This document shows, piece after piece, positions 1-64,000 of a DNA stretch of 64,000 bases. This stretch comes from an uncultured Myxococcales bacterium (lineage in GTDB: Bacteria; Myxococcota_A; UBA9042). The translations under genes and the position numbers were made by a program. Under the pieces are notes generated by a model. The model was not told the DNA's origin, did no database searches, and saw only the letters and a list, made by a program, of their open reading frames with translations. The DNA is taken from assembly GCA_903842345.1 (NCBI GenBank), contig CAIMLR010000036.1, forward strand, positions 248,001 through 312,000, in the 5' to 3' direction. Positions within the stretch are counted from its first letter, which is position 1. Every line of letters begins with the position of its first letter.

Positions 1-711
1 GTATTCCAGCGCGCCGTGGTCAGCGAGCTTCTTCACGACCTGCGCGACCGTCGACTGCTTCTGGCCGACGGCGACGTAGATGCAGTACACCGGCTTGGCG
101 GTCTTGTCGCCGGCCTTGAAGCGCTCGTGTTCCGGCTTCTGGTTGATGATGGCGTCAATCGCGACGGCCGTTTTGCCCGTCTGGCGATCGCCGATGATGA
201 GCTCGCGCTGGCCGCGGCCAATCGGAACCATGCCGTCGATCGGCTTGAGACCCGTCTGCAGCGGCTCGAACACCGGCTTGCGGGAGATGATGCCCTTCGC
301 CTTCACTTCCACGCGGCCGTAGGAGATCGGCGCGCCATCCGTGTTGGCCAGCGGACCTTTGCCGTCGATCGGCTGACCGAGCGCGTTCATCACGCGGCCA
401 AGCAGCGCCTTGCCGACCGGGACTTCCACGATGCGGCCGGTGCGCTTGACGAGGTCGCCCTCTTTGATCGAGTTCGCGTTGCCGAGCAGCGCGACACCGA
501 CGTTGTCTTCTTCCAAGTTCAGAACCATGCCTTTGACATCGTTCGGGAACTCAAGAAGCTCGCCGGCCATCGCCGCTTCCAGACCGTGCACGCGGGCGAT
601 ACCGTCGCCTACCGCCAGCACGCGGCCGGTTTCCTGAACGTCAACCTTGGCGCCGTAGTTGGCGACTTGGTCGCGAATGATGCGGCTGACTTCTTCAACG
701 CGGATGTCCAT
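1..711 (-). CDS. atpA: ATP synthase F1 subunit alpha, N-terminal part (cut by window edge)
   Basis: Alpha subunit of the F1 catalytic head of F-type ATP synthase, which binds non-catalytic nucleotide. The first 237 residues are present and the gene runs off the left edge. The start is [16 protein letters not shown], a typical alpha-subunit N-terminus, followed by the beta-barrel segment ([20 protein letters not shown]) and then the P-loop GDRQTGKT inside the conserved context [19 protein letters not shown]. It is the last visible gene of a minus-strand run b', b, delta, alpha, which is the usual bacterial atp order. It lies 52 bp downstream of atpH, so co-transcription is expected. Identification is secure. 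Only the C-terminal part cannot be assessed. Confidence 0.97.
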
Positions 712-763
712 GGCAGTCTACTCCCAGATTCGATTTTCAGTTCAGTCGAAACGTGAAACGAGT

Positions 764-1318
764 TCAGTCTGTAACCAATTGGTTGTGAAGGCGATTGAGG
801 TGATTGCGCACCGAGCTGTCCCAAACCGTGTTGCCGACGCGCACGACCACGCCGCCGAGGAGCTCCGGGTCGACCGAGGCCGTCACCTGAACTTCCTTGC
901 CGATGAGGCGCTTGATGGCCGCAGCCACCCGCGCAATCGCCGCAGCATCCAGCGCGACGGCTGACGTGAGCTGCGCTTCCGCCCGACCGCTGCGCGCGTC
1001 CTGAATTGCCGCGAATTCCGCCAGCGTCGCCGCCAGGGAGCCGATGCGACCGTTGTCGAGCATCAGCTTGGCAAACGCCTCAGCCGTGCCCGTGATCGCC
1101 AGTTCCTTCAGAACCGTCGCCAGGAGGCTCGTCCGCGGCTCGTGCGGCAGCGTCGGATTGGTCAGGAACGTCAGCGCTTCAGGCGCCGCATCCAGGGTCG
1201 CCACGACTTGCGTCAGCGCCGCGCGGACCATGTCGGCATCGCCGCGCTCGTCGCACAGGAGCGCCAGTGCGCGCGCGTAACGTCGGGCAATTTTTGCAGA
1301 ACCGCTCGTGCTAGCCAT
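764..1318 (-). CDS. atpH: ATP synthase subunit delta (OSCP)
   Basis: Peripheral-stalk cap protein that ties F1 to the b-subunit stalk. At 184 residues it has the usual length for bacterial delta. The N-terminus (SAKIARRYARALALL) matches the opening helix of the OSCP family, and the C-terminus contains the family signature region LLGGVVVRVGNTVWDSSVRN followed by a terminal helix. It lies between atpF (48 bp upstream) and atpA (52 bp downstream) on the same strand, which supports the assignment. The ATG at 1318 gives a normal N-terminus with no extension. Nothing unusual was seen. Confidence 0.96.
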   Translation of the reverse strand: MASTSGSAKIARRYARALALLCDERGDADMVRAALTQVVATLDAAPEALTFLTNPTLPHEPRTSLLATVLKELAITGTAEAFAKLMLDNGRIGSLAATLAEFAAIQDARSGRAEAQLTSAVALDAAAIARVAAAIKRLIGKEVQVTASVDPELLGGVVVRVGNTVWDSSVRNHLNRLHNQLVTD

Positions 1319-1366
1319 GCTACATCGCTCCCAAGACCGGGGGTTTCAGTTCCCGGCGGCCAAGAC

Positions 1367-1963
1367 CTACGCGTTCGCGCCCGTCGTCGGCAGTTCCTCG
1401 ATTTCCGTCAGTGCGCGATCGACAAGCTTCGCCTGCGTCGCCGCATCCAGCTTCTCGCGCACCATCTGCTCGGCCAGCTTCAGCGCCAGGGCCGCCGCTT
1501 CACGCTGCAGCTCGTCGCGAATGCGCTTGGACTCCTGGTCCAGACGAATCTGCTCCTCGGCCGTCACGCGCTCAACCTGCGCTTTCGCGTCGGCGAGAAT
1601 CCGCTGCACTTCCGTTTCCGTACCCGCGCGGGCATCCGTCAGGATCTTCTCCATCTCGACCGCGAGGTTGTCCATGCGCGTCTTGTAGGCGTCGTACTTC
1701 TGCTGGGCGGCATCGCGCAACTCGTGGGCCGCGGCGATTTCCTTGGAGACGTCGGCGTAGCGCTTGTCGAGGAACGCCGCCAACGGCTTGCGCGCGGCGT
1801 AGACGATGATGGCCACAAACGCGATGAAGTCGAGGATGTAGTAGCCCTGAACCTGGAAGCAAAACTCGTTCGGCTCGCACGTGGCGTGCGCTTCCTCAGC
1901 CAGCGCAAGGACCGGCGTCGCCAGGCCAAGGCCGAGAATCAGAAGTTGCTGCAATCGCTTCAT
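1367..1963 (-). CDS. atpF: ATP synthase subunit b with cleavable-looking signal peptide
   Basis: Peripheral-stalk b subunit, 198 residues. It begins with a signal-peptide-like segment (MKRLQQLLILGLGLATPVLA) and a short extracytoplasmic stretch holding two cysteines (CEPNEFC). The family transmembrane helix follows (about residues 42-60), then a long charged, coiled-coil helix rich in Glu, Ala, Lys and Arg. The signal peptide before the membrane helix and the extra Cys pair are unlike the short E. coli b subunit. Another b-type gene lies immediately upstream, so the stalk is probably a b/b' heterodimer as in photosynthetic bacteria. Which of the two should be called b and which b' cannot be settled by eye. 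Confidence 0.93.
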   Translation of the reverse strand: MKRLQQLLILGLGLATPVLALAEEAHATCEPNEFCFQVQGYYILDFIAFVAIIVYAARKPLAAFLDKRYADVSKEIAAAHELRDAAQQKYDAYKTRMDNLAVEMEKILTDARAGTETEVQRILADAKAQVERVTAEEQIRLDQESKRIRDELQREAAALALKLAEQMVREKLDAATQAKLVDRALTEIEELPTTGANA

Positions 1964-1993
1964 CCTCGTCTCCTGCGTCCAAACCGGCGCGGT

Positions 1994-2476
1994 TTACGCC
2001 TGCACCAGTTTCTGGGCAATCGCGCTTGCGATTTCCCGTGCGTCGCTTTCAATCGCGGTCCGCGCCTGCGCCGCCTGGGCGTGCTGCGCCACCAAACCCG
2101 CCTCGATGCGCGCTTGCGTGTCGCGGCGAGCATGGGCGATCGTTTCATCGGCTTTGCGCTGGGTTTCTTCACGCAGCTTGGCGCGTTCTTCCAGGGCTTT
2201 GCGCTTCTCATCGGCCACGTGCTTGTCAAACTGCTCGGCTTCCGCGTCGGCGGACTTGCGAATCAGTTGCGCTTCATGGCGCGCGCCGGACGTGCGCTCT
2301 TCGCGTTTTTCCATCCGGTCGAGCATCGGCTTGAACACGAGGTTCGGCAGGATGAGCAGCAGGATCACAAACAGCCCGGCGTAGTAGAACACCGTGACGT
2401 CGAGATCGATGAGCCCGGCGCGGGACACCAGGTCATTGACATCGTTCAGGTGCGGCAGCGTGATCAGTGCGAGCAT
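1994..2476 (-). CDS. ATP synthase subunit b' (second b-type stalk subunit)
   Basis: Second b-type subunit, 160 residues. The ATG at 2476 (MLALITLPHL) is preceded by the purine-rich stretch TGAGGCG. One transmembrane helix (about residues 30-48, YYAGLFVILLLILPNLVF) is followed by the b-type motif KPMLDRMEKRE and a long alpha-helical stalk with heptad-like Ala/Glu/Arg content. It has no signal peptide, unlike the neighbouring b gene 30 bp downstream. An open frame continues upstream of this start, but that part is Pro/Ser-rich and not b-like, so the short start is preferred. With atpF it would form the heterodimeric peripheral stalk. Confidence 0.9.
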   Translation of the reverse strand: MLALITLPHLNDVNDLVSRAGLIDLDVTVFYYAGLFVILLLILPNLVFKPMLDRMEKREERTSGARHEAQLIRKSADAEAEQFDKHVADEKRKALEERAKLREETQRKADETIAHARRDTQARIEAGLVAQHAQAAQARTAIESDAREIASAIAQKLVQA

Positions 2477-2720
2477 GGACGCCTCAGGATGCGCTTGCGG
2501 ACGGGCCTCTTCCCTGACCAGGGGAGGCTTGTCCGGGCCGGAATTTGGCTCCCGCCCGAACGGCGGCGCGGTGTACCAAGTTGTGACGCGGAGGTCAATC
2601 CGCAGCGACGTTTTGCCCCGCCGTGCGCACCGCAAAAGTTGTTTGACGCCGACCGGCGACGTCAGCGAGACTGCCGGCCACACGTCGCGAAAAGCTGGAA
2701 GCTGCGACGGATGGAGTTGC

Positions 2721-3419
2721 ATGTCCGCGCCACGCTCGATTTTCTTTCTCGGCTTTGTCGCGGCGATCGCGGTGGGCTGCGGCACGACGACGGCCAATGG
2801 CGGCAACGGCGGAATCGCGGGCGCCGACACGAGCGCAGACAGCGCGGTGACCGACGCCAACGGCACCGATGCCATCGGCGACGCGACGGGGAGCGACACG
2901 TCCGATCCGACCGACCTGCAGTGCCAGGACACCACGGGTTGTTTTGCGGGCGACGACGCGAAGGACGGCGACACCGGAACGGACAGCAACGTCGGCACCG
3001 ACGCCGCAAGCGACACCAGCGCCGGCACCTGCCCGCCGGTGCTCAAGAGCAAGACACTGGGCCAGCACGCCAAGGCCTGCACGCAAGACGCCGACTGTGC
3101 CTATGGCCTCTGCCAAAAAGGCGGCTTCCTCACTGGGTACGACTCGGGCATCGGGTATTGCACCAAGGACTGCGCGTGCAGCGATCCTGCTGCCCAGTGC
3201 AGCAGCGACAACGCCGGCGGCAAGGAGTTCATCTGCGGCTTTGAGCTGTCGAAATCGGGCGGCAATCCCAAAGCCGGCGCGACGCCGCAGAAACGCTGCT
3301 CGCTCCACTGCCTGACGGACGCCGATTGCGCCGCGTGGAATCCCGCGCTCCCGCACTGCATCGGTTCAACCAACTACGTGTCCTCGGCCGGCGTCTGCGG
3401 CTTTGACCCCCTGAAGTGA
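2721..3419 (+). CDS. Cys-rich lipoprotein, function unknown
   Basis: Exported lipoprotein of 232 residues with no recognised function. Signal peptide MSAPRSIFFLGFVAAIAVGC puts the lipidated Cys at residue 20. It is followed by a low-complexity linker of about 70 residues rich in Asp, Thr, Ser and Gly, then a cysteine-rich C-terminal part with pairs such as CTQDADC, CTKDCAC and CLTDADC. The architecture (lipobox, acidic linker, Cys-rich domain) is shared with the lipoproteins at 5490, 39327 and 45900, so it is probably an outer-surface protein. The ATG at 2721 is chosen because it gives a clean lipoprotein signal; the frame stays open further upstream. It is divergent from the atp genes and 10 bp upstream of the Nudix gene. 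Confidence 0.8.
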   Translation: MSAPRSIFFLGFVAAIAVGCGTTTANGGNGGIAGADTSADSAVTDANGTDAIGDATGSDTSDPTDLQCQDTTGCFAGDDAKDGDTGTDSNVGTDAASDTSAGTCPPVLKSKTLGQHAKACTQDADCAYGLCQKGGFLTGYDSGIGYCTKDCACSDPAAQCSSDNAGGKEFICGFELSKSGGNPKAGATPQKRCSLHCLTDADCAAWNPALPHCIGSTNYVSSAGVCGFDPLK

Positions 3420-3429
3420 GAGGCGCGCC

Positions 3430-3852
3430 GTGAGCTGCACATCGACCAAGCGTGTAATTCGGGTAGTCGCGGCGGAAATCCGCAATGAGTTCGGACAGTA
3501 CCTGATTACGCAGCGCCTGCCGCACGCCGGGATGCCGCTGCTGTGGGAATTCCCGGGTGGCAAGGTGGAGCCCGACGAGAGCGACGAGGCGGCGCTCATT
3601 CGCGAAATTCGCGAAGAATTGGACGTGGCGATCGAGATCGTCGCCAAGAGCGTCAGCCTGCGCCGGGAGTACGAGCCGTACTGCATCGATTTCCACAGCT
3701 TCTCCGCGCGGATCATCGGCGGTTTGCCGCAGCGCATCGGCGTGTGGGACTTCCGCTGGGTCAATCCAACCCAACTGGGCGAATACCGCTTTCCGCCGGT
3801 GGATCAGGACACGATCGACCTGCTGCTGGGCGACGGACGGCTCGCCGGGTGA
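3430..3852 (+). CDS. MutT-like Nudix hydrolase
   Basis: Nudix pyrophosphohydrolase of 140 residues, closest in pattern to MutT (8-oxo-dGTP diphosphatase) and its CTP-pyrophosphohydrolase relatives. The Nudix box is complete: G, five residues, E, seven residues, REIREEL (GGKVEPDESDEAALIREIRE, then EL). It is preceded by the MutT-typical WEFPGGK and followed by an FRWV segment near the C-terminus, as in MutT proteins. The start codon is GTG at 3430. The stop overlaps the GTG start of the next gene (GTGA), so the two are probably translationally coupled. Likely role: cytosolic nucleotide-pool sanitation. The exact substrate cannot be read from sequence. Confidence 0.9.
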   Translation: MSCTSTKRVIRVVAAEIRNEFGQYLITQRLPHAGMPLLWEFPGGKVEPDESDEAALIREIREELDVAIEIVAKSVSLRREYEPYCIDFHSFSARIIGGLPQRIGVWDFRWVNPTQLGEYRFPPVDQDTIDLLLGDGRLAG

Positions 3853-5396
3853 AAGCGGTCCACTTCGCGGCGCTGTGCTTTCTCGCCGGCTGTTCGACAG
3901 CCGCGCCTGCCTACGATTTTGGCCCGACGTTGGCGCAGACAAGTCGGTTGGCCACGCACAACAGCTATTGGGTCAACCACGGCGTGGCGAGCGACCTGTT
4001 CGCATCGGGCGTTGGCGAGCAGATCCTCGATCAGCTGCTGATCGACCACGTGCGCTCCATCGAACTGGACATCCATCCCGATCCGGCGACGGCGCACCAC
4101 TTTCTTATCTACCACACGGCGCCGGGCAATGACGTGTGCACGGACCTCGCGTCGTGTCTGGCGCCGATCGTTGCGCTGCACGACCTCGTGGCGAGCCATT
4201 CCGCCATCGTGGTGATTCTCGAGCTCAAGGGCATCGCGACGCCGACTTTTGACGCCGACCACACGCCGGAGGATCTGGACGGCGAACTGCGGCTGAACCT
4301 GGGAACGCTGCTGTATACGCCGGCGGACTTGCTCGCGCGCTGTGCGTCAGGCGCGACGCTGGCGGATTGCGCGCGCGACCATGGCTGGCCGTACGAGGGG
4401 GAAGTCGCTGGCCGCGTGCTGGTTGCGGTCCTGGGCAATTGGAACGATTTTCCCGGTGCCGTCGCGCCGTCCGATTGGGCGATGTACGCGACCGCCAAGC
4501 CGATCAGCGATCGCGTGGCCTTTCCCATGGCGAGCAGTTGGCAGCAAGACTACGCGACGCTCTCTGACGACAACCGCGCGCGGACGGACGCCAAGACCTG
4601 GACGGCGGCGTGGGCGCAGAGCGCGATGCTGCAGGTGGAGGCGTTTGCCGATCCGCTGCTGAAACCCGCGCTGGCGGCGCAGCAACTGGTGCGCGCGGAC
4701 AACGTATTCACGGCGGCGGATCGCGCGCAGGCTACCGCGCTGGGCATCCAGCTCTGGCAGACCGATTGGCCGTGGGATGCCGCGCGCACGGAGGTGGCGT
4801 TGTTGCCGTTGCCGGGCGCGACGACGCCTTCAGCGGGTTTGGACGTCGATGGCGCGGCGCGCGTTCCGCTGCCGGAGAGTGGCCAAACGGCGACCCACGC
4901 GTGGTTTCCGGCGCAAAGTGGCAGCGATCGACTGTACGCCGCGGTTGCGACGGGACTCGCGGACGGCGTGACGGCATGCCTCGCAGCGAGCGTTGGCGAA
5001 GCGCCAGATGTCGACGGCGCGACGTGGTGCAAGCACAAGGTCGCAGCAGTGCACGGCAAGCCGGGCCAGGATCCGCCGGCCAACCCGACCGCGGAGCGCA
5101 TCCGCTACCTGTGGCAGATCTGCCATGCTGGCGCGTGCACCGTGCAAAGCCTCGAACCGCAAGCGGAGGCGATCGCCCTGGACGTCGCGTGCACCGGGAG
5201 CCAATGCTGCGTCACGCCGCAATGGCTCCGTGCGGGCAAGAGCGTGAGCCCGGTCGCGCTGGCCGGCGCGGCGTCCAACGGCTGTTTCCCGGTGGCAACG
5301 CTCACCCAGGGCCTGTGGGTCCGCTGGGATCCGGCCGTCGACCACAAGGACGCCAACGTCCCGTTTGTCGGCGGCGTCCTGTCCCCAATCCCCTGA
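3849..5396 (+). CDS. PI-PLC-like (Ca2+-dependent phosphodiesterase family) lipoprotein
   Basis: Exported lipoprotein of 515 residues resembling the bacterial Ca2+-dependent phosphatidylinositol phospholipase C family (PI-PLC-C1). The GTG start at 3849 gives signal VKAVHFAALCFLAGC with Cys15 lipidated. The PI-PLC core is visible as LATHNSYW (first catalytic His), then IELDIHPD and ELKG (acidic metal and substrate residues), followed by a TIM-barrel-length region. The last 180 or so residues are Cys-containing and not recognised. The natural substrate is unknown, and bacterial members often act on lipids other than phosphatidylinositol. It overlaps the Nudix gene by 4 bp and lies 93 bp before another lipoprotein gene. 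Confidence 0.78.
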   Translation: MKAVHFAALCFLAGCSTAAPAYDFGPTLAQTSRLATHNSYWVNHGVASDLFASGVGEQILDQLLIDHVRSIELDIHPDPATAHHFLIYHTAPGNDVCTDLASCLAPIVALHDLVASHSAIVVILELKGIATPTFDADHTPEDLDGELRLNLGTLLYTPADLLARCASGATLADCARDHGWPYEGEVAGRVLVAVLGNWNDFPGAVAPSDWAMYATAKPISDRVAFPMASSWQQDYATLSDDNRARTDAKTWTAAWAQSAMLQVEAFADPLLKPALAAQQLVRADNVFTAADRAQATALGIQLWQTDWPWDAARTEVALLPLPGATTPSAGLDVDGAARVPLPESGQTATHAWFPAQSGSDRLYAAVATGLADGVTACLAASVGEAPDVDGATWCKHKVAAVHGKPGQDPPANPTAERIRYLWQICHAGACTVQSLEPQAEAIALDVACTGSQCCVTPQWLRAGKSVSPVALAGAASNGCFPVATLTQGLWVRWDPAVDHKDANVPFVGGVLSPIP

Positions 5397-5489
5397 CCGG
5401 GAGTTTTGCTGCTTGCCGCCACCGCTCGGTCTGGCTACGCTCGCGTGGTACCCAGCCGGTGTTCGAGTCGCGGCAAATCGAGGAAAATC

Positions 5490-7469
5490 ATGCGTGTTCT
5501 GTCCACATTCCTGCTGATCGCCGCGGCATTGACCGGACTCCAAGCCTGCAGCGACGACAGCGGCGTGCAACCACAGGTCTCGACCACCAGCGGCGGCACG
5601 GACGGCGACGCTGCGATCGCCGACAACGACGTGTGCTTTGACGTGTGGTGCGGCGCGCTGCCGGACGGCACGACCGTCATTCCCGACCAATGGGTGACCA
5701 AGGACGGGGTCGTCGTTGCGCCCGATGGCAACATCGTCAAGGACGGCGCGATCATCGAACCCGACGGCGCAATCCTGCTGCCCGACGGTCAGGTGATCCA
5801 GCCCGACGTGCCGATTTTTGTCCCGGACGGCGCGATCCTGCTCCCCGATGGCCAGATTGTTGACCCGGACGGCACCGTCATCGAGCCCGACGTGCAGCCG
5901 TGCATCCCGACGACAGAAACGTGCAACGGCCTGGACGACAACTGCGACGGCCAAATCGACAACGGCTTCTTGTGCAACGATGGCCAACCGTGCACGGTGG
6001 ACAATTGCGCGGGCATCGACGGCTGCCAGCACGCACCGGCGCCGTTTGCGACGGCCTGCGACCTCGACGGCAGCGCCTGCACGCAGGACCACTGCCTCGC
6101 CGGCAAGTGCGTCGCGGGCGGCGTACCGAATTGCGGCGACCCCGATCCCTGCACCGCGGACAGCTGCGACCCGACCAACGGCGCGTGCGTTCACACGCCA
6201 AAGACTGGCCCTTGCGACGACGGCAACGGCTGCACCACCGGCGACACGTGCCAAGGCGGCTGCGTTGCCGGCCCGCAAAAAGTGTGCAATGACAACAATT
6301 CCTGCACGTTGGATGGCTGCGATCCGGGGACTGGCCAGTGCACGTACACGCCATTCGCCGCCGGCGTCAGCTGCAACGATGGCAGCAAGTGCACGTACAG
6401 CGACCAGTGCGCCAATGGCGTCTGCCTGGGCAAGCCGCTCAACTGCGACGACGGCCTGCTCTGCACCGATGACCTGTGCGAACCGACGCAGGGCTGCCAA
6501 CACCCGCCGCTGGACGGCATCGCCTGCAACGACGGCCTGCCCTGCACCACCGGCGACGTGTGCACTGGCGGCTTGTGCAAGGCGCAAGGCACGTTGGGCT
6601 GCGACGACGGCAATCCCTGCACCATCGACGCGTGCGCCAACGCCGGGGCATGCAGCCACACCGCGACATCCGCTGCGTGCGATGACGGCACGCTGTGCAC
6701 GGTTGGGGACAGCTGCGCCACCGGCGTCTGCGTCGGCAAACAGTCGAGTTGCGACGACGCCAACCCGTGCACGACCGATTCGTGCGATCCGAAAATCGGC
6801 TGCGTTTTTGCCGACAACAACGTGCCCTGCAACGACGGGAACGCATGCACAGTCAGCGACGCCTGCACCGGCGGCACGTGTTTGGGCCAGGGCACAAACT
6901 GCGACGACGGCATTCCGTGCACCAAGGATCTCTGCGACGCGGCGAGCGGTGGCTGCAGCCACACGCCCGACAAGGCGCTCTGCGACGACGGCGAAATCTG
7001 CACCTTGGACGCCTGCCTGACGGCGACGGGCTGCAAGCACGACCTGATCCCCAAGTGCTGCGGCGGCTCGCAGTGCGCGGCGGACGAGGCGTGCATCCAG
7101 TACCCGGACAACCTGCAGCCGTTCTGCGCCAAGACCTGCAACAGCGGGGCGGATTGCGCGGGCTCCTGCTGCTACATGACGTACACGACCAAGCACTGCC
7201 TCACGCCGACGTATCAGGCGGAATGCTGCGGCACGACGGAATACTGGGCCACGGATGCGGAGCCGTACGGGTGTGGCGTCGGCGGCAAGGGCCAGTGCGT
7301 GAATTGGCCAAACAAGACGCCGCCGGCATGGCCGAGCAAGACGGTGGCGTGCGTCAACAAGTGCACGAAGAACTCGGACTGCCCGGGCAGCTGCTGTGGC
7401 CAGGACACGATGGGCACGCAGAACTGCATCGCGGACGGGTACCAGAGTCAGTTCTGCCCCGGATTCTAG
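5490..7469 (+). CDS. Cys-rich repeat lipoprotein with PDG repeats and MopE-like motif
   Basis: Surface lipoprotein of 659 residues, function unknown. Signal MRVLSTFLLIAAALTGLQAC puts the lipidated Cys at 20. Residues about 50-130 form a run of short repeats of the type I-x-PDG-x-I (APDGNIV, EPDGAILLPDGQVI, VPDGAILLPDGQIV, DPDGTVIEPDV), regular enough to suggest stacked turns. Then comes a putative metal-binding motif of the MopE type (CNGLDDNCDGQIDNG), followed by about a dozen Cys-rich units built on CDDGxPCTxDxCxxxxGC. The C-terminus has further Cys clusters (CAGSCC, CPGSCC). GAGGAAA precedes the ATG at 5490. The last 4 bp overlap the stop of the convergent kinase gene. Confidence 0.82.
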   Translation: MRVLSTFLLIAAALTGLQACSDDSGVQPQVSTTSGGTDGDAAIADNDVCFDVWCGALPDGTTVIPDQWVTKDGVVVAPDGNIVKDGAIIEPDGAILLPDGQVIQPDVPIFVPDGAILLPDGQIVDPDGTVIEPDVQPCIPTTETCNGLDDNCDGQIDNGFLCNDGQPCTVDNCAGIDGCQHAPAPFATACDLDGSACTQDHCLAGKCVAGGVPNCGDPDPCTADSCDPTNGACVHTPKTGPCDDGNGCTTGDTCQGGCVAGPQKVCNDNNSCTLDGCDPGTGQCTYTPFAAGVSCNDGSKCTYSDQCANGVCLGKPLNCDDGLLCTDDLCEPTQGCQHPPLDGIACNDGLPCTTGDVCTGGLCKAQGTLGCDDGNPCTIDACANAGACSHTATSAACDDGTLCTVGDSCATGVCVGKQSSCDDANPCTTDSCDPKIGCVFADNNVPCNDGNACTVSDACTGGTCLGQGTNCDDGIPCTKDLCDAASGGCSHTPDKALCDDGEICTLDACLTATGCKHDLIPKCCGGSQCAADEACIQYPDNLQPFCAKTCNSGADCAGSCCYMTYTTKHCLTPTYQAECCGTTEYWATDAEPYGCGVGGKGQCVNWPNKTPPAWPSKTVACVNKCTKNSDCPGSCCGQDTMGTQNCIADGYQSQFCPGF

Positions 7470-10400
7470 AGCGGATCCGCCACGCACCGCGCGCCGAGAC
7501 TGAAGGCGAAGAACCGCGGACTCCGCTCGTTTTGCACGGCCAGCGAATGCAGCCCATCGGCAATCAGCATGCTGCACTCGCCGCCCACGATCATCCGGAG
7601 CGCGCTCGCCCGGGCGCCCGGCGGCGTCGTGGACGTCCACTCGCTGAGATTGCCGGCCAGCGCCAGCACGCCATACGGGCTCGCGCCATCGGGAAAATCT
7701 GCCACCGGCGACGTGTGAAACCACGGATCAGGCGTGTCCCGCAGGTTGACCCGCCCCGCGAGCTCGCCGTTGCCCCACGGCAGGTTGCGGCGCGGCGACG
7801 GATTGGCCAGCTTGCCCGCCCCGTCGAGCGTCACGCCGCCGCGCCCCGCTTTTGTCCATTCCTGCACCGTCGGCAGGCGCTTGCCCTGCCACGCACAGAA
7901 CGCCTCCGCGGCGTAGGCATCGAGCGCGCTCACCGGATGATCGGGCTTCGTCGCGTCGTGGATGACGCTGTCCGGCGGATAGTCCGGCACGCCCTCGCCG
8001 GTCAGTTGCTCATTGCGGGCGTAGACCGCGTACCAAGCATTGGCCACTTCCGTCCGATCGATCAGGAAGTTCGGCAGCGTGACCTGCGTCTCGGGCGAGG
8101 TCGTCAGCCGGCCGGGAATCGGCGGCTCGCCTTCCCCGCCAAACACGAACGGCCCGGCCGGAATCGCCGCCATGTCCGCACGGGAGGCCGCACACGTCGG
8201 CACGGTCAGGTACAGCGGAATCGGCCCGCGGTTGCGCTCAACGTACCCCGGCAGGCTCCGGAGCCGCAGGAGGGACGGCGCGCAGCGTTCACCCTGCCGA
8301 CCGCGCCCGGTCACTTGCAGAAACGCCGGGCCGGATCGCGTCTCCAACTCCACCGTCCACCGGCCATCGCGCAAGTGCGGCTGGCCCATCTGGACGAACC
8401 GCGGATCGCGGCGGACCCCGGGCTGATGCGGATCGCGCGGATCGATGTCAAAAAGCGTCGCCTTGAGCTGAGCGAACTGCGCCGCGGCAGCGGGCACGGC
8501 CTTCCCCGCGTGCGGATCCCAGTCGACAAGTTCCAGCTCCAGCCGCGACAGACCGGTATCGCCCGCCGCGAGTGCAATCTGCGCCGCCTGTTGCTGAGTC
8601 GTCTGCTCCCGGCGGGACAGCTCCGCGGCCGTCACCAAGGACGCGACGGTCACGGTCGCTGCGAGCATCAGCGCGCCTACCACCAGCCAGCGGGCCCGCC
8701 GCCGGCGCGCCAGACCGACCACTTCGCCGTGCTGCAGGAAGTCCATGGCCTGGCGCGACAAACCGGACAGCTCCGCCCGCAGCCGCCGCCTGGCGTCGGC
8801 AATGCCATCGAGCGGCCAGACTTCGTCCTTCGGCTTGCCCCGGCTGGCCCACAGCCGCGCCGCCTCCTCCACTTCCGCCGCCGCCAGACGCTCCTCTGAG
8901 CTCTCCTCCAGCCAGCGCACCAGCTGCGGCCACGTGCGCAGCAGCGATTCATGCGCCAGCTCCAGCACGGCGTCGTCATTGGCCACGCGCGACCGGCGAA
9001 CCGTCAGCAGCCGCGCCGCCGTCAGCCGTTCCAGCACGACTTCCGCCCGCGGCCCCAGACCATCCAGCGCCGTTTGTCGCTGCATCGCGCGGCGCGCCCC
9101 GTCGATCGCCACAAGCCGCAGCAACAGCCGCCGGGCGACCGCCACGTCCGCGGGCGACAGCCCCTCAAACACGGATTCCGCGTGGGTCGCCAGCGCGCCC
9201 GCCACGCCGCCAATCGCCTCGTACTCGGCGCGCAACAGCCGCTGTGTGCGCTGATCCCGCCGTTCCCAGAGCGCCGCCCCGGCAAATTGCAGAAGCGGCA
9301 GCGCGGCGGGAAGACCGCTCAGCTCCGCGACGATGCGGTCGATGACCGTCGCGTCGTCCCACGTGTAGCCCAGGCGCTCGAGCGGGCGCGTCGCGGCCTC
9401 CCGCAGATGCCGATCGTCCAGCCGCCGCAGCACCAGGACGTGGGCCAACGCCGCCGCCATCGCCTCGCCGCCCGCGACGCGCGCGAGAAAGTCGTCGCGC
9501 AACGTGAAGACCACGCGCACCACGTCGTCCACCGGATCCGCAGCGCGGGCGATGGCCGTCAGAAACGCCAGCGCCTCCTCCGGCGGACACCCGTGCGTCA
9601 CGACCTCCTCCAGTTGGTCGACAAACAGCAGCAGCCGCGTATGGTTCTGCTCGGCCATCTGGTGCAACCGCACGTTGACCTGCGTCGGCGCCGCCAGCAT
9701 TTCCCGCGCCAATTCCACCACTTGATCCCGCGGCGGGTTGGTCGGCCGGCGCGGATCCGCCGTGTCCTGCGCCAACAGCCGGGTGGCCAACGCGGCGAGC
9801 GGGCGCGCGCCAGGCCGCAACGTCACGATTGTCCACGGACCCTGCTCGCGCAGCCGCGGCAACAGTCCCGCTTGGACAAACGAGCTCTTGCCGGCGCCCG
9901 AAGGTCCGACAATCGGCATGACCGTCGCGATCCGCAGCCGTTCAACCGCAGCGTCCACTTCTGCGTCCCGGCCAAAGAAGAAGCCGGCATGGCGCTCCTC
10001 AAACGCCAGCAGCCCGCGAAACGGCGCATCGCCTGTGCGGGAATCGCCGCCGTCGCGCAGCAGCAGCGACTCCAGCAACTGCGCCGTACCCGCCGCGTTT
10101 GGCCGCTCCAGCGGATCGCGATCGCAGAGCGACAGGACCAACTGCTGTAAATCGCTGCTGATGCCCGCGATCGGCCGAATCACCGTCGCCTCGTCCAGCA
10201 CCCGCATGTGCATCGGCCGGCCATCGCCGCCTGGCCCCTCGAACGGCCGATGGCCAGCCAGCATCTCGTACAGCATCATGCCGAGCGCCCACATGTCCGC
10301 CGCTTCTGTCGGCAGATCGCCGCGCCACTGCTCGGGCGCCATGTAGCCCGGCGTCCCCGCCACGGTGTTCCTCTCGTCCGAGCCTGGACTCGTCGTCAGC

Positions 10401-10981
10401 GTCTCCACCACCCGCGCGATGCCAAAATCGACCACGCGCAACCGTCCGTCCATAGGCAGCAGCACGTTCTCCGGCTTCAGATCGCAGTGGATGATGCGCG
10501 CCGCGTGCGCCGCCTCCAGCGCGCGGGCGATCGCCAACGTGATGCGCAAGGCTTCCCGCTGCGTCGGCGGCGTTGCCACAAGCCGTTCGCGCAGGCTCGT
10601 CCCCTCGATGTATTCCAGCGCGAGGTACGGCGACCGGCCCCACCGGCCAATGTGGTGAATCGTCACGATGTTGGGATGCGACAGCCGCGCAGTCAGGCGC
10701 GCCTCCGCCATCAACGCGACGATGCCGTCCGCGTCGAGCCGGTCCTCGCGGATCAGCTTGAGCGCCACCAGCCGCCCCAGCCGCGTGTCGCGGGCCAGCA
10801 GCACGCGGCCCATGCCGCCCTGACCGATCTGGCGCAGCACGCGAAAATGGTCGATGTGCAGGCCAATCGCCGGCGTTTCCAGCGCGTCGAACGTGTCGTC
10901 AAGCCGCCGCTGCACGTCGACCTGCGTCGTGTGAAACGACGCATCGCCCGACTCCTTCACGCGTGGCGGGGGGGTAGACAC
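7466..10981 (-). CDS. Kinase - nSTAND NTPase - TM - FGE-like receptor 1
   Basis: Multidomain signalling protein of 1171 residues. The Ser/Thr kinase domain spans about 45-305: GQGGMG loop, VALK Lys75, catalytic HCD (165-167), DFG 185, APE 215. A STAND-type NTPase (nSTAND1-like) follows from about 321, with Walker A GPSGAGKS at 359-366 and LLLFVDQLEE as Walker B. One TM helix lies near 765-785. The C-terminus (about 938-1171) is an FGE-sulfatase (SUMF1)-like fold (AAIPAGPF, RTEVANAWY, LPTVQEW, GGECS, FSLGARC). The kinase has Cys in place of Arg in HRD, and the FGE domain lacks the paired catalytic cysteines of true formylglycine-generating enzymes, so it is more likely a ligand-binding module. 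Paralogue of the gene at 12447-16058. Confidence 0.93.
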   Translation of the reverse strand: MSTPPPRVKESGDASFHTTQVDVQRRLDDTFDALETPAIGLHIDHFRVLRQIGQGGMGRVLLARDTRLGRLVALKLIREDRLDADGIVALMAEARLTARLSHPNIVTIHHIGRWGRSPYLALEYIEGTSLRERLVATPPTQREALRITLAIARALEAAHAARIIHCDLKPENVLLPMDGRLRVVDFGIARVVETLTTSPGSDERNTVAGTPGYMAPEQWRGDLPTEAADMWALGMMLYEMLAGHRPFEGPGGDGRPMHMRVLDEATVIRPIAGISSDLQQLVLSLCDRDPLERPNAAGTAQLLESLLLRDGGDSRTGDAPFRGLLAFEERHAGFFFGRDAEVDAAVERLRIATVMPIVGPSGAGKSSFVQAGLLPRLREQGPWTIVTLRPGARPLAALATRLLAQDTADPRRPTNPPRDQVVELAREMLAAPTQVNVRLHQMAEQNHTRLLLFVDQLEEVVTHGCPPEEALAFLTAIARAADPVDDVVRVVFTLRDDFLARVAGGEAMAAALAHVLVLRRLDDRHLREAATRPLERLGYTWDDATVIDRIVAELSGLPAALPLLQFAGAALWERRDQRTQRLLRAEYEAIGGVAGALATHAESVFEGLSPADVAVARRLLLRLVAIDGARRAMQRQTALDGLGPRAEVVLERLTAARLLTVRRSRVANDDAVLELAHESLLRTWPQLVRWLEESSEERLAAAEVEEAARLWASRGKPKDEVWPLDGIADARRRLRAELSGLSRQAMDFLQHGEVVGLARRRRARWLVVGALMLAATVTVASLVTAAELSRREQTTQQQAAQIALAAGDTGLSRLELELVDWDPHAGKAVPAAAAQFAQLKATLFDIDPRDPHQPGVRRDPRFVQMGQPHLRDGRWTVELETRSGPAFLQVTGRGRQGERCAPSLLRLRSLPGYVERNRGPIPLYLTVPTCAASRADMAAIPAGPFVFGGEGEPPIPGRLTTSPETQVTLPNFLIDRTEVANAWYAVYARNEQLTGEGVPDYPPDSVIHDATKPDHPVSALDAYAAEAFCAWQGKRLPTVQEWTKAGRGGVTLDGAGKLANPSPRRNLPWGNGELAGRVNLRDTPDPWFHTSPVADFPDGASPYGVLALAGNLSEWTSTTPPGARASALRMIVGGECSMLIADGLHSLAVQNERSPRFFAFSLGARCVADPL

Positions 10982-11098
10982 TGGAAACTCCTACGGAGAC
11001 GCCAACTGTTGCCGGGATCGTGACCCAATGCGCCGGCGGTGTCCATCCACATCTTGACGACCGCGGCGGGGCGACGGACGCTGCCCCTGGAGGCACGG

Positions 11099-11674
11099 AT
11101 GACGACGCGGCGGCCACACGCGATGTTGGTGGAAAGGCTGCCGGGCGAGGACGCCGGGCTGGATGCGTGTGTGGCGCGGGTCCGCGATGCGCGGGTGCAC
11201 ATCGTGCGGTTTGACAGCCTGTGGCAAGCGTTGAGCGCGCTGCGGCGCCTGCAGCTCGAGCGGGCGTTTGGCGCGCTGGCGGTGCTCGATCTGGTCGGCC
11301 ACGGCGAGGCGGGCGCGCTGTCTGTCGGCGACGCGCTGTTGACCGCGGACCCGCAAGCGCAGCGGGTGTTGGCGCAGCTTGCCAATCCGCCTGCGCTCAT
11401 CGACGGGGCAACGGTGCTGCGGCTGCTTGGCTGCGGCGTCGGGGTCGGCGGACTGGCCCACGAACTCCCGCTGGGCGCGGCGGGGGATGGCCCGCTGTTG
11501 GCGCTCGCGCTGAAGCGTCGGCTGGGCTGTCGCGTGCAACTCGCGCTGCGCGGTGTCGATCCGCACGATTTTGCCAACTCCGGCTTCGCGACGCCGGCGT
11601 CGTTGGCGGAAGCGCCCGACGCGGAACGGTGCACGCTTGTCGCGCTGGCTACGGCAAGCCCAGACGCGCCTTGA
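11099..11674 (+). CDS. Caspase/CHAT-like (DUF4347-type) putative protease
   Basis: Protein of 191 residues. It has the two signatures of the caspase-like hemoglobinase/CHAT fold: a hydrophobic strand ending in His (AVLDLVGHGEAG, His68) and, 44 residues later, a second strand ending in Cys (TVLRLLGCGVGVGG, Cys112). The pattern resembles DUF4347/CHAT proteins (strand-SHG, then strand-GC). The ATG at 11099 is chosen because GGAGG lies 5 nt upstream; the frame continues 20 codons further to a GTG at 11039. No signal peptide is present, so it should be cytosolic. It is divergent from kinase receptor 1, with 117 bp between starts. Its 3' end overlaps the next gene by 26 bp tail-to-tail. Protease activity is inferred from the His/Cys pair only. 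Confidence 0.6.
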   Translation: MTTRRPHAMLVERLPGEDAGLDACVARVRDARVHIVRFDSLWQALSALRRLQLERAFGALAVLDLVGHGEAGALSVGDALLTADPQAQRVLAQLANPPALIDGATVLRLLGCGVGVGGLAHELPLGAAGDGPLLALALKRRLGCRVQLALRGVDPHDFANSGFATPASLAEAPDAERCTLVALATASPDAP

Positions 11675-12389
11675 GCACGTGGTCAATCCGGACGGTTTGC
11701 GGTCCTGCGTCGGCCGGATCAAAACCTTCAAGGCCAGCGTCATCCGCAGTCAGGCGCCAGATTGCCACGGTCCCGCGGCTGTCGCGCACGGGCACATCGC
11801 CGGCACCGAGCACGCACACTTCCCCGCTCGGACCGGCGCGCAACACCCGCAGGTCCGCCATGCCGTTGCGCCGCAAGGTCGCGGGCCACTTATCGCCGCC
11901 GCCGGAGATCAACCCGTCGCTGCGGCCCAAGGCGTCGCCCAGCCTGACGGTGCCGATGCTCCCAACAGTGGGCGTGATCGTCGTCTCCGGCGTGTCCTTC
12001 CAGACGTGCGCGGGGTTGCCCCAATCCACCGCGTACGGGTTGCCGTTGATGGTCAACGTGACGGCGTTGCCGTTGGCGAGGCGGACGGTCGCGTTGAACG
12101 ACGTGTAGCTGCTGTAGTCGGTACCGCCATAGCTCGCGCCCGCGCTCTGCACGCCGGTGATGCGCAACGTCGCGGCCTTGGCGGCCTTCAAGTTGAGGCG
12201 TCCGACCGAGCCGACAGCGCGGCCGATTGTCGTGATGGCGTTGACGAGGACGTCCGTGTTCCAGTTCGCCGCGTAAGACACGCCAGCGACGGTGAAGCTG
12301 AACGCGCCGGTGCTCGTGTCAAACGCAGTGATGGTGGCGTGAACGGCGACGCCGATCGCTTGAAAGGCCGGAAGAGTGGGGTATGTCAT
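11649..12389 (-). CDS. Uncharacterised protein with internally duplicated beta domain
   Basis: Protein of 246 residues with no recognised family, no signal peptide and no TM segment. The N-terminal two thirds contain an internal duplication: SFTVAGVSYAANW followed by TTIGRAVGSVGRLNL, and later TLTINGNPYAVDW followed by TTITPTVGSIGTVRL. Both copies are predicted beta-rich (alternating hydrophobic residues, Gly, Asn, Thr). The C-terminal third (SGEVCVLGAGDVPVRDSRG, TVAIWRLTADDAG) looks like a further small beta domain. A strong ribosome binding site (AAGGAGA) precedes the ATG. It is 57 bp downstream of kinase receptor 2 on the same strand, so it probably shares its transcript and may be its partner or substrate. 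That role is inference. Confidence 0.75.
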   Translation of the reverse strand: MTYPTLPAFQAIGVAVHATITAFDTSTGAFSFTVAGVSYAANWNTDVLVNAITTIGRAVGSVGRLNLKAAKAATLRITGVQSAGASYGGTDYSSYTSFNATVRLANGNAVTLTINGNPYAVDWGNPAHVWKDTPETTITPTVGSIGTVRLGDALGRSDGLISGGGDKWPATLRRNGMADLRVLRAGPSGEVCVLGAGDVPVRDSRGTVAIWRLTADDAGLEGFDPADAGPQTVRIDHVLKARLGLP

Positions 12390-12446
12390 GCCGAAATCTC
12401 CTTGAGGGGGTCAGGAAATCGATGCTGGCCCGACGTGCAGCGGCCG

Positions 12447-15400
12447 TCAAGGCGCGCCGGTCGCAGTTTTCTGACGCTGCGCGCAGCGAAATCCGAGGCT
12501 GAAGCTGAAGAACCGTGGACTGCGCTGATTCTCAACGGCGAGGGAATGCATGCCATCTGCCCATTCCGCGCCCCAGTCGCCGCCGCGGATCGTGCGCAGC
12601 GCATGCGCGTTGCCCGGTGGCGCGGATGCGGTCCATTCTGCGACGTTGTCGGCCAAACCGAGCACGCCGTACGGACTCGCACCCGCGGTGTCCGCCGTCA
12701 CGGGTGCCGAGAGTGCCCACGGATCGTCCGCGCTCCGCAGGTTGAACTGCGCACTCGGCGCGGCAAGCCCCCACGGCAAATTGCGCCGCGGAACCGGATT
12801 CACGACCTTCCCGGCGGCGTCCAGCGTCAAGCCACCGCGACCGGCCTTGGTCCATTCCTCGGTCGTCGGGAGCGTCTGGCCGAGCCACGCGCAGAACGCA
12901 TCCGCAGTCGGCGCATCGACGGCGACGACGGGGCGATCCGGCTCGCCCAGCCCCTGCCGACGCATGTTGCTCGGGTAGTCGGGCGCCAGCACGCCGGTCG
13001 CCGGACTATTGGCGACAAACGCGGCGAACCACGCGTTGGGCACTTCCGTCCGGTCGATGGCAAAGGCCGGCAGGTCGATCTGCCGCTCTGCGTCCGGCGT
13101 CAGGTGCCCCGCGATCGGCGGATTGCCTTCGCCGGCGAGGAGGAACGGCCCCGCGGGAATCGCGACGAGATCGGCGCGCGCCGCCGCGCACGTCGGAATC
13201 AACAGCGGCAAGGGCACGGGCCCATGGGCGCGCTGGCTCCACCCGGGCAAATGCGGCAGTTTGAGCCACGACGGCGGACAGCGCTCGCTGCCGCGACCAC
13301 GCCCGGCGATCTGGAGAAATACGGGGCCAGAGCGCGTCTGGAGTTGCGCGCGCCAGTGGCGATCGGCGGTCTCCGGCGCGGAGAGCTGGACAAAATGGCC
13401 CTCGCGCGGACGGGTCGGCGTGGCCGCGTCTGGCCCATCGACCTCCCAGAGCGCCACGGCGAGCTGCGGAAACTCGCTTGCGGCCACGGGTTGCGCGCGG
13501 AGGTTTTGCGCATCCCAGTCAAAAAGCTGGAGGTCCAGCGCGACGAGCCCGGTATCGGCCGCCGCCAACGCCCGCTCGGTTGCGGCGCTCTCGATCAGCC
13601 GCGCCTGACGTTGGGTCTCGCGCTCCTTGCGGGCAAACGCCAGCGCCGCGGCCACGGACGTCACGGTGATGAGCAACGCCAAAGCGAGGCTGCCAACGAG
13701 CGCCCATCGCTTGCGGCGCCGGTCACGCCGACCCAGCGTCTCACCCAGCTCCAGAAAATCCCGCCCAGCTTGCGACAGCGCCGAGGCCTCCGCGCGCAGC
13801 CGCCGACGCGCGTCGAGCACGCCTTCCAATGGCCACACCTCGCGCGGCGGACGACCGCGACCTTGCCAGACCCGCGCGGCGTCCTCCACTTCACCGAGCA
13901 CCAGGCGTTCTTCTGAGCTCTCGTCGAGCCACTTGCGCAGCTGCGGCCAGTCGCGCAGCAGGGAGTCGTGGGCCAGTTCAAGGACCGCCTCACCCGCGGC
14001 GGTCAAGCGCGATCGCCGGACCGTCAGCAAACGCGCATTGGCCAGGCGCTCCACAAGTCGTTCACCTGGCTCGCCCAAGCCTTCCAGCGCCCGCGACCGC
14101 GGAACGACCCGCCGTGCACCATCGGACGCCACAAGCCGGAGCAGGAGCACGCGCGCCATCTCCAGATCCTGTGGCGACAGGCCGTCAAACACCGCTTCCG
14201 CGTGCGCCGCAAGCGCGCCTGCGACGCCGCCGATCGCCTCGTAGTCCGCGCGCCGCAGCAGGTGATTGCGCTGGTCGCGCCGCTCCCACAGCGCCGCGCA
14301 CGCGAATTGCAGCAGCGGCAGCGCGGACGCCAGCCCGTGCAACTCCGCGACGATGCGATTGACGACCTCCGGATCGTCCCACGCGTAACCCAGCCGGGTC
14401 AGCGGCAGCGTCGCGGCTTGACGCAGCAGTTGGTCGTCCAGCCGCTGCACGACAAGCACGTTGGTCAGCGCCGCGGTCATCGCCTCGCCCACTGCCACGC
14501 GCGCGAGGAAGTCGTCGCGCAGCGTGACAACCACGCGCACTTGATCGTCGACGGCGTCCGCCGCCAGCGCGACCGCGTCCAGGAACGCCCGCGCTTCCTC
14601 TGGCGGACAGCCCTGCGTCGCGACTTCTTCCATTTGGTCGACAAACAGCACGACGCGCGTGCCCGTCGCATCCGCCAGGCCGTGGAGCAAGACGTTGGCT
14701 TGACCGGGACGGTCGAGGAGCGTCGCCGCCAACTCCATCGCCGCGTCGCGTTGCGCCTGCGCCTCGCGTTTGGACTCGATTGTCTCGCTCCCCACAAGAC
14801 GCGCCGCCAGCGCGGCCAGAGGATGCAGCCCGGGACGCAGCGACAGCACCGTGATCGGCCCCTGCTCGCGCAGTCGCGGAATCACGCCTGCCTGCACAAA
14901 CGAGCTCTTGCCGGCGCCCGACGGCCCGACAACCGGGAGGATTGTCGCCGTGCGCAACCGCTCCACCGCCGCGTCAACCTCGGTCTCCCGGCCAAAGAAG
15001 AACGCCGCGTGGCGCTCCTCAAACGGCATGAGCCCGCGAAAGGGCACGTCCGCGGACGGCACGGCACCCTCGTCGCGCGTCAGCAGCCGCTCCAGCCCGT
15101 GGGCAACCTCTGCCGCCGTCGGCCGCAGCGCCGGTCGACGCGCCAACATGCCGTCGACAAGCTGCCGGAACTCCTCGGACAGCCCGACCAACGGCGGCGC
15201 GTGCAGCTCAGGATCGAGCACGCGCAGGTGCATGGGGCGACCATCGTTGTTCGGCCCCTCAAATGGCCGATGGCCCATGAGCATTTCATACAGGATCACG
15301 CCCAGCGCCCAGATATCCACGGCCGCCGACAGCGGCTCGCCCAGCCACTGCTCAGGCGCCATGTAACCCGGCGTGCCCGCGACGTGCGCCTTGCCCGCCT

Positions 15401-16058
15401 GCCGTTCATCCCACGGCCGATTGTCGATCACGCGCGCGATGCCGAAATCCACCACGCGCAGCCGACCGTCCGGCGGCACCAGCACGTTCTCGGGCTTCAG
15501 GTCGCAGTGGCTGATCAGCGCGGCGTGTGCCGCCTCCAGCGCGCGGGCGATCGGGAGCGCCATGCGCATGGCCTCGCGTGCGTGCAGCAGATGACCGCCG
15601 AGGCGATCGCGCAGCGAGCCGCCTTCCACGTACTCGAGCGCGAGGTACATCGCGTCGTCCCAACGGCCAATGTGGTGAATGGTGACGATGTTCGGATGGG
15701 AGAGCGCCGCCGTCATCCGCGCTTCTTCCAGGAACGCCGCCAGCGCCAGCTTGTCCAGCCGGTCTTCCCGAATCAGCTTGAGCGCCACGAGGCGACCCAA
15801 TTGCGTGTCGCGCGCCAGCAGCACGCGGCCCATGCCGCCCTGGCCAATCTGCCGCACGACGCGGAAATGGTCGATTTCATAGCCGACCTCGATCGTCGGC
15901 AGCGCATCAACGCCGCGGCTCACCGGGCGCTGCGCATCGAAGGCGGTCGTCATGGAACTGATGAGCCGCGGACTGACGCCAAGACGGGAATCGAGCCCAT
16001 CTGGTTCCAGGGTCTCTTGGTGGGCGATTTGGCTGTCCGGCGCGGCGCTTTTGGTCAA
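12447..16058 (-). CDS. Kinase - nSTAND NTPase - TM - FGE-like receptor 2
   Basis: Paralogue of the 7466-10981 gene, 1203 residues, same domain order. The kinase domain (about 64-325) has GQGGMG, VALK Lys94, HCDLKPENV in place of HRD, and DFG. The STAND NTPase has Walker A GPSGAGKS (about 376-383) and VVLFVDQMEE. A single TM lies near 785-806 (ALVGSLALALLITVTSVAAA). The FGE-like domain runs from about 964 to about 1198 (VAIPAGPFLLAGEG, RTEVPNAWF, LPTTEEW, IRGGDWG, FSLGFRC). No catalytic FGE cysteines are visible. The longest start is TTG at 16058 with GAGG nearby. An ATG at 15953 is an alternative, losing 35 residues of unremarkable sequence. Segments around Walker A are nearly identical to receptor 1, so the pair arose by duplication. 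Confidence 0.93.
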   Translation of the reverse strand: MTKSAAPDSQIAHQETLEPDGLDSRLGVSPRLISSMTTAFDAQRPVSRGVDALPTIEVGYEIDHFRVVRQIGQGGMGRVLLARDTQLGRLVALKLIREDRLDKLALAAFLEEARMTAALSHPNIVTIHHIGRWDDAMYLALEYVEGGSLRDRLGGHLLHAREAMRMALPIARALEAAHAALISHCDLKPENVLVPPDGRLRVVDFGIARVIDNRPWDERQAGKAHVAGTPGYMAPEQWLGEPLSAAVDIWALGVILYEMLMGHRPFEGPNNDGRPMHLRVLDPELHAPPLVGLSEEFRQLVDGMLARRPALRPTAAEVAHGLERLLTRDEGAVPSADVPFRGLMPFEERHAAFFFGRETEVDAAVERLRTATILPVVGPSGAGKSSFVQAGVIPRLREQGPITVLSLRPGLHPLAALAARLVGSETIESKREAQAQRDAAMELAATLLDRPGQANVLLHGLADATGTRVVLFVDQMEEVATQGCPPEEARAFLDAVALAADAVDDQVRVVVTLRDDFLARVAVGEAMTAALTNVLVVQRLDDQLLRQAATLPLTRLGYAWDDPEVVNRIVAELHGLASALPLLQFACAALWERRDQRNHLLRRADYEAIGGVAGALAAHAEAVFDGLSPQDLEMARVLLLRLVASDGARRVVPRSRALEGLGEPGERLVERLANARLLTVRRSRLTAAGEAVLELAHDSLLRDWPQLRKWLDESSEERLVLGEVEDAARVWQGRGRPPREVWPLEGVLDARRRLRAEASALSQAGRDFLELGETLGRRDRRRKRWALVGSLALALLITVTSVAAALAFARKERETQRQARLIESAATERALAAADTGLVALDLQLFDWDAQNLRAQPVAASEFPQLAVALWEVDGPDAATPTRPREGHFVQLSAPETADRHWRAQLQTRSGPVFLQIAGRGRGSERCPPSWLKLPHLPGWSQRAHGPVPLPLLIPTCAAARADLVAIPAGPFLLAGEGNPPIAGHLTPDAERQIDLPAFAIDRTEVPNAWFAAFVANSPATGVLAPDYPSNMRRQGLGEPDRPVVAVDAPTADAFCAWLGQTLPTTEEWTKAGRGGLTLDAAGKVVNPVPRRNLPWGLAAPSAQFNLRSADDPWALSAPVTADTAGASPYGVLGLADNVAEWTASAPPGNAHALRTIRGGDWGAEWADGMHSLAVENQRSPRFFSFSLGFRCAQRQKTATGAP

Positions 16059-16152
16059 AACGACCTCGATCCCCTCGACGGATGGACGTCGGGAATTGCC
16101 GCATCCTGAACCAACATTTCAACCATGTCCACGACTTGACGCGACGCGTCAT

Positions 16153-17544
16153 TCACGGATCGCGGTCGTCGCGGGCATCGTAGAACATGGACGCCGCGGA
16201 CGGCAGGAAGCAGTTGTCGTTCTCGCTCAGCGACTGCACGGTGCGGTACGGCAGGTAGCCCAAATCCTGCATACAGCGGACGTCGATGTGCAGCGTGTAG
16301 AAGGTCTGCGCCGTGTCCGACGAATACAGCCCCGGCTTGTCCATCGGCATCCCGTACATCATGAACTGCCGCGCGATGTTGCGGAAATTCGTCGTCGTGT
16401 GGCGGGCATGCGGATCGACCAGGATCGCGTTCTCCGGGATCTGATAGGTCGCCATCAGGTACTTCTTCATCTCCAGCGCTTCCGCATACGGCGTCGTGTC
16501 GGACGGATGCACGTGGCCGCCTGTCAGCATGATGAACGGCGCCAAACCCGCCTGGAACCGCGACGCGATGACGTCGCAGTGCTCGCGGCCCAATTCGGAG
16601 AGCGGCGACGCGTCGTCCGGGCCCCAGCCAAGCCCGAGCACAACGGAGAACCGCCATTGGCTCCAATCGAGGGTCTTCATCCGCTCCAGCGCGAGCTTGT
16701 TGGCGCCGTCGGCGAGCGGCTCGTCACGACCCGCTTGATCCTGATTGATGCCTTTCATCAGGTCGATGGCGGTCCACAGCAGCGGCTCAAAGAACTGCAT
16801 CGCGTCCGGATGGTTCGTGGCAACCGCCGGCAAGCCGAGCAGCAGATTCGGATGATCCCCGGCAATACCGCCAAACGTCGACTGCAGCGTCGTCAGCGCG
16901 TCCACGGTCGCCGCCGCGATCAGCGCCTCGTCGCTCTTTGTGACATACGGCGCGTACCGCCCGCTGGGCCGCAGGTGCTTCTGCGCCACCGTCGTCTTGG
17001 CCAACACTTTGCCAACCTGAGCCGCCGTCGCCGTGATCTCGTCCGGCGTCCACGTCACTTGCGGTCGCAGGCACGCTTCTTGCGCCGCCGTTTCCGCCGC
17101 CGCGCACGTATCATCCTTGGGCAGACAAGTCGCCGTCGGCGCGCATTTCGCCGCCGCCAACCGCAGGCGCGACTCGCGGTCCTGTGCCAATGCCAGCAGC
17201 GTCGGATCCGCCAGCAGCGCGGCCTTCGCTTCCGGGACTTGCTGCAGCACCGTCAGCAGGTACCAGTTCTTGTCCTGGACAAAGCTCCAGGTCGACTGCG
17301 GCTGCGTGTGCAGGAGCGGGTAGTTGCGGTCATAGCCCAGCATGTCGACGGGCGCGGGTGGCAAGCAGAGCGTCGGTTGCAGGTCCGGAAAGGCCACGGA
17401 GACGTCGCTGGCAATGTCGACTGCGGCATCGCCGGTGACAACGTCGGAGGAATCGGCGGCGCTGACCACGTCGTCGTCCGTTGCGGTGGCTTTGGCGCCG
17501 CACGCGGCAAGCAGGAGGAATCCAAGAAGGTGCAATCGTTTCAC
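16153..17544 (-). CDS. DUF218 (YdcF/SanA-like) lipoprotein
   Basis: Exported lipoprotein of 463 residues. The GTG at 17544 is the likely start: GGAG lies 6 nt upstream and the product opens VKRLHLLGFLLLAACGAK, a clear lipoprotein signal. An acidic linker (TATDDDVVSAADSSDVV and following) precedes the body. The C-terminal half holds a DUF218 domain (YdcF/SanA/ElyC family): FSVVLGLGWGPDD, then ASRFQAGLAPFIMLTGGHVHP, EALEMKKYLMATYQIPENAI and ARHTTTNFRN. These match the family pattern of a VVLG strand, a GG turn and E..A...Y....GVP. Family members are linked to cell-envelope maintenance but no reaction is established. The N-terminal 230 residues are not recognised. Confidence 0.72.
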   Translation of the reverse strand: MKRLHLLGFLLLAACGAKATATDDDVVSAADSSDVVTGDAAVDIASDVSVAFPDLQPTLCLPPAPVDMLGYDRNYPLLHTQPQSTWSFVQDKNWYLLTVLQQVPEAKAALLADPTLLALAQDRESRLRLAAAKCAPTATCLPKDDTCAAAETAAQEACLRPQVTWTPDEITATAAQVGKVLAKTTVAQKHLRPSGRYAPYVTKSDEALIAAATVDALTTLQSTFGGIAGDHPNLLLGLPAVATNHPDAMQFFEPLLWTAIDLMKGINQDQAGRDEPLADGANKLALERMKTLDWSQWRFSVVLGLGWGPDDASPLSELGREHCDVIASRFQAGLAPFIMLTGGHVHPSDTTPYAEALEMKKYLMATYQIPENAILVDPHARHTTTNFRNIARQFMMYGMPMDKPGLYSSDTAQTFYTLHIDVRCMQDLGYLPYRTVQSLSENDNCFLPSAASMFYDARDDRDP

Positions 17545-17591
17545 GCCAAGCTCCAACGACGCCGATGGCGCCAGTTCACGCAGCGTAGCCG

Positions 17592-18998
17592 TCACGGCTG
17601 GGCAGGGTCAATCGGCTTGCGGAACTGGCCCGCCGCCTGCAGCAGCAACACGAGGAGCAGTGGGTCGATGGCGAAGCGGAAGCGGTTGTTCTCCCCGTAC
17701 TCCAGCAGCGTCCCGGCCAGCGTGACCCACAGCACCGTTCCAGTCAGGAACGCCGCGAGCAAATCGTCCCGCGCGAGCGGCACCGTGACCGTGCGCGCAA
17801 GCAGCGCGTGCAGCCCCGCGACCAGGGCCAGCAGCACCGCCAGCAGCATCGGCAGCGCCGAGTCGCCCGGCCGTAGAACCAGGTTGTAGGCGTCCTCCAA
17901 CGGCGCCAATTTCTCGCGATTATCGTGCAACTGCGCGTTGTGGTTGGTCGTTTCCAGATAGATGCGCGCGCCGTCGCCGACGCGGGTCAGGTAATCGCCG
18001 GGAAAGTGGCCGATGAAATACAGGCTGTCCTGCCGCAGCGCATGGGCGACCCGCACGTACTGCAGGTTGTTGAAGTTGTCGCCATCGAGCGCCGGAATCC
18101 CCGTCGGCGGTTGCGGCGGCAGCAGCGCGCCGTATTCCTTGAGCGGACGGAATGGACCGATGCGCGCGAACGGCGTCAGGTCGCCCTTGGCGATCGCCGT
18201 TTCAAGCAGCGGGTCCGGCAGCGCGGTCACAGTGGCGCGCGCCAGGTTCATGCCCAGCCAGGACGACGTGGAAAAGTCACCGCACAGGAGCTGATTCTTT
18301 GCCATCCACAGCAGGACCAGCAGCAGCGGCAGCAGGATCGCGCGCAACACGCGGCGATCCAGAGGCTGACGTTTGCGCCATCGGCTGAGGGCGTACAGCG
18401 CAACGACGAGCAGCAGCCACAGCGGGTGGAACGCCGCGCGCGCCAGCATCAGGACCGTCACCGCGCCGCTCCAGAGCCACAGCGCGCCCGGCCGATGCGC
18501 GACCCGGAACTGCGCAAGCGCGAGCGCGGCCAACAGCAGGAGCCCCGCCTCCCACAGCGCGTAGAAGAGCCAGTTCTCGTGGGTCGCGAGACTCGGGTTC
18601 AGGCTGAACAGCACAAGCGCCGCGACAACCCAGGGCCGCGGCACCGCCAGCGCGATGAGGATGCGGAACAGCGCGAGGTGCATGGCCAGCGAGAGCGCGA
18701 GGAAGGCGCCGTGGAAGAACGCCGCCGGATCGCCAAACAGCTGCACGCCGACGCCGAGGAACGCGTTGAAGAGCGGCGGCTGGGCGTGCAGGTACCAGAG
18801 GCTGCGGAGGAGGTCGGTGCGCAGCAGTTCGGTGGGCAGAAACTGCCAGTAGCGATCCAAACCCGTCGCGTCAAAGTGCACGCCGAGGTGGGCAAACACC
18901 AGCCGACTGACGATGAAGCACGTCAGCACCTCCAGCAGCCCCCAGACGCGGTTGGCTGCGCGCAAGCGGTGCATGGGCTGGAGCAGGGAAATCGCCAT
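17592..18998 (-). CDS. Polytopic membrane protein, GT-C glycosyltransferase-like
   Basis: Integral membrane protein of 468 residues with about 10 hydrophobic segments and an early Asp-containing extracytoplasmic loop (GVHFDATGLDRYWQFLP). The H-x-Q-PPLFN motif (YLHAQPPLFNAFLG) near residue 70 resembles the first-loop region of GT-C/PMT-type glycosyltransferases, which use polyprenyl-phosphate sugars. A large extracytoplasmic segment follows (about 240-350). No exact family is recognised. It ends 47 bp before the DUF218 lipoprotein gene and starts 9 bp after the M28 peptidase stop, so the three minus-strand genes may form one transcript concerned with the envelope. Confidence 0.6.
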   Translation of the reverse strand: MAISLLQPMHRLRAANRVWGLLEVLTCFIVSRLVFAHLGVHFDATGLDRYWQFLPTELLRTDLLRSLWYLHAQPPLFNAFLGVGVQLFGDPAAFFHGAFLALSLAMHLALFRILIALAVPRPWVVAALVLFSLNPSLATHENWLFYALWEAGLLLLAALALAQFRVAHRPGALWLWSGAVTVLMLARAAFHPLWLLLVVALYALSRWRKRQPLDRRVLRAILLPLLLVLLWMAKNQLLCGDFSTSSWLGMNLARATVTALPDPLLETAIAKGDLTPFARIGPFRPLKEYGALLPPQPPTGIPALDGDNFNNLQYVRVAHALRQDSLYFIGHFPGDYLTRVGDGARIYLETTNHNAQLHDNREKLAPLEDAYNLVLRPGDSALPMLLAVLLALVAGLHALLARTVTVPLARDDLLAAFLTGTVLWVTLAGTLLEYGENNRFRFAIDPLLLVLLLQAAGQFRKPIDPAQP

Positions 18999-19007
18999 CG
19001 TGTTCGG

Positions 19008-20441
19008 CTACTCCCCCAGCTCGCCGGGCCACTGTGCCAGGACGTAGGCAAGCGCCGCGAACAGCGCTTCACCCTCAGCGAGCAGCGCCGGGTCGACCTT
19101 GTCGAGCGTGTCCGCCGCCGTGTGGTGGTAGTCGAAATACGTGGAACTCTCCATGACGAGGCCGACCAGCGGCACGTTGGCCGACTTCAGCGCCGCGACG
19201 TCCGCGCCCGAGCCAGCTTGGCGAATCGCCAGCCGCATCTGCGGCAACAGCGCCACAAGCTGCGCCAACTGCAACGCCGCCTTGGCCTGCTGCTCGGCGT
19301 CCTCGATTTCCACGGTCAGCGCCTCGGGCTGGAATGCGCCTGAATCGGCTTCCAACGCTGCGACGTGGTGCGCCAGCTCGCCGGCATGCACCTGCGCGTA
19401 CGCCTTGGCGCCCGCGAGGCCATTCTCCTCGTTTGTCCACAGCACCACGCGGATCGTCCGCCGCGGCTGGATCCCCAGCCGATTGAGCAGGGCCACGGCT
19501 TGCATCGCCATCACGCAACCAGCGCCGTCATCGTGCGCGCCCTGCCCCACATCCCAGGAATCCAGGTGCCCGCCGATCACCACGACCTGCTCCGGCGACT
19601 CCCGCCCCGGCAGCTCAGCCAGCACGTTGGCGCTCATGGCCGTCCCCACCGTCCGCGCTTGCATCTTCAGCCGCACAGTCACCGTTTCGCCGTGCGCCGC
19701 CAAGCGGCTCAACAGCGCGGCGTCTTCCGTCGCAATGGCCGCCGCCGGAATCGGGGGAGCCGCCTCGTCATAGCGGGTATTGCCGGTGTGCGGGGTCGCC
19801 AGGCTGCGCGCCGTGACCGACCGCACCAACACCGCGACCGCGCCCAGCTTGCCCGCGAGCGCGGCGCCATGGCCACGAAACCGCACGGTCTCACCGTAGT
19901 GCGCGCCGGACTCCGGCGTGTAGGCCGGCATCGGATTGTCAAACAGGACGATGCGCCCGGGGACGCGGTCGGCCAGCGCTTTGAGCTCCTGCTCGTCGTG
20001 GACAACCACGACTTCAGCGACGAGGCCATCGGGCGGCGTCGCCACCGAGCCACCCAGTCCCAGCATCGTCAGCGCCGCCGACCGCGGCGTCAGCAATTCC
20101 AGGGATTCCTGCCCGCGCAGCCAGTGGGTCACAGTGACCGGCTCCGCGTGCACGTTGGCGAGGCCATCCGCGCGCAGGACCGCTTGCGCCCACGCGACCG
20201 CGCGCTCAAGACCTGGGGATCCAGACAGGCGATTGCCAATGCCATCGCACAAGCGCGTCAGCTTCTCAAAGGCGCCGCGATCGGCGCGCGCGGCGGCCAC
20301 GATCCGCGTCAGGTCCGCGGCGTAGGGCGCAAAGAGATCGGGGGCAACCGCCGGCAGCCGTGTTGGCGTCAACACGCGTGGCGCACTGCAGCCGAGGCAG
20401 CACAGGAACAGGCAGACGTGAAGGAAGAAGGGTCTCGGCAT
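19008..20441 (-). CDS. M28 family zinc aminopeptidase/carboxypeptidase lipoprotein
   Basis: Exported metallopeptidase of 477 residues, similar in layout to bacterial M28 aminopeptidases and carboxypeptidase Q. Signal MPRPFFLHVCLFLCCLGC puts the lipid Cys at 18. A PA-like insert lies between about 110 and 230. The co-catalytic zinc motifs are GGHLDSWD (His, Asp), AHDDGAGC (bridging Asp), TNEENGLAG (general base Glu and metal Glu), LEADSGAF and, near the C-terminus, YHHTAADTLDK (final His). All ligands are present, so the enzyme should be active. Likely role: degradation of peptides outside the cytoplasm. It is first in the minus-strand group with the GT-C-like and DUF218 genes. Confidence 0.9.
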   Translation of the reverse strand: MPRPFFLHVCLFLCCLGCSAPRVLTPTRLPAVAPDLFAPYAADLTRIVAAARADRGAFEKLTRLCDGIGNRLSGSPGLERAVAWAQAVLRADGLANVHAEPVTVTHWLRGQESLELLTPRSAALTMLGLGGSVATPPDGLVAEVVVVHDEQELKALADRVPGRIVLFDNPMPAYTPESGAHYGETVRFRGHGAALAGKLGAVAVLVRSVTARSLATPHTGNTRYDEAAPPIPAAAIATEDAALLSRLAAHGETVTVRLKMQARTVGTAMSANVLAELPGRESPEQVVVIGGHLDSWDVGQGAHDDGAGCVMAMQAVALLNRLGIQPRRTIRVVLWTNEENGLAGAKAYAQVHAGELAHHVAALEADSGAFQPEALTVEIEDAEQQAKAALQLAQLVALLPQMRLAIRQAGSGADVAALKSANVPLVGLVMESSTYFDYHHTAADTLDKVDPALLAEGEALFAALAYVLAQWPGELGE

Positions 20442-20504
20442 CGCACGCTGGAGCGTACGCGCGTTGCGAGCCGGGCGATACCGCCGAACGGCGCGCCCTG
20501 GCCC

Positions 20505-22028
20505 TCAGGCGCCGGTCAAATCGCTCAGCATGTGGCTCAAGGTATCCGGCAGCGGCTGCGCCCCAGTCAGTTGCGCGGGTGTCAGCGAGAACCCGCTGTC
20601 CACCAAACGCACGCGCGTTGTCGCGTTCTGGCCGTAGCGCGCCATCAGCCGTTCCAGCAGCTCGCGCGCCACCTTGCCGGAGTCCATCGCCGGCATCGGG
20701 TGCAGCTGCAACGCGAACCAGAACTGCTGACCGAGGGTAAAACTCCGGCCGTGGGCGCCCAGCAGGCTCGCCAGCCACCGCCGCTCTTCAGGCTGCTGCA
20801 GGCGCGACGGCGGCAGCTTCGCCGCCACGAGATAGCGGACGCCCTCCGCCATGGGCGCCAGCGCGTGCGTCCCGGACGGCGGAATCGGCCGCACGGGGGA
20901 AGTCTGGGTATGCGGCGCAAAACTGCCCGACGGCGATCGGAAGGTATCCTGCACCGGCTGCAGTGGCGGCTCCTGTGGCGGAAGCCAGGACGGCCGTGGC
21001 CAAGGCTCAGCGAGCGTCGGACCCTGCGCCGACTGCGGCGGCGGCTGCTGCTGCCAAACCTGCGGCTGTTGCAGCTGCGACTGGCGAATGGCCTGGGAGA
21101 TCGGTGATTCGCCGTCCGTGTGGACCATCGTCTCGCCGAACACGTCGACTTGGGTCGAGGGAGCCGCCTGCGCGGGCTCGGCGGCGACACGGTCCAGCGC
21201 CGCGATGAAATCCCCAGCCGTTGGCGGCCGCAGCGCCGGATCCGTCGCCAGCGCCGCTGACAGCAACAGCTGCAGGGACCGCGGCACCTGCGGCATGTGC
21301 GTGGGCGCCACGGCCGCGGGCGGTGGCTGCTGCAAACGGCGCAGGACCCCCGACATGTCCTGACCACCCTTGGCTGGACCCGCGTGCGGCAGGCCGCCGG
21401 TCAGCAGCTCAAACAGCATCAAGCCGGCTGCATAGAGATCGGCGCGCGCGTCGATCGCGTAACCCAGAAGCTGCTCGGGCGCCATGTAGGCCGGCGTGCC
21501 AATGACCGCGCCGGCACTCGTCAGCTGCGTACCCGCGTTGCCTTCCGTGGGCCGCGCGATGCCAAAATCGATGATCTTGACGAGTTCCGGAGTCCCCGGC
21601 GCGATCACGACATTGGCCGGTTTGAGGTCGCGGTGCAGGACATTGGCGGCGTGCATCGCCCCCAGGCCCGCGAGCACGCCGCGGACGATGTGCACCGCGG
21701 TCGGCCACGGCAACACCCGCAGCCGCCGGAGCCGCGCTCCAAGCTCTTCGCCATCGATGAACTCCATCGCGATGACCGGCAGGCCCTTGGCCGTCTGGCC
21801 AAAATCGAGAATCGCGACGATGTTGGGATGCCGCACGCGGGCCATCAGCTGGGCCTCGCGCTCAAAGCGCTTCTCCAGATCCGCGGACGTATTGGTGAGG
21901 ATCTTGAGCGCGACGACGAGCCCCAGCCGCTCGTGCCGACCGCGGTGCACCTCGCCCATACCGCCGCGACCGAGCACGCCCTCGACGATGTAGCGATCCA
22001 GAACCCGTTCGCCGATTTCCAGGGTCAT
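20505..22028 (-). CDS. Ser/Thr protein kinase with Gln/Pro-rich linker
   Basis: Bacterial Hanks-type kinase of 507 residues. The kinase domain covers about 13-280: GRGGMGEV, VALK Lys42, catalytic HRDLKPANV (Asp134), DFG (Asp154), GTPAYMAPE. Unlike the two receptor kinases upstream in this window it keeps the canonical HRD. A Gln/Pro-rich linker (about 300-385) leads to a C-terminal domain of about 120 residues (VRYLVAAKLPPSRL onward, VRLVDSGFSLTP) that is not recognised. No TM helix is evident, so it is cytosolic. It is last in an operon with the HD-GYP-like and all-alpha genes, starting 9 bp after the former. Confidence 0.92.
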   Translation of the reverse strand: MTLEIGERVLDRYIVEGVLGRGGMGEVHRGRHERLGLVVALKILTNTSADLEKRFEREAQLMARVRHPNIVAILDFGQTAKGLPVIAMEFIDGEELGARLRRLRVLPWPTAVHIVRGVLAGLGAMHAANVLHRDLKPANVVIAPGTPELVKIIDFGIARPTEGNAGTQLTSAGAVIGTPAYMAPEQLLGYAIDARADLYAAGLMLFELLTGGLPHAGPAKGGQDMSGVLRRLQQPPPAAVAPTHMPQVPRSLQLLLSAALATDPALRPPTAGDFIAALDRVAAEPAQAAPSTQVDVFGETMVHTDGESPISQAIRQSQLQQPQVWQQQPPPQSAQGPTLAEPWPRPSWLPPQEPPLQPVQDTFRSPSGSFAPHTQTSPVRPIPPSGTHALAPMAEGVRYLVAAKLPPSRLQQPEERRWLASLLGAHGRSFTLGQQFWFALQLHPMPAMDSGKVARELLERLMARYGQNATTRVRLVDSGFSLTPAQLTGAQPLPDTLSHMLSDLTGA

Positions 22029-22037
22029 CGCTTCCTG

Positions 22038-23333
22038 CTACGCGCGCGCCTGGCCGACCGCCGCCTGAAGCCGAACTGGCTGCTGCGGCTCGACCATTTG
22101 CCCCTGCACCAGCACCATCGGGCGCCACGGATCACCCGACGGGCCGGGCTCCAATACCACACCCACCCGACCGTCCGCCAGCCGCACGCGGGCACCCGGC
22201 GGCAATTCACCCACCGTCGCCACAAGCGCGCGCAGCCAAGCGGGGTCAAGCTGCGACTGCGCTTCCGCCAGCGCACCCGCCAGCAAATCCGCCAGCGACA
22301 ACTGCACACTTTGCTTGTCGTTTTGGCGACGCCGCTCGAGTTCATAGAGCACATCGATGAGGCCAATCGCGCCGACCCAGCGCCCGTGGAACGCGGTCCG
22401 CCGATGAACGGCGTTGAGCAGCGCACACACGCGAATGCGATGCCGCGCCGCGCCGCCCGCCGACTCCAGCGTCGTGGCCAGCAACCACGGCAGGCCGGTG
22501 GCGGCGGCTTCCTGCATCGTCAGCGCGTTGTTGGTCGCCATGCCAAAGACGCCGAGGACCAACGCCGCATGGCCCGCAGCGCGTGTGGTTCCCGCCAACG
22601 AGCCCATTTCCCGCAAGACTGCAACGACGCGCATCGTCACCGCCACGGCGCGACGCCCGGGCGACCACGGCGCAGGTGCGAGTTCCAACGCCCGATCCGC
22701 CGCGGCCGAATCGACTTCCAGCGCCCGCTCCAGACGGCGCACCACACCGACGCCCGCGGTCCAATGCCAGGGCGCGTTGCGATCGGCCACCAGCCGTTCC
22801 GCCTCAGCGATCGCCAGCGCCAACTGCGTCACGGCAAAAAGGTCGGCGTCGATCGCCTGGGACTCCGCTCCCCAGCCCGCGCCGGCGATCTCCCGCCAGG
22901 AAAGCCCGCTCAGCGCCAGCGACTCCAGCCAATCGGTCGGCCCTTGGGCGCCGCGCGCGAGGACCTGCGCGAACTTCAGCAACTCCGCGGGCCCCGGAAT
23001 CGCCTCAAACGACAGTTCCTGCACGCCACAATGGCTCATCGCCCGCGACAGGACTTGCGAGCGCTGAAAACCTTCCAAATCCAGCGGCAGCAGCGTTCGA
23101 TCGCGGAACGTCGCCTCCCGGACGAATTGCAGGGAAAACGGCGGCTTGGCGTTGGCCACAGCGTCGCGCATCGTGCCCGCGCCTTCCAGTGCCTGCGGAT
23201 GCGTCGTCCCCAGCGTGCCGACCGTCTTGATGAGCACGAAGAGGCGCTCAAGCAGCGCGACCGTCGGCGTATTGTCGGTGTGGTCAAAGACGCCGGACTG
23301 CGCCGTTTCGAGCGTTTGACTTGCTTGACTCAA
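22038..23333 (-). CDS. Degenerate HD-GYP-like protein
   Basis: Protein of 431 residues. The C-terminal part resembles HD-GYP cyclic-di-GMP phosphodiesterases: a helix RIRVCALLNAVHRRTAF in the position of the usual DAYDALT helix, then LDPAWLRALVATVGELPPGA and RVRLADGRVGVVLEPG. The last two segments match the familiar end of HD-GYP proteins. The HD and GYP catalytic motifs are not visible, so it is probably catalytically dead and may act as a binding or scaffold protein. Its start overlaps the upstream gene by 4 bp (ATGA) and it is followed after 9 bp by a kinase gene, indicating a tightly coupled three-gene signalling operon. Confidence 0.6.
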   Translation of the reverse strand: MSQASQTLETAQSGVFDHTDNTPTVALLERLFVLIKTVGTLGTTHPQALEGAGTMRDAVANAKPPFSLQFVREATFRDRTLLPLDLEGFQRSQVLSRAMSHCGVQELSFEAIPGPAELLKFAQVLARGAQGPTDWLESLALSGLSWREIAGAGWGAESQAIDADLFAVTQLALAIAEAERLVADRNAPWHWTAGVGVVRRLERALEVDSAAADRALELAPAPWSPGRRAVAVTMRVVAVLREMGSLAGTTRAAGHAALVLGVFGMATNNALTMQEAAATGLPWLLATTLESAGGAARHRIRVCALLNAVHRRTAFHGRWVGAIGLIDVLYELERRRQNDKQSVQLSLADLLAGALAEAQSQLDPAWLRALVATVGELPPGARVRLADGRVGVVLEPGPSGDPWRPMVLVQGQMVEPQQPVRLQAAVGQARA

Positions 23334-25093
23334 GGCTTCCGCTCCTTGCGCAGTTCCGCCAACCGGGCGCGCATCGCTTCCGTGTCCATCAGCTCAGAAA
23401 AGCGCCACTTCAACGCTTCATCGGCCAACGGCGAGCGCGCCAGCACCTCCAGCAGCATCAACCGCACTTCCGGCGGCGCCTGCGTGCCGCGCATCAGACC
23501 GACCAACGGCGCCGCTGTGTTCTGCCGGACGGCGCCGGCGGCAACAAGGCGAATGGTCCGCAATTCCCAGCCGTCGGCCAGGGTCTCGACCAGCACGTCA
23601 ACAAGCGGCTTCGCGCCATTGGCACGCTCGGGCGCCAGCAGGATGCCCGTCAGCGTATGGCGCTCGCGGGGGCCCGTCTCGCGCAACAGCCGCGCCATCA
23701 GCGTGTCGAGGCGCGCGACCGTGCTCGCGGGCAAGCGCTGCACAAGCTCAAACGCCGCGTTCGTCGGGACCGTCGCGAGCACTACGCCCAACAGTTCGCC
23801 GTCCGCCTGCGCCTGGATCGCGATGCTCGCCAGGGACGTCCGCGCGCCGGGGGACAGCTTGGCGATGTCGATCATCTGGACGAACTTGCGGATCCCGACG
23901 GAGCTGGCAAGCCGCGCGGTGGCGATCTCAACGGCCGTGCCGCCCTTGGCGCTGTCCGCGAACGCCCGTTCGCACAAGCCGCGGGCAATACCGGTGGCGA
24001 ATTTTGCCGACTGGCCGGTCAACAAATGCAGAAGCCGCTGCAAGCCGGCCTCGGTCAGCGGCGAACGTTCCGCGATGGCGTCGCCCACCGGCTCATTTTC
24101 AAGCGCGGCTATCACTGCCTTTGCGTAGTCGTCCGGGTGCTGCGAGAGCGCAGCCACCAGGCCCAGGAAGTCGCTGTCAAACGACTCCGCCGCGACGCGC
24201 ACCAGTGACCGCGCGACTTGCGCGGGTGGCAGCGCCTTGCGCAACGCGGGATGCGCGAGCGCGAGGGAGATCTCCTGGCGCACCCAAAAAGCCGATTCAT
24301 CCACGGCCTTGCGCAGTTCCTCCGCTTCCTCCGCAGTCAGCCCGAGCCGCCCCGAGCGCGCCGCCGCGGCGAACGCATCCAGCGGCGTCTGGAATTCCTG
24401 CAGCAGCGCGGCCGCGTCCAGATCGCGGACCGTCACCTGCACATCGCTCGCCAGCGTCATCGCCATTTCCGCGCGCACCGCGCCGATGTGCAGCTTCTGC
24501 CGAGCGGGATCATCGGTCAGATCCAGCACTTCCGCGAAGCTTGTGTGCAGCTCCGCGTCGAAGCCCTCCAGGCCATCGGACCACAGCCAGTCGGCAAACT
24601 GCTCGAGCTGCCGCGGCACGAGCTTCAGTGCCGCGAGTTCCGCCGCCAGCGCATGCAAATCTTCAGGGCGACAGTCTTCCTGCGCCTGCACGCGGCGGAG
24701 GCCAGCCATGAAAGCGGGCAGCAGCCACCGGCCGTGGTCCTCATCCGCCGTCAGCGCCAGTTCATCGTCGACGCGGAGCGCCGTCGCCTCGATGTGGAGT
24801 GAGGGCCGCGGCTCCTGCATCAGGACGTCAAAAGTCCTGCCCACGGTCCCGGAGGTCATCGCGTTCTGCGTGCGGACGGTGCGAATCAGCGCGTCGACGG
24901 AGCCCGCGATCTGCCGGGCGCGGCTGCGATCGGCCAGAACGGTCGCGTCGGACATGCCGCGATACCCGCCAGATGGCCCACCGGGCCGCCCCGCGGGCTG
25001 GACGCCAGAACCGTAGGCAGCCGAGGCGGGACGCCCCAAAGGCGCGGGCACGCTCGCTGGGGCCGGCGGCGGGGGCTGTCGCTCGTCCGGCAT
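23330..25093 (-). CDS. Large all-alpha (HEAT-like) cytosolic protein
   Basis: Protein of 587 residues with no recognised catalytic motif. The first 50 residues are Pro/Ala/Gly-rich and probably disordered. The rest is Ala/Leu/Glu-rich with regularly spaced amphipathic helices, for example LTEAGLQRLLHLLTGQSAKF, ARLDTLMARLLRETG and TIRLVAAGAVRQNTAAPLVG. The later parts read like HEAT-type repeats. Likely role: scaffold or regulatory partner of the downstream degenerate HD-GYP protein and kinase, with which it overlaps (ATGA) and is surely co-transcribed. There is no signal peptide or TM segment. The biochemical function is unknown. Confidence 0.65.
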   Translation of the reverse strand: MPDERQPPPPAPASVPAPLGRPASAAYGSGVQPAGRPGGPSGGYRGMSDATVLADRSRARQIAGSVDALIRTVRTQNAMTSGTVGRTFDVLMQEPRPSLHIEATALRVDDELALTADEDHGRWLLPAFMAGLRRVQAQEDCRPEDLHALAAELAALKLVPRQLEQFADWLWSDGLEGFDAELHTSFAEVLDLTDDPARQKLHIGAVRAEMAMTLASDVQVTVRDLDAAALLQEFQTPLDAFAAAARSGRLGLTAEEAEELRKAVDESAFWVRQEISLALAHPALRKALPPAQVARSLVRVAAESFDSDFLGLVAALSQHPDDYAKAVIAALENEPVGDAIAERSPLTEAGLQRLLHLLTGQSAKFATGIARGLCERAFADSAKGGTAVEIATARLASSVGIRKFVQMIDIAKLSPGARTSLASIAIQAQADGELLGVVLATVPTNAAFELVQRLPASTVARLDTLMARLLRETGPRERHTLTGILLAPERANGAKPLVDVLVETLADGWELRTIRLVAAGAVRQNTAAPLVGLMRGTQAPPEVRLMLLEVLARSPLADEALKWRFSELMDTEAMRARLAELRKERKP

Positions 25094-25363
25094 CGGGACT
25101 CCAGTCCAGAAAAAGGGGAAGCATTGGCAATCCGGCGTCCTGCCGGCTTCTGCGGAAACGTTTCACAGGGGTCGCAACCGACTCCAATTTGCACGCCATG
25201 GCGATTGACGGGAGTCTGACCACGCGCCCCTCGGGCGTCAAGCACGACGGGCCCGCGGACGGGCGCGAGGCGACGGCGAACAAGTGGGTATTCGCGATCG
25301 GCGAGGCCGGCGAAATGGCGCCCAAGCAAACTGTGAAATTATGGCAACGCGGCCAAATGCGCG

Positions 25364-26305
25364 CTAACGGACGGCGTCGCCCTTGCGCACGAGCCGCGCG
25401 GCGATCAACAGCGAGACGATGCCGACGGTCGCGGGCCACGCGAGGCCAAAGAAATAGGCGAGGTTGGCGCCCAGCTCATTGGCGATCCAGAAGCCGACGG
25501 GACCGAGCACGGACAACTCCGGATCGACGGACGCGAGCACGGCGAGGCGCGCCGCCTCCACCGGATTCATGGCCGCCAACGCGAACACGACGGGCGCCGG
25601 CACATGCCATTGCAGCAGCACGCCGATCAGGGCGAAATCGTGGAGCGCGACGGACGCGAGCCAGACAAGCAAGGCGTAGACGACGGCGCGCTCCAGCGAT
25701 TGGGCGATTGCGGAAACCAGCAGACCGAGGCCGACATAGGCGAGTACGAGGCTTGTCGAGACCAGCAGCGCGTGCACCACCATGGGCAGCAGCGACGCGT
25801 CCTGACCGGTTGTCACGAGCCCGACGACGGCCGTCGTTGCGAGGAGCGCCACAAGCGGCCCAAGGAGCACGACGAGCCGCGCCAACAGCAGGCCGATGAA
25901 CCAGTCGTTGCGCTGCGTGGGCTGGGTGAACAGCAGCTCAAGGTGGCCGGACGTGCGCGCCTTGGCGATGGACTGGCAGGTCGCAACCAGCGCGACGAGC
26001 GGCACCGCGACAACCGTCGCGTTGGCGACGTTCAGGACGACGCGCGAGAGCCCGGTAAAGCCGAGGACGCTGGATTCCCGCAGGCCAAGCCAGACAAACG
26101 CGCCAAAGACGAGGATGTAAACCGCAGCGGCAAATTGCAGCCACCGCGAGCGAAGTGAATCCGTGAGTTCCAAACGGGCGAGCGCGGCAATGCGCTGGCG
26201 ACGGGAGGGGAGCGACATGCGCACGTCCTGCGAGGGATGAGGGGTCACGCGGGCGTCCGGCTTCTGCCGCAACGGCCAAATGCTTGTGTGGGGGACATCG
26301 TACAC
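25364..26305 (-). CDS. nosY: NosY, ABC permease for NosZ copper-centre maturation
   Basis: Membrane subunit of the NosDFY ABC transporter needed to assemble the CuZ centre of nitrous oxide reductase. It has 313 residues and six hydrophobic segments (for example LQFAAAVYILVFGAFVWLGL, VVAVPLVALVATCQSIAKAR). The typical NosY/ABC-2 motif around GHLELLFTQPTQR follows TM2. The GTG at 26305 is preferred because AGGAGG lies 5 nt upstream, overlapping the nosL stop. The internal ATG at 26218 would give the more usual short NosY N-terminus. It is last in the nos operon, 9 bp after nosL. Confidence 0.9.
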   Translation of the reverse strand: MYDVPHTSIWPLRQKPDARVTPHPSQDVRMSLPSRRQRIAALARLELTDSLRSRWLQFAAAVYILVFGAFVWLGLRESSVLGFTGLSRVVLNVANATVVAVPLVALVATCQSIAKARTSGHLELLFTQPTQRNDWFIGLLLARLVVLLGPLVALLATTAVVGLVTTGQDASLLPMVVHALLVSTSLVLAYVGLGLLVSAIAQSLERAVVYALLVWLASVALHDFALIGVLLQWHVPAPVVFALAAMNPVEAARLAVLASVDPELSVLGPVGFWIANELGANLAYFFGLAWPATVGIVSLLIAARLVRKGDAVR

Positions 26306-26314
26306 GACGACCTC

Positions 26315-26722
26315 CTACTTGGCACGCAGCTTGGCGCGCACAGCTTCCGTCACCTGTTGCCAGGTCACGGTGCCCGGCTTGGCCGTCGCCACGAAGCCAA
26401 AATCCATCGGCGTATGCTTGGCCGGGGCAAAGCCAGCCTTTGCGAGCGGCACCCACGTCTGCGCGTCGGATGCGCGGACCCACTGCGCGCGCGTCGCGTT
26501 CGGGTGCGCGTCCAGCCACGCGACGAGGCAGCCGAGATCGTCGAAATACAGCCGGTCGTCGTCCAGCGTCAGCACCTGCGCGCCGTGTTCTTTCTCGGAG
26601 AGCAGCATCGCGCAGTGCTCGCAGGGCTGCTTGCCCCATACCGGCTCCTTGGCGACGGGCTCACTCGGCCCGCACGCAGCGTTCAGGATCACGAGCAACA
26701 GCAGCAGCAAACGCTTCATCAC
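26315..26722 (-). CDS. nosL: NosL, copper chaperone lipoprotein
   Basis: Copper(I)-binding accessory protein thought to hand copper to NosD/NosZ. It has 135 residues, with signal MMKRLLLLLLVILNAAC giving a lipid Cys at 17. The NosL metal motif CEHCAM (Cys34, Cys37, Met39) and downstream FDDLGCLVAWLD match the family. The C-terminal MDFGFVA takes the place of the usual M.....PF region, so one ligand area is divergent. It sits between nosF (6 bp) and nosY (9 bp). Function by family and context is secure. The unusual -3 residue (Asn) of the lipobox leaves anchoring less certain. Confidence 0.9.
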   Translation of the reverse strand: MMKRLLLLLLVILNAACGPSEPVAKEPVWGKQPCEHCAMLLSEKEHGAQVLTLDDDRLYFDDLGCLVAWLDAHPNATRAQWVRASDAQTWVPLAKAGFAPAKHTPMDFGFVATAKPGTVTWQQVTEAVRAKLRAK

Positions 26723-26728
26723 ACACTC

Positions 26729-27598
26729 CTAGACTGTCGCCTGCCAAGCATCTACGTCGAGCACGCGCAGGTCGTCAATCTCAGCGCGGTGCGCCAGGAT
26801 CTGGGAAATCAGCTCCAGCTTCTCCGCCGGCGTGCACGTCCGCTGCCAGAGGTCATCCGTCACCGACGTGAAACCCAATGTCTGCAGCGGCAGCAGCGCC
26901 GCATCGGAGGCCGGCACGACTTCAATCCGGCACACCGCGCGGTCGCGCACCACGTCCTGCAGCAGCGCGTCGCCGATCAGCCGACCTTCGCGCAGCTCAA
27001 CCACGCGATCCACGAGCTGGCGGACTTCACTTGTGCGATGCGAACAGAGGATCAGCACGGCGTCGCTCGGCCGCGCCGCAACCAGCGCAAAGAACGCGTT
27101 GCGCGCCTGCGTGTCGAGGTTGGCAGTCGGCTCGTCGGCAACCAGAATCTGGGCGTCGGCGGCCAGCGCCATCGCGGCGAGGATTTTCTGCTTGGTGCCG
27201 CCCGACAAATCGCGGAGCCGCACTTTGGCGACGCGCTCGTAGTCCACGCCCAGCACACCCGCCAACTCCGCCACGCGCTGGACCGGCTGGCCGCGCAGTT
27301 GGCAGGTTGTGCGCACGAGATCCTGCACGGACGCGTCCAGCGGCGGCGCCACCTGCGGAATGTACGCGACGTTGCGGAGCGCTTCCTGTGGGTTCGCGGC
27401 AACGTCCGCGCCGTGGATCTGCACGCGGCCCTGACAGGCGAGCAAGCCGAGCGAACAGCGCATCAACGTCGTCTTGCCGGAGCCGTTGCTCCCGACAAAC
27501 GCGACGCGCTCACCCGCGCCGATGCGGAGGGAAACGTCGTCGAGGGCTTGCACCGCGCCGTAGCGCTTGGACACATGGTCCACGACCAGCACACTCAT
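26729..27598 (-). CDS. nosF: NosF, ABC ATPase for NosZ maturation
   Basis: ATPase of the NosDFY complex, 289 residues. Walker A is GSNGSGKT (36-43), the signature LSGGTKQK, Walker B ILVADEPTANLD and the H-loop SHRTSE; all are complete. It overlaps nosD by 4 bp (ATGA) and precedes nosL by 6 bp, so the genes are translationally coupled. It energises transfer of a sulfur- or copper-related species for CuZ assembly together with NosY and periplasmic NosD. Confidence 0.95.
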   Translation of the reverse strand: MSVLVVDHVSKRYGAVQALDDVSLRIGAGERVAFVGSNGSGKTTLMRCSLGLLACQGRVQIHGADVAANPQEALRNVAYIPQVAPPLDASVQDLVRTTCQLRGQPVQRVAELAGVLGVDYERVAKVRLRDLSGGTKQKILAAMALAADAQILVADEPTANLDTQARNAFFALVAARPSDAVLILCSHRTSEVRQLVDRVVELREGRLIGDALLQDVVRDRAVCRIEVVPASDAALLPLQTLGFTSVTDDLWQRTCTPAEKLELISQILAHRAEIDDLRVLDVDAWQATV

Positions 27599-28971
27599 GG
27601 CATCACCTGATTGAGTTTGTGCGGCTGCATCGCCGGCAAGGCGTCGCTCAGCAGCAGTTTGGACGCCAGCACCGGCACCGCCCGCGCCACGCCATCCAGC
27701 GTCGCGAGCGCCGCCGTCCCGTGCAGAAACTTCAGCGTCGGCCGCGTATCCGTCAGTTCCGTCGACAGCCGCTTGATCTGCCAGGCCACGTCGCCCGTGC
27801 CGTCGTGGTTCAGGTCAAAACCGGCATAATCGCTCCAATAGTTGCGCGACCACTCCGCCGTCGTCGCATCGCCGCCGCCGTCCACTTCCGCGGTCTCCGC
27901 ATTCTCGTGCAGGTCATTGCCGGTCACGATCACGCCGTGCGGCTGCGCATGCATGCGCAAGCCAACGTTGTTGAGCGCGATGACGTTGTCAGCGATCTTC
28001 AGCGGTTTGTCCGGCGAGCGCGGCGTCTGGTCAATGTACATGCCCGCGGTGTTGCCCACGAGCCAGTTGTTGCGCACCGTGACGTCGTCACTGTCCTTGA
28101 AGCCCAGGCCGATGCCCGCAGGTCCACGCGCGCCAGCGAGGACGTTGCCCTCGACCAACAGGCGCTCGCTGTACATCACGAAGATGCCAACAACGTTGTC
28201 GATGACCGCAGAATTGCGGACGATCGCGTCATGAGCGTACATGAAGTGGCTGCCATAGCGGCTGCCGCGGACGACGTTGCTGTCCAAAGTGACGTGCCGC
28301 GAGTACCACACGACCAAGTCGCGGCTTGTTTCCACGAGGCAATGGCTGACGGTGGAGCCGTGCGATTCCCAGAGCTTGATGCCATCGCCGCGCATTTCGG
28401 CGACGCCGTCGCGGCCGATGACGTGGAGGCGGTCGAGTTGGCAATCGTGGCACGCCTGCAGAGACGCGCCGAACAGGACGCGATCGAGAAAGAGCCGCGT
28501 CAGCCGGTTGTGCTGGCCCCGCAGCTTGACGGCGCTGTCCTCGTGCGTGTGGCGACTGCCAGTGCCGGCGATCGTCAGATTGTCGATGAGCGCGCCGTCC
28601 GCCTCAATGTCCAGCACCGTGTCCGTTCCGCTGCCTTGCAGGACGGTGCCCGGACCCATGCCGTGCAAGTGCACATTGCGGCGGATCTGCCAGTCGCCGT
28701 GAAACACCTGTTGGGGCAGCCAAATCTCCGGCGGACCGGCCGGATCGGCCAGCCAGGTCCGCAGTTGCTGTTCATCGTGGGCAACCGCCACCGTCGTCGT
28801 CGGCTGTTGCGGCAGCGGCCCCACGTCCATCTTGCCGTTTTCGTACAGCCCGTGAATCGGCAGGTGCTGCACGTCCGTCCGCGTCTCGTTGGCATGCGAG
28901 GTGCGCGGCGCCGGCGCGCTGCAACCCAGCAACGCCACCAGCGTCACGGTGATGGACGCGTGGCGACGCAT
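27595..28971 (-). CDS. nosD: NosD, periplasmic beta-helix maturation protein
   Basis: Periplasmic component of the NosDFY complex, 458 residues. N-terminal signal MRRHASITVTLVALLGC has a good lipobox (LLGC), so NosD appears lipid-anchored. The body is a right-handed parallel beta-helix with NosD/CASH-type rungs: repeated D-N-L-T-I and N-x-V-x-x-N patterns such as DNLTIAGTGS, HVTLDSNVVRGS, VTVRNNWLVGNTAG and IVTGNDLHENAE. The late segment WSRNYWSDYAGFDLNHDGTGD is a hallmark of NosD proteins. The start codon overlaps the stop of the preceding membrane-protein gene (TGATG), and the end overlaps nosF. Confidence 0.95.
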   Translation of the reverse strand: MRRHASITVTLVALLGCSAPAPRTSHANETRTDVQHLPIHGLYENGKMDVGPLPQQPTTTVAVAHDEQQLRTWLADPAGPPEIWLPQQVFHGDWQIRRNVHLHGMGPGTVLQGSGTDTVLDIEADGALIDNLTIAGTGSRHTHEDSAVKLRGQHNRLTRLFLDRVLFGASLQACHDCQLDRLHVIGRDGVAEMRGDGIKLWESHGSTVSHCLVETSRDLVVWYSRHVTLDSNVVRGSRYGSHFMYAHDAIVRNSAVIDNVVGIFVMYSERLLVEGNVLAGARGPAGIGLGFKDSDDVTVRNNWLVGNTAGMYIDQTPRSPDKPLKIADNVIALNNVGLRMHAQPHGVIVTGNDLHENAETAEVDGGGDATTAEWSRNYWSDYAGFDLNHDGTGDVAWQIKRLSTELTDTRPTLKFLHGTAALATLDGVARAVPVLASKLLLSDALPAMQPHKLNQVMP

Positions 28972-29684
28972 CAGTTCACCCGATACGGGACGTTGCCGAG
29001 CACGAGCTTCTTGGGACAGGTTGCGCCGCAGCTGTCATGCAGCGGGCAGGTCCGGCAGAGACGATAGCGCACGATCATCGCCAACGTCATCGATCCCAAC
29101 GCCGCGATCGCCAACCAGAACCCGATGAGCGGCATCGCGTAGGTTTCAAACTGGCCGATCTTGCCCCAGCCGAGGAACTGCGGCGTGAACATCGGAATGT
29201 TCAGCGGCGCGTGGCGGTCCAGCGTGTGGCCAAAGTGGTAGAGCCACCACACGGAATCGCCGACAAAGCCGGCCGGAAACAGGAATCCCGGCACGATGAG
29301 CAGCCAACTCCACTTTCTGCCGGCGAGGAGCGCGAACGCCGCCGACATCAGCCCGACGAGCCCGACGCCCCAGACCGCCCACTGCCTCTCGAACGACGCC
29401 GCCTCGTCCAAGCCCTTCATGCCGATATAGTGATTCAGCATGTTGATTTCCTTGGCATCGCCACCCAACCCGGTGAGTGAGATGTCAAGAACCAGGCCGT
29501 TGGGATACTGCGGCGCGAACAGGTAGAACTGCCACCACGGCCGCAGGTAGGCGAAGACCCACAGCACGAGCGCGGCGGCAACGAGCACCACGACCAGCCA
29601 GCGCTGCAGCCGCGCGCGATTTTCCGCCTTGCGTGACGCCGCCGCGGGATTTGGTTGACTGTCACTTGGCGATTGCGTGTTCAT
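28971..29684 (-). CDS. Four-TM membrane protein of the nos operon (NosB-like position)
   Basis: Integral membrane protein of 237 residues with four clear TM helices (about 30-50, 102-122, 128-150, 180-200). It has a C-terminal cytosolic or exposed Cys cluster CRTCPLHDSC followed by GATCP. Trp and His residues (DSVWWLYHFGHTLDRH) lie near the membrane face of TM3. Genes for small polytopic proteins commonly follow nosZ in clade II nos clusters (for example nosB), and this gene holds that place between the cytochrome and nosD. The family identity is not proven. It could help electron transfer to, or assembly of, NosZ. It starts 36 bp after the cytochrome stop. Confidence 0.7.
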   Translation of the reverse strand: MNTQSPSDSQPNPAAASRKAENRARLQRWLVVVLVAAALVLWVFAYLRPWWQFYLFAPQYPNGLVLDISLTGLGGDAKEINMLNHYIGMKGLDEAASFERQWAVWGVGLVGLMSAAFALLAGRKWSWLLIVPGFLFPAGFVGDSVWWLYHFGHTLDRHAPLNIPMFTPQFLGWGKIGQFETYAMPLIGFWLAIAALGSMTLAMIVRYRLCRTCPLHDSCGATCPKKLVLGNVPYRVN

Positions 29685-29720
29685 GGAGCCCTCCGGCGTT
29701 TGCCGTGAAGCGCCCGTGCC

Positions 29721-30158
29721 CTACAGCGTCTTGAGGAAGGCGAGCAGCGCGGGCAATTCCGTATCGGCCGCGACGTTCTGATTGGCCATCGGGGTCATCA
29801 ACGCCGCGAACAGTTTCTTGGCCTCAGGGTCTTCTTTGACCATGACTTCCGGCTTGAGAATCATCTTTCCCATCCAGGTCAGCGACCGCCGAGCCGTCAC
29901 GCCTTTCAAGCCTGGGCCAACGAGTTTCACGTCCGTGGGGTTGTGGCAGGCTTTGCAGCCCTTGCTGACGAACAGCGCCTCGCCCTGCTTGGGATCGGCT
30001 TTGGCCACGAGGTCGAGGAGACCTGCCGGCACCGTGATGGTCGCCGGGCCGTCGGCCGCGCTGTCGCCCGCGGGGGCCGCGCCTTCCTGCTTGTTGCAGC
30101 CGAGTGCAGCGAGGGAGGCGACGAGGCCGGCAAGGAAGATTTTGTGTTGGGTTTTCAT
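29721..30158 (-). CDS. Lipid-anchored mono-heme cytochrome c of the nos operon
   Basis: Class I-like cytochrome c, 145 residues. Signal sequence ends SLAALGC (Cys21), suggesting a lipoprotein. A Gly/Ala/Pro linker follows, then the heme site CKACH (68-72). A Met-containing segment (LMTPMANQN) in the C-terminal half supplies the probable axial ligand, and the terminal helix LPALLAFLKTL is typical of cytochrome c. The gene lies directly after nosZ, separated by 176 bp that contain a strong hairpin. Its position makes it the likely immediate electron donor to NosZ; that role is inferred from context and from clade II nos clusters. Confidence 0.9.
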   Translation of the reverse strand: MKTQHKIFLAGLVASLAALGCNKQEGAAPAGDSAADGPATITVPAGLLDLVAKADPKQGEALFVSKGCKACHNPTDVKLVGPGLKGVTARRSLTWMGKMILKPEVMVKEDPEAKKLFAALMTPMANQNVAADTELPALLAFLKTL

Positions 30159-30231
30159 GGTTTACCTGCGAGATGAGTGTCGTCGGACTGCGCGTTCAGC
30201 AACCATGCCGGCGGCGCGGGGGGCTGACCGG

Positions 30232-30269
30232 GGTCCGTGGGCGCCAGGATTCCCTGTGCGCCCACGGTC
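30232..30269 (-). promoter_or_regulatory. Stable hairpin between nosZ and the downstream nos genes
   Basis: Inverted repeat CCGTGGGCGC (30235-30244) and GCGCCCACGG (30258-30267), a perfect 10-bp stem with a 13-nt loop. Beyond one T/T mismatch it extends by two further G-C pairs (30232-30233 with 30268-30269). No T-run follows on the minus strand, so it is not a classic intrinsic terminator. It may act as an mRNA processing or stability element, letting nosZ be expressed at a different level from the maturation genes. Confidence 0.55.
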
Positions 30270-30334
30270 CAGTCGGATGTCGGCGTCGGTGCTCGACCCA
30301 ACGACGAGCATTCAAGCGACATCCATGTCCAGTG

Positions 30335-32425
30335 TCAAGGAGAAAGTGTGGGGGGCTGTTCGGTGCTCGGCCCGCCCGGCACAGTTGTCGACACAGGAAT
30401 CGTCGCCGGCGCGCCCTTGGGCCGCACCAGCATGTAGCCCGCCATCTCCAAGTGCAACGCAGAGCAGAACTCTGTGCAGTACATCGGATAGACGCCTGCC
30501 TTCGTCGCGATGAAATCGACGTTTTCATGCTTGCCCGGTTCCAGGGACAAGTCGATGTTGTGCATGTTGATCGTGAAGCCGTGCGTCTGGTCCTCAGACT
30601 GCTCCAGCGACGTGATGTGGATGAAGACGTGCTCGCCCTCTTCCACTTCAAACTGGTCCGGCGTGAAGTGGCTGCGAATCGCGGTCATGAACACGTGCGT
30701 GCCGTCCGCGCGCTTCTCGATGCGTTCCTTGCCGGATTCCACCGCGTTCGGGTCCTTGGCGTTGGTGTAGATGTTGGTGCCCGGCTTGTAGATCTTGATC
30801 GGGTGGAGCTTGTCCGCCTTGATCATCTGCGAATAGTGCGGCTCGCCAATGCCGATCGGCGCGTCTGCGAGGATCTTCATCTTCTCGCCCGTCGTGTCGA
30901 TCAACTGGAAGTTCTGCGGATACAGCGGACCGACGCCGTTGAAGCGGTCGATCGACATCTTGTTCATCGCGACGACCCACTTGCCGTCCGGGCTGACCGT
31001 GTCGCCTTCCGCCGCCATGATGTGGCCGATGTTGTAGTGCACCGGGATCTTCTCCACGACCTTCAGGTCCTTGAGCGACCATTTGGCGACAACGGATTCC
31101 AGGAACACGCTGGTGTAGGCAAAGCCCTTGTCGTCAAAAACGGTGTGCAGCGGGCCAAGGCCGATCTCGCACTGGCCGTCGATCGAGTCCTTGAAGCTGA
31201 GGATCGGCACGCCATACGCGTCCTTGCCTTCGTATTTCTTGGCGTCGATGAGCGCCTTCATTTTGGCGAAACTGTAGACCGTCGTGTGCGTATCCAGCTT
31301 GCCGCCGACGATGACGCGCGTGCCGTCAGGCGTCACGTCCGCGCCGTGCGGGGACTTGGGCTCGCCCACCAGCGTGAGCACGCCTTCCGCGGCCGCAACG
31401 GGCAGCCGGAGCACTTTCACGCCCAGGATGTCCTCAGCCTTGCCGGCGTTGACCAGCTCTTCCGCTTTCTTCCAGTTGATGACGTGGAGGTAGTCCATGT
31501 CGTTTTGCGAAGCGCCGGATTCGATCGGCGGCTTGCCCTGCAGCGTGCCGCCGGTGGCCATTTCCGTGTTGAACGAGTTCACAAACGCCCAACCGTCAGA
31601 GACCAGCTTGCCGCAATCGGCCAGGTCCTGCGTGTACGGCGGCAGTTCGATCGCCCACGACTTCGCGACGTCGATGCGCCCCTTGGTGCGGTCGAATTTC
31701 CAGAACATCGCGAGACCGCGGTACTTGTCCTTGTACTCGGACAGCGGCGCGTAGGCGCGGCCGAACGGCACGGGGTACTGACTGGTCTCAATGACGTAGT
31801 TGGTGTTCGGATCGACGAACGCGCCGCCGTGATCCGAACCGACCAGCGTATTCACGACGATCTGCTTGGTGTTGAAGTCCTCCAGATCGACGACAGCCAC
31901 GCGACCGTTCGACTTGTCATTGACGAACAAGAACTTGCCGTCGTAGTCGCCCGCTGTCTCAGACAGATTCGGATGGTGAACGTCCGCCCACGTGATGCTG
32001 CGGCCATCCTGCTTGCCGCTCTCGATGATCTTGTTGCTCTCGCCGCCGTACCCGTAGCCCTGCCACGGCTCGGGCGTGAAGACGCCGATGACTTTCAGGA
32101 GCCGCATCGACGGCACGCCAAGCACGAGCACTTGGCCAGACTGGCCGCCTGACGCGAAGATCAGGTAGTCGTCTTTCTTGCCGGTCGGCATGTAGGTCTT
32201 GAGCGCCGCATCGACGTCACTCTCACTCAAGCCGCGCGCGGCCATCAGGTCCTTGATGGAGGCCGAGGCGCCGAGGTTCACGGAAGGTCCGCCAGAACCT
32301 CCTGCGGGCGCACTGCCGGGTTTGGGTGGCGGCTGGCAGCCAAAGGCGGCAAGCGCAGCGACACTGGCGAAGGCTGCCAAGAGCTGGCGTCCCCGCGCGT
32401 GAAATGTCGGTTCGTGGGCTTTCAT
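30335..32425 (-). CDS. nosZ: Nitrous oxide reductase, clade II (Sec-type, probable lipoprotein)
   Basis: Reduces N2O to N2 outside the cytoplasmic membrane; 696 residues. The ATG at 32425 has GGAGGAG 5 nt upstream. The signal ends ALAAFGC, without a twin-arginine motif, which is the clade II type, and the Cys suggests lipid anchoring. CuZ histidines are visible in DVHHPNLSE (about 147), LDTHTTVYS, GLGPLHTVFDD and GIGEPHYSQM on the beta-propeller. The CuA site in the C-terminal cupredoxin domain is complete: YCTEFCSALHLEM (about 645-660). A long open frame upstream of the start is not NosZ-like. It heads an operon with a cytochrome, a membrane protein and nosD-F-L-Y. Confidence 0.97.
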   Translation of the reverse strand: MKAHEPTFHARGRQLLAAFASVAALAAFGCQPPPKPGSAPAGGSGGPSVNLGASASIKDLMAARGLSESDVDAALKTYMPTGKKDDYLIFASGGQSGQVLVLGVPSMRLLKVIGVFTPEPWQGYGYGGESNKIIESGKQDGRSITWADVHHPNLSETAGDYDGKFLFVNDKSNGRVAVVDLEDFNTKQIVVNTLVGSDHGGAFVDPNTNYVIETSQYPVPFGRAYAPLSEYKDKYRGLAMFWKFDRTKGRIDVAKSWAIELPPYTQDLADCGKLVSDGWAFVNSFNTEMATGGTLQGKPPIESGASQNDMDYLHVINWKKAEELVNAGKAEDILGVKVLRLPVAAAEGVLTLVGEPKSPHGADVTPDGTRVIVGGKLDTHTTVYSFAKMKALIDAKKYEGKDAYGVPILSFKDSIDGQCEIGLGPLHTVFDDKGFAYTSVFLESVVAKWSLKDLKVVEKIPVHYNIGHIMAAEGDTVSPDGKWVVAMNKMSIDRFNGVGPLYPQNFQLIDTTGEKMKILADAPIGIGEPHYSQMIKADKLHPIKIYKPGTNIYTNAKDPNAVESGKERIEKRADGTHVFMTAIRSHFTPDQFEVEEGEHVFIHITSLEQSEDQTHGFTINMHNIDLSLEPGKHENVDFIATKAGVYPMYCTEFCSALHLEMAGYMLVRPKGAPATIPVSTTVPGGPSTEQPPTLSP

Positions 32426-32558
32426 CGTGCTCCTCCCTCGTTGGCCTGACGCGTTGAATCTGGCGCCTGACCGGTCAGCTGGCGAAACGAGCGCCTCAAG
32501 CAGGCGAGCGCGACAGCCAGCAACGTATGGGCGGGCATTCAGGCCGCACCCAACTGCG

Positions 32559-32573
32559 CGCATCTTAGATGCG
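32559..32573. promoter_or_regulatory. 15-bp perfect palindrome upstream of nosZ
   Basis: CGCATCTTAGATGCG: seven-base half-sites CGCATCT and AGATGCG around a central T. It is centred about 140 bp upstream of the nosZ start codon. The size and symmetry fit an operator for a dimeric regulator. The regulator is unknown: the half-site core GCATCT recalls NsrR-type sequences, but the orientation of the halves differs from the published consensus. Confidence 0.35.
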
Positions 32574-32648
32574 ACATTTTGTTGCGTCCAGTGCTTGCCG
32601 GACTTTCCAGTCGATTGACTGTCACAATTTTGTCCAAAGATGTCTAAA

Positions 32649-32664
32649 TGCCAAAGGAGTGCCA
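32649..32664 (-). promoter_or_regulatory. Candidate sigma-54 promoter for nosZ
   Basis: On the minus strand the site reads TGGCACTCCTTTGGCA. It has GG and GC with the required 10-nt spacing, and 10 of 12 defined positions agree with TGGCACG-N4-TTGCW. Transcription would start about 210 nt before nosZ, placing the 15-bp palindrome in the leader. Such sites occur by chance in GC-rich DNA, so this is tentative. Confidence 0.35.
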
Positions 32665-32955
32665 CGGCATCACGCGCCATGACGATCCTGTGATAATGGG
32701 CCCATCTGGTCCGAAAAATCGTCCGGACCGAAAGGTCGCGGCGATTCGCGACAGAGACTTTTCATGTCAACAACTTGCGCCCACGATAGGGCACAATCGG
32801 CGGCTGTCAACGGAGTTTGACCTCCACAGACCAACATCCTAGCCTGTGCGCGGATGGCGAGACGACCGGATGGTCCAGCAGTTTTGCCGACTTCAACGGC
32901 GCAACCGGGTTGCGTCACCCCAATCGCCGCAGCGTTATCTGCGGAGGAGTTCGCC

Positions 32956-33540
32956 ATGAAGAAGTACGTCCTGTTTGTCGCCGCTGTCTCTCTGCTCGGC
33001 TGCGCGAAAGAAGCGCCCGCGCCCGCCGCTGCCCCGGCACCCACGGCTGAGGCCGCACCTGCGGCTGCGCCCGCTGCGGAACCAGCCAAGGTGGAAGAAG
33101 CGCGCCCCGATCTCGGCGGCACGGTCTCAGGCGTCGCTGCAGGTTCCAAGGACCACACGACGCTGGTGGCGGCCCTCAAGGCCGGCGATCTCGTCGGCGT
33201 TCTTGCCAGCCCTGGCGGCGCGTACACGGTCTTTGCGCCGACCAACGCGGCGTTTGATGCGCTGCCCAAGGGCACAGTCGAGACGCTGCTGAAGCCGGAG
33301 AACAAGGCAGAACTGCAGCGCATTCTCAAACATCATGCGGGCGTGCCGGTCAAGCAGATCAAGGACCTGAAAGACGGGGACACCCTCTCGATGGCGGACG
33401 GCACCGTCGTCACGTTCCATGTGGCAGCTGACGGCAAGGTCAAGGTCGACGACGCCAACATCATCGGCACCGTGCAGGCGTCAAACGGCGTGATTCACGT
33501 TGTCGACGCCGTGATCGTGCCCAAGCCCGTCGCGAAGTAG
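32956..33540 (+). CDS. Fasciclin (FAS1)-domain lipoprotein
   Basis: Exported protein of 194 residues. Signal MKKYVLFVAAVSLLGC gives Cys16 as the lipid site. An Ala/Pro/Glu-rich linker follows (about 20-50), then one FAS1 domain: HTTLVAALKAGDLVGVL, YTVFAPTNAAFDALPKGTVE (the H1 box), LQRILKHHAGVPV, and ASNGVIHVVDAVIVPK (the H2 box). All the landmark motifs are present. FAS1 lipoproteins mediate adhesion or sit in exopolysaccharide matrices. It is divergent from nosZ and tail-to-tail with the hemerythrin-like gene (stops directly adjacent). GGAGGAG precedes the ATG; the frame's earlier start lacks a signal peptide. Confidence 0.93.
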   Translation: MKKYVLFVAAVSLLGCAKEAPAPAAAPAPTAEAAPAAAPAAEPAKVEEARPDLGGTVSGVAAGSKDHTTLVAALKAGDLVGVLASPGGAYTVFAPTNAAFDALPKGTVETLLKPENKAELQRILKHHAGVPVKQIKDLKDGDTLSMADGTVVTFHVAADGKVKVDDANIIGTVQASNGVIHVVDAVIVPKPVAK

Positions 33541-33903
33541 CTACTTCAGCACCTGGGTTTCCAGCCAGGCAAACGCCACTCGCTCCTCCCACCGCACGTG
33601 ATCGTGCAGGCGTTGCGCTGCCGCAAGCAGCCGATCGCGGTGCGGCTCGGGCGAGGCGGCGTGCGCCAAATCCGCACGAAGCGCGCGGTGATCGGCCAGC
33701 AGGCGATCGCGCAGGTCAGCGGGCAGGAGCGGCACCAGCGTCGCCTCCTCCACCAGAAAATGGCCATCCAGCGGGAGTTGCAGCAGGTGCGCTGCCAGCG
33801 ACGTCGGTGGCTGATCGTCCGCGGCCGTCAGCACGCGCCGGGCCGCGGCCAAGGCGTCAAAATGTTCGTGAGAGAGCGGCACCAGCGACGGATGGCGTTG
33901 CAT
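33541..33903 (-). CDS. Hemerythrin-like HHE-domain protein
   Basis: Small cytosolic protein of 120 residues with the four-helix HHE pattern for a di-iron site. Candidate ligands are SHEH (His12/14), GHFLVEE (His48, Glu52/53), DHRALR (His72) and LHDHVRWEER (His100/102, Glu106). The length equals a single hemerythrin domain. Family members bind oxygen or nitric oxide, or repair iron centres. Its place beside the nos region makes a nitrosative or oxygen-sensing role reasonable, but this is inference. It is followed by nothing on its strand until nosZ, and its start abuts the stop of the YwiC-like gene. Confidence 0.85.
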   Translation of the reverse strand: MQRHPSLVPLSHEHFDALAAARRVLTAADDQPPTSLAAHLLQLPLDGHFLVEEATLVPLLPADLRDRLLADHRALRADLAHAASPEPHRDRLLAAAQRLHDHVRWEERVAFAWLETQVLK

Positions 33904-34683
33904 CTACAGACCTCCAGGGCGCGCAACAAGCTGTAGCGCCAACCCGAGCAGACTGGCGACGGCCAGCAGCCAGCCCACGCGCGTCATGTGCCGCAGCCGC
34001 ACAGGCACGAGCGTCAGGAGAATCGCCGCACCCGCCATCGGCAAGACGGCGCGCCAGTGCGGCCGCAGGAGCGCGCCCGCGATCGCCAGCAGCGCCGGGC
34101 CCAACGCCGCGATCGCCAGCCGCGCGTAGGTCGACTGGTGCAGCGCGCGCGCCTTGCACGCATGCACCGCCGTCGTCATCAAGGCAAAGCCGATCGCCCA
34201 CGTGGCACACTGGACGCACGCAGCCGCCAACGCCACGCCGGCAAGGAGCGCCACCGGCAGCGCGCCCATGGCCAACAGCCCACCCGCCAGCCACTCCCCA
34301 GGCAGCGACTTGTGCCGGCCCGTCCAGGCCAACGCCAATTGCCCCGCGGCCAACAGCGCCACCAGAAGCAGCGCGCCCCACACCGCGCGCGACGCGTGCA
34401 GCAACGGCCAAAGCCCCGCCAGAACCGCCACTTTGAGACGCTGCAGCAGATGCCGACGCGCCAGCGCACCCTCCTGCACCTGCACCCGCTTGCCGCGCAG
34501 ACCGCGCAACACCAGAAGCGGCTCGTGCGCCGCGAACGTCGCCAAGGCCGCCAGCGTCAGCAGCAGCGCCGACGGGTTCGGATGGCCCAGCAGGAGCGCC
34601 GCGGCGAGCGGAATCAGCAACTGCGCCGCCGCGCCATGTTCGCGTGGCCAGTGCCCCGGTGGTTTGTGCGTCCTTGCGACCAT
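33904..34683 (-). CDS. YwiC-like integral membrane protein
   Basis: Polytopic membrane protein, about 259 residues from the ATG at 34683 (the frame is open to further starts at 34719 and 34776). The N-terminal motif WPREHGAAAQLLIPLAAALL matches the P-K/R-E-H-G-A start of the YwiC family, and seven or eight hydrophobic helices follow. The YwiC name comes from Bacillus subtilis, where the gene sits by anaerobic nitrate-respiration genes; the function is unknown. It is probably co-transcribed with the hemerythrin-like gene, since stop and start are adjacent (33904/33903). Start choice is uncertain because no ribosome binding site stands out. Confidence 0.75.
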   Translation of the reverse strand: MVARTHKPPGHWPREHGAAAQLLIPLAAALLLGHPNPSALLLTLAALATFAAHEPLLVLRGLRGKRVQVQEGALARRHLLQRLKVAVLAGLWPLLHASRAVWGALLLVALLAAGQLALAWTGRHKSLPGEWLAGGLLAMGALPVALLAGVALAAACVQCATWAIGFALMTTAVHACKARALHQSTYARLAIAALGPALLAIAGALLRPHWRAVLPMAGAAILLTLVPVRLRHMTRVGWLLAVASLLGLALQLVARPGGL

Positions 34684-34810
34684 GGCGGCGAGTGTAACCG
34701 TGGCAACGCACCGCGTCATCGTCTGCAGCCCCAAGCTTTTTGATACGCCGCGCCATCCGGTGCATCCTCGGCGCACGCTGGCGCATACGCGCGCTGGTTT
34801 GGACGCCCCT

Positions 34811-36322
34811 GTGCAAGATGCCTCGCAACAACGCCGCTCGTTCCTGCTGAATCTGGCGTCGTTCTATACGTCCGATGCGCTGCAGTTCGTCGTCTACCTG
34901 TTCCTGACGCCCTACCTGCTGCACTATCTGGGCAAGGAGCAATACGGCCTGCTCGCGGTTGCGGATTCCGTGCTTGGCTACCTTGGGCTGTTGAATATCG
35001 GCCTGACGCCGGTGCTGACGCGGTTTGTCGCGGCGAGTGAAGCGGCTGGCGATCGCCGACGCACGGTCGCGCTGCTGAGCACGACGCTCGCGCTCTTCAT
35101 CGGCTTGGGTACCGCCGGCATGCTCATCGCTTGGGGCGTCGCTGCGAACATCGGCCCCCTTTTCCACTTGCAGGCCGCACTCGTGCCGGCGTGCGCGCTG
35201 TTCCTCGGGGTAAAAGGCCTTGAATTCGCCGTGGCCACGCCGCTGCAGATCTTCGCCGCGGGCAACTACGGCATCCAGAACATCACGACAATGAACGGCA
35301 TCCGCGGCCTCACCGGTCTCATCGACGCCGCGGGCGGCTTTGCCATCGTGCGCTTTGACCTCGGCATGAAGGCGCTGGCCGTCCTCGCGCTCTTCAACGC
35401 CATCGTCGCGGGCCTGTTGAACCGCCAAAGTCTGCGCAACGCCTTGCCCGGCTTGAAGCTGGCCCTGCGCGAGGCCAGCCGCCCGGTCGCCCGCGAGCTG
35501 CTCGGCTACAGCGCGTTCTTCGCCCTCGACTCCGTCATCGTCCTCATCGTCTTCAAGACCGACGAGATCGTCATCGCGGGTGCCATCGGCACGGCGGCGG
35601 TCGCCACGTACGCGATCGTCGGCCAAGCCAGCCGCGCGGTCATGAACGGCGCCTCGCGCATCTCCAGCACGCTCTATCCCTCCTACGCGGCGCTCGCGCA
35701 AAAAGCCGACTTCGCCGAACTGCGGCGCATCTTCCGCCGCGCGATGGACGGCACGCTCTACATTTCCGCCGGTTTCGCCGTGCTTTTCATGGCGTTCGTC
35801 GGCCAACTCGTCGAGTTCTGGTTGTCCTTGCCGCCGGGCGACGTCCCGCGCGGCATCGTTTGGGGCCTGGGCGGCATCATCCTGACCGCCGCACCGGTCT
35901 CGGTCGCCTCCAAGTACATCGCCGGCGTCGGCCTGATCCGCAGCGTCGCGGCGATTTCGATCCTCGAAGGCGCGAGCAACCTCGCCCTGAGTCTCCTGCT
36001 GGTCGGACGGATCGGCCTGACCGGCGTCGCGCTCGGCACGCTCGTGAGTCAGCTCCTGACAACGACCTGGTACAATCCCGGCGTCGCGCTCAAGCACCAG
36101 GGCGTCGGGCGCGCGCAGTTCTGGGCTGGCCGGCTCGTGCGCGTGGCAACGGTGACCGCGCCGGCCGCGCTCCTGGCGACCGGGCTGCTGCACACGTGGC
36201 CACGGCCCGCGCTTTGGCAATTGGGCGCTGAACTCGCGGCATGCGCGCTTCTCCACGCGACGTGCGCGGGGCTGGCATGGCGCTTCTGGCCAGACGGCGG
36301 CAATGCGGAGGCTGCATCGTGA
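34811..36322 (+). CDS. Polysaccharide flippase (Wzx/MATE-type)
   Basis: Membrane transporter of about 503 residues with some 12-14 TM segments, of the polysaccharide-biosynthesis flippase family. The opening is typical: NLASFYTSDALQFVVYLFLT, then YLLHYLGKEQYGLLAVADSV, where the Y-x-G-x-x-x-V pattern after TM1 is a Wzx hallmark. It should move lipid-linked oligosaccharide across the inner membrane. The start is uncertain. GTG at 34811 is chosen, with TTG at 34799 and ATG at 34682 also in frame. The stop overlaps the next gene's GTG by 4 bp. Together with three glycosyltransferases it forms a compact surface-glycan cluster. Confidence 0.88.
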   Translation: MQDASQQRRSFLLNLASFYTSDALQFVVYLFLTPYLLHYLGKEQYGLLAVADSVLGYLGLLNIGLTPVLTRFVAASEAAGDRRRTVALLSTTLALFIGLGTAGMLIAWGVAANIGPLFHLQAALVPACALFLGVKGLEFAVATPLQIFAAGNYGIQNITTMNGIRGLTGLIDAAGGFAIVRFDLGMKALAVLALFNAIVAGLLNRQSLRNALPGLKLALREASRPVARELLGYSAFFALDSVIVLIVFKTDEIVIAGAIGTAAVATYAIVGQASRAVMNGASRISSTLYPSYAALAQKADFAELRRIFRRAMDGTLYISAGFAVLFMAFVGQLVEFWLSLPPGDVPRGIVWGLGGIILTAAPVSVASKYIAGVGLIRSVAAISILEGASNLALSLLLVGRIGLTGVALGTLVSQLLTTTWYNPGVALKHQGVGRAQFWAGRLVRVATVTAPAALLATGLLHTWPRPALWQLGAELAACALLHATCAGLAWRFWPDGGNAEAAS

Positions 36323-37176
36323 TGCCAACTGTGACGGCGGTCATTCCGTGCTTCAACCACGGCGAGTTCCTCGCTGAGTGTATCGCCAGCCTGCGCGCGC
36401 AGACGGTGACGAGCTGGCGCGCGATCGTGCTGGACGATGCGTCGACGGACGGCGTGACGCCCGCGCTTTGCGACGCCCAGGCTGACGAACGCGTGCAGAT
36501 CATCCACCTGCCCCAGAACCTCGGCCGCGCGCTGGTGCGCAACCACGGGATCGCGCTCGCGACGACGGAAGCGATCCTGAACCTCGATGCCGACGACACG
36601 CTGCACCCGCAGTTTTTTGAGAAGACCGTCCCGCTGCTGCTGGCTGAGCCGGACGTGGGCGTTGTCTACACCGATTACCGGATTTTTGGCGTGCGCCACG
36701 GCACGCGCACGGCGGAGCCTTTTGACCTGACGCGGCTGTATCACGAGCAGTTCATCGGCGGCGCGTCGCTGTTCCGCAAGTCGGCGTGGGCCAAGACGCA
36801 CGGCTACCACGGCGATTTTTCAATCGGCAACGAGGACTACGACTTCTGGCTGAGCATCGTCGAAGCGGGCTACCGCGGCGTCTATGTGGCTGAATCGCTT
36901 TACAACTACCGCATGCACAAGCACAGTTGGTCATCGACGAACGCGGGCGGCGACGATCGGGTGTTCCGTTCGCGCTGGTCGCTGCTGCGGCACCACCGCG
37001 CCGGCTTTGAAGCGCACCAAGCGGTAGCGGCGTTTGAACTGACGACGTACCGCGACGAAGCGATGCGCCTCGAGAAGGCCGGCTACTGGCGCGCGGCCCG
37101 CCCGATGTGGCAGGAAGTGCTGGCGCGTGCCCCGCACGACTGGCGCGCGCGGCTGCGGCTCATCTGGCCGTACTGA
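36319..37176 (+). CDS. Family 2 glycosyltransferase
   Basis: GT-A fold glycosyltransferase of 285 residues from the GTG at 36319, which has GGAGG 7 nt upstream. An adjacent in-frame ATG at 36322 is the alternative. Motifs: VTAVIPCFNHGEFLAECI, LDDASTDG, and the metal-binding DXD within LNLDADDTLHP. Later IGNEDYDFWLSIV supplies the ED acceptor-site motif. The C-terminal helix region (RAARPMWQEVLARAP) is typical of GT2 proteins with a trailing TPR-like helix pair. It is coupled to the flippase and 54 bp before a second GT2. Confidence 0.92.
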   Translation: MMPTVTAVIPCFNHGEFLAECIASLRAQTVTSWRAIVLDDASTDGVTPALCDAQADERVQIIHLPQNLGRALVRNHGIALATTEAILNLDADDTLHPQFFEKTVPLLLAEPDVGVVYTDYRIFGVRHGTRTAEPFDLTRLYHEQFIGGASLFRKSAWAKTHGYHGDFSIGNEDYDFWLSIVEAGYRGVYVAESLYNYRMHKHSWSSTNAGGDDRVFRSRWSLLRHHRAGFEAHQAVAAFELTTYRDEAMRLEKAGYWRAARPMWQEVLARAPHDWRARLRLIWPY

Positions 37177-37230
37177 GAAACGCGAGATAGAGTCGGAGAC
37201 CAGCGGAAGCTGAAGCAACATTGGGAGTTT

Positions 37231-38157
37231 ATGCCGGACCGCGCGCAACCACTGCTCATCACAATCGGCATCACCAGCTACCGCGAAGGCGCGCAGCTGC
37301 AGCAGTGCTGGGACAGCGTGTTGGCGCAAACCGACGAACGTTGGCAGGCCGTGCTGGTGTTGGATGGCGGCCATGACGCGGAGACGCGCGCCGTGTTTGA
37401 CAGCCTGACGCACCCGCGCCTGCGCAAGGTCGCTGTCGCGGTGAACCAGGGGCCGTACCCGATGCGCAACCTGGCGTTTGAACTGACCGAGACGCCGTAC
37501 CATTTCTACCTGGACGGCGACGACCAGTTGGTGCCGGAGAGCGTGGCGCTCGTGCTCGCGGCGATCGCGCGGGTGCCCGACGCGGCGATCGTTGTCGGCG
37601 ACTATACCTATTTTGACGGTGGCTCGGGCGTGAAGGAGTACCCACACGTCGTGACGCCGGACGACTATCTGGCGGGTCAGCCGCTGCCGGGACCTTGCGT
37701 GTACAAGACGGCGCTGTGGCGGCAATTGGGCGGCTTCGCCCAGGAACTGGCGCGCGGCAACGGCGACTACGATTTCCACATCGGCGCGGCGGAAGTCGGC
37801 GCGCAGGTCGTGCATTGCGGCGGCGTGTTCTACCGCTATCGTTTGGGCCAAAGCACAAAGGTGTCAGTGAGCTACGATCGCGACTACCACAAGACCCACG
37901 AGGTTATGGTCCGGCGGCATCCGCAATTCTTCGCCGACCCGCTGCGGCGGCACCGTTTCCTCGCACTCGCGTACTTCCGATCCGCGGTCTCCAACTATGC
38001 CGCGGGCAGTTTGACGTGCGCGCACAAGCTCTTTTGGCAGGCGGTGCACAATGGCCTGCTGCGCGACCCGTGGCTGTGGTCGCCGGCGGTGAGCGCGATG
38101 CGGCGGAGCCTGTTTCCGGCGGGCATGGTGCGCACGCTGCTGCGGCTCGGGCGGTAG
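37231..38157 (+). CDS. Family 2 glycosyltransferase
   Basis: Second GT2, 308 residues. Motifs: ITIGITSYREGAQLQQC, LVLDGGHD, and DXD-like YLDGDDQLVP (Asp-Gly-Asp-Asp). A later GNGDYDFHIGAAE corresponds to the ED motif region. GGGAG lies just upstream of the ATG. It is related to the preceding GT2 in layout but clearly diverged, so the two probably add different sugars. The following GT4 gene starts 5 bp later. Confidence 0.92.
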   Translation: MPDRAQPLLITIGITSYREGAQLQQCWDSVLAQTDERWQAVLVLDGGHDAETRAVFDSLTHPRLRKVAVAVNQGPYPMRNLAFELTETPYHFYLDGDDQLVPESVALVLAAIARVPDAAIVVGDYTYFDGGSGVKEYPHVVTPDDYLAGQPLPGPCVYKTALWRQLGGFAQELARGNGDYDFHIGAAEVGAQVVHCGGVFYRYRLGQSTKVSVSYDRDYHKTHEVMVRRHPQFFADPLRRHRFLALAYFRSAVSNYAAGSLTCAHKLFWQAVHNGLLRDPWLWSPAVSAMRRSLFPAGMVRTLLRLGR

Positions 38158-38162
38158 GCGCG

Positions 38163-39281
38163 ATGCAACACCTGACGATTCTGCTGGACGGCGACCCCAA
38201 GGCGCCGCATCAAGCGCGGCTGGCTGCGACTTTGCAGGCGCGCGGCCACACGCCCATCCTGGTCAACGCACCGGAAGTCGCTGACCGCGCGCGCGCCGAA
38301 TTTGGCCACGATGTCGCGCACGTCCATCTCCCCCGCCTGTGGCCGCGGGCGTTGCGCGATGCGTTGACGCGGCGGCTGGTCAAGTCGCTGGGCGCACAGG
38401 TGGTGCACTTGAACTACCTGCATCCCGGCCAGCTGATCTGGCAACGGCTGGGGGTGCCGTACGTGGCGACGGCGTGGGGGTCTGACCTGAACGAGGCGGA
38501 TTTTCCGCGCACGCCCGCGCATTGGCAGCAGATGGGGGTGTTGGTGCGCGGTGCGGCGGCGGTGACGGCGGATAGCCAGCCGCTGCTGGATCGCGCGCAG
38601 GCGCTCGCGGGCGCGGTGCCGATTCGCCAGGAGCTTGTGCTGTGGGGCGTCGATTGCGCGCGCTTTGACGCCACCCGGCTGGCCAGCGCGATCGCGGCGT
38701 GGCGCGCTGAGCTCTCGATCGACGAGCGCGCGTTCGTGGTCCTCAGCCCGCGGCAGACGCTGCCGCACTACCATCCAGAACGCATCCTGCGCGGATTTGC
38801 CGCCATGCGCCGGGGTCCGGACGACGTGCTCGTGTTCAAGTTGCACGGTCGCGAGGCGGAGTTGCCGGTCAAGCAGCAGTTGCTGGAGTTGGCCGCCGAA
38901 CTGGCCGTCGCGGATCGCCTTCGGTTTGCCCCGCCGTGCGCGTACGAGCGTTTGCCGGGTCTGTACGCCGCGGCGGACGTCGCCGTTTCAGCGCTCGAGA
39001 CAGACGGCGTGCCCTCGACGTTCGCCGAGCTGATGGCCCTGCAGGTCCCGATCGTCGCGAGTCGGCTGCCGGCCTATGCGGCGATCCTCGCGGACACGCG
39101 CGCGCTGTTGTTTGCCCCCGACGATGTGGCGGAACTGGGGCGGGCGCTGGATCGCCTGCGCGCGAATCCGGCGATGCGCGCGGACATGACCCGTGCCGCG
39201 CGCCAGTGGGTGCTGCGCCACGCGGATTGGGAGCGGAGCGTCGACGCCTGGCTCGCGCTGTACCGCGACGCAATAGGCTGA
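38163..39281 (+). CDS. Family 4 (GT-B) glycosyltransferase
   Basis: GT-B glycosyltransferase of 372 residues. The N-terminal domain opens HLTILLDGDPKAPHQARLAA. The junction has LSPRQTLPHYHPERILRGFA. The donor-binding domain has FKLHGREAELPVKQQLLELA and the family E-x7-E region in ADVAVSALETDGVPSTFAEL. The nearby P-S-T-F-A-E-L-M-A-L is a standard GT4 signature. The start at 38163 follows the previous stop by 5 bp, indicating one transcript. It is the last gene of the glycan cluster before a lipoprotein gene. Confidence 0.92.
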   Translation: MQHLTILLDGDPKAPHQARLAATLQARGHTPILVNAPEVADRARAEFGHDVAHVHLPRLWPRALRDALTRRLVKSLGAQVVHLNYLHPGQLIWQRLGVPYVATAWGSDLNEADFPRTPAHWQQMGVLVRGAAAVTADSQPLLDRAQALAGAVPIRQELVLWGVDCARFDATRLASAIAAWRAELSIDERAFVVLSPRQTLPHYHPERILRGFAAMRRGPDDVLVFKLHGREAELPVKQQLLELAAELAVADRLRFAPPCAYERLPGLYAAADVAVSALETDGVPSTFAELMALQVPIVASRLPAYAAILADTRALLFAPDDVAELGRALDRLRANPAMRADMTRAARQWVLRHADWERSVDAWLALYRDAIG

Positions 39282-39326
39282 CGCGGCTCCGCAAACCCGC
39301 TAGGCTCGGCGTGCGGGAGGTGCAAC

Positions 39327-41651
39327 ATGGCCGGACGAAACACGTGGCGAATGATGCTGAGCATGGCGGGCGCGTTGCTCGCGATCGGCTGCGGCAATGA
39401 CGTGCCCGTCAGCGGCGGCTCGGCCATCGACGACGCGGTCAGCGGCACGCTCGACGGCAGCGAACTCAGCGACGGCTGGCAGTTCGCCAAGGACGCGACC
39501 GCACCCGACGGCTGGTTGTGGAGCGACGATGCCGGCGCGTGGCTTGGCCCCGACGCCGGCGACGGCAGCAGCTTGAGCGACGGCAGTATTCCCAGCGACG
39601 GCATCGTCGTCGGCGACGCTGGCGGTGACACCAAGCCCGCCGGCGACGTCGCCGTCCTGCCCGGCGAGCTCGGCGGTTTCTGCAAGAACACCAGCAGCTG
39701 TCCCACAGGCACGTTCTGCGCCGGCCAGGGCAGCGCGGACGCGTACTGCACGCCGTACGGCTGCAGTGACAGCAGCGACTGCGCGAGCGTGCCGTCGAGC
39801 GAGCTGGTCTGCTGCGTGACCTACGGCAGCGGCGCGCAGAAGCAGTCGTATTGCCTGAAGGAACCGAACGCCACACAGTGCGGCAAACAAGACCAGCCCG
39901 TAGGCGGCGACTGCAAGACCGGCGGCCAATCCGACTGTACGGGCACCGAGAGCTGGTGCTTCCAGACCACCGATGCGGCGAAGTGCGTGCAAACGTGCAC
40001 CGCGCTCAACGATCCCATCTGCCCCAGCGGCACGGCGTGCAACTTGTTTCCCGGCGGCGGCGGCTGCCTCCCGTACACGCCCGGCGTCGCGGACGGGAGC
40101 CCGTGCGCCAGCAAGACGCTCGGTGGCTGCGGCAAGTACGCGCTTTGCATCGAGAGCTACAAGGGCGACCCGCTGGCGTACTGCGCGACGCTGTGCACCA
40201 AGGACGCGGAGTGCGCGAGCGGCCTCTCGTGCTTCCTCTACGACGGCACGCAGGGCATTTGCCAGCAAAACGGCCAGCAGGGCGTGGGCGGAAATTGCAC
40301 CGGCGACCGGTTCTCGTGCGCCAAGGGCTTGTACTGCGTCGGGTTTGGCGGCAGCTCCGCGGTCTGCGCCCCGCAATGCACCGTCGACGCCAACTGCGGC
40401 GATCTGGCGCTGGCCGTCGGCGGCGGCGCGTACTGCGCCAAGAACCCCGGCAATCCAACGGGCATCTGCTACCCCAAGGGCGCTGGCGGCAACGGCGACA
40501 CCTGCGCGAGCAACCCCTACGGCTGCGGCGAAGGCCTGTACTGCATCGGCGGCTACGACGGTTACGACCCCGGCGCGTTCTGCCAAAAGGCCTGCACGGA
40601 TGGCAGCGCGTGCCCCGCCAACGCCACGTGCCTCACGTACACCAAGGATTACAGCGGGTGCAAGCCCAACGGCAAGCTCGGCCAAGGCGGCGATTGCCAA
40701 GGCGATCCGACACTGTGCGAAGCCGGCGCGTTCTGCATCGGGGCGGGCAAGAATTGGCAATGCATGGCGCAGTGCACCATCGGCAGCGCGAATTGCCCGG
40801 GCCAGACGTGGTGCATGCCCTACGGCCAGGACGGGTATGGCATCTGCTGGCCGGTTGGCCAGAAAGCCGTCGGCAGCGCGTGCCAGGGCGATCCGTGGAA
40901 CTGCCAGAAAGGCGCGTTGTGCTCCAGCTACGGCGTCCAAAAAGACGCGTCCTGCCTACAGAATTGCGACAGCGCGCCCTGCCCGGGCGGCTTCTCATGC
41001 GACGACTTTGGCCAATCCGGCCACTGGTGTCAGGCCATCGGCGCGGGCGGCCAGGGCGCGGCGTGCAGCCTCACCGCGCCTTGCGAGAAGGGCGATGTCT
41101 GCGTTGGGCAAGAAGGCCCCGCGCCGTTCTGCAGCAAACAGTGCAACGCCGACGGCGACTGTGCAGCCAGCGACATCAACGGCAAGAAACTCTGGTGTGC
41201 CAAGGGCAAATGGGGCGGCTTCTGCGTGCCCGACGGCGGCGTCAGCAAGAACGGCATCTGCTACCAGGAGCCGTGGTCCTGCGCCAAGGGCTTGGTTTGT
41301 CTGGGCGATTCCGCCGGCAACCCCGGCGCTTTCTGCGCGCAGGCGTGCAGCGGATTCGCCAGCGTGTGCGCGCCCGACGAGAAGTGCGAATACCTCGGGG
41401 GCGGCGACGCTTTCTGCTTCAAAACCGGCAATTTGCCCGTGGGCGCGGACTGCCTGCAGGAACCGCTCGGCTGCACGCCCGCCGCGTTGTGCATCAAAGG
41501 CAGTCCATTGCCGATGTGCGTCCAGCAGTGCGGCGTCGGCTATCCCGCGTGCGCCAAGGACAGCCCGTGCACGAGCTTCATCGGCTCGCCGGTCAAGCTG
41601 TGCGTGCCCAAGGGCTTCGTGCCGTTTGGCACCATTGCCGTGCCGTTCTGA
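39327..41651 (+). CDS. Large Cys-rich lipoprotein
   Basis: Surface lipoprotein of 774 residues with no known function. The signal ends GALLAIGC (Cys22), followed by a linker of about 80 residues with Asp/Gly/Ser repeats (SDGSIPSDGIVVGDAGGD). The remainder is a series of disulfide-rich units of about 35-60 residues with the theme CxGDxxxCxxGxxCxGxxxxxxxC and QCTxDxxC. It differs from the CDDG/CT repeats of 5490 and 45900 but shares the lipobox-linker-Cys plan. GGGAGG precedes the ATG. It directly follows the glycan cluster (45 bp), so its product may be presented on, or decorated by, that polysaccharide; this is speculation. Confidence 0.85.
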   Translation: MAGRNTWRMMLSMAGALLAIGCGNDVPVSGGSAIDDAVSGTLDGSELSDGWQFAKDATAPDGWLWSDDAGAWLGPDAGDGSSLSDGSIPSDGIVVGDAGGDTKPAGDVAVLPGELGGFCKNTSSCPTGTFCAGQGSADAYCTPYGCSDSSDCASVPSSELVCCVTYGSGAQKQSYCLKEPNATQCGKQDQPVGGDCKTGGQSDCTGTESWCFQTTDAAKCVQTCTALNDPICPSGTACNLFPGGGGCLPYTPGVADGSPCASKTLGGCGKYALCIESYKGDPLAYCATLCTKDAECASGLSCFLYDGTQGICQQNGQQGVGGNCTGDRFSCAKGLYCVGFGGSSAVCAPQCTVDANCGDLALAVGGGAYCAKNPGNPTGICYPKGAGGNGDTCASNPYGCGEGLYCIGGYDGYDPGAFCQKACTDGSACPANATCLTYTKDYSGCKPNGKLGQGGDCQGDPTLCEAGAFCIGAGKNWQCMAQCTIGSANCPGQTWCMPYGQDGYGICWPVGQKAVGSACQGDPWNCQKGALCSSYGVQKDASCLQNCDSAPCPGGFSCDDFGQSGHWCQAIGAGGQGAACSLTAPCEKGDVCVGQEGPAPFCSKQCNADGDCAASDINGKKLWCAKGKWGGFCVPDGGVSKNGICYQEPWSCAKGLVCLGDSAGNPGAFCAQACSGFASVCAPDEKCEYLGGGDAFCFKTGNLPVGADCLQEPLGCTPAALCIKGSPLPMCVQQCGVGYPACAKDSPCTSFIGSPVKLCVPKGFVPFGTIAVPF

Positions 41652-41740
41652 CGCAACCCGTCTGGAACCATCTGAACGGGATAGTTATTTCTGATTCCCG
41701 CAGCAACACGCCCTTGACGCATGCCTGTGACGACGTAACA

Positions 41741-41870
41741 TGACGCCGCCGAGTTCCGCCTTCTGCGGAAACGGGGGACCCAACTTTTTGGGGCTAATCT
41801 GGCGCAAGGAAAGACTTCGCCTGACGGACACTTCTCGGTCCGAGCCCGTCAGCTAACCCCGTAGGCGTCG
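41741..41870 (+). promoter_or_regulatory. Cyclic di-AMP riboswitch (ydaO/yuaA type)
   Basis: Leader RNA element controlling the downstream potassium transporter gene. Hallmark conserved blocks are present in order: GGGGGACCCA (41773-41782), GGGGCTAATC (41790-41799), then CCGAGCCCG followed by TCAGCTAACCCCGTAGGCG (within 41840-41867), which is the most conserved part of the ydaO class. The closing stem is exact: GACGCC (41742-41747) pairs with GGCGTC (41864-41869). In this class c-di-AMP binding turns expression off. No clear terminator hairpin was seen between the aptamer and the gene, so control may be at translation. Confidence 0.9.
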
Positions 41871-41950
41871 AGGAGCGAGCCACCGACCAAGTGGGCCGGC
41901 CAGCAGCTCCGTCTGATTGTTCGGATCTTTCTGAACTGTTTGGGGCTCCG

Positions 41951-43903
41951 ATGCATCAGGTTCCGCCGGAACAATCCGGTTTTGCGCGCTTGCGCCGTTG
42001 GCTTCTGGGCAAGCCGCGCGATCTCGCCGACCACTCCATTTTCCATCAGCTCTCGCTGATTCCATTTCTCGCGTGGGTCGGCCTCGGCGCGGACGGCTTG
42101 TCGTCGTCGGCGTATGGCCCGCCTGAAGCGTTCGCCGCCCTTGGCTCGCACACATGGCTGGCCGTGGCGATGGCGGCAATGACCGCGATTACCGTCTTCA
42201 TCATCTCGATCGCCTACACGCGCATCATCGCCATTTTTCCCAACGGCGGCGGCGGCTACGTTGTCGCAACCAAGCTGCTCGGCCCGACGCCCGGCTTGGT
42301 CTCCGGTTCGGCGCTGCTCGTCGACTACGTCCTGACCGTCACCGTGTCCATCGCGGCGGCAGGTGACGCGCTGTTCAGTTTCCTGCCGCCGTCGTGGCAG
42401 GTCGCCAAGCTGTCGTGCGAAGTGGCGATCCTGATCGGCATGACCGTGCTGAACCTCCGCGGCGTGCGCGAGGCCATCCTGCCTTTGGTGCCGGTGTTCC
42501 TGCTCTTCCTCGTGACGCACATCATCCTCATCACCACGGGCCTGTTCTTTCACAACCAGGGGCTGCCGCTGACGCAGCAGGTCTCAGAAGGCTGGGTGCA
42601 CAGCAAGTCCTCGCTGGGCGTGATGGGGATGCTCTTGCTGTTTGCCCGCGCGTGGTCGTTGGGCGGCGGCACGTACACAGGCATTGAAGCGGTCTCCAAC
42701 GGCCTGCCGATCCTCCGCGAGCCGCGGGCCAAGACGGCGCGGCGGACGATGGCGTACATGGCGCTGTCCTTGGCCGCGACGGCGGCGGGCTTGCTGGTCG
42801 CGTACCTGCTGGCCGGCGTGCATCCCGTGGAGGGCCAGACGCTGAACGCGGTGCTGGCAGAGAAAGTGACGGCGCACTGGCCCGGCGGCAAGGCGTTTTC
42901 CGTCATCACGCTCGTGGCGGAAGGCGCGCTGCTCGTCGTGGGCGCGCAAGCGGGCTTTCTGGATGGCCCGCGCGTACTGGCCAACATGGCGCTGGACGGT
43001 TGGGCGCCGCGGCGCTTTGCCGCGCTGTCGGAGCGCCTGACGACCCAAAATGGCATCGCGCTCATTGGCATCGCGTCGCTGGCGGCGCTGCTGTACACGC
43101 GCGGCGACATCGGTTCGCTCGTTGTCATGTATTCCATCAACGTGTTCCTGACCTTTTCGCTGTCGATGCTCGGGATGCTGAAGCACTCCATCCGCGAGCG
43201 GCACATCGGCGACACGCTGCTGTTCACCGTCGGCTTTGGCCTTTGCGCGGCGATCCTGTGCGTGACGGCGAGCGAGAAATTCCTGGAAGGTGGATGGGTG
43301 ACGCTGCTCGTGACGATGGGCCTCGTTGCGCTTTTCGTGGCGATTCGCCGTCACTACCACTACGTGGCCGACCAACTGGTGCAGTTGGACCGGCACCTGC
43401 CGCCGATGGCGCCCATCACCGAGCAGCCCAAGCCGCTGCTGCCGGTTGCGCCGACCGCCGTGCTCCTTGTTGGCGGCTACAACGGAATTGGCTACGAGAC
43501 GCTGACCGCAGCGCTGCGCGCGTTTCCCGACCACTACAAGAACGTCGTCTTTGTCGCGGTCGGCGCCGTGGACTCGGCGGCGCTCAAGGACGAGACGGAA
43601 CTCATGCACGTCCGCGAGGGCGTCAACCACACGTTGGCGCGCTACGTGGCGCTGGGCGAATCGATGGGCTTGCGCGCCAAAGGCCTCTCGGCGATTGGCA
43701 CGGACATCGTCTCAGAGCTGGAGAAGCTGTGCCTGCACGCGGCCGATGAGACGCACGACGTGACGTTCTTTGCCGGCAAGCTCATGTTTGGCCGCGAGCA
43801 GTGGTGGCACGGCGTGCTGCACAACCAGACGGCGTTCGCGCTGCAGAAGCGCCTGCAATGGGACGGCTTCACGATGGTGATCCTGCCGGTGCGCATGCAC
43901 TGA
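41951..43903 (+). CDS. KimA-like potassium transporter (APC superfamily)
   Basis: Polytopic transporter of about 650 residues with 12 TM segments and a cytosolic C-terminal domain (about 480-650). It resembles Bacillus KimA, a high-affinity K+/H+ symporter: LLGKP near the start, then DGLSSSAYG, FPNGGGGYVV, GSALLVDYVLTVTVSIAAAG, LNLRGVRE and YTGIEAVSNGLP. The C-terminal part has a Rossmann-like opening (TAVLLVGGYNGIGYETLTAA). The upstream c-di-AMP riboswitch supports the potassium role. The ATG at 41951 is preferred because it leaves room for the aptamer; an in-frame GTG at 41891 is possible. Other APC amino-acid permeases are the alternative reading. Confidence 0.82.
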   Translation: MHQVPPEQSGFARLRRWLLGKPRDLADHSIFHQLSLIPFLAWVGLGADGLSSSAYGPPEAFAALGSHTWLAVAMAAMTAITVFIISIAYTRIIAIFPNGGGGYVVATKLLGPTPGLVSGSALLVDYVLTVTVSIAAAGDALFSFLPPSWQVAKLSCEVAILIGMTVLNLRGVREAILPLVPVFLLFLVTHIILITTGLFFHNQGLPLTQQVSEGWVHSKSSLGVMGMLLLFARAWSLGGGTYTGIEAVSNGLPILREPRAKTARRTMAYMALSLAATAAGLLVAYLLAGVHPVEGQTLNAVLAEKVTAHWPGGKAFSVITLVAEGALLVVGAQAGFLDGPRVLANMALDGWAPRRFAALSERLTTQNGIALIGIASLAALLYTRGDIGSLVVMYSINVFLTFSLSMLGMLKHSIRERHIGDTLLFTVGFGLCAAILCVTASEKFLEGGWVTLLVTMGLVALFVAIRRHYHYVADQLVQLDRHLPPMAPITEQPKPLLPVAPTAVLLVGGYNGIGYETLTAALRAFPDHYKNVVFVAVGAVDSAALKDETELMHVREGVNHTLARYVALGESMGLRAKGLSAIGTDIVSELEKLCLHAADETHDVTFFAGKLMFGREQWWHGVLHNQTAFALQKRLQWDGFTMVILPVRMH

Positions 43904-44025
43904 TCGCGCGAAGTCTGTTGCCCAAGTCCGAGCCGCCGCGGCAGTTTTGTGGACCACGATGGCGCATCCACGGCGACTGCGGCAGCATCCAATGCCAGCG
44001 CCATGTTTGGCGAAGACGGGTCACG

Positions 44026-44637
44026 ATGCGTCAGACTTTCCTGCTTCTTGCGATGCTCACGAGCGTAACGGCGTGTTCCTGGAATGACGTCAAGATCGCC
44101 GGCGTTCCTGCCCCGCCCGCAAACGGCGCGGCGCCGACCGCGCCTGCCACCGGAGACAAAGTGATCGATCACACAGTCAAGACCCTGGAAGGCGAGGAGA
44201 TTTCGCTGGCGCGCTACCGCGGCAAGACGCTGCTCATCGTCAACACGGCGAGCCAGTGCGGGCTAACGCCGCAATACGAGCAACTGGAGGCGCTGCAGCA
44301 GAAATACGCCAGCCGCGGATTCACCGTCCTCGGCTTCCCGTGCAACGATTTTGGCGCGCAGGAGCCGGGCAGCGCGGAGGAAATCAAGACGTTCTGCTCC
44401 AGCAAGTACCAGGTCAGCTTTCCGTTGTTTGAGAAAGTCCGCGCGCTGGGCGACAAGAGCCCGCTGTACAAGACGCTCACCGAGGAAGTGGATCCGGCGC
44501 TGCGTGGCGAGATCAAATGGAATTTCACCAAGTTCCTGGTCGATTCCAACGGCCACGTGGTGGCGCGCTTTGAGCCGCTGGTCAAGCCGCTGGATCCGCA
44601 GGTGACCGCGCAGATCGAGAAGCTGTTGCCGCAGTAG
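44026..44637 (+). CDS. Glutathione peroxidase-family lipoprotein (Cys form)
   Basis: Thioredoxin-fold peroxidase of 203 residues. Signal MRQTFLLLAMLTSVTAC gives Cys17 as a probable lipid site, followed by a Pro/Ala linker. The active-site block is NTASQCGLT (Cys78), the cysteine counterpart of the Sec form. Next come LGFPCNDFGAQEPG, holding the Gln and resolving-Cys region, and IKWNFTKFLVD with the catalytic Trp and Asn. All tetrad residues are present. It reduces hydroperoxides, probably with thioredoxin-like donors, in the periplasm. It uses Cys although the organism has a tRNA-Sec gene 8 kb away. Confidence 0.94.
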   Translation: MRQTFLLLAMLTSVTACSWNDVKIAGVPAPPANGAAPTAPATGDKVIDHTVKTLEGEEISLARYRGKTLLIVNTASQCGLTPQYEQLEALQQKYASRGFTVLGFPCNDFGAQEPGSAEEIKTFCSSKYQVSFPLFEKVRALGDKSPLYKTLTEEVDPALRGEIKWNFTKFLVDSNGHVVARFEPLVKPLDPQVTAQIEKLLPQ

Positions 44638-44767
44638 CGCGGCGCGCAATCGACTCGTGGCATTTTGTGAACGCTTGACGAGGCGAGGAGTAACCGCAAC
44701 TATGCAGCTTGGAACGCGACATCGACCGCTCCGGTGATGAACGTTTCAATGCAGCGGGGTTGGGCTG

Positions 44768-45889
44768 GTGAACAACTTGACGGCACCACGGGCGACGGCA
44801 CAAGCGTCGCCGGCACTTCGCGCCCTGAGCCGCCTGCTTGCGGCGCTGGCGATTGTCCTCACGCTCGCGCCTCCCGCCCTCGCCGCCGACAAAGCGCGCA
44901 TGGCCGTGACGTTGGCGCAGCAGGCCAGCAAGTCCTTTGAAGGTGGCGATTTTTCCCGCGCTTCTGAGTTCTATCTCGCGGCGTGGCGGACCGATCCCAA
45001 GCCGGATTTCCTGTTCGGCGCGGCGCGATCGGCGCAGTTGGGCGCATTGAACGACAAAGCGACCGAGCTGTTTCAGCAATTTCTGGCGACGGACGGCGCC
45101 GACCCGGTGCGGCAGACGCGCGCCAAGGAGTACCTCGCGGAGCTGGAGCGCGCCAAGGTGCAGTCCCGCGTGGCAGAAGCGGAACGGACACAGCGCGACG
45201 ATCCCAAGGTCGCGGCGGGGCTGTATCTGGACGCGTTCAAGCAGGCGCCGACCCGGTTTGACCTGCTGTTCAAAGCCGCGGTCGCCGAGCAGTCCGCCCA
45301 TGACGTGGCTTCCGCGGAGCGCTTGCTGCGCGCGTATTTGGCCAAGGCGCCAGCCGATGCACCCGACCGCAATCAGGCGCAGGCGCGGTTGGATTCGATG
45401 ACGCGCAAGGCCAAGGAAGACGCCGAGCCGAAACCGGAGCCCAAACCGGTGATTCAGGCGGTTGCGCTGCCGACGCCCAAGGTCGTCGCGGGGGCCACGC
45501 TGCCGCGGACGGACGCGCTTGCCACGGTGCAGAAGCCGGCGGAAATGGACAAGCCGCGCTGGCCAGGCTGGGCGATGGTCGGCGGCGGCGCCACGCTGGC
45601 GATTGTCGGACTGGCAATTTACGCCGCGACGACGCCGGACATCAGCGCGTACGACAAGGCGCGGCGCGAAGTCGACGCGAACGGCAAGATCATCGGCCTG
45701 TCGGCGGCGGAAGCGCAAGCGCAAGCGTCGTCGATCAACACGCGCGTGGGCGTGGCTTGGGCGCTGACCGGTGTGGGCGTTGCGGCCGCGGGCGTGGGCA
45801 CCTGGTGGCTGCTGACAACGCCGCCCAAGTCTGTGACCGTGATTCCAGGACCCGGACTGACCGGCGTTGGCGTAGCCGTTCGATTCTGA
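44768..45889 (+). CDS. Exported TPR-like protein with C-terminal TM segments
   Basis: Protein of 373 residues starting at GTG 44768. A signal peptide (ALSRLLAALAIVLTLAPPALA) is followed by TPR-like helices: FEGGDFSRASEFYLAAW, DKATELFQQFLATDG, AAGLYLDAFKQAPTRFDLLF, ASAERLLRAYLAKAPAD. A Pro/Lys-rich linker (about 205-260) leads to two TM segments (WAMVGGGATLAIVGLAIYA and VGVAWALTGVGVAAAGVGTW). This plan is frequent in myxobacterial envelope proteins of unknown function. It is 10 bp before the giant lipoprotein gene and probably in operon with it, so it may assist that protein's export or display. Confidence 0.75.
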   Translation: MNNLTAPRATAQASPALRALSRLLAALAIVLTLAPPALAADKARMAVTLAQQASKSFEGGDFSRASEFYLAAWRTDPKPDFLFGAARSAQLGALNDKATELFQQFLATDGADPVRQTRAKEYLAELERAKVQSRVAEAERTQRDDPKVAAGLYLDAFKQAPTRFDLLFKAAVAEQSAHDVASAERLLRAYLAKAPADAPDRNQAQARLDSMTRKAKEDAEPKPEPKPVIQAVALPTPKVVAGATLPRTDALATVQKPAEMDKPRWPGWAMVGGGATLAIVGLAIYAATTPDISAYDKARREVDANGKIIGLSAAEAQAQASSINTRVGVAWALTGVGVAAAGVGTWWLLTTPPKSVTVIPGPGLTGVGVAVRF

Positions 45890-45899
45890 GAGGGACAGC

Positions 45900-48800
45900 A
45901 TGCGTCAAGCCAATGGATCGACCGTGCGGAGCTTTGTGGCACAGGCCTTGCCGCTGCTGAGTCTGTTGGCGCTGGCGGGCTGCGTCGGCGTGCCGTCGCT
46001 GGACGCGTTCAAGTACGCGACCCAGGCCGAGCGCGAAGACGCGCAGCTCATCGGCGACATCGCTGGCACCGACGACGTGGCAACGGCCGATGAACCGGGC
46101 AATGACGTCTTGACGGGCGATGGGTCGGGCAAAACCGATGCGAGCGACGCCCAGGACACCAGTACCGATGCGGACACGGCGGACGTTGGCACGGACGCAG
46201 CGGATGCCAGCGATGCGGCGGATGCCAGCGATGCGGACGACGTCGACACCGGACCGGATGTGCCGCCGCCCGAATGCGTGACCTCGACGAACTGCGCCGG
46301 CAAGTGGACGGCGACCGAACTGGGCCAATGCTACGGCGCGGAATGCGTGAAGGGCGTTTGCAGCAAAGTCGCCAAGACGACCGCCTGTGACGACGCGGAC
46401 GCCTGCACGCTGGGCGACCTGTGCGTCGCCGGCAAGTGTACGGGCACGTCGATCCTGAGCTGCACCGACGGCGACGCGTGCTCCGCCGACAAGTGCGACC
46501 CGAAGACCGGCTGCTACTTCATCGCCGGCGCCGGCTGCGATGACGGCAACGTGTGCACCGCGGACACGTGCGACTTCAGCAACGCGTGCGTGCACTTGGC
46601 GGCGGACGCGACCTGCTCGGACGGCAATGCGTGCACCACGGGCGACACGTGCAGCAACAGCGTCTGCGTCGCGCTCGATGTGACCGTGTGCAATGACGAA
46701 AACGCCTGCACGGACGACAGCTGCGACCCGGCCACCGGCTGCGTCTTTCTGGCCAACAGCGTGACGTGCGACGACGGGGACATTTGCACGGTCGGCGATG
46801 CGTGCGGCGGCAGCGGCTGCGTGGCCGGCGCCAAGGACACGTGCAGCGACGGCAATCCGTGTACCGACGACGCGTGCGACAGCGGCGCGGGCTGTCTGCA
46901 CGTCAACAACTACGTCGGCTGCGACGACGGCAACAAATGCACGCCCGGGGACACGTGTCAGGGCGGCAACTGCGTTGGCTTGGCCGTCGCCGCGACGGCA
47001 TTTTGCAACGACGGCAACGCGTGCACCGACGACGCGTGCGACCCGCTGACCGGCTGCGCCCATGCCCACAACGCCGCGCCGTGCGACGACGGCCTGCCTT
47101 GCACCGTCGGCGACGTGTGCAGCGGCGGCAAATGCACGCCGGGCGCAAGCGCGTGCGAATGCAAGAAAGACGCCGATTGTGCGACGAAAGAAGACGGCAA
47201 TCCGTGTAACGGCACGCTGGTGTGCGACCTGTCCGCGGCGCCGTACAAGTGCGTCGTCTCCGCCAAGACGGTCGTGGTGTGCGACGCGAGCGGCGACTCG
47301 ACGTGCGCCAAGAACACCTGCAACAAGACGACCGGCGCGTGCGGCTACGTCGCCCAGCAAGAAGGCGGCGCATGCGACGCGGACGGCTCCGTGTGCACGG
47401 ACAACGACAGCTGCAAGAGCGGCAACTGCACGCCCGGCGCGGCGATTGACTGCGACGATGGCCAGCCGTGCACCACGGATAGCTGCGACAAGATCAACAG
47501 CTGCCAGCACGTCAACAACGCCAACGCCTGCAACGACGGCAACGCGTGCACGATTGGCGATGTCTGCGGCGGCGGCGCATGCGTGCCCGGGACCAAGACG
47601 GTCTGCGACGACGGCAACGCGTGCACGGCCGACAGCTGCAACGCCAGCACGGGCAACTGCAACTACGCCATCCAATTTGCGACGACGTGCAGCGACGGCA
47701 ACGCGTGCAGCCAGAACGACGCGTGCGACGCCGCCGGCCAGTGCGTTGGCGCGGCGGTCACGTGCAACGACGGCCTGGTGTGCACGAGCGACAGCTGCAA
47801 TCCGGCGAGCGGCTGCGTCTACACACCGAACACGATTGCCTGCAACGACAGCAACGCCTGCACGAACAATGACGCGTGCAGCGGCGGCACGTGCGCGGGA
47901 ACGGCTGTAACCGTCGCGACCTTCTGCGATGACGGCAACCCGTGCACGATCGACACGTGCGACCCGAGCATCGGCTGCAAGCATGCCGGCAACACCAACG
48001 CACCGTGCGACGACGGCAACACCTGCACCAGCGGCGACTATTGCGTCGGGACGGTTTGCACTTCAGGCGTCAACAGTTGCACGTGCGCCAGCAACTTTGA
48101 CTGCGCCTCGCAAGAAGACAACAACTTGTGCAACGGCACCCTGTTCTGCGACCTGCAGACGTTCCCGTACAACTGCAAGGTCGACCCGACGACTGTCGTG
48201 GTCTGCAGCGGCATCGGCGACACGACGTGCGCGAAGAACACGTGCGTGCCAGCCTCGGGCGCGTGCACGCCGCAAGCGCAGAACAACGGCGCATCGTGCA
48301 ATGCCGACAACTCCGTTTGCACATCCGGCGACAAGTGCAGCGCAGGCGCGTGCAATGCCGGGGGCACGCTGGACTGCAACGACGCCAACCCGTGCACGTC
48401 CGACGCGTGCGACTCCGTGAACGGCTGCACGCACACGGCCAACGCCAACGCCTGCAACGACGGCAACGCGTGCACGACAAACGACGTGTGCAGCAACACG
48501 CAGTGCACGGCGGGCGCAGCGGTTGTCTGCAATGACAACAACGTGTGCACAACCGACGCGTGCAACCCGGCGAGTGGCGCGTGCAGCTATGTGAACAACA
48601 ACGCGAGTTGCGACGACGGCAGCCTGTGCACGACCAACGACAAATGCGGCGGCGGCGCGTGCGGCGGCACGGCGATCAACTGCAACGACAGCAACGTCTG
48701 CACGGATGACAGCTGCGTCGCGTCGACCGGCTGCACCAACGTCGGCAACAGCGCGAACTGCTCGGACGGCAACCCGTGCACGGTGAGCGACTCGTGCGCC

Positions 48801-51800
48801 AACAAGACCTGCCAGCCGGGCAACACCAAGAACTGCAACGACAACAACGTCTGCACGACGGATTCCTGCAACGTCCAGGACGGCACGTGTGCGAACACGG
48901 CCAACACCGTCGGCTGCAACGACGCCAACGCGTGCACGAGCGGCGACGTGTGCAGCGGCAAGGTCTGCAGCGGCACGGCCATCACGTGCACGGACAACAA
49001 CCTGTGCACCGCGGACACGTGCTCGGCGGCCAAGGGCTGCGACTACGCGCCGAGCGTGAATTGCGACGATGGCAACGTCTGTTCGCTGGACGCGTGCACG
49101 CCCGCGACGGGCGCATGCACGCACAGCCTGCTCGCCGGCCTCTCGTGCGAAGACGGCGACCCGTGCACCACGCAGGATTACTGCACTTACTTCACGGACG
49201 CGGCCAACGGCACGACCGACACCTCCAAGTTCGTCTGCGCGGCCGGCGCCGGCGCGGTGTGCGACGACGGCAACGCATGCACCTCGGACACCTGCAACTA
49301 CGGCACGACGCACAGTTGCGCCCACGCGGCCATGCCGGGCGGAACGTCGTGCGGGACGTGCTCCGTCAACAACGGCGTGAACTGGTTCGCGCCCGGCACG
49401 TGCAGCGCCACAACCTGCACGCTCAGCAGCGCGACCACGTGCGACGATGGCAACCAATGCACCGACGACGTCTGCTACAACGGCGCGGGCTGCACGCACA
49501 TGTCCATGGCCGGCAAGGAGTGCAATGACGGCACCGACTGCACCGTCAAGGACCTGTGCTCGGCGCAAAACACCTGCACAGGGCTCAACGCCTGCGACGA
49601 CAACAATCCGTGCACGACCGATTCCTGCAGCGTCGTTGGCGCGAAGGTGATGTGCGTCAACGACGCGATGCCCAAGGGCGCCGCATGCGACGACGGCAAC
49701 GCATGCACAACGGGCGATACCTGCGACGCCAGCCAGACCTGCAACGCGACGGACGTCAAATGCGACGACGGCCTGCAGTGCACGGCGGACACCTGCGACG
49801 TCGCGACCGGATGCGTGTTCACCAACATGGGCGGAAGCTTCTGCTCGGGCTCGCAGGACTGCCAGCCGGGCGCGTCCTGCCTGAACAGCCACTGCTGGGT
49901 AGCGTGCGACGACGGCAATCCCTGCACGAGCAGCGACAACTGCGGCGGTGGCACATGCAACGCCAGCGGCATCGTCGGCGCCATCAGCTGCACCAAGAGC
50001 AGCGACTGCGGCAGCAGCGGAGCGTCGTGCAGCAACGGCTACTGCGCCAACACCTGCAGCGACGGCAACGTCTGCACGGTCAATGACTACTGCTTCTCCG
50101 GCTCGTGCGTGGGCTCCGCCAACAGCTGCAACGACAGCAACCCGTGCACCACCGACAGCTGCTCGCAATCCGCCGGCTGCTTGCATACCGCCGCCGCGGA
50201 TGACGGCAACCCATGCACCAATGACTTCTGTGCGGCTGGGGTCGGCACCATCACCCACAGCAACGTCGGCGACGGTCTGCAGTGCGGCGCCGCCAACTAC
50301 TGCAAGGCCGGCACCTGCACGGCATGCGGCGCGGGCACCATTGCCACGCCCTACGACGACAACGGCACGGCGCAGCTCATCTGCGCCTTTGATTACCCCA
50401 TTTGGGGCATCCGGCCATTGAGCCCTGCCAGCTTCACCAACAACGGCGACAACACCGTGACCGACAACGTCACCGGCTTGATGTGGATGCTGGGCACGTA
50501 TTCGATCAACACGTTTGGCTATGCGACCGCGATTTGCGACGCGCAGGCGACCTATGGCAACAAGTACGATTGGCGCCTGCCGACGGTCGCCGAACTGCAG
50601 ACCATCAACGACTACGTGCTGCAAAACGGCTACAGCCTCAGCAGCGCGTTCTACGGCCAGGGCTCCAGACTCTGGGCGCAGCCGGCCATCGCCACCAACA
50701 ACGCGTTTGACCTGAACACGCTTGGCGGCGCGATCGAGTACCTGAGCAACACCAACTCCTTCAACCTCAAGTGCGTTCGCGGCCAGAGCGCCATCACGCC
50801 GCCCGGGACGCGCTACGCGGTCTCCGCCGACCAGGCGAGCGTCTACGACAATGTGACAAACATCCTCTGGCTGCGGGCCACCACGTCGAGCGACTTGCCA
50901 ACCGCGGCCGCGACGTGCACCGGCACTGGCGCGGGCTGGCGGCTGCCCAATATCCGCGAGTTGGAGTCGATCGTCGACCGCAGCAACGCGCCGACCAGCT
51001 ACTTCAACGCCACCGGCTTTGGCACCCAGACCGCCGGCGGTTACTGGAGCAGCACGCCGCTCAGCACCGGCAGCGGCGCAAATCCGCCGTTTTGGACCGT
51101 CAACTTCACCGACGGCACCTCCGGCACTGCGGCCAACAACACCGCAAACCGCGCGCGCTGCATGACCAACTGCGATGACGGCAACCCGTGCACGACCGAC
51201 AGCTTCGACAAGAGCACGTGGCTGTGCAAGCACACCAGTGCCACCGACGGTGCGGCGTGCGGCGGCGCGGGCACCTGCGCCTCGGGCGCGTGCAGTTGCC
51301 CGGCGGGGGCATACGGCGTGGCGATTGACGACAACAGCGCGGTCAAGTTCCAGTGCGTGTTCGACTATCCGGTCTGGGGCGTCACAACGTTGGCGCCGCC
51401 CAACCAATCCAACAACAGCGACGGCACGGTCTCCGACGGCAAGACCGGCTTGATGTGGCAGGACGGCAAGGGCTCCGCGGCGACCCTGAACTGGAGCCAG
51501 GCCAGGACCTACTGCGAAAACCTGACGCTCGCCAGCAAGGCCGATTGGCGCCTGCCGTCGGTCGCCGAATTGGAGAGCATCGTCGACTACACCACCGCGT
51601 CGGCGGGCCCGAACATCAGCAGCGCGTTCAACAGCGGCACCGTCACGACCGGCTACTGGACCGGCCGCGGCAACGCGCAGGCCAGCAGCAACGCGTGGGA
51701 AGTCGTATTCGCCCAAGGCCTGACGAGTTCATCCCCCGCCGCCAGCACGTACCTCAACGCACGCTGTGTCCGCGGCGGGCCGATGTCGGGCGGCTCTGGC

Positions 51801-52145
51801 ACGCGGTTCAACAACATCGGTGGCACACCCACAGCGGTCAAGGACAACGTCACCGGCTTGACGTGGGAGCAGTCCGCGCACGCCGGCGGTGGCACCTACA
51901 TCCAATCGCTCGCCGGCGCGGCCTGTCTCTCGCCCTACCACCTGCCCAATATCCGCGAGTTGGCGTCCATCGTCGATCGCAGCCTCGCCTCAACGCCCGC
52001 GCTCAACGCGGCGCTCAGCGGCGGCAGCGGCACCTTCTGGTCGGCGACGTTGATGAGCAGCTATGGCCTCAGCATCAACTTCACGACGGGCGCCTACGGC
52101 TTTGGCAACAACGCCAACGCGTACTTCGTGCGCTGCGTGAAATAG
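45900..52145 (+). CDS. Giant Cys-repeat lipoprotein with four DUF1566 domains
   Basis: Predicted surface lipoprotein of 2081 residues. The signal ends LLALAGC (Cys28), followed by an Asp/Ala/Thr linker (about 50-120) and several dozen Cys-rich units on the theme CNDGNACTxxDxCxxxxC to about residue 1430. The C-terminus has four DUF1566 (Lcl-like) domains in the order A-B-A-B: type A has DNVTGLMW and DWRLPTVAEL (then DWRLPSVAEL), type B has WRLPNIREL (then HLPNIREL). DUF1566 domains in other bacteria bind glycans or host matrix. A segment of about 300 residues carrying CNGTLVCDL and TCAKNTC is also duplicated. Probable adhesin; the ligand is unknown. Confidence 0.88.
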   Translation: MRQANGSTVRSFVAQALPLLSLLALAGCVGVPSLDAFKYATQAEREDAQLIGDIAGTDDVATADEPGNDVLTGDGSGKTDASDAQDTSTDADTADVGTDAADASDAADASDADDVDTGPDVPPPECVTSTNCAGKWTATELGQCYGAECVKGVCSKVAKTTACDDADACTLGDLCVAGKCTGTSILSCTDGDACSADKCDPKTGCYFIAGAGCDDGNVCTADTCDFSNACVHLAADATCSDGNACTTGDTCSNSVCVALDVTVCNDENACTDDSCDPATGCVFLANSVTCDDGDICTVGDACGGSGCVAGAKDTCSDGNPCTDDACDSGAGCLHVNNYVGCDDGNKCTPGDTCQGGNCVGLAVAATAFCNDGNACTDDACDPLTGCAHAHNAAPCDDGLPCTVGDVCSGGKCTPGASACECKKDADCATKEDGNPCNGTLVCDLSAAPYKCVVSAKTVVVCDASGDSTCAKNTCNKTTGACGYVAQQEGGACDADGSVCTDNDSCKSGNCTPGAAIDCDDGQPCTTDSCDKINSCQHVNNANACNDGNACTIGDVCGGGACVPGTKTVCDDGNACTADSCNASTGNCNYAIQFATTCSDGNACSQNDACDAAGQCVGAAVTCNDGLVCTSDSCNPASGCVYTPNTIACNDSNACTNNDACSGGTCAGTAVTVATFCDDGNPCTIDTCDPSIGCKHAGNTNAPCDDGNTCTSGDYCVGTVCTSGVNSCTCASNFDCASQEDNNLCNGTLFCDLQTFPYNCKVDPTTVVVCSGIGDTTCAKNTCVPASGACTPQAQNNGASCNADNSVCTSGDKCSAGACNAGGTLDCNDANPCTSDACDSVNGCTHTANANACNDGNACTTNDVCSNTQCTAGAAVVCNDNNVCTTDACNPASGACSYVNNNASCDDGSLCTTNDKCGGGACGGTAINCNDSNVCTDDSCVASTGCTNVGNSANCSDGNPCTVSDSCANKTCQPGNTKNCNDNNVCTTDSCNVQDGTCANTANTVGCNDANACTSGDVCSGKVCSGTAITCTDNNLCTADTCSAAKGCDYAPSVNCDDGNVCSLDACTPATGACTHSLLAGLSCEDGDPCTTQDYCTYFTDAANGTTDTSKFVCAAGAGAVCDDGNACTSDTCNYGTTHSCAHAAMPGGTSCGTCSVNNGVNWFAPGTCSATTCTLSSATTCDDGNQCTDDVCYNGAGCTHMSMAGKECNDGTDCTVKDLCSAQNTCTGLNACDDNNPCTTDSCSVVGAKVMCVNDAMPKGAACDDGNACTTGDTCDASQTCNATDVKCDDGLQCTADTCDVATGCVFTNMGGSFCSGSQDCQPGASCLNSHCWVACDDGNPCTSSDNCGGGTCNASGIVGAISCTKSSDCGSSGASCSNGYCANTCSDGNVCTVNDYCFSGSCVGSANSCNDSNPCTTDSCSQSAGCLHTAAADDGNPCTNDFCAAGVGTITHSNVGDGLQCGAANYCKAGTCTACGAGTIATPYDDNGTAQLICAFDYPIWGIRPLSPASFTNNGDNTVTDNVTGLMWMLGTYSINTFGYATAICDAQATYGNKYDWRLPTVAELQTINDYVLQNGYSLSSAFYGQGSRLWAQPAIATNNAFDLNTLGGAIEYLSNTNSFNLKCVRGQSAITPPGTRYAVSADQASVYDNVTNILWLRATTSSDLPTAAATCTGTGAGWRLPNIRELESIVDRSNAPTSYFNATGFGTQTAGGYWSSTPLSTGSGANPPFWTVNFTDGTSGTAANNTANRARCMTNCDDGNPCTTDSFDKSTWLCKHTSATDGAACGGAGTCASGACSCPAGAYGVAIDDNSAVKFQCVFDYPVWGVTTLAPPNQSNNSDGTVSDGKTGLMWQDGKGSAATLNWSQARTYCENLTLASKADWRLPSVAELESIVDYTTASAGPNISSAFNSGTVTTGYWTGRGNAQASSNAWEVVFAQGLTSSSPAASTYLNARCVRGGPMSGGSGTRFNNIGGTPTAVKDNVTGLTWEQSAHAGGGTYIQSLAGAACLSPYHLPNIRELASIVDRSLASTPALNAALSGGSGTFWSATLMSSYGLSINFTTGAYGFGNNANAYFVRCVK
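46386..50190 (+). repeat. Array of degenerate Cys-rich CDDG/CT repeats
   Basis: In-frame repeats of roughly 35-45 codons encoding C-(D/N)-D-G-x-x-C-T plus D-x-C. Near-identical DNA words such as GACGGCAACGCGTGCAC recur many times (for example around 47020, 47530, 47615 and 48460). Such arrays can expand or contract by recombination. Two larger blocks, starting near 47150 and near 48080, share the same succession of motifs. Confidence 0.85.
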
Positions 52146-52227
52146 CACCGCGACACCGAGCCCCCCGTGCAGACGAATTCACCGATCGGTCTTGACAGTC
52201 GCTCGCCATCCGGGTGGGATGCACGGC

Positions 52228-52324
52228 GGAGGCGCCCGAGTTCTGGTGGGCTCCCCGGTCTTCAAAACCGGTGTGAGGCGTGACGAGCGTCTCGGGGGAG
52301 TTCGATTCTCCTGCGCTTCCGCCA
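52228..52324 (+). tRNA. selC: tRNA-Sec (anticodon TCA)
   Basis: Selenocysteine tRNA of 97 nt. The bacterial 8+5 architecture is complete: 8-bp acceptor GGAGGCGC with GCGCTTCC (one G-U), 5-bp T stem GGGAG/CTCCT around TTCGATT, and a long variable arm with stem GAGGCG/CGTCTC. The anticodon stem CCGGT/ACCGG encloses loop CTTCAAA with anticodon TCA at 52262-52264. The 3' GCCA is encoded. It reads UGA as Sec together with SelB. No selA, selB or selD is in the window. Confidence 0.95.
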
Positions 52325-52629
52325 AATTCCTGTTTCATGCCATTGCATCCTGTGTCTGCCTTGCTTTCCAAGCGGCCGATTGAATCGCACTTTCCTCGAC
52401 CGCGTTGTCGCCCCGTTCTGGCTGCCGCAGGGTCAAAAACGCTTGCCAGGATTGGCGAGCCTTGGAGGCGGTCGCCGACAGGAACACCGCGTCGAGACAT
52501 TCCGCCAGCGGCGCCTCGTCCGCAAGTCGCCGACACCGCGCGCTTGACCGCTCACCCGGGCTTGAGCAGAGTGCCCTGGCGCGTACCGGCGTCGCCAGTC
52601 TGCGGCGGCGGGGTACGCGTGGAGTCGGA
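52325..52629. other. Intergenic region after selC, no gene seen
   Basis: 305 bp between tRNA-Sec and the metallophosphoesterase gene. Open frames here are short shadows without coding character. No integrase, repeat or clear promoter was recognised. The ribosome binding site of the next gene (GGAG) lies at the right end. Confidence 0.5.
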
Positions 52630-53697
52630 ATGCGCGGCAAGAAAGCGGATTGGAGATGCGCGTGGCTGCTCGGCCTCGCCTTTCTTGCCGCCTGCACGAC
52701 CTCGCCGTTTGCCGGCCAGAGCGCTTGGACGGGCCTGCCTCCGGCTGCCGATGCGCAGGCCAGCGCCGATCCCTCTGCGACGCCGTTTCGCGACTGGACG
52801 CTCTACCCAGCCATCGCCGTGCGGCCGATGCCAGCGGACCTGTGGCTGCTGGGCGACGTGCACGGCGACTACCGCCGACTGCGCGATTTGCTCAATGGCG
52901 CGGGGCTGGCAGACAACCCGGACACGCCGGAGCACGTCCACTGGCACGCGGGCACGGCGACGCTTGTGTGCACGGGCGACCTGATCGACAAGGGCACGGA
53001 CGCGCTCGACGTTATCGCGTATCTCCAAGCGCTCTCGACGCAGGCGGCAAGTGCTGGCGGCGAAGTCATCGTGCTGCTCGGCAACCACGAGGCGGAGTTC
53101 CTCGGCGACCCAACCCTCAGCAAGGTCGCTGACTTCGTGACGGAGCTGGCGAACGCGGGCGAGAGTGCGTCGGAGGTCGCCGCGGGGCACCAAGCGCCCG
53201 GTGCTTGGCTCCGTCAGCGCCCTCTGGCCGCGCGCGTTGGCCCCTGGTTCATGAGCCACGCCGGCAATAGCCACGGGTTGACGCTCGCACAACTGGACGC
53301 GGCAATCCAAAATACCCTGGACAGCAACGGTTTCTACGCGGCGTTCTTCCTGGCCGACGACTCGATGCTGGAGACGAAGCTCGCCAATGGCGGATGGTGG
53401 GAGCTGGCGGGACAGGGGCCGGACGACGTGCTCACCAAATATGCCCACGCGCTCGGCGCCGAGCACATTGTCCAAGGCCACCAGCCGCAGAGCATCACGT
53501 TCAACGACGGCACGAAGCGCTCCGCCGGCTCGATGGCGGAGTTGTACGGCCGCGTGTTCCTGATCGACGTCGGCATGTCCGGCGGCGTGAACGACAGCAA
53601 CGGCGCGCTACTTCACGTGCGCCATGACGCGGCGGGAGAACACGCGACCGTCGTCCCGCCGTCGGGCGACGCATCGCTGCTCTGGGAAGGACCGTGA
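52630..53697 (+). CDS. Metallophosphoesterase lipoprotein (calcineurin-like)
   Basis: Exported phosphoesterase of 355 residues. The signal ends LLGLAFLAAC (Cys22). The five-motif metal site of the calcineurin/ApaH family is complete: GDVHGDY, GDLIDKG, GNHE, the late His of SHAGN, and GHQPQ. The layout resembles ApaH/PrpE-like Ser/Thr phosphatases rather than nucleases. The GGAG 5 nt before the ATG at 52630 supports this start; the frame is open upstream without a signal. The substrate is unknown, and an extracytoplasmic phosphatase acting on phosphoproteins or phospho-sugars is plausible. It is the first protein gene after selC. Confidence 0.9.
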   Translation: MRGKKADWRCAWLLGLAFLAACTTSPFAGQSAWTGLPPAADAQASADPSATPFRDWTLYPAIAVRPMPADLWLLGDVHGDYRRLRDLLNGAGLADNPDTPEHVHWHAGTATLVCTGDLIDKGTDALDVIAYLQALSTQAASAGGEVIVLLGNHEAEFLGDPTLSKVADFVTELANAGESASEVAAGHQAPGAWLRQRPLAARVGPWFMSHAGNSHGLTLAQLDAAIQNTLDSNGFYAAFFLADDSMLETKLANGGWWELAGQGPDDVLTKYAHALGAEHIVQGHQPQSITFNDGTKRSAGSMAELYGRVFLIDVGMSGGVNDSNGALLHVRHDAAGEHATVVPPSGDASLLWEGP

Positions 53698-53699
53698 GG

Positions 53700-54210
53700 G
53701 AGCGACAGTCGAGACGATTCAACTGCTTGATGCGGGCGACAACGACCTGCCCGACCTGCCCCACACCGCACGGTTGCAGCGCAAGCTGGACGAGATCGGC
53801 GGCATCGACTTCTTCGGCGCGTCGGGGCGTGAGCTCGCGTCGGGGCTTGTGAGCGGCCTGCGTGCGCGTCTGGAGCCGCCCGTGGCGAACGCCCCGACGA
53901 CGCCCGTTCAGCAGGGGCAAGGCCGAACCTGGGCGACGCGCGCGGGGATCCAGGTCGACCGCATCACTTGTGTCTGGTTGATTCTCCGCCAAATTGACCC
54001 GCACGCCACGTTCAAGTTCGTGCCAACGACGGGCGATGTGCCGCTGGCAGAAATCATCCACGACATCGACGTGAGGGACGGCAAATTCGCCCGTCCAGAA
54101 ACAGCGGGGTGGCGGCGTTTCTCCTCGGAATGACGCAGAAAACGACAGACGATGAACAGCGGCGGCAGCTGGGCGGCGCGCACTTTGACGCGCTGCTCGC
54201 AGCGTTTTGA
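53700..54210 (+). pseudogene. Decayed chromate-resistance ChrB-like gene
   Basis: Remnant of a ChrB-type (chromate resistance) reading frame. Recognisable pieces are RTWATRAGIQVDRITCVWLI and LRQIDPHATFKFVP, the ChrB C-terminal domain start, followed too soon by AEIIHDIDVRDGKF. The intervening 40 or so residues usual in ChrB appear deleted. The frame ends at 54131-54133. A second frame, from ATG 54130 to 54210, encodes TDDEQRRQLGGAHFDALLAAF, which resembles the normal ChrB end, so a frameshift is likely. The following 234 bp (to 54444) hold a short Met-rich broken frame but no supported gene. Confidence 0.6.
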
Positions 54211-54444
54211 CCAGAAGGCGGCATGGACATGGATCGACGAACGGCAATGGGGGCAATGACAGGCGCGGCGGCGCTGCGAGGGCGCCCGACGGCATGCGCA
54301 TGGGCGACGGTTCCACGATGAATCCGGGCGAAACCAAGGGCCTGGGCGGCATCTGCGACATGTGACCGAGCCGTGACCGTGCCCACTTGCGGCCCAGAAC
54401 CGCCGGCGTAAAGTCGCGATGAGTCTTGTGTCAGGAGGTCGAGC

Positions 54445-54900
54445 GTGCTGATTCGGAGCCTGCAGCAACTCAAGTCAGTCCGCGCCGTGGCGACGGTCGC
54501 GCTTGCGTTGTTCGCGTTCCAAGCCCTCGCGCTGCACGCGCCCTGCGCGTGTGGGCATTGCGGTCAGGCGTCGTCTGTGCCCGCTCACCATGACATCGCC
54601 AAGCCCGTCGTCGAGCACTCGTGCTGCCATCACCGCGAGGAGACGCCCAAGACCTCTTCGGGCATGGAACTGCACAACCAGGGCTGCACGTGCGGCGATC
54701 AGGCTGAATCCGCGCCGGTCATTTGCGACGACGCAAAATCGACGACTGCGGGCGAGCTGTTGCTGGCTACGTCGACGCTCGCTCCGGTTCACGTTGAAAC
54801 TGAACCAGCCGCGCGCGAGGCCTTGGGCTGGCTGCGGGCAACAGGTCCACCGGGACTGCAGCTGGGCCTCTATCTGCAGTTCCAAGCGCTCCTGATCTAG
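54445..54900 (+). CDS. Small exported Cys/His-rich protein, putative metal binder
   Basis: Protein of 151 residues, start GTG at 54445 with AGGAGG 6 nt upstream. A signal-like segment (VATVALALFAFQALALHA) is followed by a metal-ligand-rich stretch: CACGHCG, HSCCHHREE, GMELHNQ and CTCGD. The C-terminal third is ordinary (LGWLRATGPPGLQLGLYLQ). No family is recognised. It recalls small exported proteins of copper or heavy-metal loci. It lies 200 bp before a cluster encoding copper and heme redox proteins, so metal supply or detoxification is a reasonable but unproven role. Confidence 0.7.
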   Translation: MLIRSLQQLKSVRAVATVALALFAFQALALHAPCACGHCGQASSVPAHHDIAKPVVEHSCCHHREETPKTSSGMELHNQGCTCGDQAESAPVICDDAKSTTAGELLLATSTLAPVHVETEPAAREALGWLRATGPPGLQLGLYLQFQALLI

Positions 54901-55099
54901 CCCGTCCGGCTTGAAGCGTCGACCTGTCCCGGTCCGCGCATCGCCTTGTGGCTGAATTTCCTTCAGCAAAATCCATCGCGGTCCTTGTCCAAGCGCACGG
55001 TCCGCACCCGTCGGCCATGCTTTTGCGCATTGGCCACGCCGGCGCCACTTCGGTCCATGACCGTCGCGGCTCGCGTGCGCCATCACCTTGGAGTTCTTC

Positions 55100-56440
55100 A
55101 TGAATCGTTCCGCCCTCGGCTTTGTGCTTGCCTGCTGCGCCGCGATTGCGGTCCTGGGCACCGCGACGCCCAGCCATGCCATCCCGGCGTTTGCCCGCCG
55201 CTACCAGACCTCGTGCCAGACGTGCCACATCGCGTTCCCGCGCTTGACACCGTTTGGTGAAGCGTTCCGCCGCAATGGCTTTCGCTTTCCCGGCGGCGGC
55301 GACGCGACGGCGGTCAAGGAAGAGCCGATTGGCCTCGGAAACGACGCGCAGAAGGATCTCTGGCCCAAGGCGGTGTGGCCGGGCGAGATCGCTGCGTCGA
55401 TTCCGGTATCGCTCGTTGTCGACGGCAAGGCGACGTTTGGCCCGCACCCGGAGGAGCACTTGAACGTCGTCGGTGCGGCGCAGCCCGCGGCAATGGCCGG
55501 GATGGACATGCCGCCCGCCAACACCGGCAAGGTCGGCTTTGACACGCTCGGCGGGCACGTCGGCATCCGCGCCGGCGGCGCGATGGGCGATTTCGTCTCG
55601 GTATTCGCGTCCGTCGATGTCGGCGGCCATGAGCCCATCTCCGTCGAGCGCGGCTGGCTGAACCTGACGCCCGCGGGACCGACCGCGCTGCATATTCGCA
55701 TGGGCCGCTTTGAGCCGTCGCTGCACGGCGTGTCGATCCACCGCAGCCTGTTCATGCACCAGCTGCGCCTGCAGACGACCTCGGTGGGGCTGAATCCGTG
55801 GATGCCGGAGCCGAACCAGACCGGGCTGGAGGTGTCGGGCGTGGCGCTGGGTCGCATCGGCTGGGACGTGGGCGTGGTGGAGAACGCAGCAGCGGAAGGG
55901 ATCGGGAGCGCGCGCTACCTGCGCAAGGACGCGTACGCACGTGCGGAGTACAAATTGGGCGGCATGCGCCTCGACGGGCTGGACGCGGAGGCGACCGGCG
56001 CGCCGTGGTCTGAGCGCAGCCTGTTGATCGGCACCTCGGTCTACACCGGCAAGGCGTCGATTGAAGGCACGCACGACGACGCGTTCCTGCGCGTGGGCGT
56101 CGACCTCCACGCCATCATCGACGACCTGCTGCTCGACGTCGTCGCTGTCCGCGAGCACCACGACCAGCCGACTGCCAACCTCGGCGTGCCCATGCAGATG
56201 GATCAAGTGCTGGCCGAGCTGACCTGGATGACGACGCCGGTTTTCTTCCCGACCGCGCGCTTTGAGATGTCGCGCCTGGACCACAACGCGACGATCGACA
56301 CAGGCTGGCTCGGCTCGCTGCTGCTCTGTGCGGTCGTGCGGCCCAACGTGGTGCTGCGTCTCGAAGGCGACGTCGGCGCCGATCCCACAACGTCTGCGGA
56401 CTTTCGCTCGGCGATGCTGTCCTTTTCCACCGCTTTTTAG
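55100..56440 (+). CDS. Outer-membrane porin-like protein with N-terminal heme c site
   Basis: Protein of 446 residues from the ATG at 55100 (GGAG 6 nt upstream). A cleavable signal ends PSHA27. Immediately after it is a heme c motif CQTCH (39-43) in RRYQTSC..., followed by FPRLTPFGEAFRRNGFRFP, a conserved opening seen in a family of barrel-associated cytochromes. The rest alternates hydrophobic/hydrophilic like a beta-barrel and ends in STAF, with the terminal Phe typical of outer-membrane proteins. Met/Asp-rich AAMAGMDMP could bind copper. It probably passes electrons at or across the outer membrane. It starts a five-gene electron-transfer cluster. Confidence 0.75.
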   Translation: MNRSALGFVLACCAAIAVLGTATPSHAIPAFARRYQTSCQTCHIAFPRLTPFGEAFRRNGFRFPGGGDATAVKEEPIGLGNDAQKDLWPKAVWPGEIAASIPVSLVVDGKATFGPHPEEHLNVVGAAQPAAMAGMDMPPANTGKVGFDTLGGHVGIRAGGAMGDFVSVFASVDVGGHEPISVERGWLNLTPAGPTALHIRMGRFEPSLHGVSIHRSLFMHQLRLQTTSVGLNPWMPEPNQTGLEVSGVALGRIGWDVGVVENAAAEGIGSARYLRKDAYARAEYKLGGMRLDGLDAEATGAPWSERSLLIGTSVYTGKASIEGTHDDAFLRVGVDLHAIIDDLLLDVVAVREHHDQPTANLGVPMQMDQVLAELTWMTTPVFFPTARFEMSRLDHNATIDTGWLGSLLLCAVVRPNVVLRLEGDVGADPTTSADFRSAMLSFSTAF

Positions 56441-56449
56441 GAGGCCCAC

Positions 56450-57022
56450 ATGTTTGCTCGTCTTGCCACAATCCTGCTCCTCTCGCTGTTGGCCTGCCCC
56501 GCGCTCGCTGACTCCATCTCCGGCACGATCCAGGCGCCGGTACCGAAATTCCGGGCCAACGTCGTCGTTTTCGTCAAGCAAGGGCCGCCCGCGCCCGCGG
56601 TGAAGAAGACGGTGACCATGGACCAAAAGGGCCTGGTCTTTGTGCCGCGCGTGCTGCCCATTCAAAAGGACTGGACAGTCGAGTTCCTGAACTCCGACCC
56701 GGTGGCGCACAACGTTTTCACGATTGACGGCGACAAGTACGACCTCGGCACGTGGCCGCAGGGACAGAAGAAGGCGCACGTGTTCACGAAAACGGGTACG
56801 TATCGCCAGCTGTGCCGTGTGCACGACGACATGCTGGCCTTCATCGTGGTGCTCGACACGCCGTGGTTTGCCGTAAGCGACAAGGCCGGGAATTTCAAGC
56901 TGGATGGCCTGCCGGCGGGCAACTACACGCTCGGCGTTTGGCACGAGAAGCTGAAATCGCCGGACGTGCAGGTGACGGTCGCCGCGGGGCAGCCGGGCAA
57001 AGTCGACATTACGCTGAAGTGA
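56450..57022 (+). CDS. Periplasmic blue-copper (cupredoxin) protein
   Basis: Cupredoxin of 190 residues with a signal cleaved after PALA20. The type 1 copper ligands are visible: His87 (VAHNVF), then Cys122, His125 and Met128 (LCRVHDDM). Residues after about 135 form a short carboxypeptidase-regulatory-like beta domain (GNFKLDGLPAGNYTLGVWHE). It should shuttle electrons in the periplasm, most likely between the Rieske/cytochrome b complex and terminal reductases. AGGAGG precedes the ATG. It follows the porin-cytochrome by 9 bp and precedes the Rieske gene by 8 bp. Confidence 0.9.
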   Translation: MFARLATILLLSLLACPALADSISGTIQAPVPKFRANVVVFVKQGPPAPAVKKTVTMDQKGLVFVPRVLPIQKDWTVEFLNSDPVAHNVFTIDGDKYDLGTWPQGQKKAHVFTKTGTYRQLCRVHDDMLAFIVVLDTPWFAVSDKAGNFKLDGLPAGNYTLGVWHEKLKSPDVQVTVAAGQPGKVDITLK

Positions 57023-57030
57023 GGCGAGCC

Positions 57031-57528
57031 ATGGCGAACGAACCTGAAATCAATGAAGAAGTAGCGGCCGAGGCGACTCCAGCGCGGCGCGATTTCCTGT
57101 GGAAAGTCGGCTGTGCGGCGCTCAGCATTGCGGGCGTGGAAGCGGCGGCGTCGACCCTGCGGTTTGCCAAGGCACCCGTGTCGTATGGCCCGGCACAGCG
57201 GCGGATGCTCGGCGATTTGTCGCGCTTTCCACCCGGCGCGCCGGTTTACGTTGAGGACGCCGGTGTCTTCGTGCTGCGTGACGCCAAGGGCATGCGCGCG
57301 CTCTCGGCCACGTGCACGCACCTGGGCTGCACGGTGCGGACCGACCGCGAAAACGGCGGCTTCATCTGCCCCTGCCATGGCAGCCGCTACGACAGCGAAG
57401 GCCACGTCATCGCCGGTCCCGCGCCCGCGTCGCTGCCGTTCGTGCGCGTGGATCAGGATCGCCGCGGCCGGCTGGTCGTTGACCTCGGTGCGCCCGTCGA
57501 GGCTGATCACCACACCAAGGTGGGTTGA
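57031..57528 (+). CDS. Rieske iron-sulfur protein (b6f/bc1 type)
   Basis: High-potential [2Fe-2S] subunit of a quinol-oxidising complex, 165 residues. Tat-like N-terminus ARRDFLWKVG followed by a hydrophobic anchor. Cluster box 1 is CTHLGC (Cys95, His97, Cys100) and box 2 is CPCHGS (Cys113, Cys115, His116), so both cluster ligands and the structural disulfide pair are present. The tail FVRVDQDRRGRLVVD is usual. It is followed after 3 bp by the cytochrome b gene, the classic pairing. Confidence 0.95.
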   Translation: MANEPEINEEVAAEATPARRDFLWKVGCAALSIAGVEAAASTLRFAKAPVSYGPAQRRMLGDLSRFPPGAPVYVEDAGVFVLRDAKGMRALSATCTHLGCTVRTDRENGGFICPCHGSRYDSEGHVIAGPAPASLPFVRVDQDRRGRLVVDLGAPVEADHHTKVG

Positions 57529-57531
57529 ACG

Positions 57532-58680
57532 ATGCGCAAGCTCGCGAATCACGTCTACAAATCCATCTTCCGCATCGGCTGGCCCAAGGACGAGCGCGCG
57601 GCGACCAAGGCGATGGTCTCGTCCATCACGCTGCACGTGCACCCGCCCAAGGTGCGCCCGGCGGCGCTGAAATTCCGCGCGACGTGGGCGCTCGGCATCA
57701 TCTCGGTCGTGCTGGCGGGGGCGCTGACGGCCACCGGCGTCTACCTGATGTTCTACTACTACCCGCATCCGGACGTGGCGTGGCGGTCGATGAAGGATCT
57801 GGCGTTTGTCGTGCCGTTCGGCGTGGTTACGCGCAACCTGCACCGCTGGGGCGCGCACGCGATGGTGGCGATCGTCACGCTGCACATGCTCCGCGTGTTC
57901 CTGTCGGGCGGCTACAAACCGCCGCGTGAAGCGAACTGGGTCGCGGGGGTCGGGCTGTGGGTGCTGACCTTGGCGCTGTCGTTTACGGGCTATCTGCTGC
58001 CCTGGGATCAGCTCGCATATTGGGCGGTGACGGTCGGCGCCAACATGGCCGGCGCGGTGCCGTGGTTGGGCAAGCCGCTGCGGATTCTGCTTCTGGGCGA
58101 CATGACGGTGGGCGAGGCCGCACTCCTGCGTTTTTACGTGCTGCATTGCGTGCTGCTGCCGCTCTTGTTGTTCGGGCTGGTCGGCTTTCACCTGTTCCGC
58201 GTGCGCAAGGATGGCGGTCTCGTCGTCGCCGAGCACGATCCAGAGACGCTCGCGGCCAAGCCCGGGTTCCGCCTGCCGTCCTGGCCGCACCTTGTGTACC
58301 GGGAGCTGATTGTCGGGCTGCTGACGACCGCCGCGCTCCTGGCCCTGGCTCTGGTCGCCAACGCGCCGCTGGAGCCGCTGGCCGATCCATCGCGCACGCC
58401 CAATCCGGCAAAAGCGCCGTGGTATTTTCTGGGAATTCAGGAGCTCGCGCACTGGTCGGCCTTCTGGGGCGGCGTCTTCATTCCGGCGCTGACAGTCGCG
58501 GTGCTTTGCGCGCTCCCGTATGTCGATCGCCATCTCCACGGCGTCGGCCGCTATTTTCCGCGTGAACGTCGCCTCGCCAGCGGCCTGTTCCTCGCCTTTG
58601 CGTTGTTCTTCAGCGTCGTGACGGTCATCGGCACGCTGTTCCGCGGCCCGGCGTGGGCGCTGATGTGGTGGCCAAACTGA
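57532..58680 (+). CDS. Cytochrome b (b6 plus subunit IV fusion type)
   Basis: Membrane subunit of the quinol-oxidising complex, 382 residues, eight or so TM helices. Heme b ligands are His104/His118 ([16 protein letters not shown]) and His205/His220. The 14-residue spacing in the second pair is the b6 type rather than the mitochondrial b type. [10 protein letters not shown] after helix B is also b6-like. The second half resembles b6f subunit IV, including [15 protein letters not shown], so both parts are fused in one chain. No separate cytochrome c1 or f gene follows; the octaheme protein 31 bp downstream probably takes that role. Confidence 0.94.
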
Positions 58681-58711
58681 TGAAGCACACGATTGCGCAA
58701 CGAGGTGAGCC

Positions 58712-60586
58712 ATGACTCCGCGTGAAGACCGCTGGCTGCATGCCGTATTTGCCTTCGCGTCGGTGGCGATTGTCGGCTTGGTCGGCGTGGCCGTGGCGCG
58801 CGAGTGGACCCGGCCGCTAAGTATCGATCAGCGTCTGGTTCCGGCACTCGGCGTCGTCGATCGCTGTATTACCTGTCACGACGAGGCCAAGCATCCAGGC
58901 CAAATGTTGGAGCAGCATCCCGTCGAGCGCTTTGGTTGCACGATCTGCCATGGCGGCCAAGGGCTCGCGACGTCCGCCAAAGCCGCGCACGAAGCGAGTC
59001 CCGACTGGGAGCGGCCGCTCTTCACCAAGGCCGAGCGCGACGCAGCTTGTGGCACGTGCCACGTCGGCTCCGCGGCGCCCATCGCGCGCGTGGCTGCAGG
59101 ACGAAAAGCGCTGGCCGATCGCGGCTGTGCGGGCTGTCACACGATTGCCGGCGTCGCGCCGCCCAACCACGCGCCGGAGCTCGACGGTTTGCGCGACAAG
59201 GTCTCGCCGGCGTGGGTGCGCGCGTGGCTGACCGATCCGGGCAAACTCGATCCGGCCCACAAGATGCCGACGTTTCGCCTGACCAGGCCGGAGATCGACG
59301 CGCTTGTCGCGTTCCTCTGGACGCTGCCCGGTGCGCCGATGCGGCCGATGCCGGCGGAACCTGCGGGCGACGCGGACCGCGGCAAGACCGCGCTGGCGAA
59401 GGTGCGCTGCGCTACGTGCCACAAGTTTGAAGGTCGCGGCGGCGATTTTGGCCCGGATCTGGGCCTCGCTGGCGTGAAAGTGCGGTCGGCCTGGCTGTGG
59501 AACTACCTCACGGACACGCACCGCGTACACCCGAAGACGCGGATGCCGGGCTTCAAGCTGCCGCCACAGGACGCCGCCGACATCGTGGCCTACGCCGCGG
59601 AACAGTGGGTGCCGGACACGGGCGTGCTGCCGTGGCAAGCGTTTGAGGGCGACGTGGACCCGAAGTTGGCGGCCAAGGGCTTGCAGCTGTTCGCGGATCA
59701 CGGCTGCGGCACCTGCCACTTTGTCGCAGGGGCACGTGCGGCTCCCTCGGCCCCAGCGCTGGACCGCTTGGGTGATCGCCGCCTGACCGACCTCTCGCGC
59801 ACGACGCAGGGCCGGATGCTGCCGGATGTGCCCGCGTGGGTGGCGCAAAAGGTCCAGGCTCCACAGGCGTTTGATAGCGCTGGCGCGGCGCCGTCCAAGA
59901 TGCCGACGTTCCCGAACGTCACGCCGGAGGAGGCGCTGGCGATGGGCATCGCGGTGGCGTCCCAGCACGCGTCGCCGCCGCCGGAGCCGTGGATCCGGCA
60001 CCACGAGCCCGCGCCATTCGTGCCGCCGCCGGGCGAGACTGGGCAGCTTGTCGAGCGCTTCCGCTGCATTTCCTGCCACCGGTTCAACGGTCAAGGCGGC
60101 GATGTGTCGCGGATCCCGCTGGACAACGTCGGCGCGCGGCTGCGGCAGGGCTGGCTGGAGCGATTCCTGCGCGAGCCGGTGACGGTTCGCATGGATCAGG
60201 CCGAGCGGATGCCGATCCTGGGCATGACCGACGAAGAAGCGAAGCGGCTGGCGGCATGGCTGGAGACGGCGTTTGGTGACGGTCGCATCGGCCCCGCGCC
60301 GGTGTTCCTGCCCAACGACGCCACGGAGGGCAAGGCGCTGTATGCCCTGAACAAGTGCGGGCAATGCCACGTCGGCGACGGCGGCGGCACGATGAAAGGC
60401 CCGACGCTGGATGGCGCCGCCCAGCGGCTGGACCCTGGCTACGTGGTGGCGCTGCTGCGCGACCCGGCCGTTGTTCCTGAAAACCGCCATGTCGGCCTGC
60501 GCCTCCCCGACGCAGTGGCTCGGCCGCTGGCGGCGTATGTGCTCAGCTTGCCCGGCGCGTCGCCGTGGCCGGATGCGCCCCATTGA
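58712..60586 (+). CDS. Membrane-anchored octaheme cytochrome c
   Basis: Multiheme cytochrome of 624 residues with one N-terminal TM helix (AVFAFASVAIVGLVGVAVA) and eight CXXCH sites: CITCH (52-56), CTICH, CGTCH, CAGCH, CATCH, CGTCH, CISCH and CGQCH. The later hemes lie in repeated class I-like domains of 100-150 residues, with GPDLGLAGVKV-type and MP-containing segments for axial Met. It should accept electrons from the Rieske protein in place of cytochrome c1/f and hand them to periplasmic carriers. It is the last gene of the cluster, and its stop is followed by a 278-bp gap without a clear gene. Confidence 0.92.
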   Translation: MTPREDRWLHAVFAFASVAIVGLVGVAVAREWTRPLSIDQRLVPALGVVDRCITCHDEAKHPGQMLEQHPVERFGCTICHGGQGLATSAKAAHEASPDWERPLFTKAERDAACGTCHVGSAAPIARVAAGRKALADRGCAGCHTIAGVAPPNHAPELDGLRDKVSPAWVRAWLTDPGKLDPAHKMPTFRLTRPEIDALVAFLWTLPGAPMRPMPAEPAGDADRGKTALAKVRCATCHKFEGRGGDFGPDLGLAGVKVRSAWLWNYLTDTHRVHPKTRMPGFKLPPQDAADIVAYAAEQWVPDTGVLPWQAFEGDVDPKLAAKGLQLFADHGCGTCHFVAGARAAPSAPALDRLGDRRLTDLSRTTQGRMLPDVPAWVAQKVQAPQAFDSAGAAPSKMPTFPNVTPEEALAMGIAVASQHASPPPEPWIRHHEPAPFVPPPGETGQLVERFRCISCHRFNGQGGDVSRIPLDNVGARLRQGWLERFLREPVTVRMDQAERMPILGMTDEEAKRLAAWLETAFGDGRIGPAPVFLPNDATEGKALYALNKCGQCHVGDGGGTMKGPTLDGAAQRLDPGYVVALLRDPAVVPENRHVGLRLPDAVARPLAAYVLSLPGASPWPDAPH

Positions 60587-60864
60587 CCTTGAAGTGTCTC
60601 CTGCGTTGCCTGCACCGCCGTGGCCGCCCGCTGTTCCGCCACTACGGCGACAAACGGCGGCGTGGCCGCAGCAGACGATGGCGCACGAGACGTTGGTGCC
60701 TGTGCCGCTTGGGCTGCCGTTTTTCGCGCCACTGGCGTTCGCGGAGCGGCTGGGGGCCGGCGGTGTCGACGCCCGTCGCCCGCGCTGTGAACGCGCTTGA
60801 CCGGCCTCTTGCGCGAAGCCAGACTCGACGCAGCGTGCGCGCAAGGCACCACGGCGGGCGAATC

Positions 60865-61512
60865 ATGGAACTGACTTCGGAACACTGGAACCGAATCTAC
60901 GCCGAGAAGCCGAGCGATCAGGTCAGCTGGCACGCGACGCATCTGACGCACTCGCTTGCGTTGATTGCCGAAGCGAATCTGCCGCGCAATGCCGCGATCC
61001 TGGACGTCGGTGGCGGCGCGTCGACGCTCGCCGGCGATCTGCTCGACCTTGGCTACACGAACGTCACCGTGCTGGACATCGCCGAGAGTGGCCTTGCAGT
61101 TGCCCGGCAGCGCCTCGCCGCGCGTGCGACCCTCGTGCACTGGCTGGTGGGCGACATCACGACGATTGCGCTGCCCGAGGCGGCGTTTGACCTGTGGCAC
61201 GATCGCGCGGTCTTCCATTTCCTGACGGAACCGCGCGATCGGGCTGCATATCTGGCCCAGGCGCGGCGCGCGCTGAAGCCGGACGGGCGGATCATCGTCG
61301 CGACGTTTGGCGAACACGGCCCTGAGCGCTGCAGCGGCCTGCCGGTGGTGCGTTACGACGACGAGGCGCTCCTCGCCGCGTTTGGTCAGGATTTTGAACG
61401 GGTGCATTGCCTGGAGGACACGCATGTGACGCCGTGGGGCTCCCAGCAGGAGTTTGTCTACTGCCTCTGCCGACGCGCGCCATCACAGTCCCACGAACGC
61501 GCAGGAGCCTGA
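60865..61512 (+). CDS. Class I SAM-dependent methyltransferase
   Basis: Cytosolic methyltransferase of 215 residues. SAM-binding motif I is ILDVGGGASTLA, motif II VTVLDIAESGLAV, then VGDITTIALPEAAFDLWHDR and LKPDGRIIVATF; all are characteristic of the methyltransferase-25/11 type. The N-terminus EHWNRIYAEKPSDQVSWH is found in a subgroup annotated as thiopurine or tellurite-type methyltransferases. The substrate is not predictable. The 3' end overlaps the left arm of the tRNA-like remnant at 61504-61574. Confidence 0.9.
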   Translation: MELTSEHWNRIYAEKPSDQVSWHATHLTHSLALIAEANLPRNAAILDVGGGASTLAGDLLDLGYTNVTVLDIAESGLAVARQRLAARATLVHWLVGDITTIALPEAAFDLWHDRAVFHFLTEPRDRAAYLAQARRALKPDGRIIVATFGEHGPERCSGLPVVRYDDEALLAAFGQDFERVHCLEDTHVTPWGSQQEFVYCLCRRAPSQSHERAGA

Positions 61513-61574
61513 TCCGCTCGTGCGGGTCCCAACGCGTATCCGAAGGCGTGTTCTATTCTCCCGGGGCTCCGCCA
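61504..61574 (+). other. tRNA-like remnant with encoded CCA
   Basis: A 71-nt segment with GGAGCCT (61504-61510) able to pair with GGGCTCC (61564-61570), followed by GCCA. GTTCTATTC occupies the T-loop position (one mismatch to GTTCRANNC). The T stem and anticodon arm do not form, so it is not a functional tRNA. Its last 25 nt match the 3' end of selC at 20 of 25 positions by eye. It may be a decayed tRNA or an old attachment-site copy. Confidence 0.35.
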
Positions 61575-61579
61575 ATCCC

Positions 61580-62347
61580 TTAGCCCTGCTGCACCATCGG
61601 CGGTTCCCGCTGCAGCCGCACCACTGCCGCGACCAGCATCAGCGCGGTCCACCCCAGCAGCGCCGCGACCGCAGCCATCACCGTCGTCTCCGGTGCGGAC
61701 TCGTCACCCAGGATCGCCGCGAGGTAGTGGCTCGGCGCGATGGCGGCAAAGCTTGTCGACTTCGTGGCCAGGTTGTCCATGAGCACCAGCCAGCCGACCG
61801 ACATGCCGACCGCCGCGCGCGCCCAAATGGCGATCGCCACGAACGTTGCGCTGTAGGCCATCGCCGCCAGCACGGCGGCCAGCAGGAGCGACGCGAGATC
61901 GGTGAACGGCATTTCGGCGGACGTGCCGCGCGTCGCGAGCCACAGCATCAGCATCGACAGCACGCCCAGCGCACCGGCCACAACGGCCACCGCGAGCCAA
62001 CGGCCAATCGGCAGCGCCGTCTTGGCTTGGGGCCGCAGCAGGAAGAACGCCAGCGCACCCGCCTCCGTATCCTGCCGCACCGCCGCGGTGCCCAGTCCGA
62101 GCGCGACCAGCGCGATGGCGCGAATGCCCCACGTGTCGACATATTCGGCAAAGTGATCCGCCGACTCGACGGAAAAGCGCACGATCGCCCAGCCGCCCAG
62201 CGTCACGGCCAGCGTCATGGCCAGCCACGGCCACAGCGTCCGCAGGCGCAGCGTACGCACCAGCTGAACTTGCATGTGGATGCCCACCGCCGCGGGCAGC
62301 GACAACTTCCTGGCCTCAGGCGCCTGAATCCACGACCAAGCGGTCAT
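61580..62347 (-). CDS. ABC-2 type transporter permease
   Basis: Membrane protein of 255 residues with six TM segments (for example LWPWLAMTLAVTLGGWAIV, ALGVLSMLMLWLA, LLLAAVLAAMAYSATFVAIAI). The QDTEAGALAFFLLRPQAKTA loop after the second helix is the typical ABC-2 permease signature region (compare L-x-x-P-x-x-R). It overlaps the ATPase gene by 4 bp (ATGA), so it is a subunit of that transporter. The exported substrate is unknown. Confidence 0.85.
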   Translation of the reverse strand: MTAWSWIQAPEARKLSLPAAVGIHMQVQLVRTLRLRTLWPWLAMTLAVTLGGWAIVRFSVESADHFAEYVDTWGIRAIALVALGLGTAAVRQDTEAGALAFFLLRPQAKTALPIGRWLAVAVVAGALGVLSMLMLWLATRGTSAEMPFTDLASLLLAAVLAAMAYSATFVAIAIWARAAVGMSVGWLVLMDNLATKSTSFAAIAPSHYLAAILGDESAPETTVMAAVAALLGWTALMLVAAVVRLQREPPMVQQG

Positions 62348-63291
62348 TTGACCTCCTTTGCCAGCGCATGGAACAGGCTGATGAGGTCGTCACCATCGGT
62401 CGCAGCAAAATCGACGTGCGCCCCTGACGCAAGCACGGCCTGGGGCAGCGCGGCGAACAGTTCGGCCGGCTCGGACGCTTGCACGGTCAGGTATTCGGCA
62501 TCGATCTTCAGCTCCGTGACCGGTGCGCGGCTCAGCAGCTCGCGGGCCAGCGCGCGCGGATTGCTCGCCTTCAGGCGCAGCGCCTGCGCCCGTTTGTGCA
62601 GCAGCGCGCGGATTTCCGCCTGACTGCCCGCCGCCACCACGCGGCCGCGGAAGAGCAGCAGGAGCCAGCCGGCGATCGACTGCACTTCCTCCAGAATGTG
62701 ACTGGAGACCACGACGCACGCGCCATTTTGCGCCGCCTCGTGCATCAGCGTCGCGACTTCCAGCCGCCACATCGGGTCCAGCGCGTTGAGCGGTTCATCG
62801 AGCAGCACCAGCCGCGCTGGCAGGGCAAACGCCTGCGCCAGCTTGACCCGTTGCCGCTGACCGCGGGACAGCCCGCCGAGCGCGTCATGCCACTTCGCCT
62901 CCATGCCCAGCCGCGTCAGGATCGCCCGCGCGCGCGTGTCGGCATCGTGCGCCACAAGCCCGTGGCACCGCAGCACCATCGTCACGAGACTCAGCGGCGT
63001 GTCGAGCTTGGGCAGGCTGTCCCCGTCGGGCACCAGCGCAATCTGCCCTTCCAGCGCCGCATCGCCCAGGGTCTTGCCACCCAGCCAGGTCACCTTGCCG
63101 CGCGTCGGCGTCTTGAGCCCCGCCGCGAGGTGGATGAGCGTCGATTTGCCCGCGCCATTGGGACCAAGCAGCCCGACCACGCCCGGCTGCAAGTCAAATG
63201 TCGCGTCCAGCAGCGCCACGTTGGCGCCGTATTGTTGGGTCACCCGCTGCATCCGCAGCACGGTGTTGTCCGGCGGCAATGGCGTCAGCAT
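62344..63291 (-). CDS. ABC transporter ATP-binding protein
   Basis: ATPase of 315 residues of the ABC-2 export (CcmA-like) class. Walker A is GPNGAGKST, signature LSRGQRQRVKLAQAF (LSRGQ variant), Walker B LVLLDEPLNALDP and H-loop SSHILEE. A C-terminal extension of about 90 residues (LRLKASNPRALARELLSRAP onward) is common in this class. It is encoded between two permease genes with which it overlaps or abuts, indicating a heterodimeric membrane domain. Confidence 0.93.
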   Translation of the reverse strand: MLTPLPPDNTVLRMQRVTQQYGANVALLDATFDLQPGVVGLLGPNGAGKSTLIHLAAGLKTPTRGKVTWLGGKTLGDAALEGQIALVPDGDSLPKLDTPLSLVTMVLRCHGLVAHDADTRARAILTRLGMEAKWHDALGGLSRGQRQRVKLAQAFALPARLVLLDEPLNALDPMWRLEVATLMHEAAQNGACVVVSSHILEEVQSIAGWLLLLFRGRVVAAGSQAEIRALLHKRAQALRLKASNPRALARELLSRAPVTELKIDAEYLTVQASEPAELFAALPQAVLASGAHVDFAATDGDDLISLFHALAKEVK

Positions 63292-64000
63292 TTACGCCCT
63301 CCCCTTGCCCATCGGCGGATTGCGCAGGAGCCGCACCAGCAGCTGCCACCCGCCCACGGCGAGACCCGACCAGATCGCGACACCCACGACGGCGCGCGTC
63401 AGCAGGCCCTCCGGCAGCGGCTGCGGCGAGAGGAGCGCCATGGCGAACGCGTGCACAGCGTTGAGGCCTTGCGCGAGATTGAACGACTGCCACAACGTGC
63501 CATTGCCGCCGACGTTGGCAAGCACCAACGCCAGCGGAATCGAGCCGAGCAGGAGGCCGGCAAACAGCAGCGGCGCGCCATTGGTCGAGCGCGCCAGCGA
63601 CGAACAGCCCAGTGCGACAGCGGAAATGACCGCGGCGACAAACAGCGACACGAGCACTTCCGCGAACGCGACCATGAACCAGAACATGAGGCCAGCGGCG
63701 ATCGAGCCGCCATCCAGCGACAGGCCAAACGACGCGATCTGCACGAGCACGAGCAGCACCGCCGCGCTGGCCAGCTCCAGCCACGTGACGAGCGTCGCCG
63801 CGAGAAAGCGCGCCAGCAGGTAGTCGCGGCGCCGCAGCGGCCGGGAGAAATAGAGGAGGAGCGCGCCGGACTGGACGTCGCTGGCGATGACCGGCGCGAC
63901 CCAGATTGTCGTCTGCAGGAACGCCGTGAGCAGGTTCATGCCAAACAGGATCGGCATCGCTTTGTCGGTCACAAACACGCGGCGATCGTCGCCGAGCACT
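63292..64000 (-). CDS. ABC-2 type permease, partial (5' end beyond window)
   Basis: At least 235 residues of a second permease; the start lies outside the window. Segments: LTAFLQTTIWVAPVIASDV, then SGALLLYFSRPLRRRDYLLA (the ABC-2 loop motif), followed by four hydrophobic helices. Its stop codon directly abuts the ATG of the ATPase gene (63291), so the three genes form one operon. The substrate is unknown. Confidence 0.85.
   Translation of the reverse strand, partial: VLGDDRRVFVTDKAMPILFGMNLLTAFLQTTIWVAPVIASDVQSGALLLYFSRPLRRRDYLLARFLAATLVTWLELASAAVLLVLVQIASFGLSLDGGSIAAGLMFWFMVAFAEVLVSLFVAAVISAVALGCSSLARSTNGAPLLFAGLLLGSIPLALVLANVGGNGTLWQSFNLAQGLNAVHAFAMALLSPQPLPEGLLTRAVVGVAIWSGLAVGGWQLLVRLLRNPPMGKGRA

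Follow-up and report, generated by a model that had tools for sequence, protein, structure and literature searches.

Linked receptor, beta-protein and caspase-like genes in Myxococcota: a candidate membrane-anchored receptor-protease module

Do the two small genes lying between a pair of large kinase-STAND-FGE receptor genes belong with them, and what might such a group of genes do for its host? The question is raised by a locus in a 64,000-nucleotide stretch of DNA (the window) from an uncultured Myxococcales genome (5.85 Mb, 50 contigs, 95.7% complete). We compared the window genome with four sister genomes of the same genus, all of them uncultured Myxococcales MAGs, and with relatives beyond the family.

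Genes of the locus

The two large genes encode full-length paralogues (~61% identical to each other), and the architecture proposed for them in the first-pass annotation, namely kinase, STAND NTPase, TM helix and FGE-like C-terminus, was borne out by Pfam and hydropathy (Table 1). In receptors B and A, respectively, Pfam matched nSTAND1 (E = 9.8e-99 and 2.1e-96), Pkinase (4.5e-51 and 7.2e-56) and FGE-sulfatase (1e-27 and 2e-26), and each protein has one strong hydrophobic segment between the NTPase and the FGE part. Orthologues in the sister genomes are 75-78% identical for receptor A (all four genomes) and 79-82% identical for receptor B. Pfam also found nSTAND1 and FGE in seven outgroup receptors. 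According to an alignment of nine receptors, the kinase residues K75, E93, D167, N172 and D185 and the Walker residues of the NTPase are invariant; the residue before the catalytic-loop Asp is Cys or Ala (HCD, HAD) in the window and Myxococcus receptors, which is of the non-RD type.

Table 1. Coordinates of the features discussed (positions in the window, or in the named locus for the second gene pairs).
Feature	Position	Strand	Details	Basis
Receptor A	12447-16058	-	1203 aa; Ser/Thr kinase, residues 66-319; nSTAND1, 339-738; TM, ~784-811; FGE-like, 962-1193	Pfam; hydropathy; orthologues
Beta protein	11649-12389	-	246 aa; two similar small beta domains; KWP motif	AlphaFold; orthologues; dN well below dS
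Caspase-like (DUF4347-like) gene	11039-11674	+	predicted dyad His88/Cys132	Pfam; alignment; AF2; Foldseek
Divergent intergenic stretch, receptor B/caspase-like gene	10982-11038		short	kept in sister genomes
Receptor B	7466-10981	-	1171 aa; kinase, residues 47-297; nSTAND1, 320-718; TM, ~763-789; FGE-like, 935 to C-terminus	Pfam; orthologues
Second beta/caspase-like pair, L048	14454-16415			
Second beta/caspase-like pair, L049	14449-16350			
Second beta/caspase-like pair, L054	3356-5026			

Known FGEs carry a catalytic pair of cysteines in a CxxxxC arrangement. On inspection, no such motif was present at the GG-x-W region of the FGE part in receptors A and B, and C1029 and C1166 are the only invariant cysteines of this part among the nine receptors, so the FGE-like part, of C-type-lectin fold, is probably a binding domain and not a catalytic FGE. 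All four invariant cysteines (C900, C930, C1029 and C1166) lie C-terminal to the TM helix; their restriction to this side fits an oxidising periplasm and an outward FGE end. Together with the single TM helix, this supports the earlier suggestion of an outward-facing FGE-like end, as a prediction. The PADLOC matches of the receptors (PD-T4-6 and mad6) reflect the generic kinase domain, and membership in these systems was not accepted. We also observed that the receptors of L096, L097, L098 and L104, which belong to other families, carry an extra N-terminal region of 200-250 aa before the kinase, with a motif like YPEESTLPLAWL and no Pfam name, which may be another adaptor or caspase-like domain.

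Since the GC content is high, several antisense frames are open at the locus. The plus-strand frame of the caspase-like gene is the only one free of stops across all five genus members, and its dN of ~0.20-0.27 against a dS of 0.6-1.2 indicates purifying selection. Two minus-strand ORFs (10991-11743 and 10957-11634) were rejected as the caspase-like gene, because their frames are broken in the sister genomes and are open by chance. The caspase-like gene between the receptors, as first annotated, is real, but it points the other way: it is the sole plus-strand member of the locus, and its tail overlaps that of the convergent beta gene. The GTG start taken here (11039) possibly lies too far upstream; some 20 codons further on, a conserved ATG (11099) is the likelier start, as it fits the AF2 model and the homologues better.

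The DUF4347 (PF14252) match of the window protein (E = 0.0073; 16.5 bits) falls below the gathering cut-off of 24.6, while 13 of 16 relatives matched DUF4347, with a best E of 1.7e-7. At only ~25% identity, His88 and Cys132 are invariant in all 16 aligned members, and the His is doubtful in one divergent relative (L089). The AF2 model (pLDDT 81.6, pTM 0.79) places H88 after a strand at 82-86 and C132 after a strand at 126-130, in an alpha/beta/alpha fold as in clan CD. The top Foldseek match was the DUF4347 T6SS effector Tce1 (probability 1.00), followed by caspases and legumain, all at an E of about 1.5e-3 or weaker; for the caspases and legumain, E was about 2e-3 or weaker and TM scores were only 0.3-0.4. 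Tce1 was also the sole PDB sequence match of the caspase-like profile (E = 0.73). As no single score is strong, the assignment rests on the pattern of matches and residues, which supports the His/Cys identity first suggested for this protein and its description as a predicted caspase-fold peptidase.

The other small gene, already described as encoding a duplicated beta domain, indeed yields two similar small domains in an AlphaFold model of moderate confidence (pLDDT 73, pTM 0.39). The protein belongs to no family in Pfam, PHROGs, PADLOC or NCBIfam; searches returned no PDB sequence match and, with this moderate model, no confident PDB or viral fold match. It is encoded by the fastest-evolving gene of the locus (orthologues in the four sister genomes are 56-60% identical, versus 66-82% for its neighbours), and its dN is well below dS, indicating purifying selection. 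Homology is clear within the family (1e-21 at L088), modest in L089 (2.5e-4) and weak outside the home family (motif V-D-[WL] ... G-x-L-x-L ... KWP), where the assignment of beta genes rests largely on gene position. The conserved W and KWP positions resemble an interaction surface.

Some further observations were made in the window and its genome. The gene adjoining receptor B (5406-7469, plus strand) encodes a Cys-rich Dicty_CTDC-repeat protein, 75-80% identical in the sister genomes, and an ORF opposite this genus-conserved gene (6191-7141, minus strand) was rejected as a lost second beta gene. A 2081-aa ORF (45900-52145, plus strand) carries nine Dicty_CTDC and four Lcl_C repeat matches and is followed directly by a predicted tRNA-SeC (52228-52324). 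Genes for a NosD-like beta-helix protein and a nitrous oxide reductase-like protein with nos_propeller and cupredoxin domains (27595-32680, minus strand) suggest N2O reduction. Outside the window, a retron-like reverse transcriptase with a GAPTSPSLSN motif (L101; G000:C15:6672-7277) is preceded by a gene whose product may be nucleoside deoxyribosyltransferase-like, making this a possible retron defence locus.

Inheritance and co-occurrence of the three genes

All five genus members share the order receptor A, beta gene, caspase-like gene (reversed) and receptor B, with the locus of one (G003) divided over two contigs. A second, divergent beta/caspase-like pair follows receptor B in three of the four sister genomes and is absent from the window genome and G004. 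These second pairs indicate that the four-gene layout is a tandemly duplicated three-gene unit (receptor, beta protein and peptidase) from which one pair has been lost; receptors A and B themselves go back to an early duplication. The first-pass annotation had treated the twin receptors enclosing the small genes as one functional unit of four genes, a reading that this duplicated unit replaces. Two further genera in the family, represented by G001 (L052) and G002 (L053), possess a single receptor and the same convergent pair of small genes turned round. G015 (L087) is arranged in the same way with a beta gene of only weakly similar sequence. The window genome also has a receptor-less beta/caspase-like pair (G000:C47, L055 9663-11585) with no kinase within 20 kb. 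A DUF4347-like/beta pair in reverse order was observed at a contig start in G004 (L088:291-1898, G004:C100), with no receptor in the stretch examined.

Outside the family, a sigma-54 activator, a small beta gene, a DUF4347-like gene and a facing receptor were found in Myxococcus sp. (L084), Corallococcus exercitus (L085) and a Myxococcaceae MAG (L086), and L105 and L106 share this gene order. The beta and DUF4347-like genes and the facing receptor occur at L097 and L098, and at L095 the receptor faces DUF4347-like and beta genes; no beta gene was recognised at L096. With a profile built from the home family only, the DUF4347-like genes of these outsiders were matched at E values of 1e-14 to 4e-2. 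Because its genes are found together, differently oriented, in further genera and families, the linkage of the trio is more than inherited synteny. In Corallococcus, a second beta/DUF4347-like pair lies near the receptor locus and adjoins a Peptidase_C14 metacaspase (L085:9228-11818; E = 9.4e-19).

A nine-receptor profile was run on 379 Myxococcota genomes, and 16 trio-type FGE receptor loci were set against 36 kinase-nSTAND1 loci without this FGE (neighbourhood matches at E < 0.01). A DUF4347-like neighbour was present at 14 of 16 FGE-type loci and at none of the 36 controls (Fisher p = 7e-11, wider profile), at 12 of 16 with the home-family-only profile (p = 9e-9), and at six or five of the eight FGE-type loci outside the family (p = 4e-6 to 5e-5), p values that overstate independence because some loci share ancestry and some were found via the peptidase and fed the profiles. 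The co-occurrence check proposed with the original grouping thus shows that the grouping is not accidental. The trio is inherited together in a myxobacterial group and occurs patchily across Myxococcota.

Both loci without a DUF4347-like neighbour by the wider profile (L103 and L104) belong to one genome, G043. At L103, what comes after the receptor is a gene for a 745-aa CHAT-domain protein (9e-15), and CHAT is itself caspase-like. At L104, the receptor gene is followed by one for a 224-aa uncharacterised protein and then by TPR-S (7.2e-14) and Trypsin_2 (7.7e-14) matches. In this small sample of two loci from one genome, the receptor appears to keep a neighbouring peptidase of changing type, and this exchange supports the earlier proposal that kinase and peptidase would act as effectors of a conflict or death system.

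Proposed function and alternative explanations

We propose, with a probability of roughly 0.45, that the three genes encode a membrane-anchored, inflammasome-like receptor-protease module. The FGE end in the periplasm would bind a ligand or damage signal, whereupon nSTAND1, on the cytosolic side, would become able to take up NTP and to cluster. Docking of the peptidase on the cluster would be the task of the beta protein, which might instead restrain the peptidase until then; the clustered peptidase would cleave cytosolic targets, and the attached kinase would gate or spread the signal. A cell under stress or infection would thereby stop growing or kill itself, and the organism, with its two duplicated receptors, would own two such alarms. 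It is plausible, as a prediction, that the module acts in immunity or cell death. A more general formulation, which we hold tentatively and at somewhat less than an even chance, is a transmembrane, outward-facing STAND receptor-kinase of Myxococcota with a constant beta-rich adaptor and an exchangeable peptidase slot (DUF4347, CHAT or trypsin), functioning as a death-receptor- or inflammasome-like surface alarm.

Several alternatives were weighed against the receptor-protease module. The least probable by far is that the small genes lie beside the receptors by accident; the opposite strand of the caspase-like gene would suit it, but the rearranged co-occurrence across genera and families, set against its complete lack among the controls, refutes it in the main. 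The most serious rival, which we consider unlikely, is a developmental or stress relay with transcription as its output, in which the kinase phosphorylates a partner, such as a sigma-54 GAF/FHA activator encoded alongside, and the peptidase does away with a repressor. GAF- or FHA-bearing sigma-54 activators flank the module in L084, L085, L086, L095, L096 and L103-L106, which suits transcriptional signalling equally well and counts against our preferred explanation; so does the stable chromosomal context of the locus, conserved across the genus unlike that of many defence islands. Two further points weigh against the module: no diversity-generating reverse transcriptase (DGR) was recognised, and the homology of the beta protein outside the home family is weak and in part positional. 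About 50 Ser/Thr kinases encoded by the window genome are likewise in keeping with a relay. However, no sigma-54 activator was recognised adjoining the locus in the window, exchange among three kinds of peptidase is typical of conflict systems, and the published DUF4347 proteins include secreted effectors.

The roles of the two small proteins could also differ from those given to them in the receptor-protease module. It is improbable, though worth considering, that the beta protein is itself the effector, made as a pro-protein which the caspase-like peptidase cleaves into its active form, in the manner of bacterial gasdermins or gated nucleases. Peptidase-activated effectors of this kind are established elsewhere (PMC12799240, PMC9079055), and the rapid evolution of the beta gene and its almost constant place beside the peptidase gene, even in the receptor-less L055 copy, would agree with such a role. 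Against it, no TM or other hydrophobic segment, nuclease motif or gasdermin-like fold was recognised in the moderate model and sequence of the protein, which found no confident PDB match, and its conserved W and KWP positions have the look of a binding face. We give still less credit to the view that the DUF4347-like protein serves for binding and is catalytically dead or no protease at all: the weak Pfam match of the window protein and the doubtful His of L089 speak for it, but the unbroken conservation of His and Cys in the alignment speaks against it. In addition, the toxicity of Tce2 in yeast needs its predicted His/Cys site, which is common to Tce1, the best structural match (PMC13323088).

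If the receptor-protease module is real, bacteria would possess, in an outside STAND sensor with a caspase-like output, something nearer to the death receptors of animals than the published STAND-FGS proteins. DUF4347, a domain whose function is unknown, would also gain a role in the cell in addition to its known settings in secreted effectors and adhesins, and a new beta-rich family would be marked as a likely adaptor. Its relatives in culturable Myxococcus and Corallococcus make the module testable.

Comparison with known systems

STAND-FGS proteins, including those with N-terminal kinases, have been proposed as counter-invader receptors, that is, as predicted conflict proteins (eLife 2021, PMC8195603). 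They share with the present receptors nSTAND1, a C-terminal FGS/FGE domain, an N-terminal effector such as a S/T kinase, and several copies per genome. Here, by comparison, a TM helix lies between the NTPase and FGE, and the receptor is accompanied by a DUF4347-like peptidase and a beta protein of its own. The FGS sensors published so far are believed to work intracellularly, whereas the receptor end in the window is predicted to be outside, which counts against our preferred explanation. Known systems often, though not universally, contain an effector-associated domain (EAD) that the NTPase shares with separate effectors, and frequently, though again not universally, a DGR; none of the four locus proteins had a Pfam match to an EAD (a divergent one could escape), and no DGR was found.

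DGR-linked STAND/C-lectin sensors have also been described (PNAS 2024, PMC10907252); they likewise combine nSTAND1 with a C-terminal CLec/FGE domain, are often paired and have peptidase genes nearby, and the text of that paper names neither DUF4347 nor Myxococcota. The window genome differs from them, since neither of its two RVT_1 matches was a DGR reverse transcriptase by motif reading (at 95.7% completeness), and DGR diversification of the FGE domain was rejected on this ground.

Tce1 and Tce2 (PMC13323088) have the His/Cys dyad in common with the caspase-like protein, Tce1 being the closest by Foldseek. Tce1 is a T6SS effector and Tce2 a related candidate, and both are described as secreted cargo, whereas the peptidase gene here adjoins that of a STAND receptor and the locus has no recognised secretion gene. 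In the open literature DUF4347 is mentioned in only four papers, neither PMC8195603 nor PMC10907252 among them, and judging by titles and abstracts none of the four places it in a kinase-STAND-FGE setting. We found neither the three-gene module nor its beta protein or outward-facing sensor described, although an earlier description is possible in subscription papers. Bacterial gasdermin and caspase-nuclease (canu) loci resemble this one in that a small protein adjoins a caspase- or trypsin-like protease; the beta protein differs in having neither a gasdermin nor a nuclease signature, and the receptor is a membrane kinase-STAND protein. The kinase-STAND-FGE architecture has thus already been published, and what is new here, as far as we found, is the module, its beta protein and the outward sensor.

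Follow-up and report, generated by a model that had tools for sequence, protein, structure and literature searches.

A c-di-AMP riboswitch ahead of a KimA-type potassium importer gene in a lake Myxococcota genome, with a putative translational anti-Shine-Dalgarno scheme

c-di-AMP riboswitches in front of K+ transporters have already been predicted in Proteobacteria and Verrucomicrobia (PMC6488665), and according to the same source control of kdp is seemingly restricted to Bacillales. A pseudoknot is mentioned for the solved aptamer structure (PMC5393176). For C. glutamicum nlpC, the scheme that we consider here has been proposed, and reporter data point to translation (PMC9960051). In the B. 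subtilis transporter KimA, K+ is coordinated by Asp36, Tyr43, Thr230 and Tyr377, and the c-di-AMP contacts include Arg337, His579, Asn580, Gln581 and Ser582, the last of these positions being Thr in some relatives (PMC10284832).

Here we describe a locus of this type in a 64 kb stretch of DNA (the window; C36:248001-312000) from a Myxococcota genome of 5.85 Mb in 50 contigs (95.7% complete). An initial annotation, made from the sequence alone, had proposed that a ydaO riboswitch with a perfect closing stem stands before a transporter with strong KimA resemblance.

The aptamer and the transporter

A covariance search of the 64 kb with the c-di-AMP riboswitch model RF00379 returned a plus-strand match at 41737-41882 (85.1 bits, E 2.1e-18; gathering score 38) in which all model positions, 1-134, are covered. 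This is one of the checks that the initial annotation had suggested, and the match above gathering bears out its ydaO assignment. The closing stem is genuine (CGCC/GGCG) but short, with 4 nt in each strand. In the genome-wide search there was no second RF00379 copy.

41737..41882, plus strand: c-di-AMP (ydaO/yuaA) riboswitch aptamer, RF00379 match
41747..41750, plus strand: P1 closing stem, 5' strand CGCC, from the Rfam alignment
41864..41867, plus strand: P1 closing stem, 3' strand GGCG, from the Rfam alignment
41831..41836, plus strand: loop L6 strand CTTCTC, pairing with the tail at 41870-41875
41870..41876, plus strand: aptamer tail GAGGAGC, the proposed switching strand, which would form the pseudoknot when bound and pair with 41906-41910 when free

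The RNAs reaching gathering in the Rfam search of the window were this aptamer and one tRNA-Sec, with none further. The tRNA-Sec gene (52228-52320, plus strand; RF01852, 70.6 bits; 52228-52324 according to ARAGORN) lies just 3' of the gene for a 2081-aa repetitive, Cys-rich protein (45900-52145).

The tail GAGGAG (41870-41875), located 3' of P1, is complementary to CTTCTC in L6 (41831-41836), which constitutes the pseudoknot pairing. We examined this pairing in 44 distinct riboswitch loci, obtained by merging the phylum and KimA-relative sets described below with six repeats removed (43 above gathering; one, L159, below). The fit of each loop to its own tail gave a mean best helix of 7.68 bp, a count that may take in one or two bases belonging to P1 or P6, compared to 6.00 bp (sd 0.18, maximum 6.57) when the tails were swapped among the loops; the observed value was reached in 0 of 500 rounds. 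With the set collapsed to 37 loci, the helix was 7.41 bp, whereas 1000 permutations gave at most 6.41. The E value of the aptamer match rules out a chance or decayed match, a reading to which we give a negligible probability and against which RF00379 is also present in all five sampled genomes of the genus and the long-range L6/tail pairing is maintained.

The core blocks of the aptamer are kept, and comparison with the consensus revealed U for G in J4/5 and AC for UA in J5/6. All five genus aptamers have GGGGCUAAU or GGGGCUCAU in place of the consensus GGGGUGAAU, and all five have AC instead of the consensus UA between P5 and P6. The two variants co-occur also in the distant locus L149, whose aptamer combines CUAAU with the AC junction as in the window's genus. 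U71 and A72 appear among the ligand contacts listed in a review (PMC7288161); we infer that they are the consensus UA of J5/6, and the changed junctions are ones thought to line one ligand site. The genus aptamers might accordingly form a variant class, still in control of K+ uptake, whose altered pocket has a different affinity or senses a different cyclic dinucleotide. The departures common to all five aptamers and the listed contacts favour this idea, yet the core blocks are intact, the score is high, kimA is still downstream, a cyclase is encoded in the genome and the UA positions also vary among other kimA-linked members. We regard an altered pocket as very improbable and treat the genus-wide change as no more than a hint about ligand affinity or specificity.

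Downstream of the aptamer lies the transporter gene:

41951..43903, plus strand: kimA-like K+ transporter, 650 aa, with a C-terminal cytosolic domain (phmmer, Foldseek, VIA-align)

By sequence, its nearest solved structure is KimA 6s3k (phmmer, E 9.3e-62; stretch 33-502, plus a weak second stretch, 633-664). Structure prediction with 13 sequences as input gave a model (mean pLDDT 76.6) whose top three Foldseek matches were the KimA entries 8b70, 8b71 and 6s3k. In the VIA-align comparison with 8b71, 35-650 were aligned (Z 45.0, rmsd 13.2, 526 residues); the KimA entries scored Z 43-45, followed by the next best entry with Z 33. Taken over both domains together, the fit to KimA has a large rmsd (13 A), and the identity in the structure alignments is 25-28%. 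All four K+ ligands have identical counterparts (D48, Y55, T243 and Y394), and those of the c-di-AMP pocket are R354, H624, N625, Q626 and T627, with Thr replacing Ser582. The sequence, the predicted fold and the four K+ ligand residues agree that the gene product is a KimA relative, and the resemblance noted in the initial annotation holds on each of these counts.

The same residues were followed through 96 aligned rows, 31 with the riboswitch motif upstream and 65 without; some genomes are counted twice, and 6 of the 65 motif-less rows have <300 nt of upstream sequence. Tyr43, Thr230 and Tyr377 are unchanged in 96/96 rows and Asp36, His579 and Asn580 in 95/96, the remaining row being a gap in each case. 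At the Arg337 position the rows divide into 44 with R, 49 with H, 2 with K and 1 with S. The protein-level c-di-AMP pocket thus looks kept, with Arg337 varying, whether or not there is a riboswitch.

The Pfam name of the family, AA_permease_2, would suit a transporter that imports something other than K+, such as an amino acid. Against this, the closest solved structure is KimA by both sequence and fold, the K+ ligands are conserved, and K+-uptake families are found downstream at 41 of the 44 riboswitch loci. Given the KimA homology and the kept ligands, an amino acid permease function is unlikely, and we consider the chance of any non-K+ substrate to be slight.

On the same strand behind kimA there is a glutathione peroxidase domain (PF00255; window positions 43801-44637), in a frame with a lipoprotein-like start.

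The host genome and the distribution of the pairing

Myxococcota were formerly placed with the Deltaproteobacteria, and the host, initially described as deltaproteobacteria-like, is a Myxococcota MAG judged by its named relatives: among the best 80 KimA relatives, the transporters of the closest named genomes (L045-L048, uncultured Myxococcales MAGs) are 79-90% identical. The initial annotation had also predicted that the host makes c-di-AMP, with a diadenylate cyclase gene as the thing to look for, and that it turns off potassium uptake by this means. The genome has one DAC gene, whose CdaA_N domain identifies a CdaA-type cyclase, so that c-di-AMP synthesis is supported at the gene level. From their sequence, we read the flanking frames as folP and cdaR (ybbR). 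There is one gene for a PgpH-type phosphodiesterase, a 7TM-HD protein whose domains are those of PgpH, and the genome also encodes a DHH-DHHA1 protein. Of the 377 phylum genomes, 338 have DAC, including all 13 riboswitch genomes; the presence of a cyclase is therefore to be expected and is by itself weak evidence for the riboswitch.

Four families of K+ importer were sought in the genome. KdpA is present and KimA occurs as a single copy; the family search found no TrkH, and no Kup above threshold, with a sub-threshold match inside kimA itself. With a genome completeness of 95.7%, the TrkH and Kup absences are provisional.

Under strict filters, which make the count a lower bound, RF00379 was found in at least 13 of the 377 phylum genomes, 5 of them from the window's genus; KimA relatives (E 1e-30) occur in 29/377. 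Downstream of the 13 riboswitches are 11 KimA genes, one Kup gene and one contig end (L008), where no K+ gene was seen in the adjoining sequence. The 80 best KimA relatives come from 78 genomes, of which 32 have an RF00379 match, 31 of them above gathering; as these genomes were picked for having KimA, their count of downstream genes is biased. In a motif search of the 80 best, the riboswitch core lies <=700 nt upstream of kimA in 26/80 named KimA genes. The named groups with the pairing include Planctomycetota, Latescibacterota, Eisenbacteria, Sumerlaeota, Spirochaetes, Verrucomicrobia, Lentisphaerae, Geobacteraceae and Candidatus Electronema.

The K+-uptake genes at the 41 loci comprise 33 KimA, 5 Kup, 2 TrkH and 1 KdpA. 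The remaining three are L008, already mentioned, L147, where a methyltransferase-domain gene (1804-2703) follows RF00379 and is the sole downstream gene without a visible K+ link, and L149, where a truncated TrkH-like frame (1697-2032) lies between the riboswitch and a ThuA gene and is perhaps a decayed transporter copy.

Several single loci had unusual arrangements. The order is KimA-riboswitch-KimA in L130 (G393:C648) and KimA-riboswitch-Kup in L155 (G434:C25; Trichlorobacter thiogenes). In L146 (G386:C177), from a genome reached via the Phycisphaerae MAG locus L054, RF00379 stands before kdpF-kdpA outside Bacillales. The KimA of L049 (MGEI01000005.1) is 69% identical to that of the window, in a record labelled Candidatus Uhrbacteria; its occurrence in this unexpected taxon may reflect transfer or a misplaced contig.

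The kimA leader and its putative switch

41714..41741, plus strand: promoter-like pair, TTGACG (41714-41719), 16 nt, TAACAT (41736-41741), from a consensus scan
41905..41910, plus strand: anti-Shine-Dalgarno strand AGCTCC, complementary to the tail and to the Shine-Dalgarno sequence
41942..41947, plus strand: Shine-Dalgarno-like GGGGCT, read from the sequence, pairing with 41905-41910

The consensus scan found one promoter-like pair in the leader where 0.2 were expected, and TTGAC was also seen by eye in four same-genus leaders. From this candidate promoter, the RNA would start at about the closing stem. For the start codon, ATG 41951 aligns with an ATG in 5/5 genus leaders and is 5 nt from GGGG (41942-41945). 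GTG 41891 (ORF 41891-43903) was rejected as a start, there being an in-frame stop after the GTG in L006 and no GTG in L010. The most plausible coding region is 41951-43903.

The tail, which is similar to a Shine-Dalgarno sequence, has three apparent uses across the leaders. In five of the 44 (L014, L128, L130, L136 and L156), a start codon is within about 20 nt of P1, and here the tail itself seems to be the ribosome site. In 9/36 leaders the start is preceded by a run of at least five U, several times behind a G+C hairpin, which is terminator-like. In the window's genus, where no terminator was seen, a strand AGCTCC or AACTCC is complementary to the tail or to the Shine-Dalgarno sequence. The Gram-negative members thus seem to differ in platform: terminator, anti-Shine-Dalgarno strand, or Shine-Dalgarno sequence inside the tail.

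In the five genus leaders, the tail/anti-Shine-Dalgarno helix is paired in 28/30 cells (93.3%), with both bases differing between leaders at one pair (U-A, C-G and U-G), and RNAalifold given these leaders alone picked this helix unprompted. The anti-Shine-Dalgarno/Shine-Dalgarno helix is paired in 85.7% of cells, and at one of its pairs two leaders have A-U and two have G-C. Column shuffles reached the observed value in 249/500 cases for the former helix and the observed values in 28 to 130 of 500 for the latter structure, which as tested also held a hairpin pairing in 57.1% of cells. Because of the close relationship of the five leaders, the tests are not independent and the shuffle controls are not decisive. 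We conclude that the two competing helices exist as possible pairings with slight covariation.

We also scored each leader for a strand fitting both the tail and the Shine-Dalgarno sequence, relative to shuffles. This three-strand test covered 36/44 loci, leaving aside three with no identified start (L008, L146 and L147) and the five with the start too near the tail. Four relatives gave p 0.01, 0.025, 0.01 and 0.01, and the window leader itself p 0.109. In the leaders without a U run the combined signal was marked (n 27, Fisher p 4e-4, inflated by relatedness), and for the 22 of these outside the genus a hand reckoning gave a combined p of about 0.1. The U-run leaders had no anti-Shine-Dalgarno signal (n 9, p 0.90).

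In energy folding, masking the tail clearly lowered the accessibility of the Shine-Dalgarno sequence in the window alone, from about 0.5 to 0.1 for the first bases, with little or mixed effect in four relatives. In the energy model, the Shine-Dalgarno sequence is mostly paired in L006 and L010 even with the tail free, and no clear switching was seen in L007 and L009. With a clear effect limited to the window, thermodynamic folding is unconvincing as proof of switching.

From the aptamer, the transporter family, the cyclase and phosphodiesterase genes and the pseudoknot pairing, all established here, we infer the ligand, an OFF direction, translation as the level of control and K+ transport, as follows. 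CdaA would make c-di-AMP, probably when K+ is plentiful, as in Firmicutes. Binding to the kimA-leader aptamer would fix the pseudoknot between L6 and the GAGGAG tail; AGCTCC, with its tail partner taken, would pair with the Shine-Dalgarno GGGGCT and block translation. Without c-di-AMP, the tail would pair with AGCTCC and leave the ribosome site freer. Synthesis of the importer would in this way stop when potassium is plentiful and, since the pocket motif is kept in the protein, c-di-AMP probably acts on the protein as well, inhibiting the transporter once it is made.

The same riboswitch and OFF logic could instead act on transcription, through termination within the leader, either Rho-dependent or weak intrinsic. 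A Firmicutes kdp member does work by termination (PMC6488665), and besides the U runs in 9/36 leaders, a G+C hairpin and then a U run before the start can be seen by eye in, for example, L142, L144, L152 and L154. However, the leader scan found no terminator-like site in the window, and the anti-Shine-Dalgarno signal is in the leaders without a U run and not in those with one. We see termination as a distinctly less probable alternative. A translational OFF switch is supported with moderate confidence by the leader comparisons, and the full account, in which the KimA-type K+ importer of a freshwater (lake) Myxococcota is controlled by a c-di-AMP riboswitch through an anti-Shine-Dalgarno scheme, is the one that we consider reasonably probable.

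Comparison with known systems

The initial annotation had pointed to the occurrence in a Gram-negative of a pairing well known in Firmicutes. The surprise is smaller than this suggests, the pairing being already predicted and found here in many Gram-negative groups: the window's riboswitch and kimA are not unique, and represent a known switch type in a little-studied group. We do not claim the Gram-negative cases as first reports. The Myxococcota kimA case and three platforms on one tail were not found in the literature passages covered. What is added here is the leader anatomy: no terminator, an L6/tail pseudoknot, and an alternative pairing of the tail with the anti-Shine-Dalgarno strand. 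The c-di-AMP/K+ circuit, investigated so far mainly in Gram-positives, is extended to a Myxococcota genome in which cyclase, phosphodiesterase and target are all encoded. The locus also gives a testable account in which one aptamer tail could serve platforms of three kinds, with a terminator, with an anti-Shine-Dalgarno competitor or with the tail as ribosome site, and it opens translational control by c-di-AMP to direct test in Gram-negative bacteria.

The window resembles the B. subtilis ydaO/kimA riboswitch (RF00379) in aptamer class, pseudoknot, place before KimA and expected OFF logic, and differs in its Gram-negative Myxococcota host and in having an anti-Shine-Dalgarno strand where no leader terminator was found. 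Its protein shares with B. subtilis KimA (6s3k, 8b70, 8b71) the fold, the K+ ligands, the HNQ pocket motif and the Arg337 equivalent, and differs in sequence (25-28% identity in structure alignments) and in Thr for Ser582; its transport is predicted. The Bacillus thuringiensis kdpFABC riboswitch is likewise a c-di-AMP riboswitch on a K+ importer, but uses an intrinsic terminator (PMC6488665), and L146, outside Bacillales, has a kdp riboswitch too. For the C. glutamicum nlpC riboswitch, translational control is similarly proposed, CTCC pairing with an upstream GGAG or with the ribosome site; there the gene encodes a cell-wall peptidase and reporters were used (PMC9960051), whereas here it encodes a K+ importer and the evidence for the proposed scheme comes from sequence.
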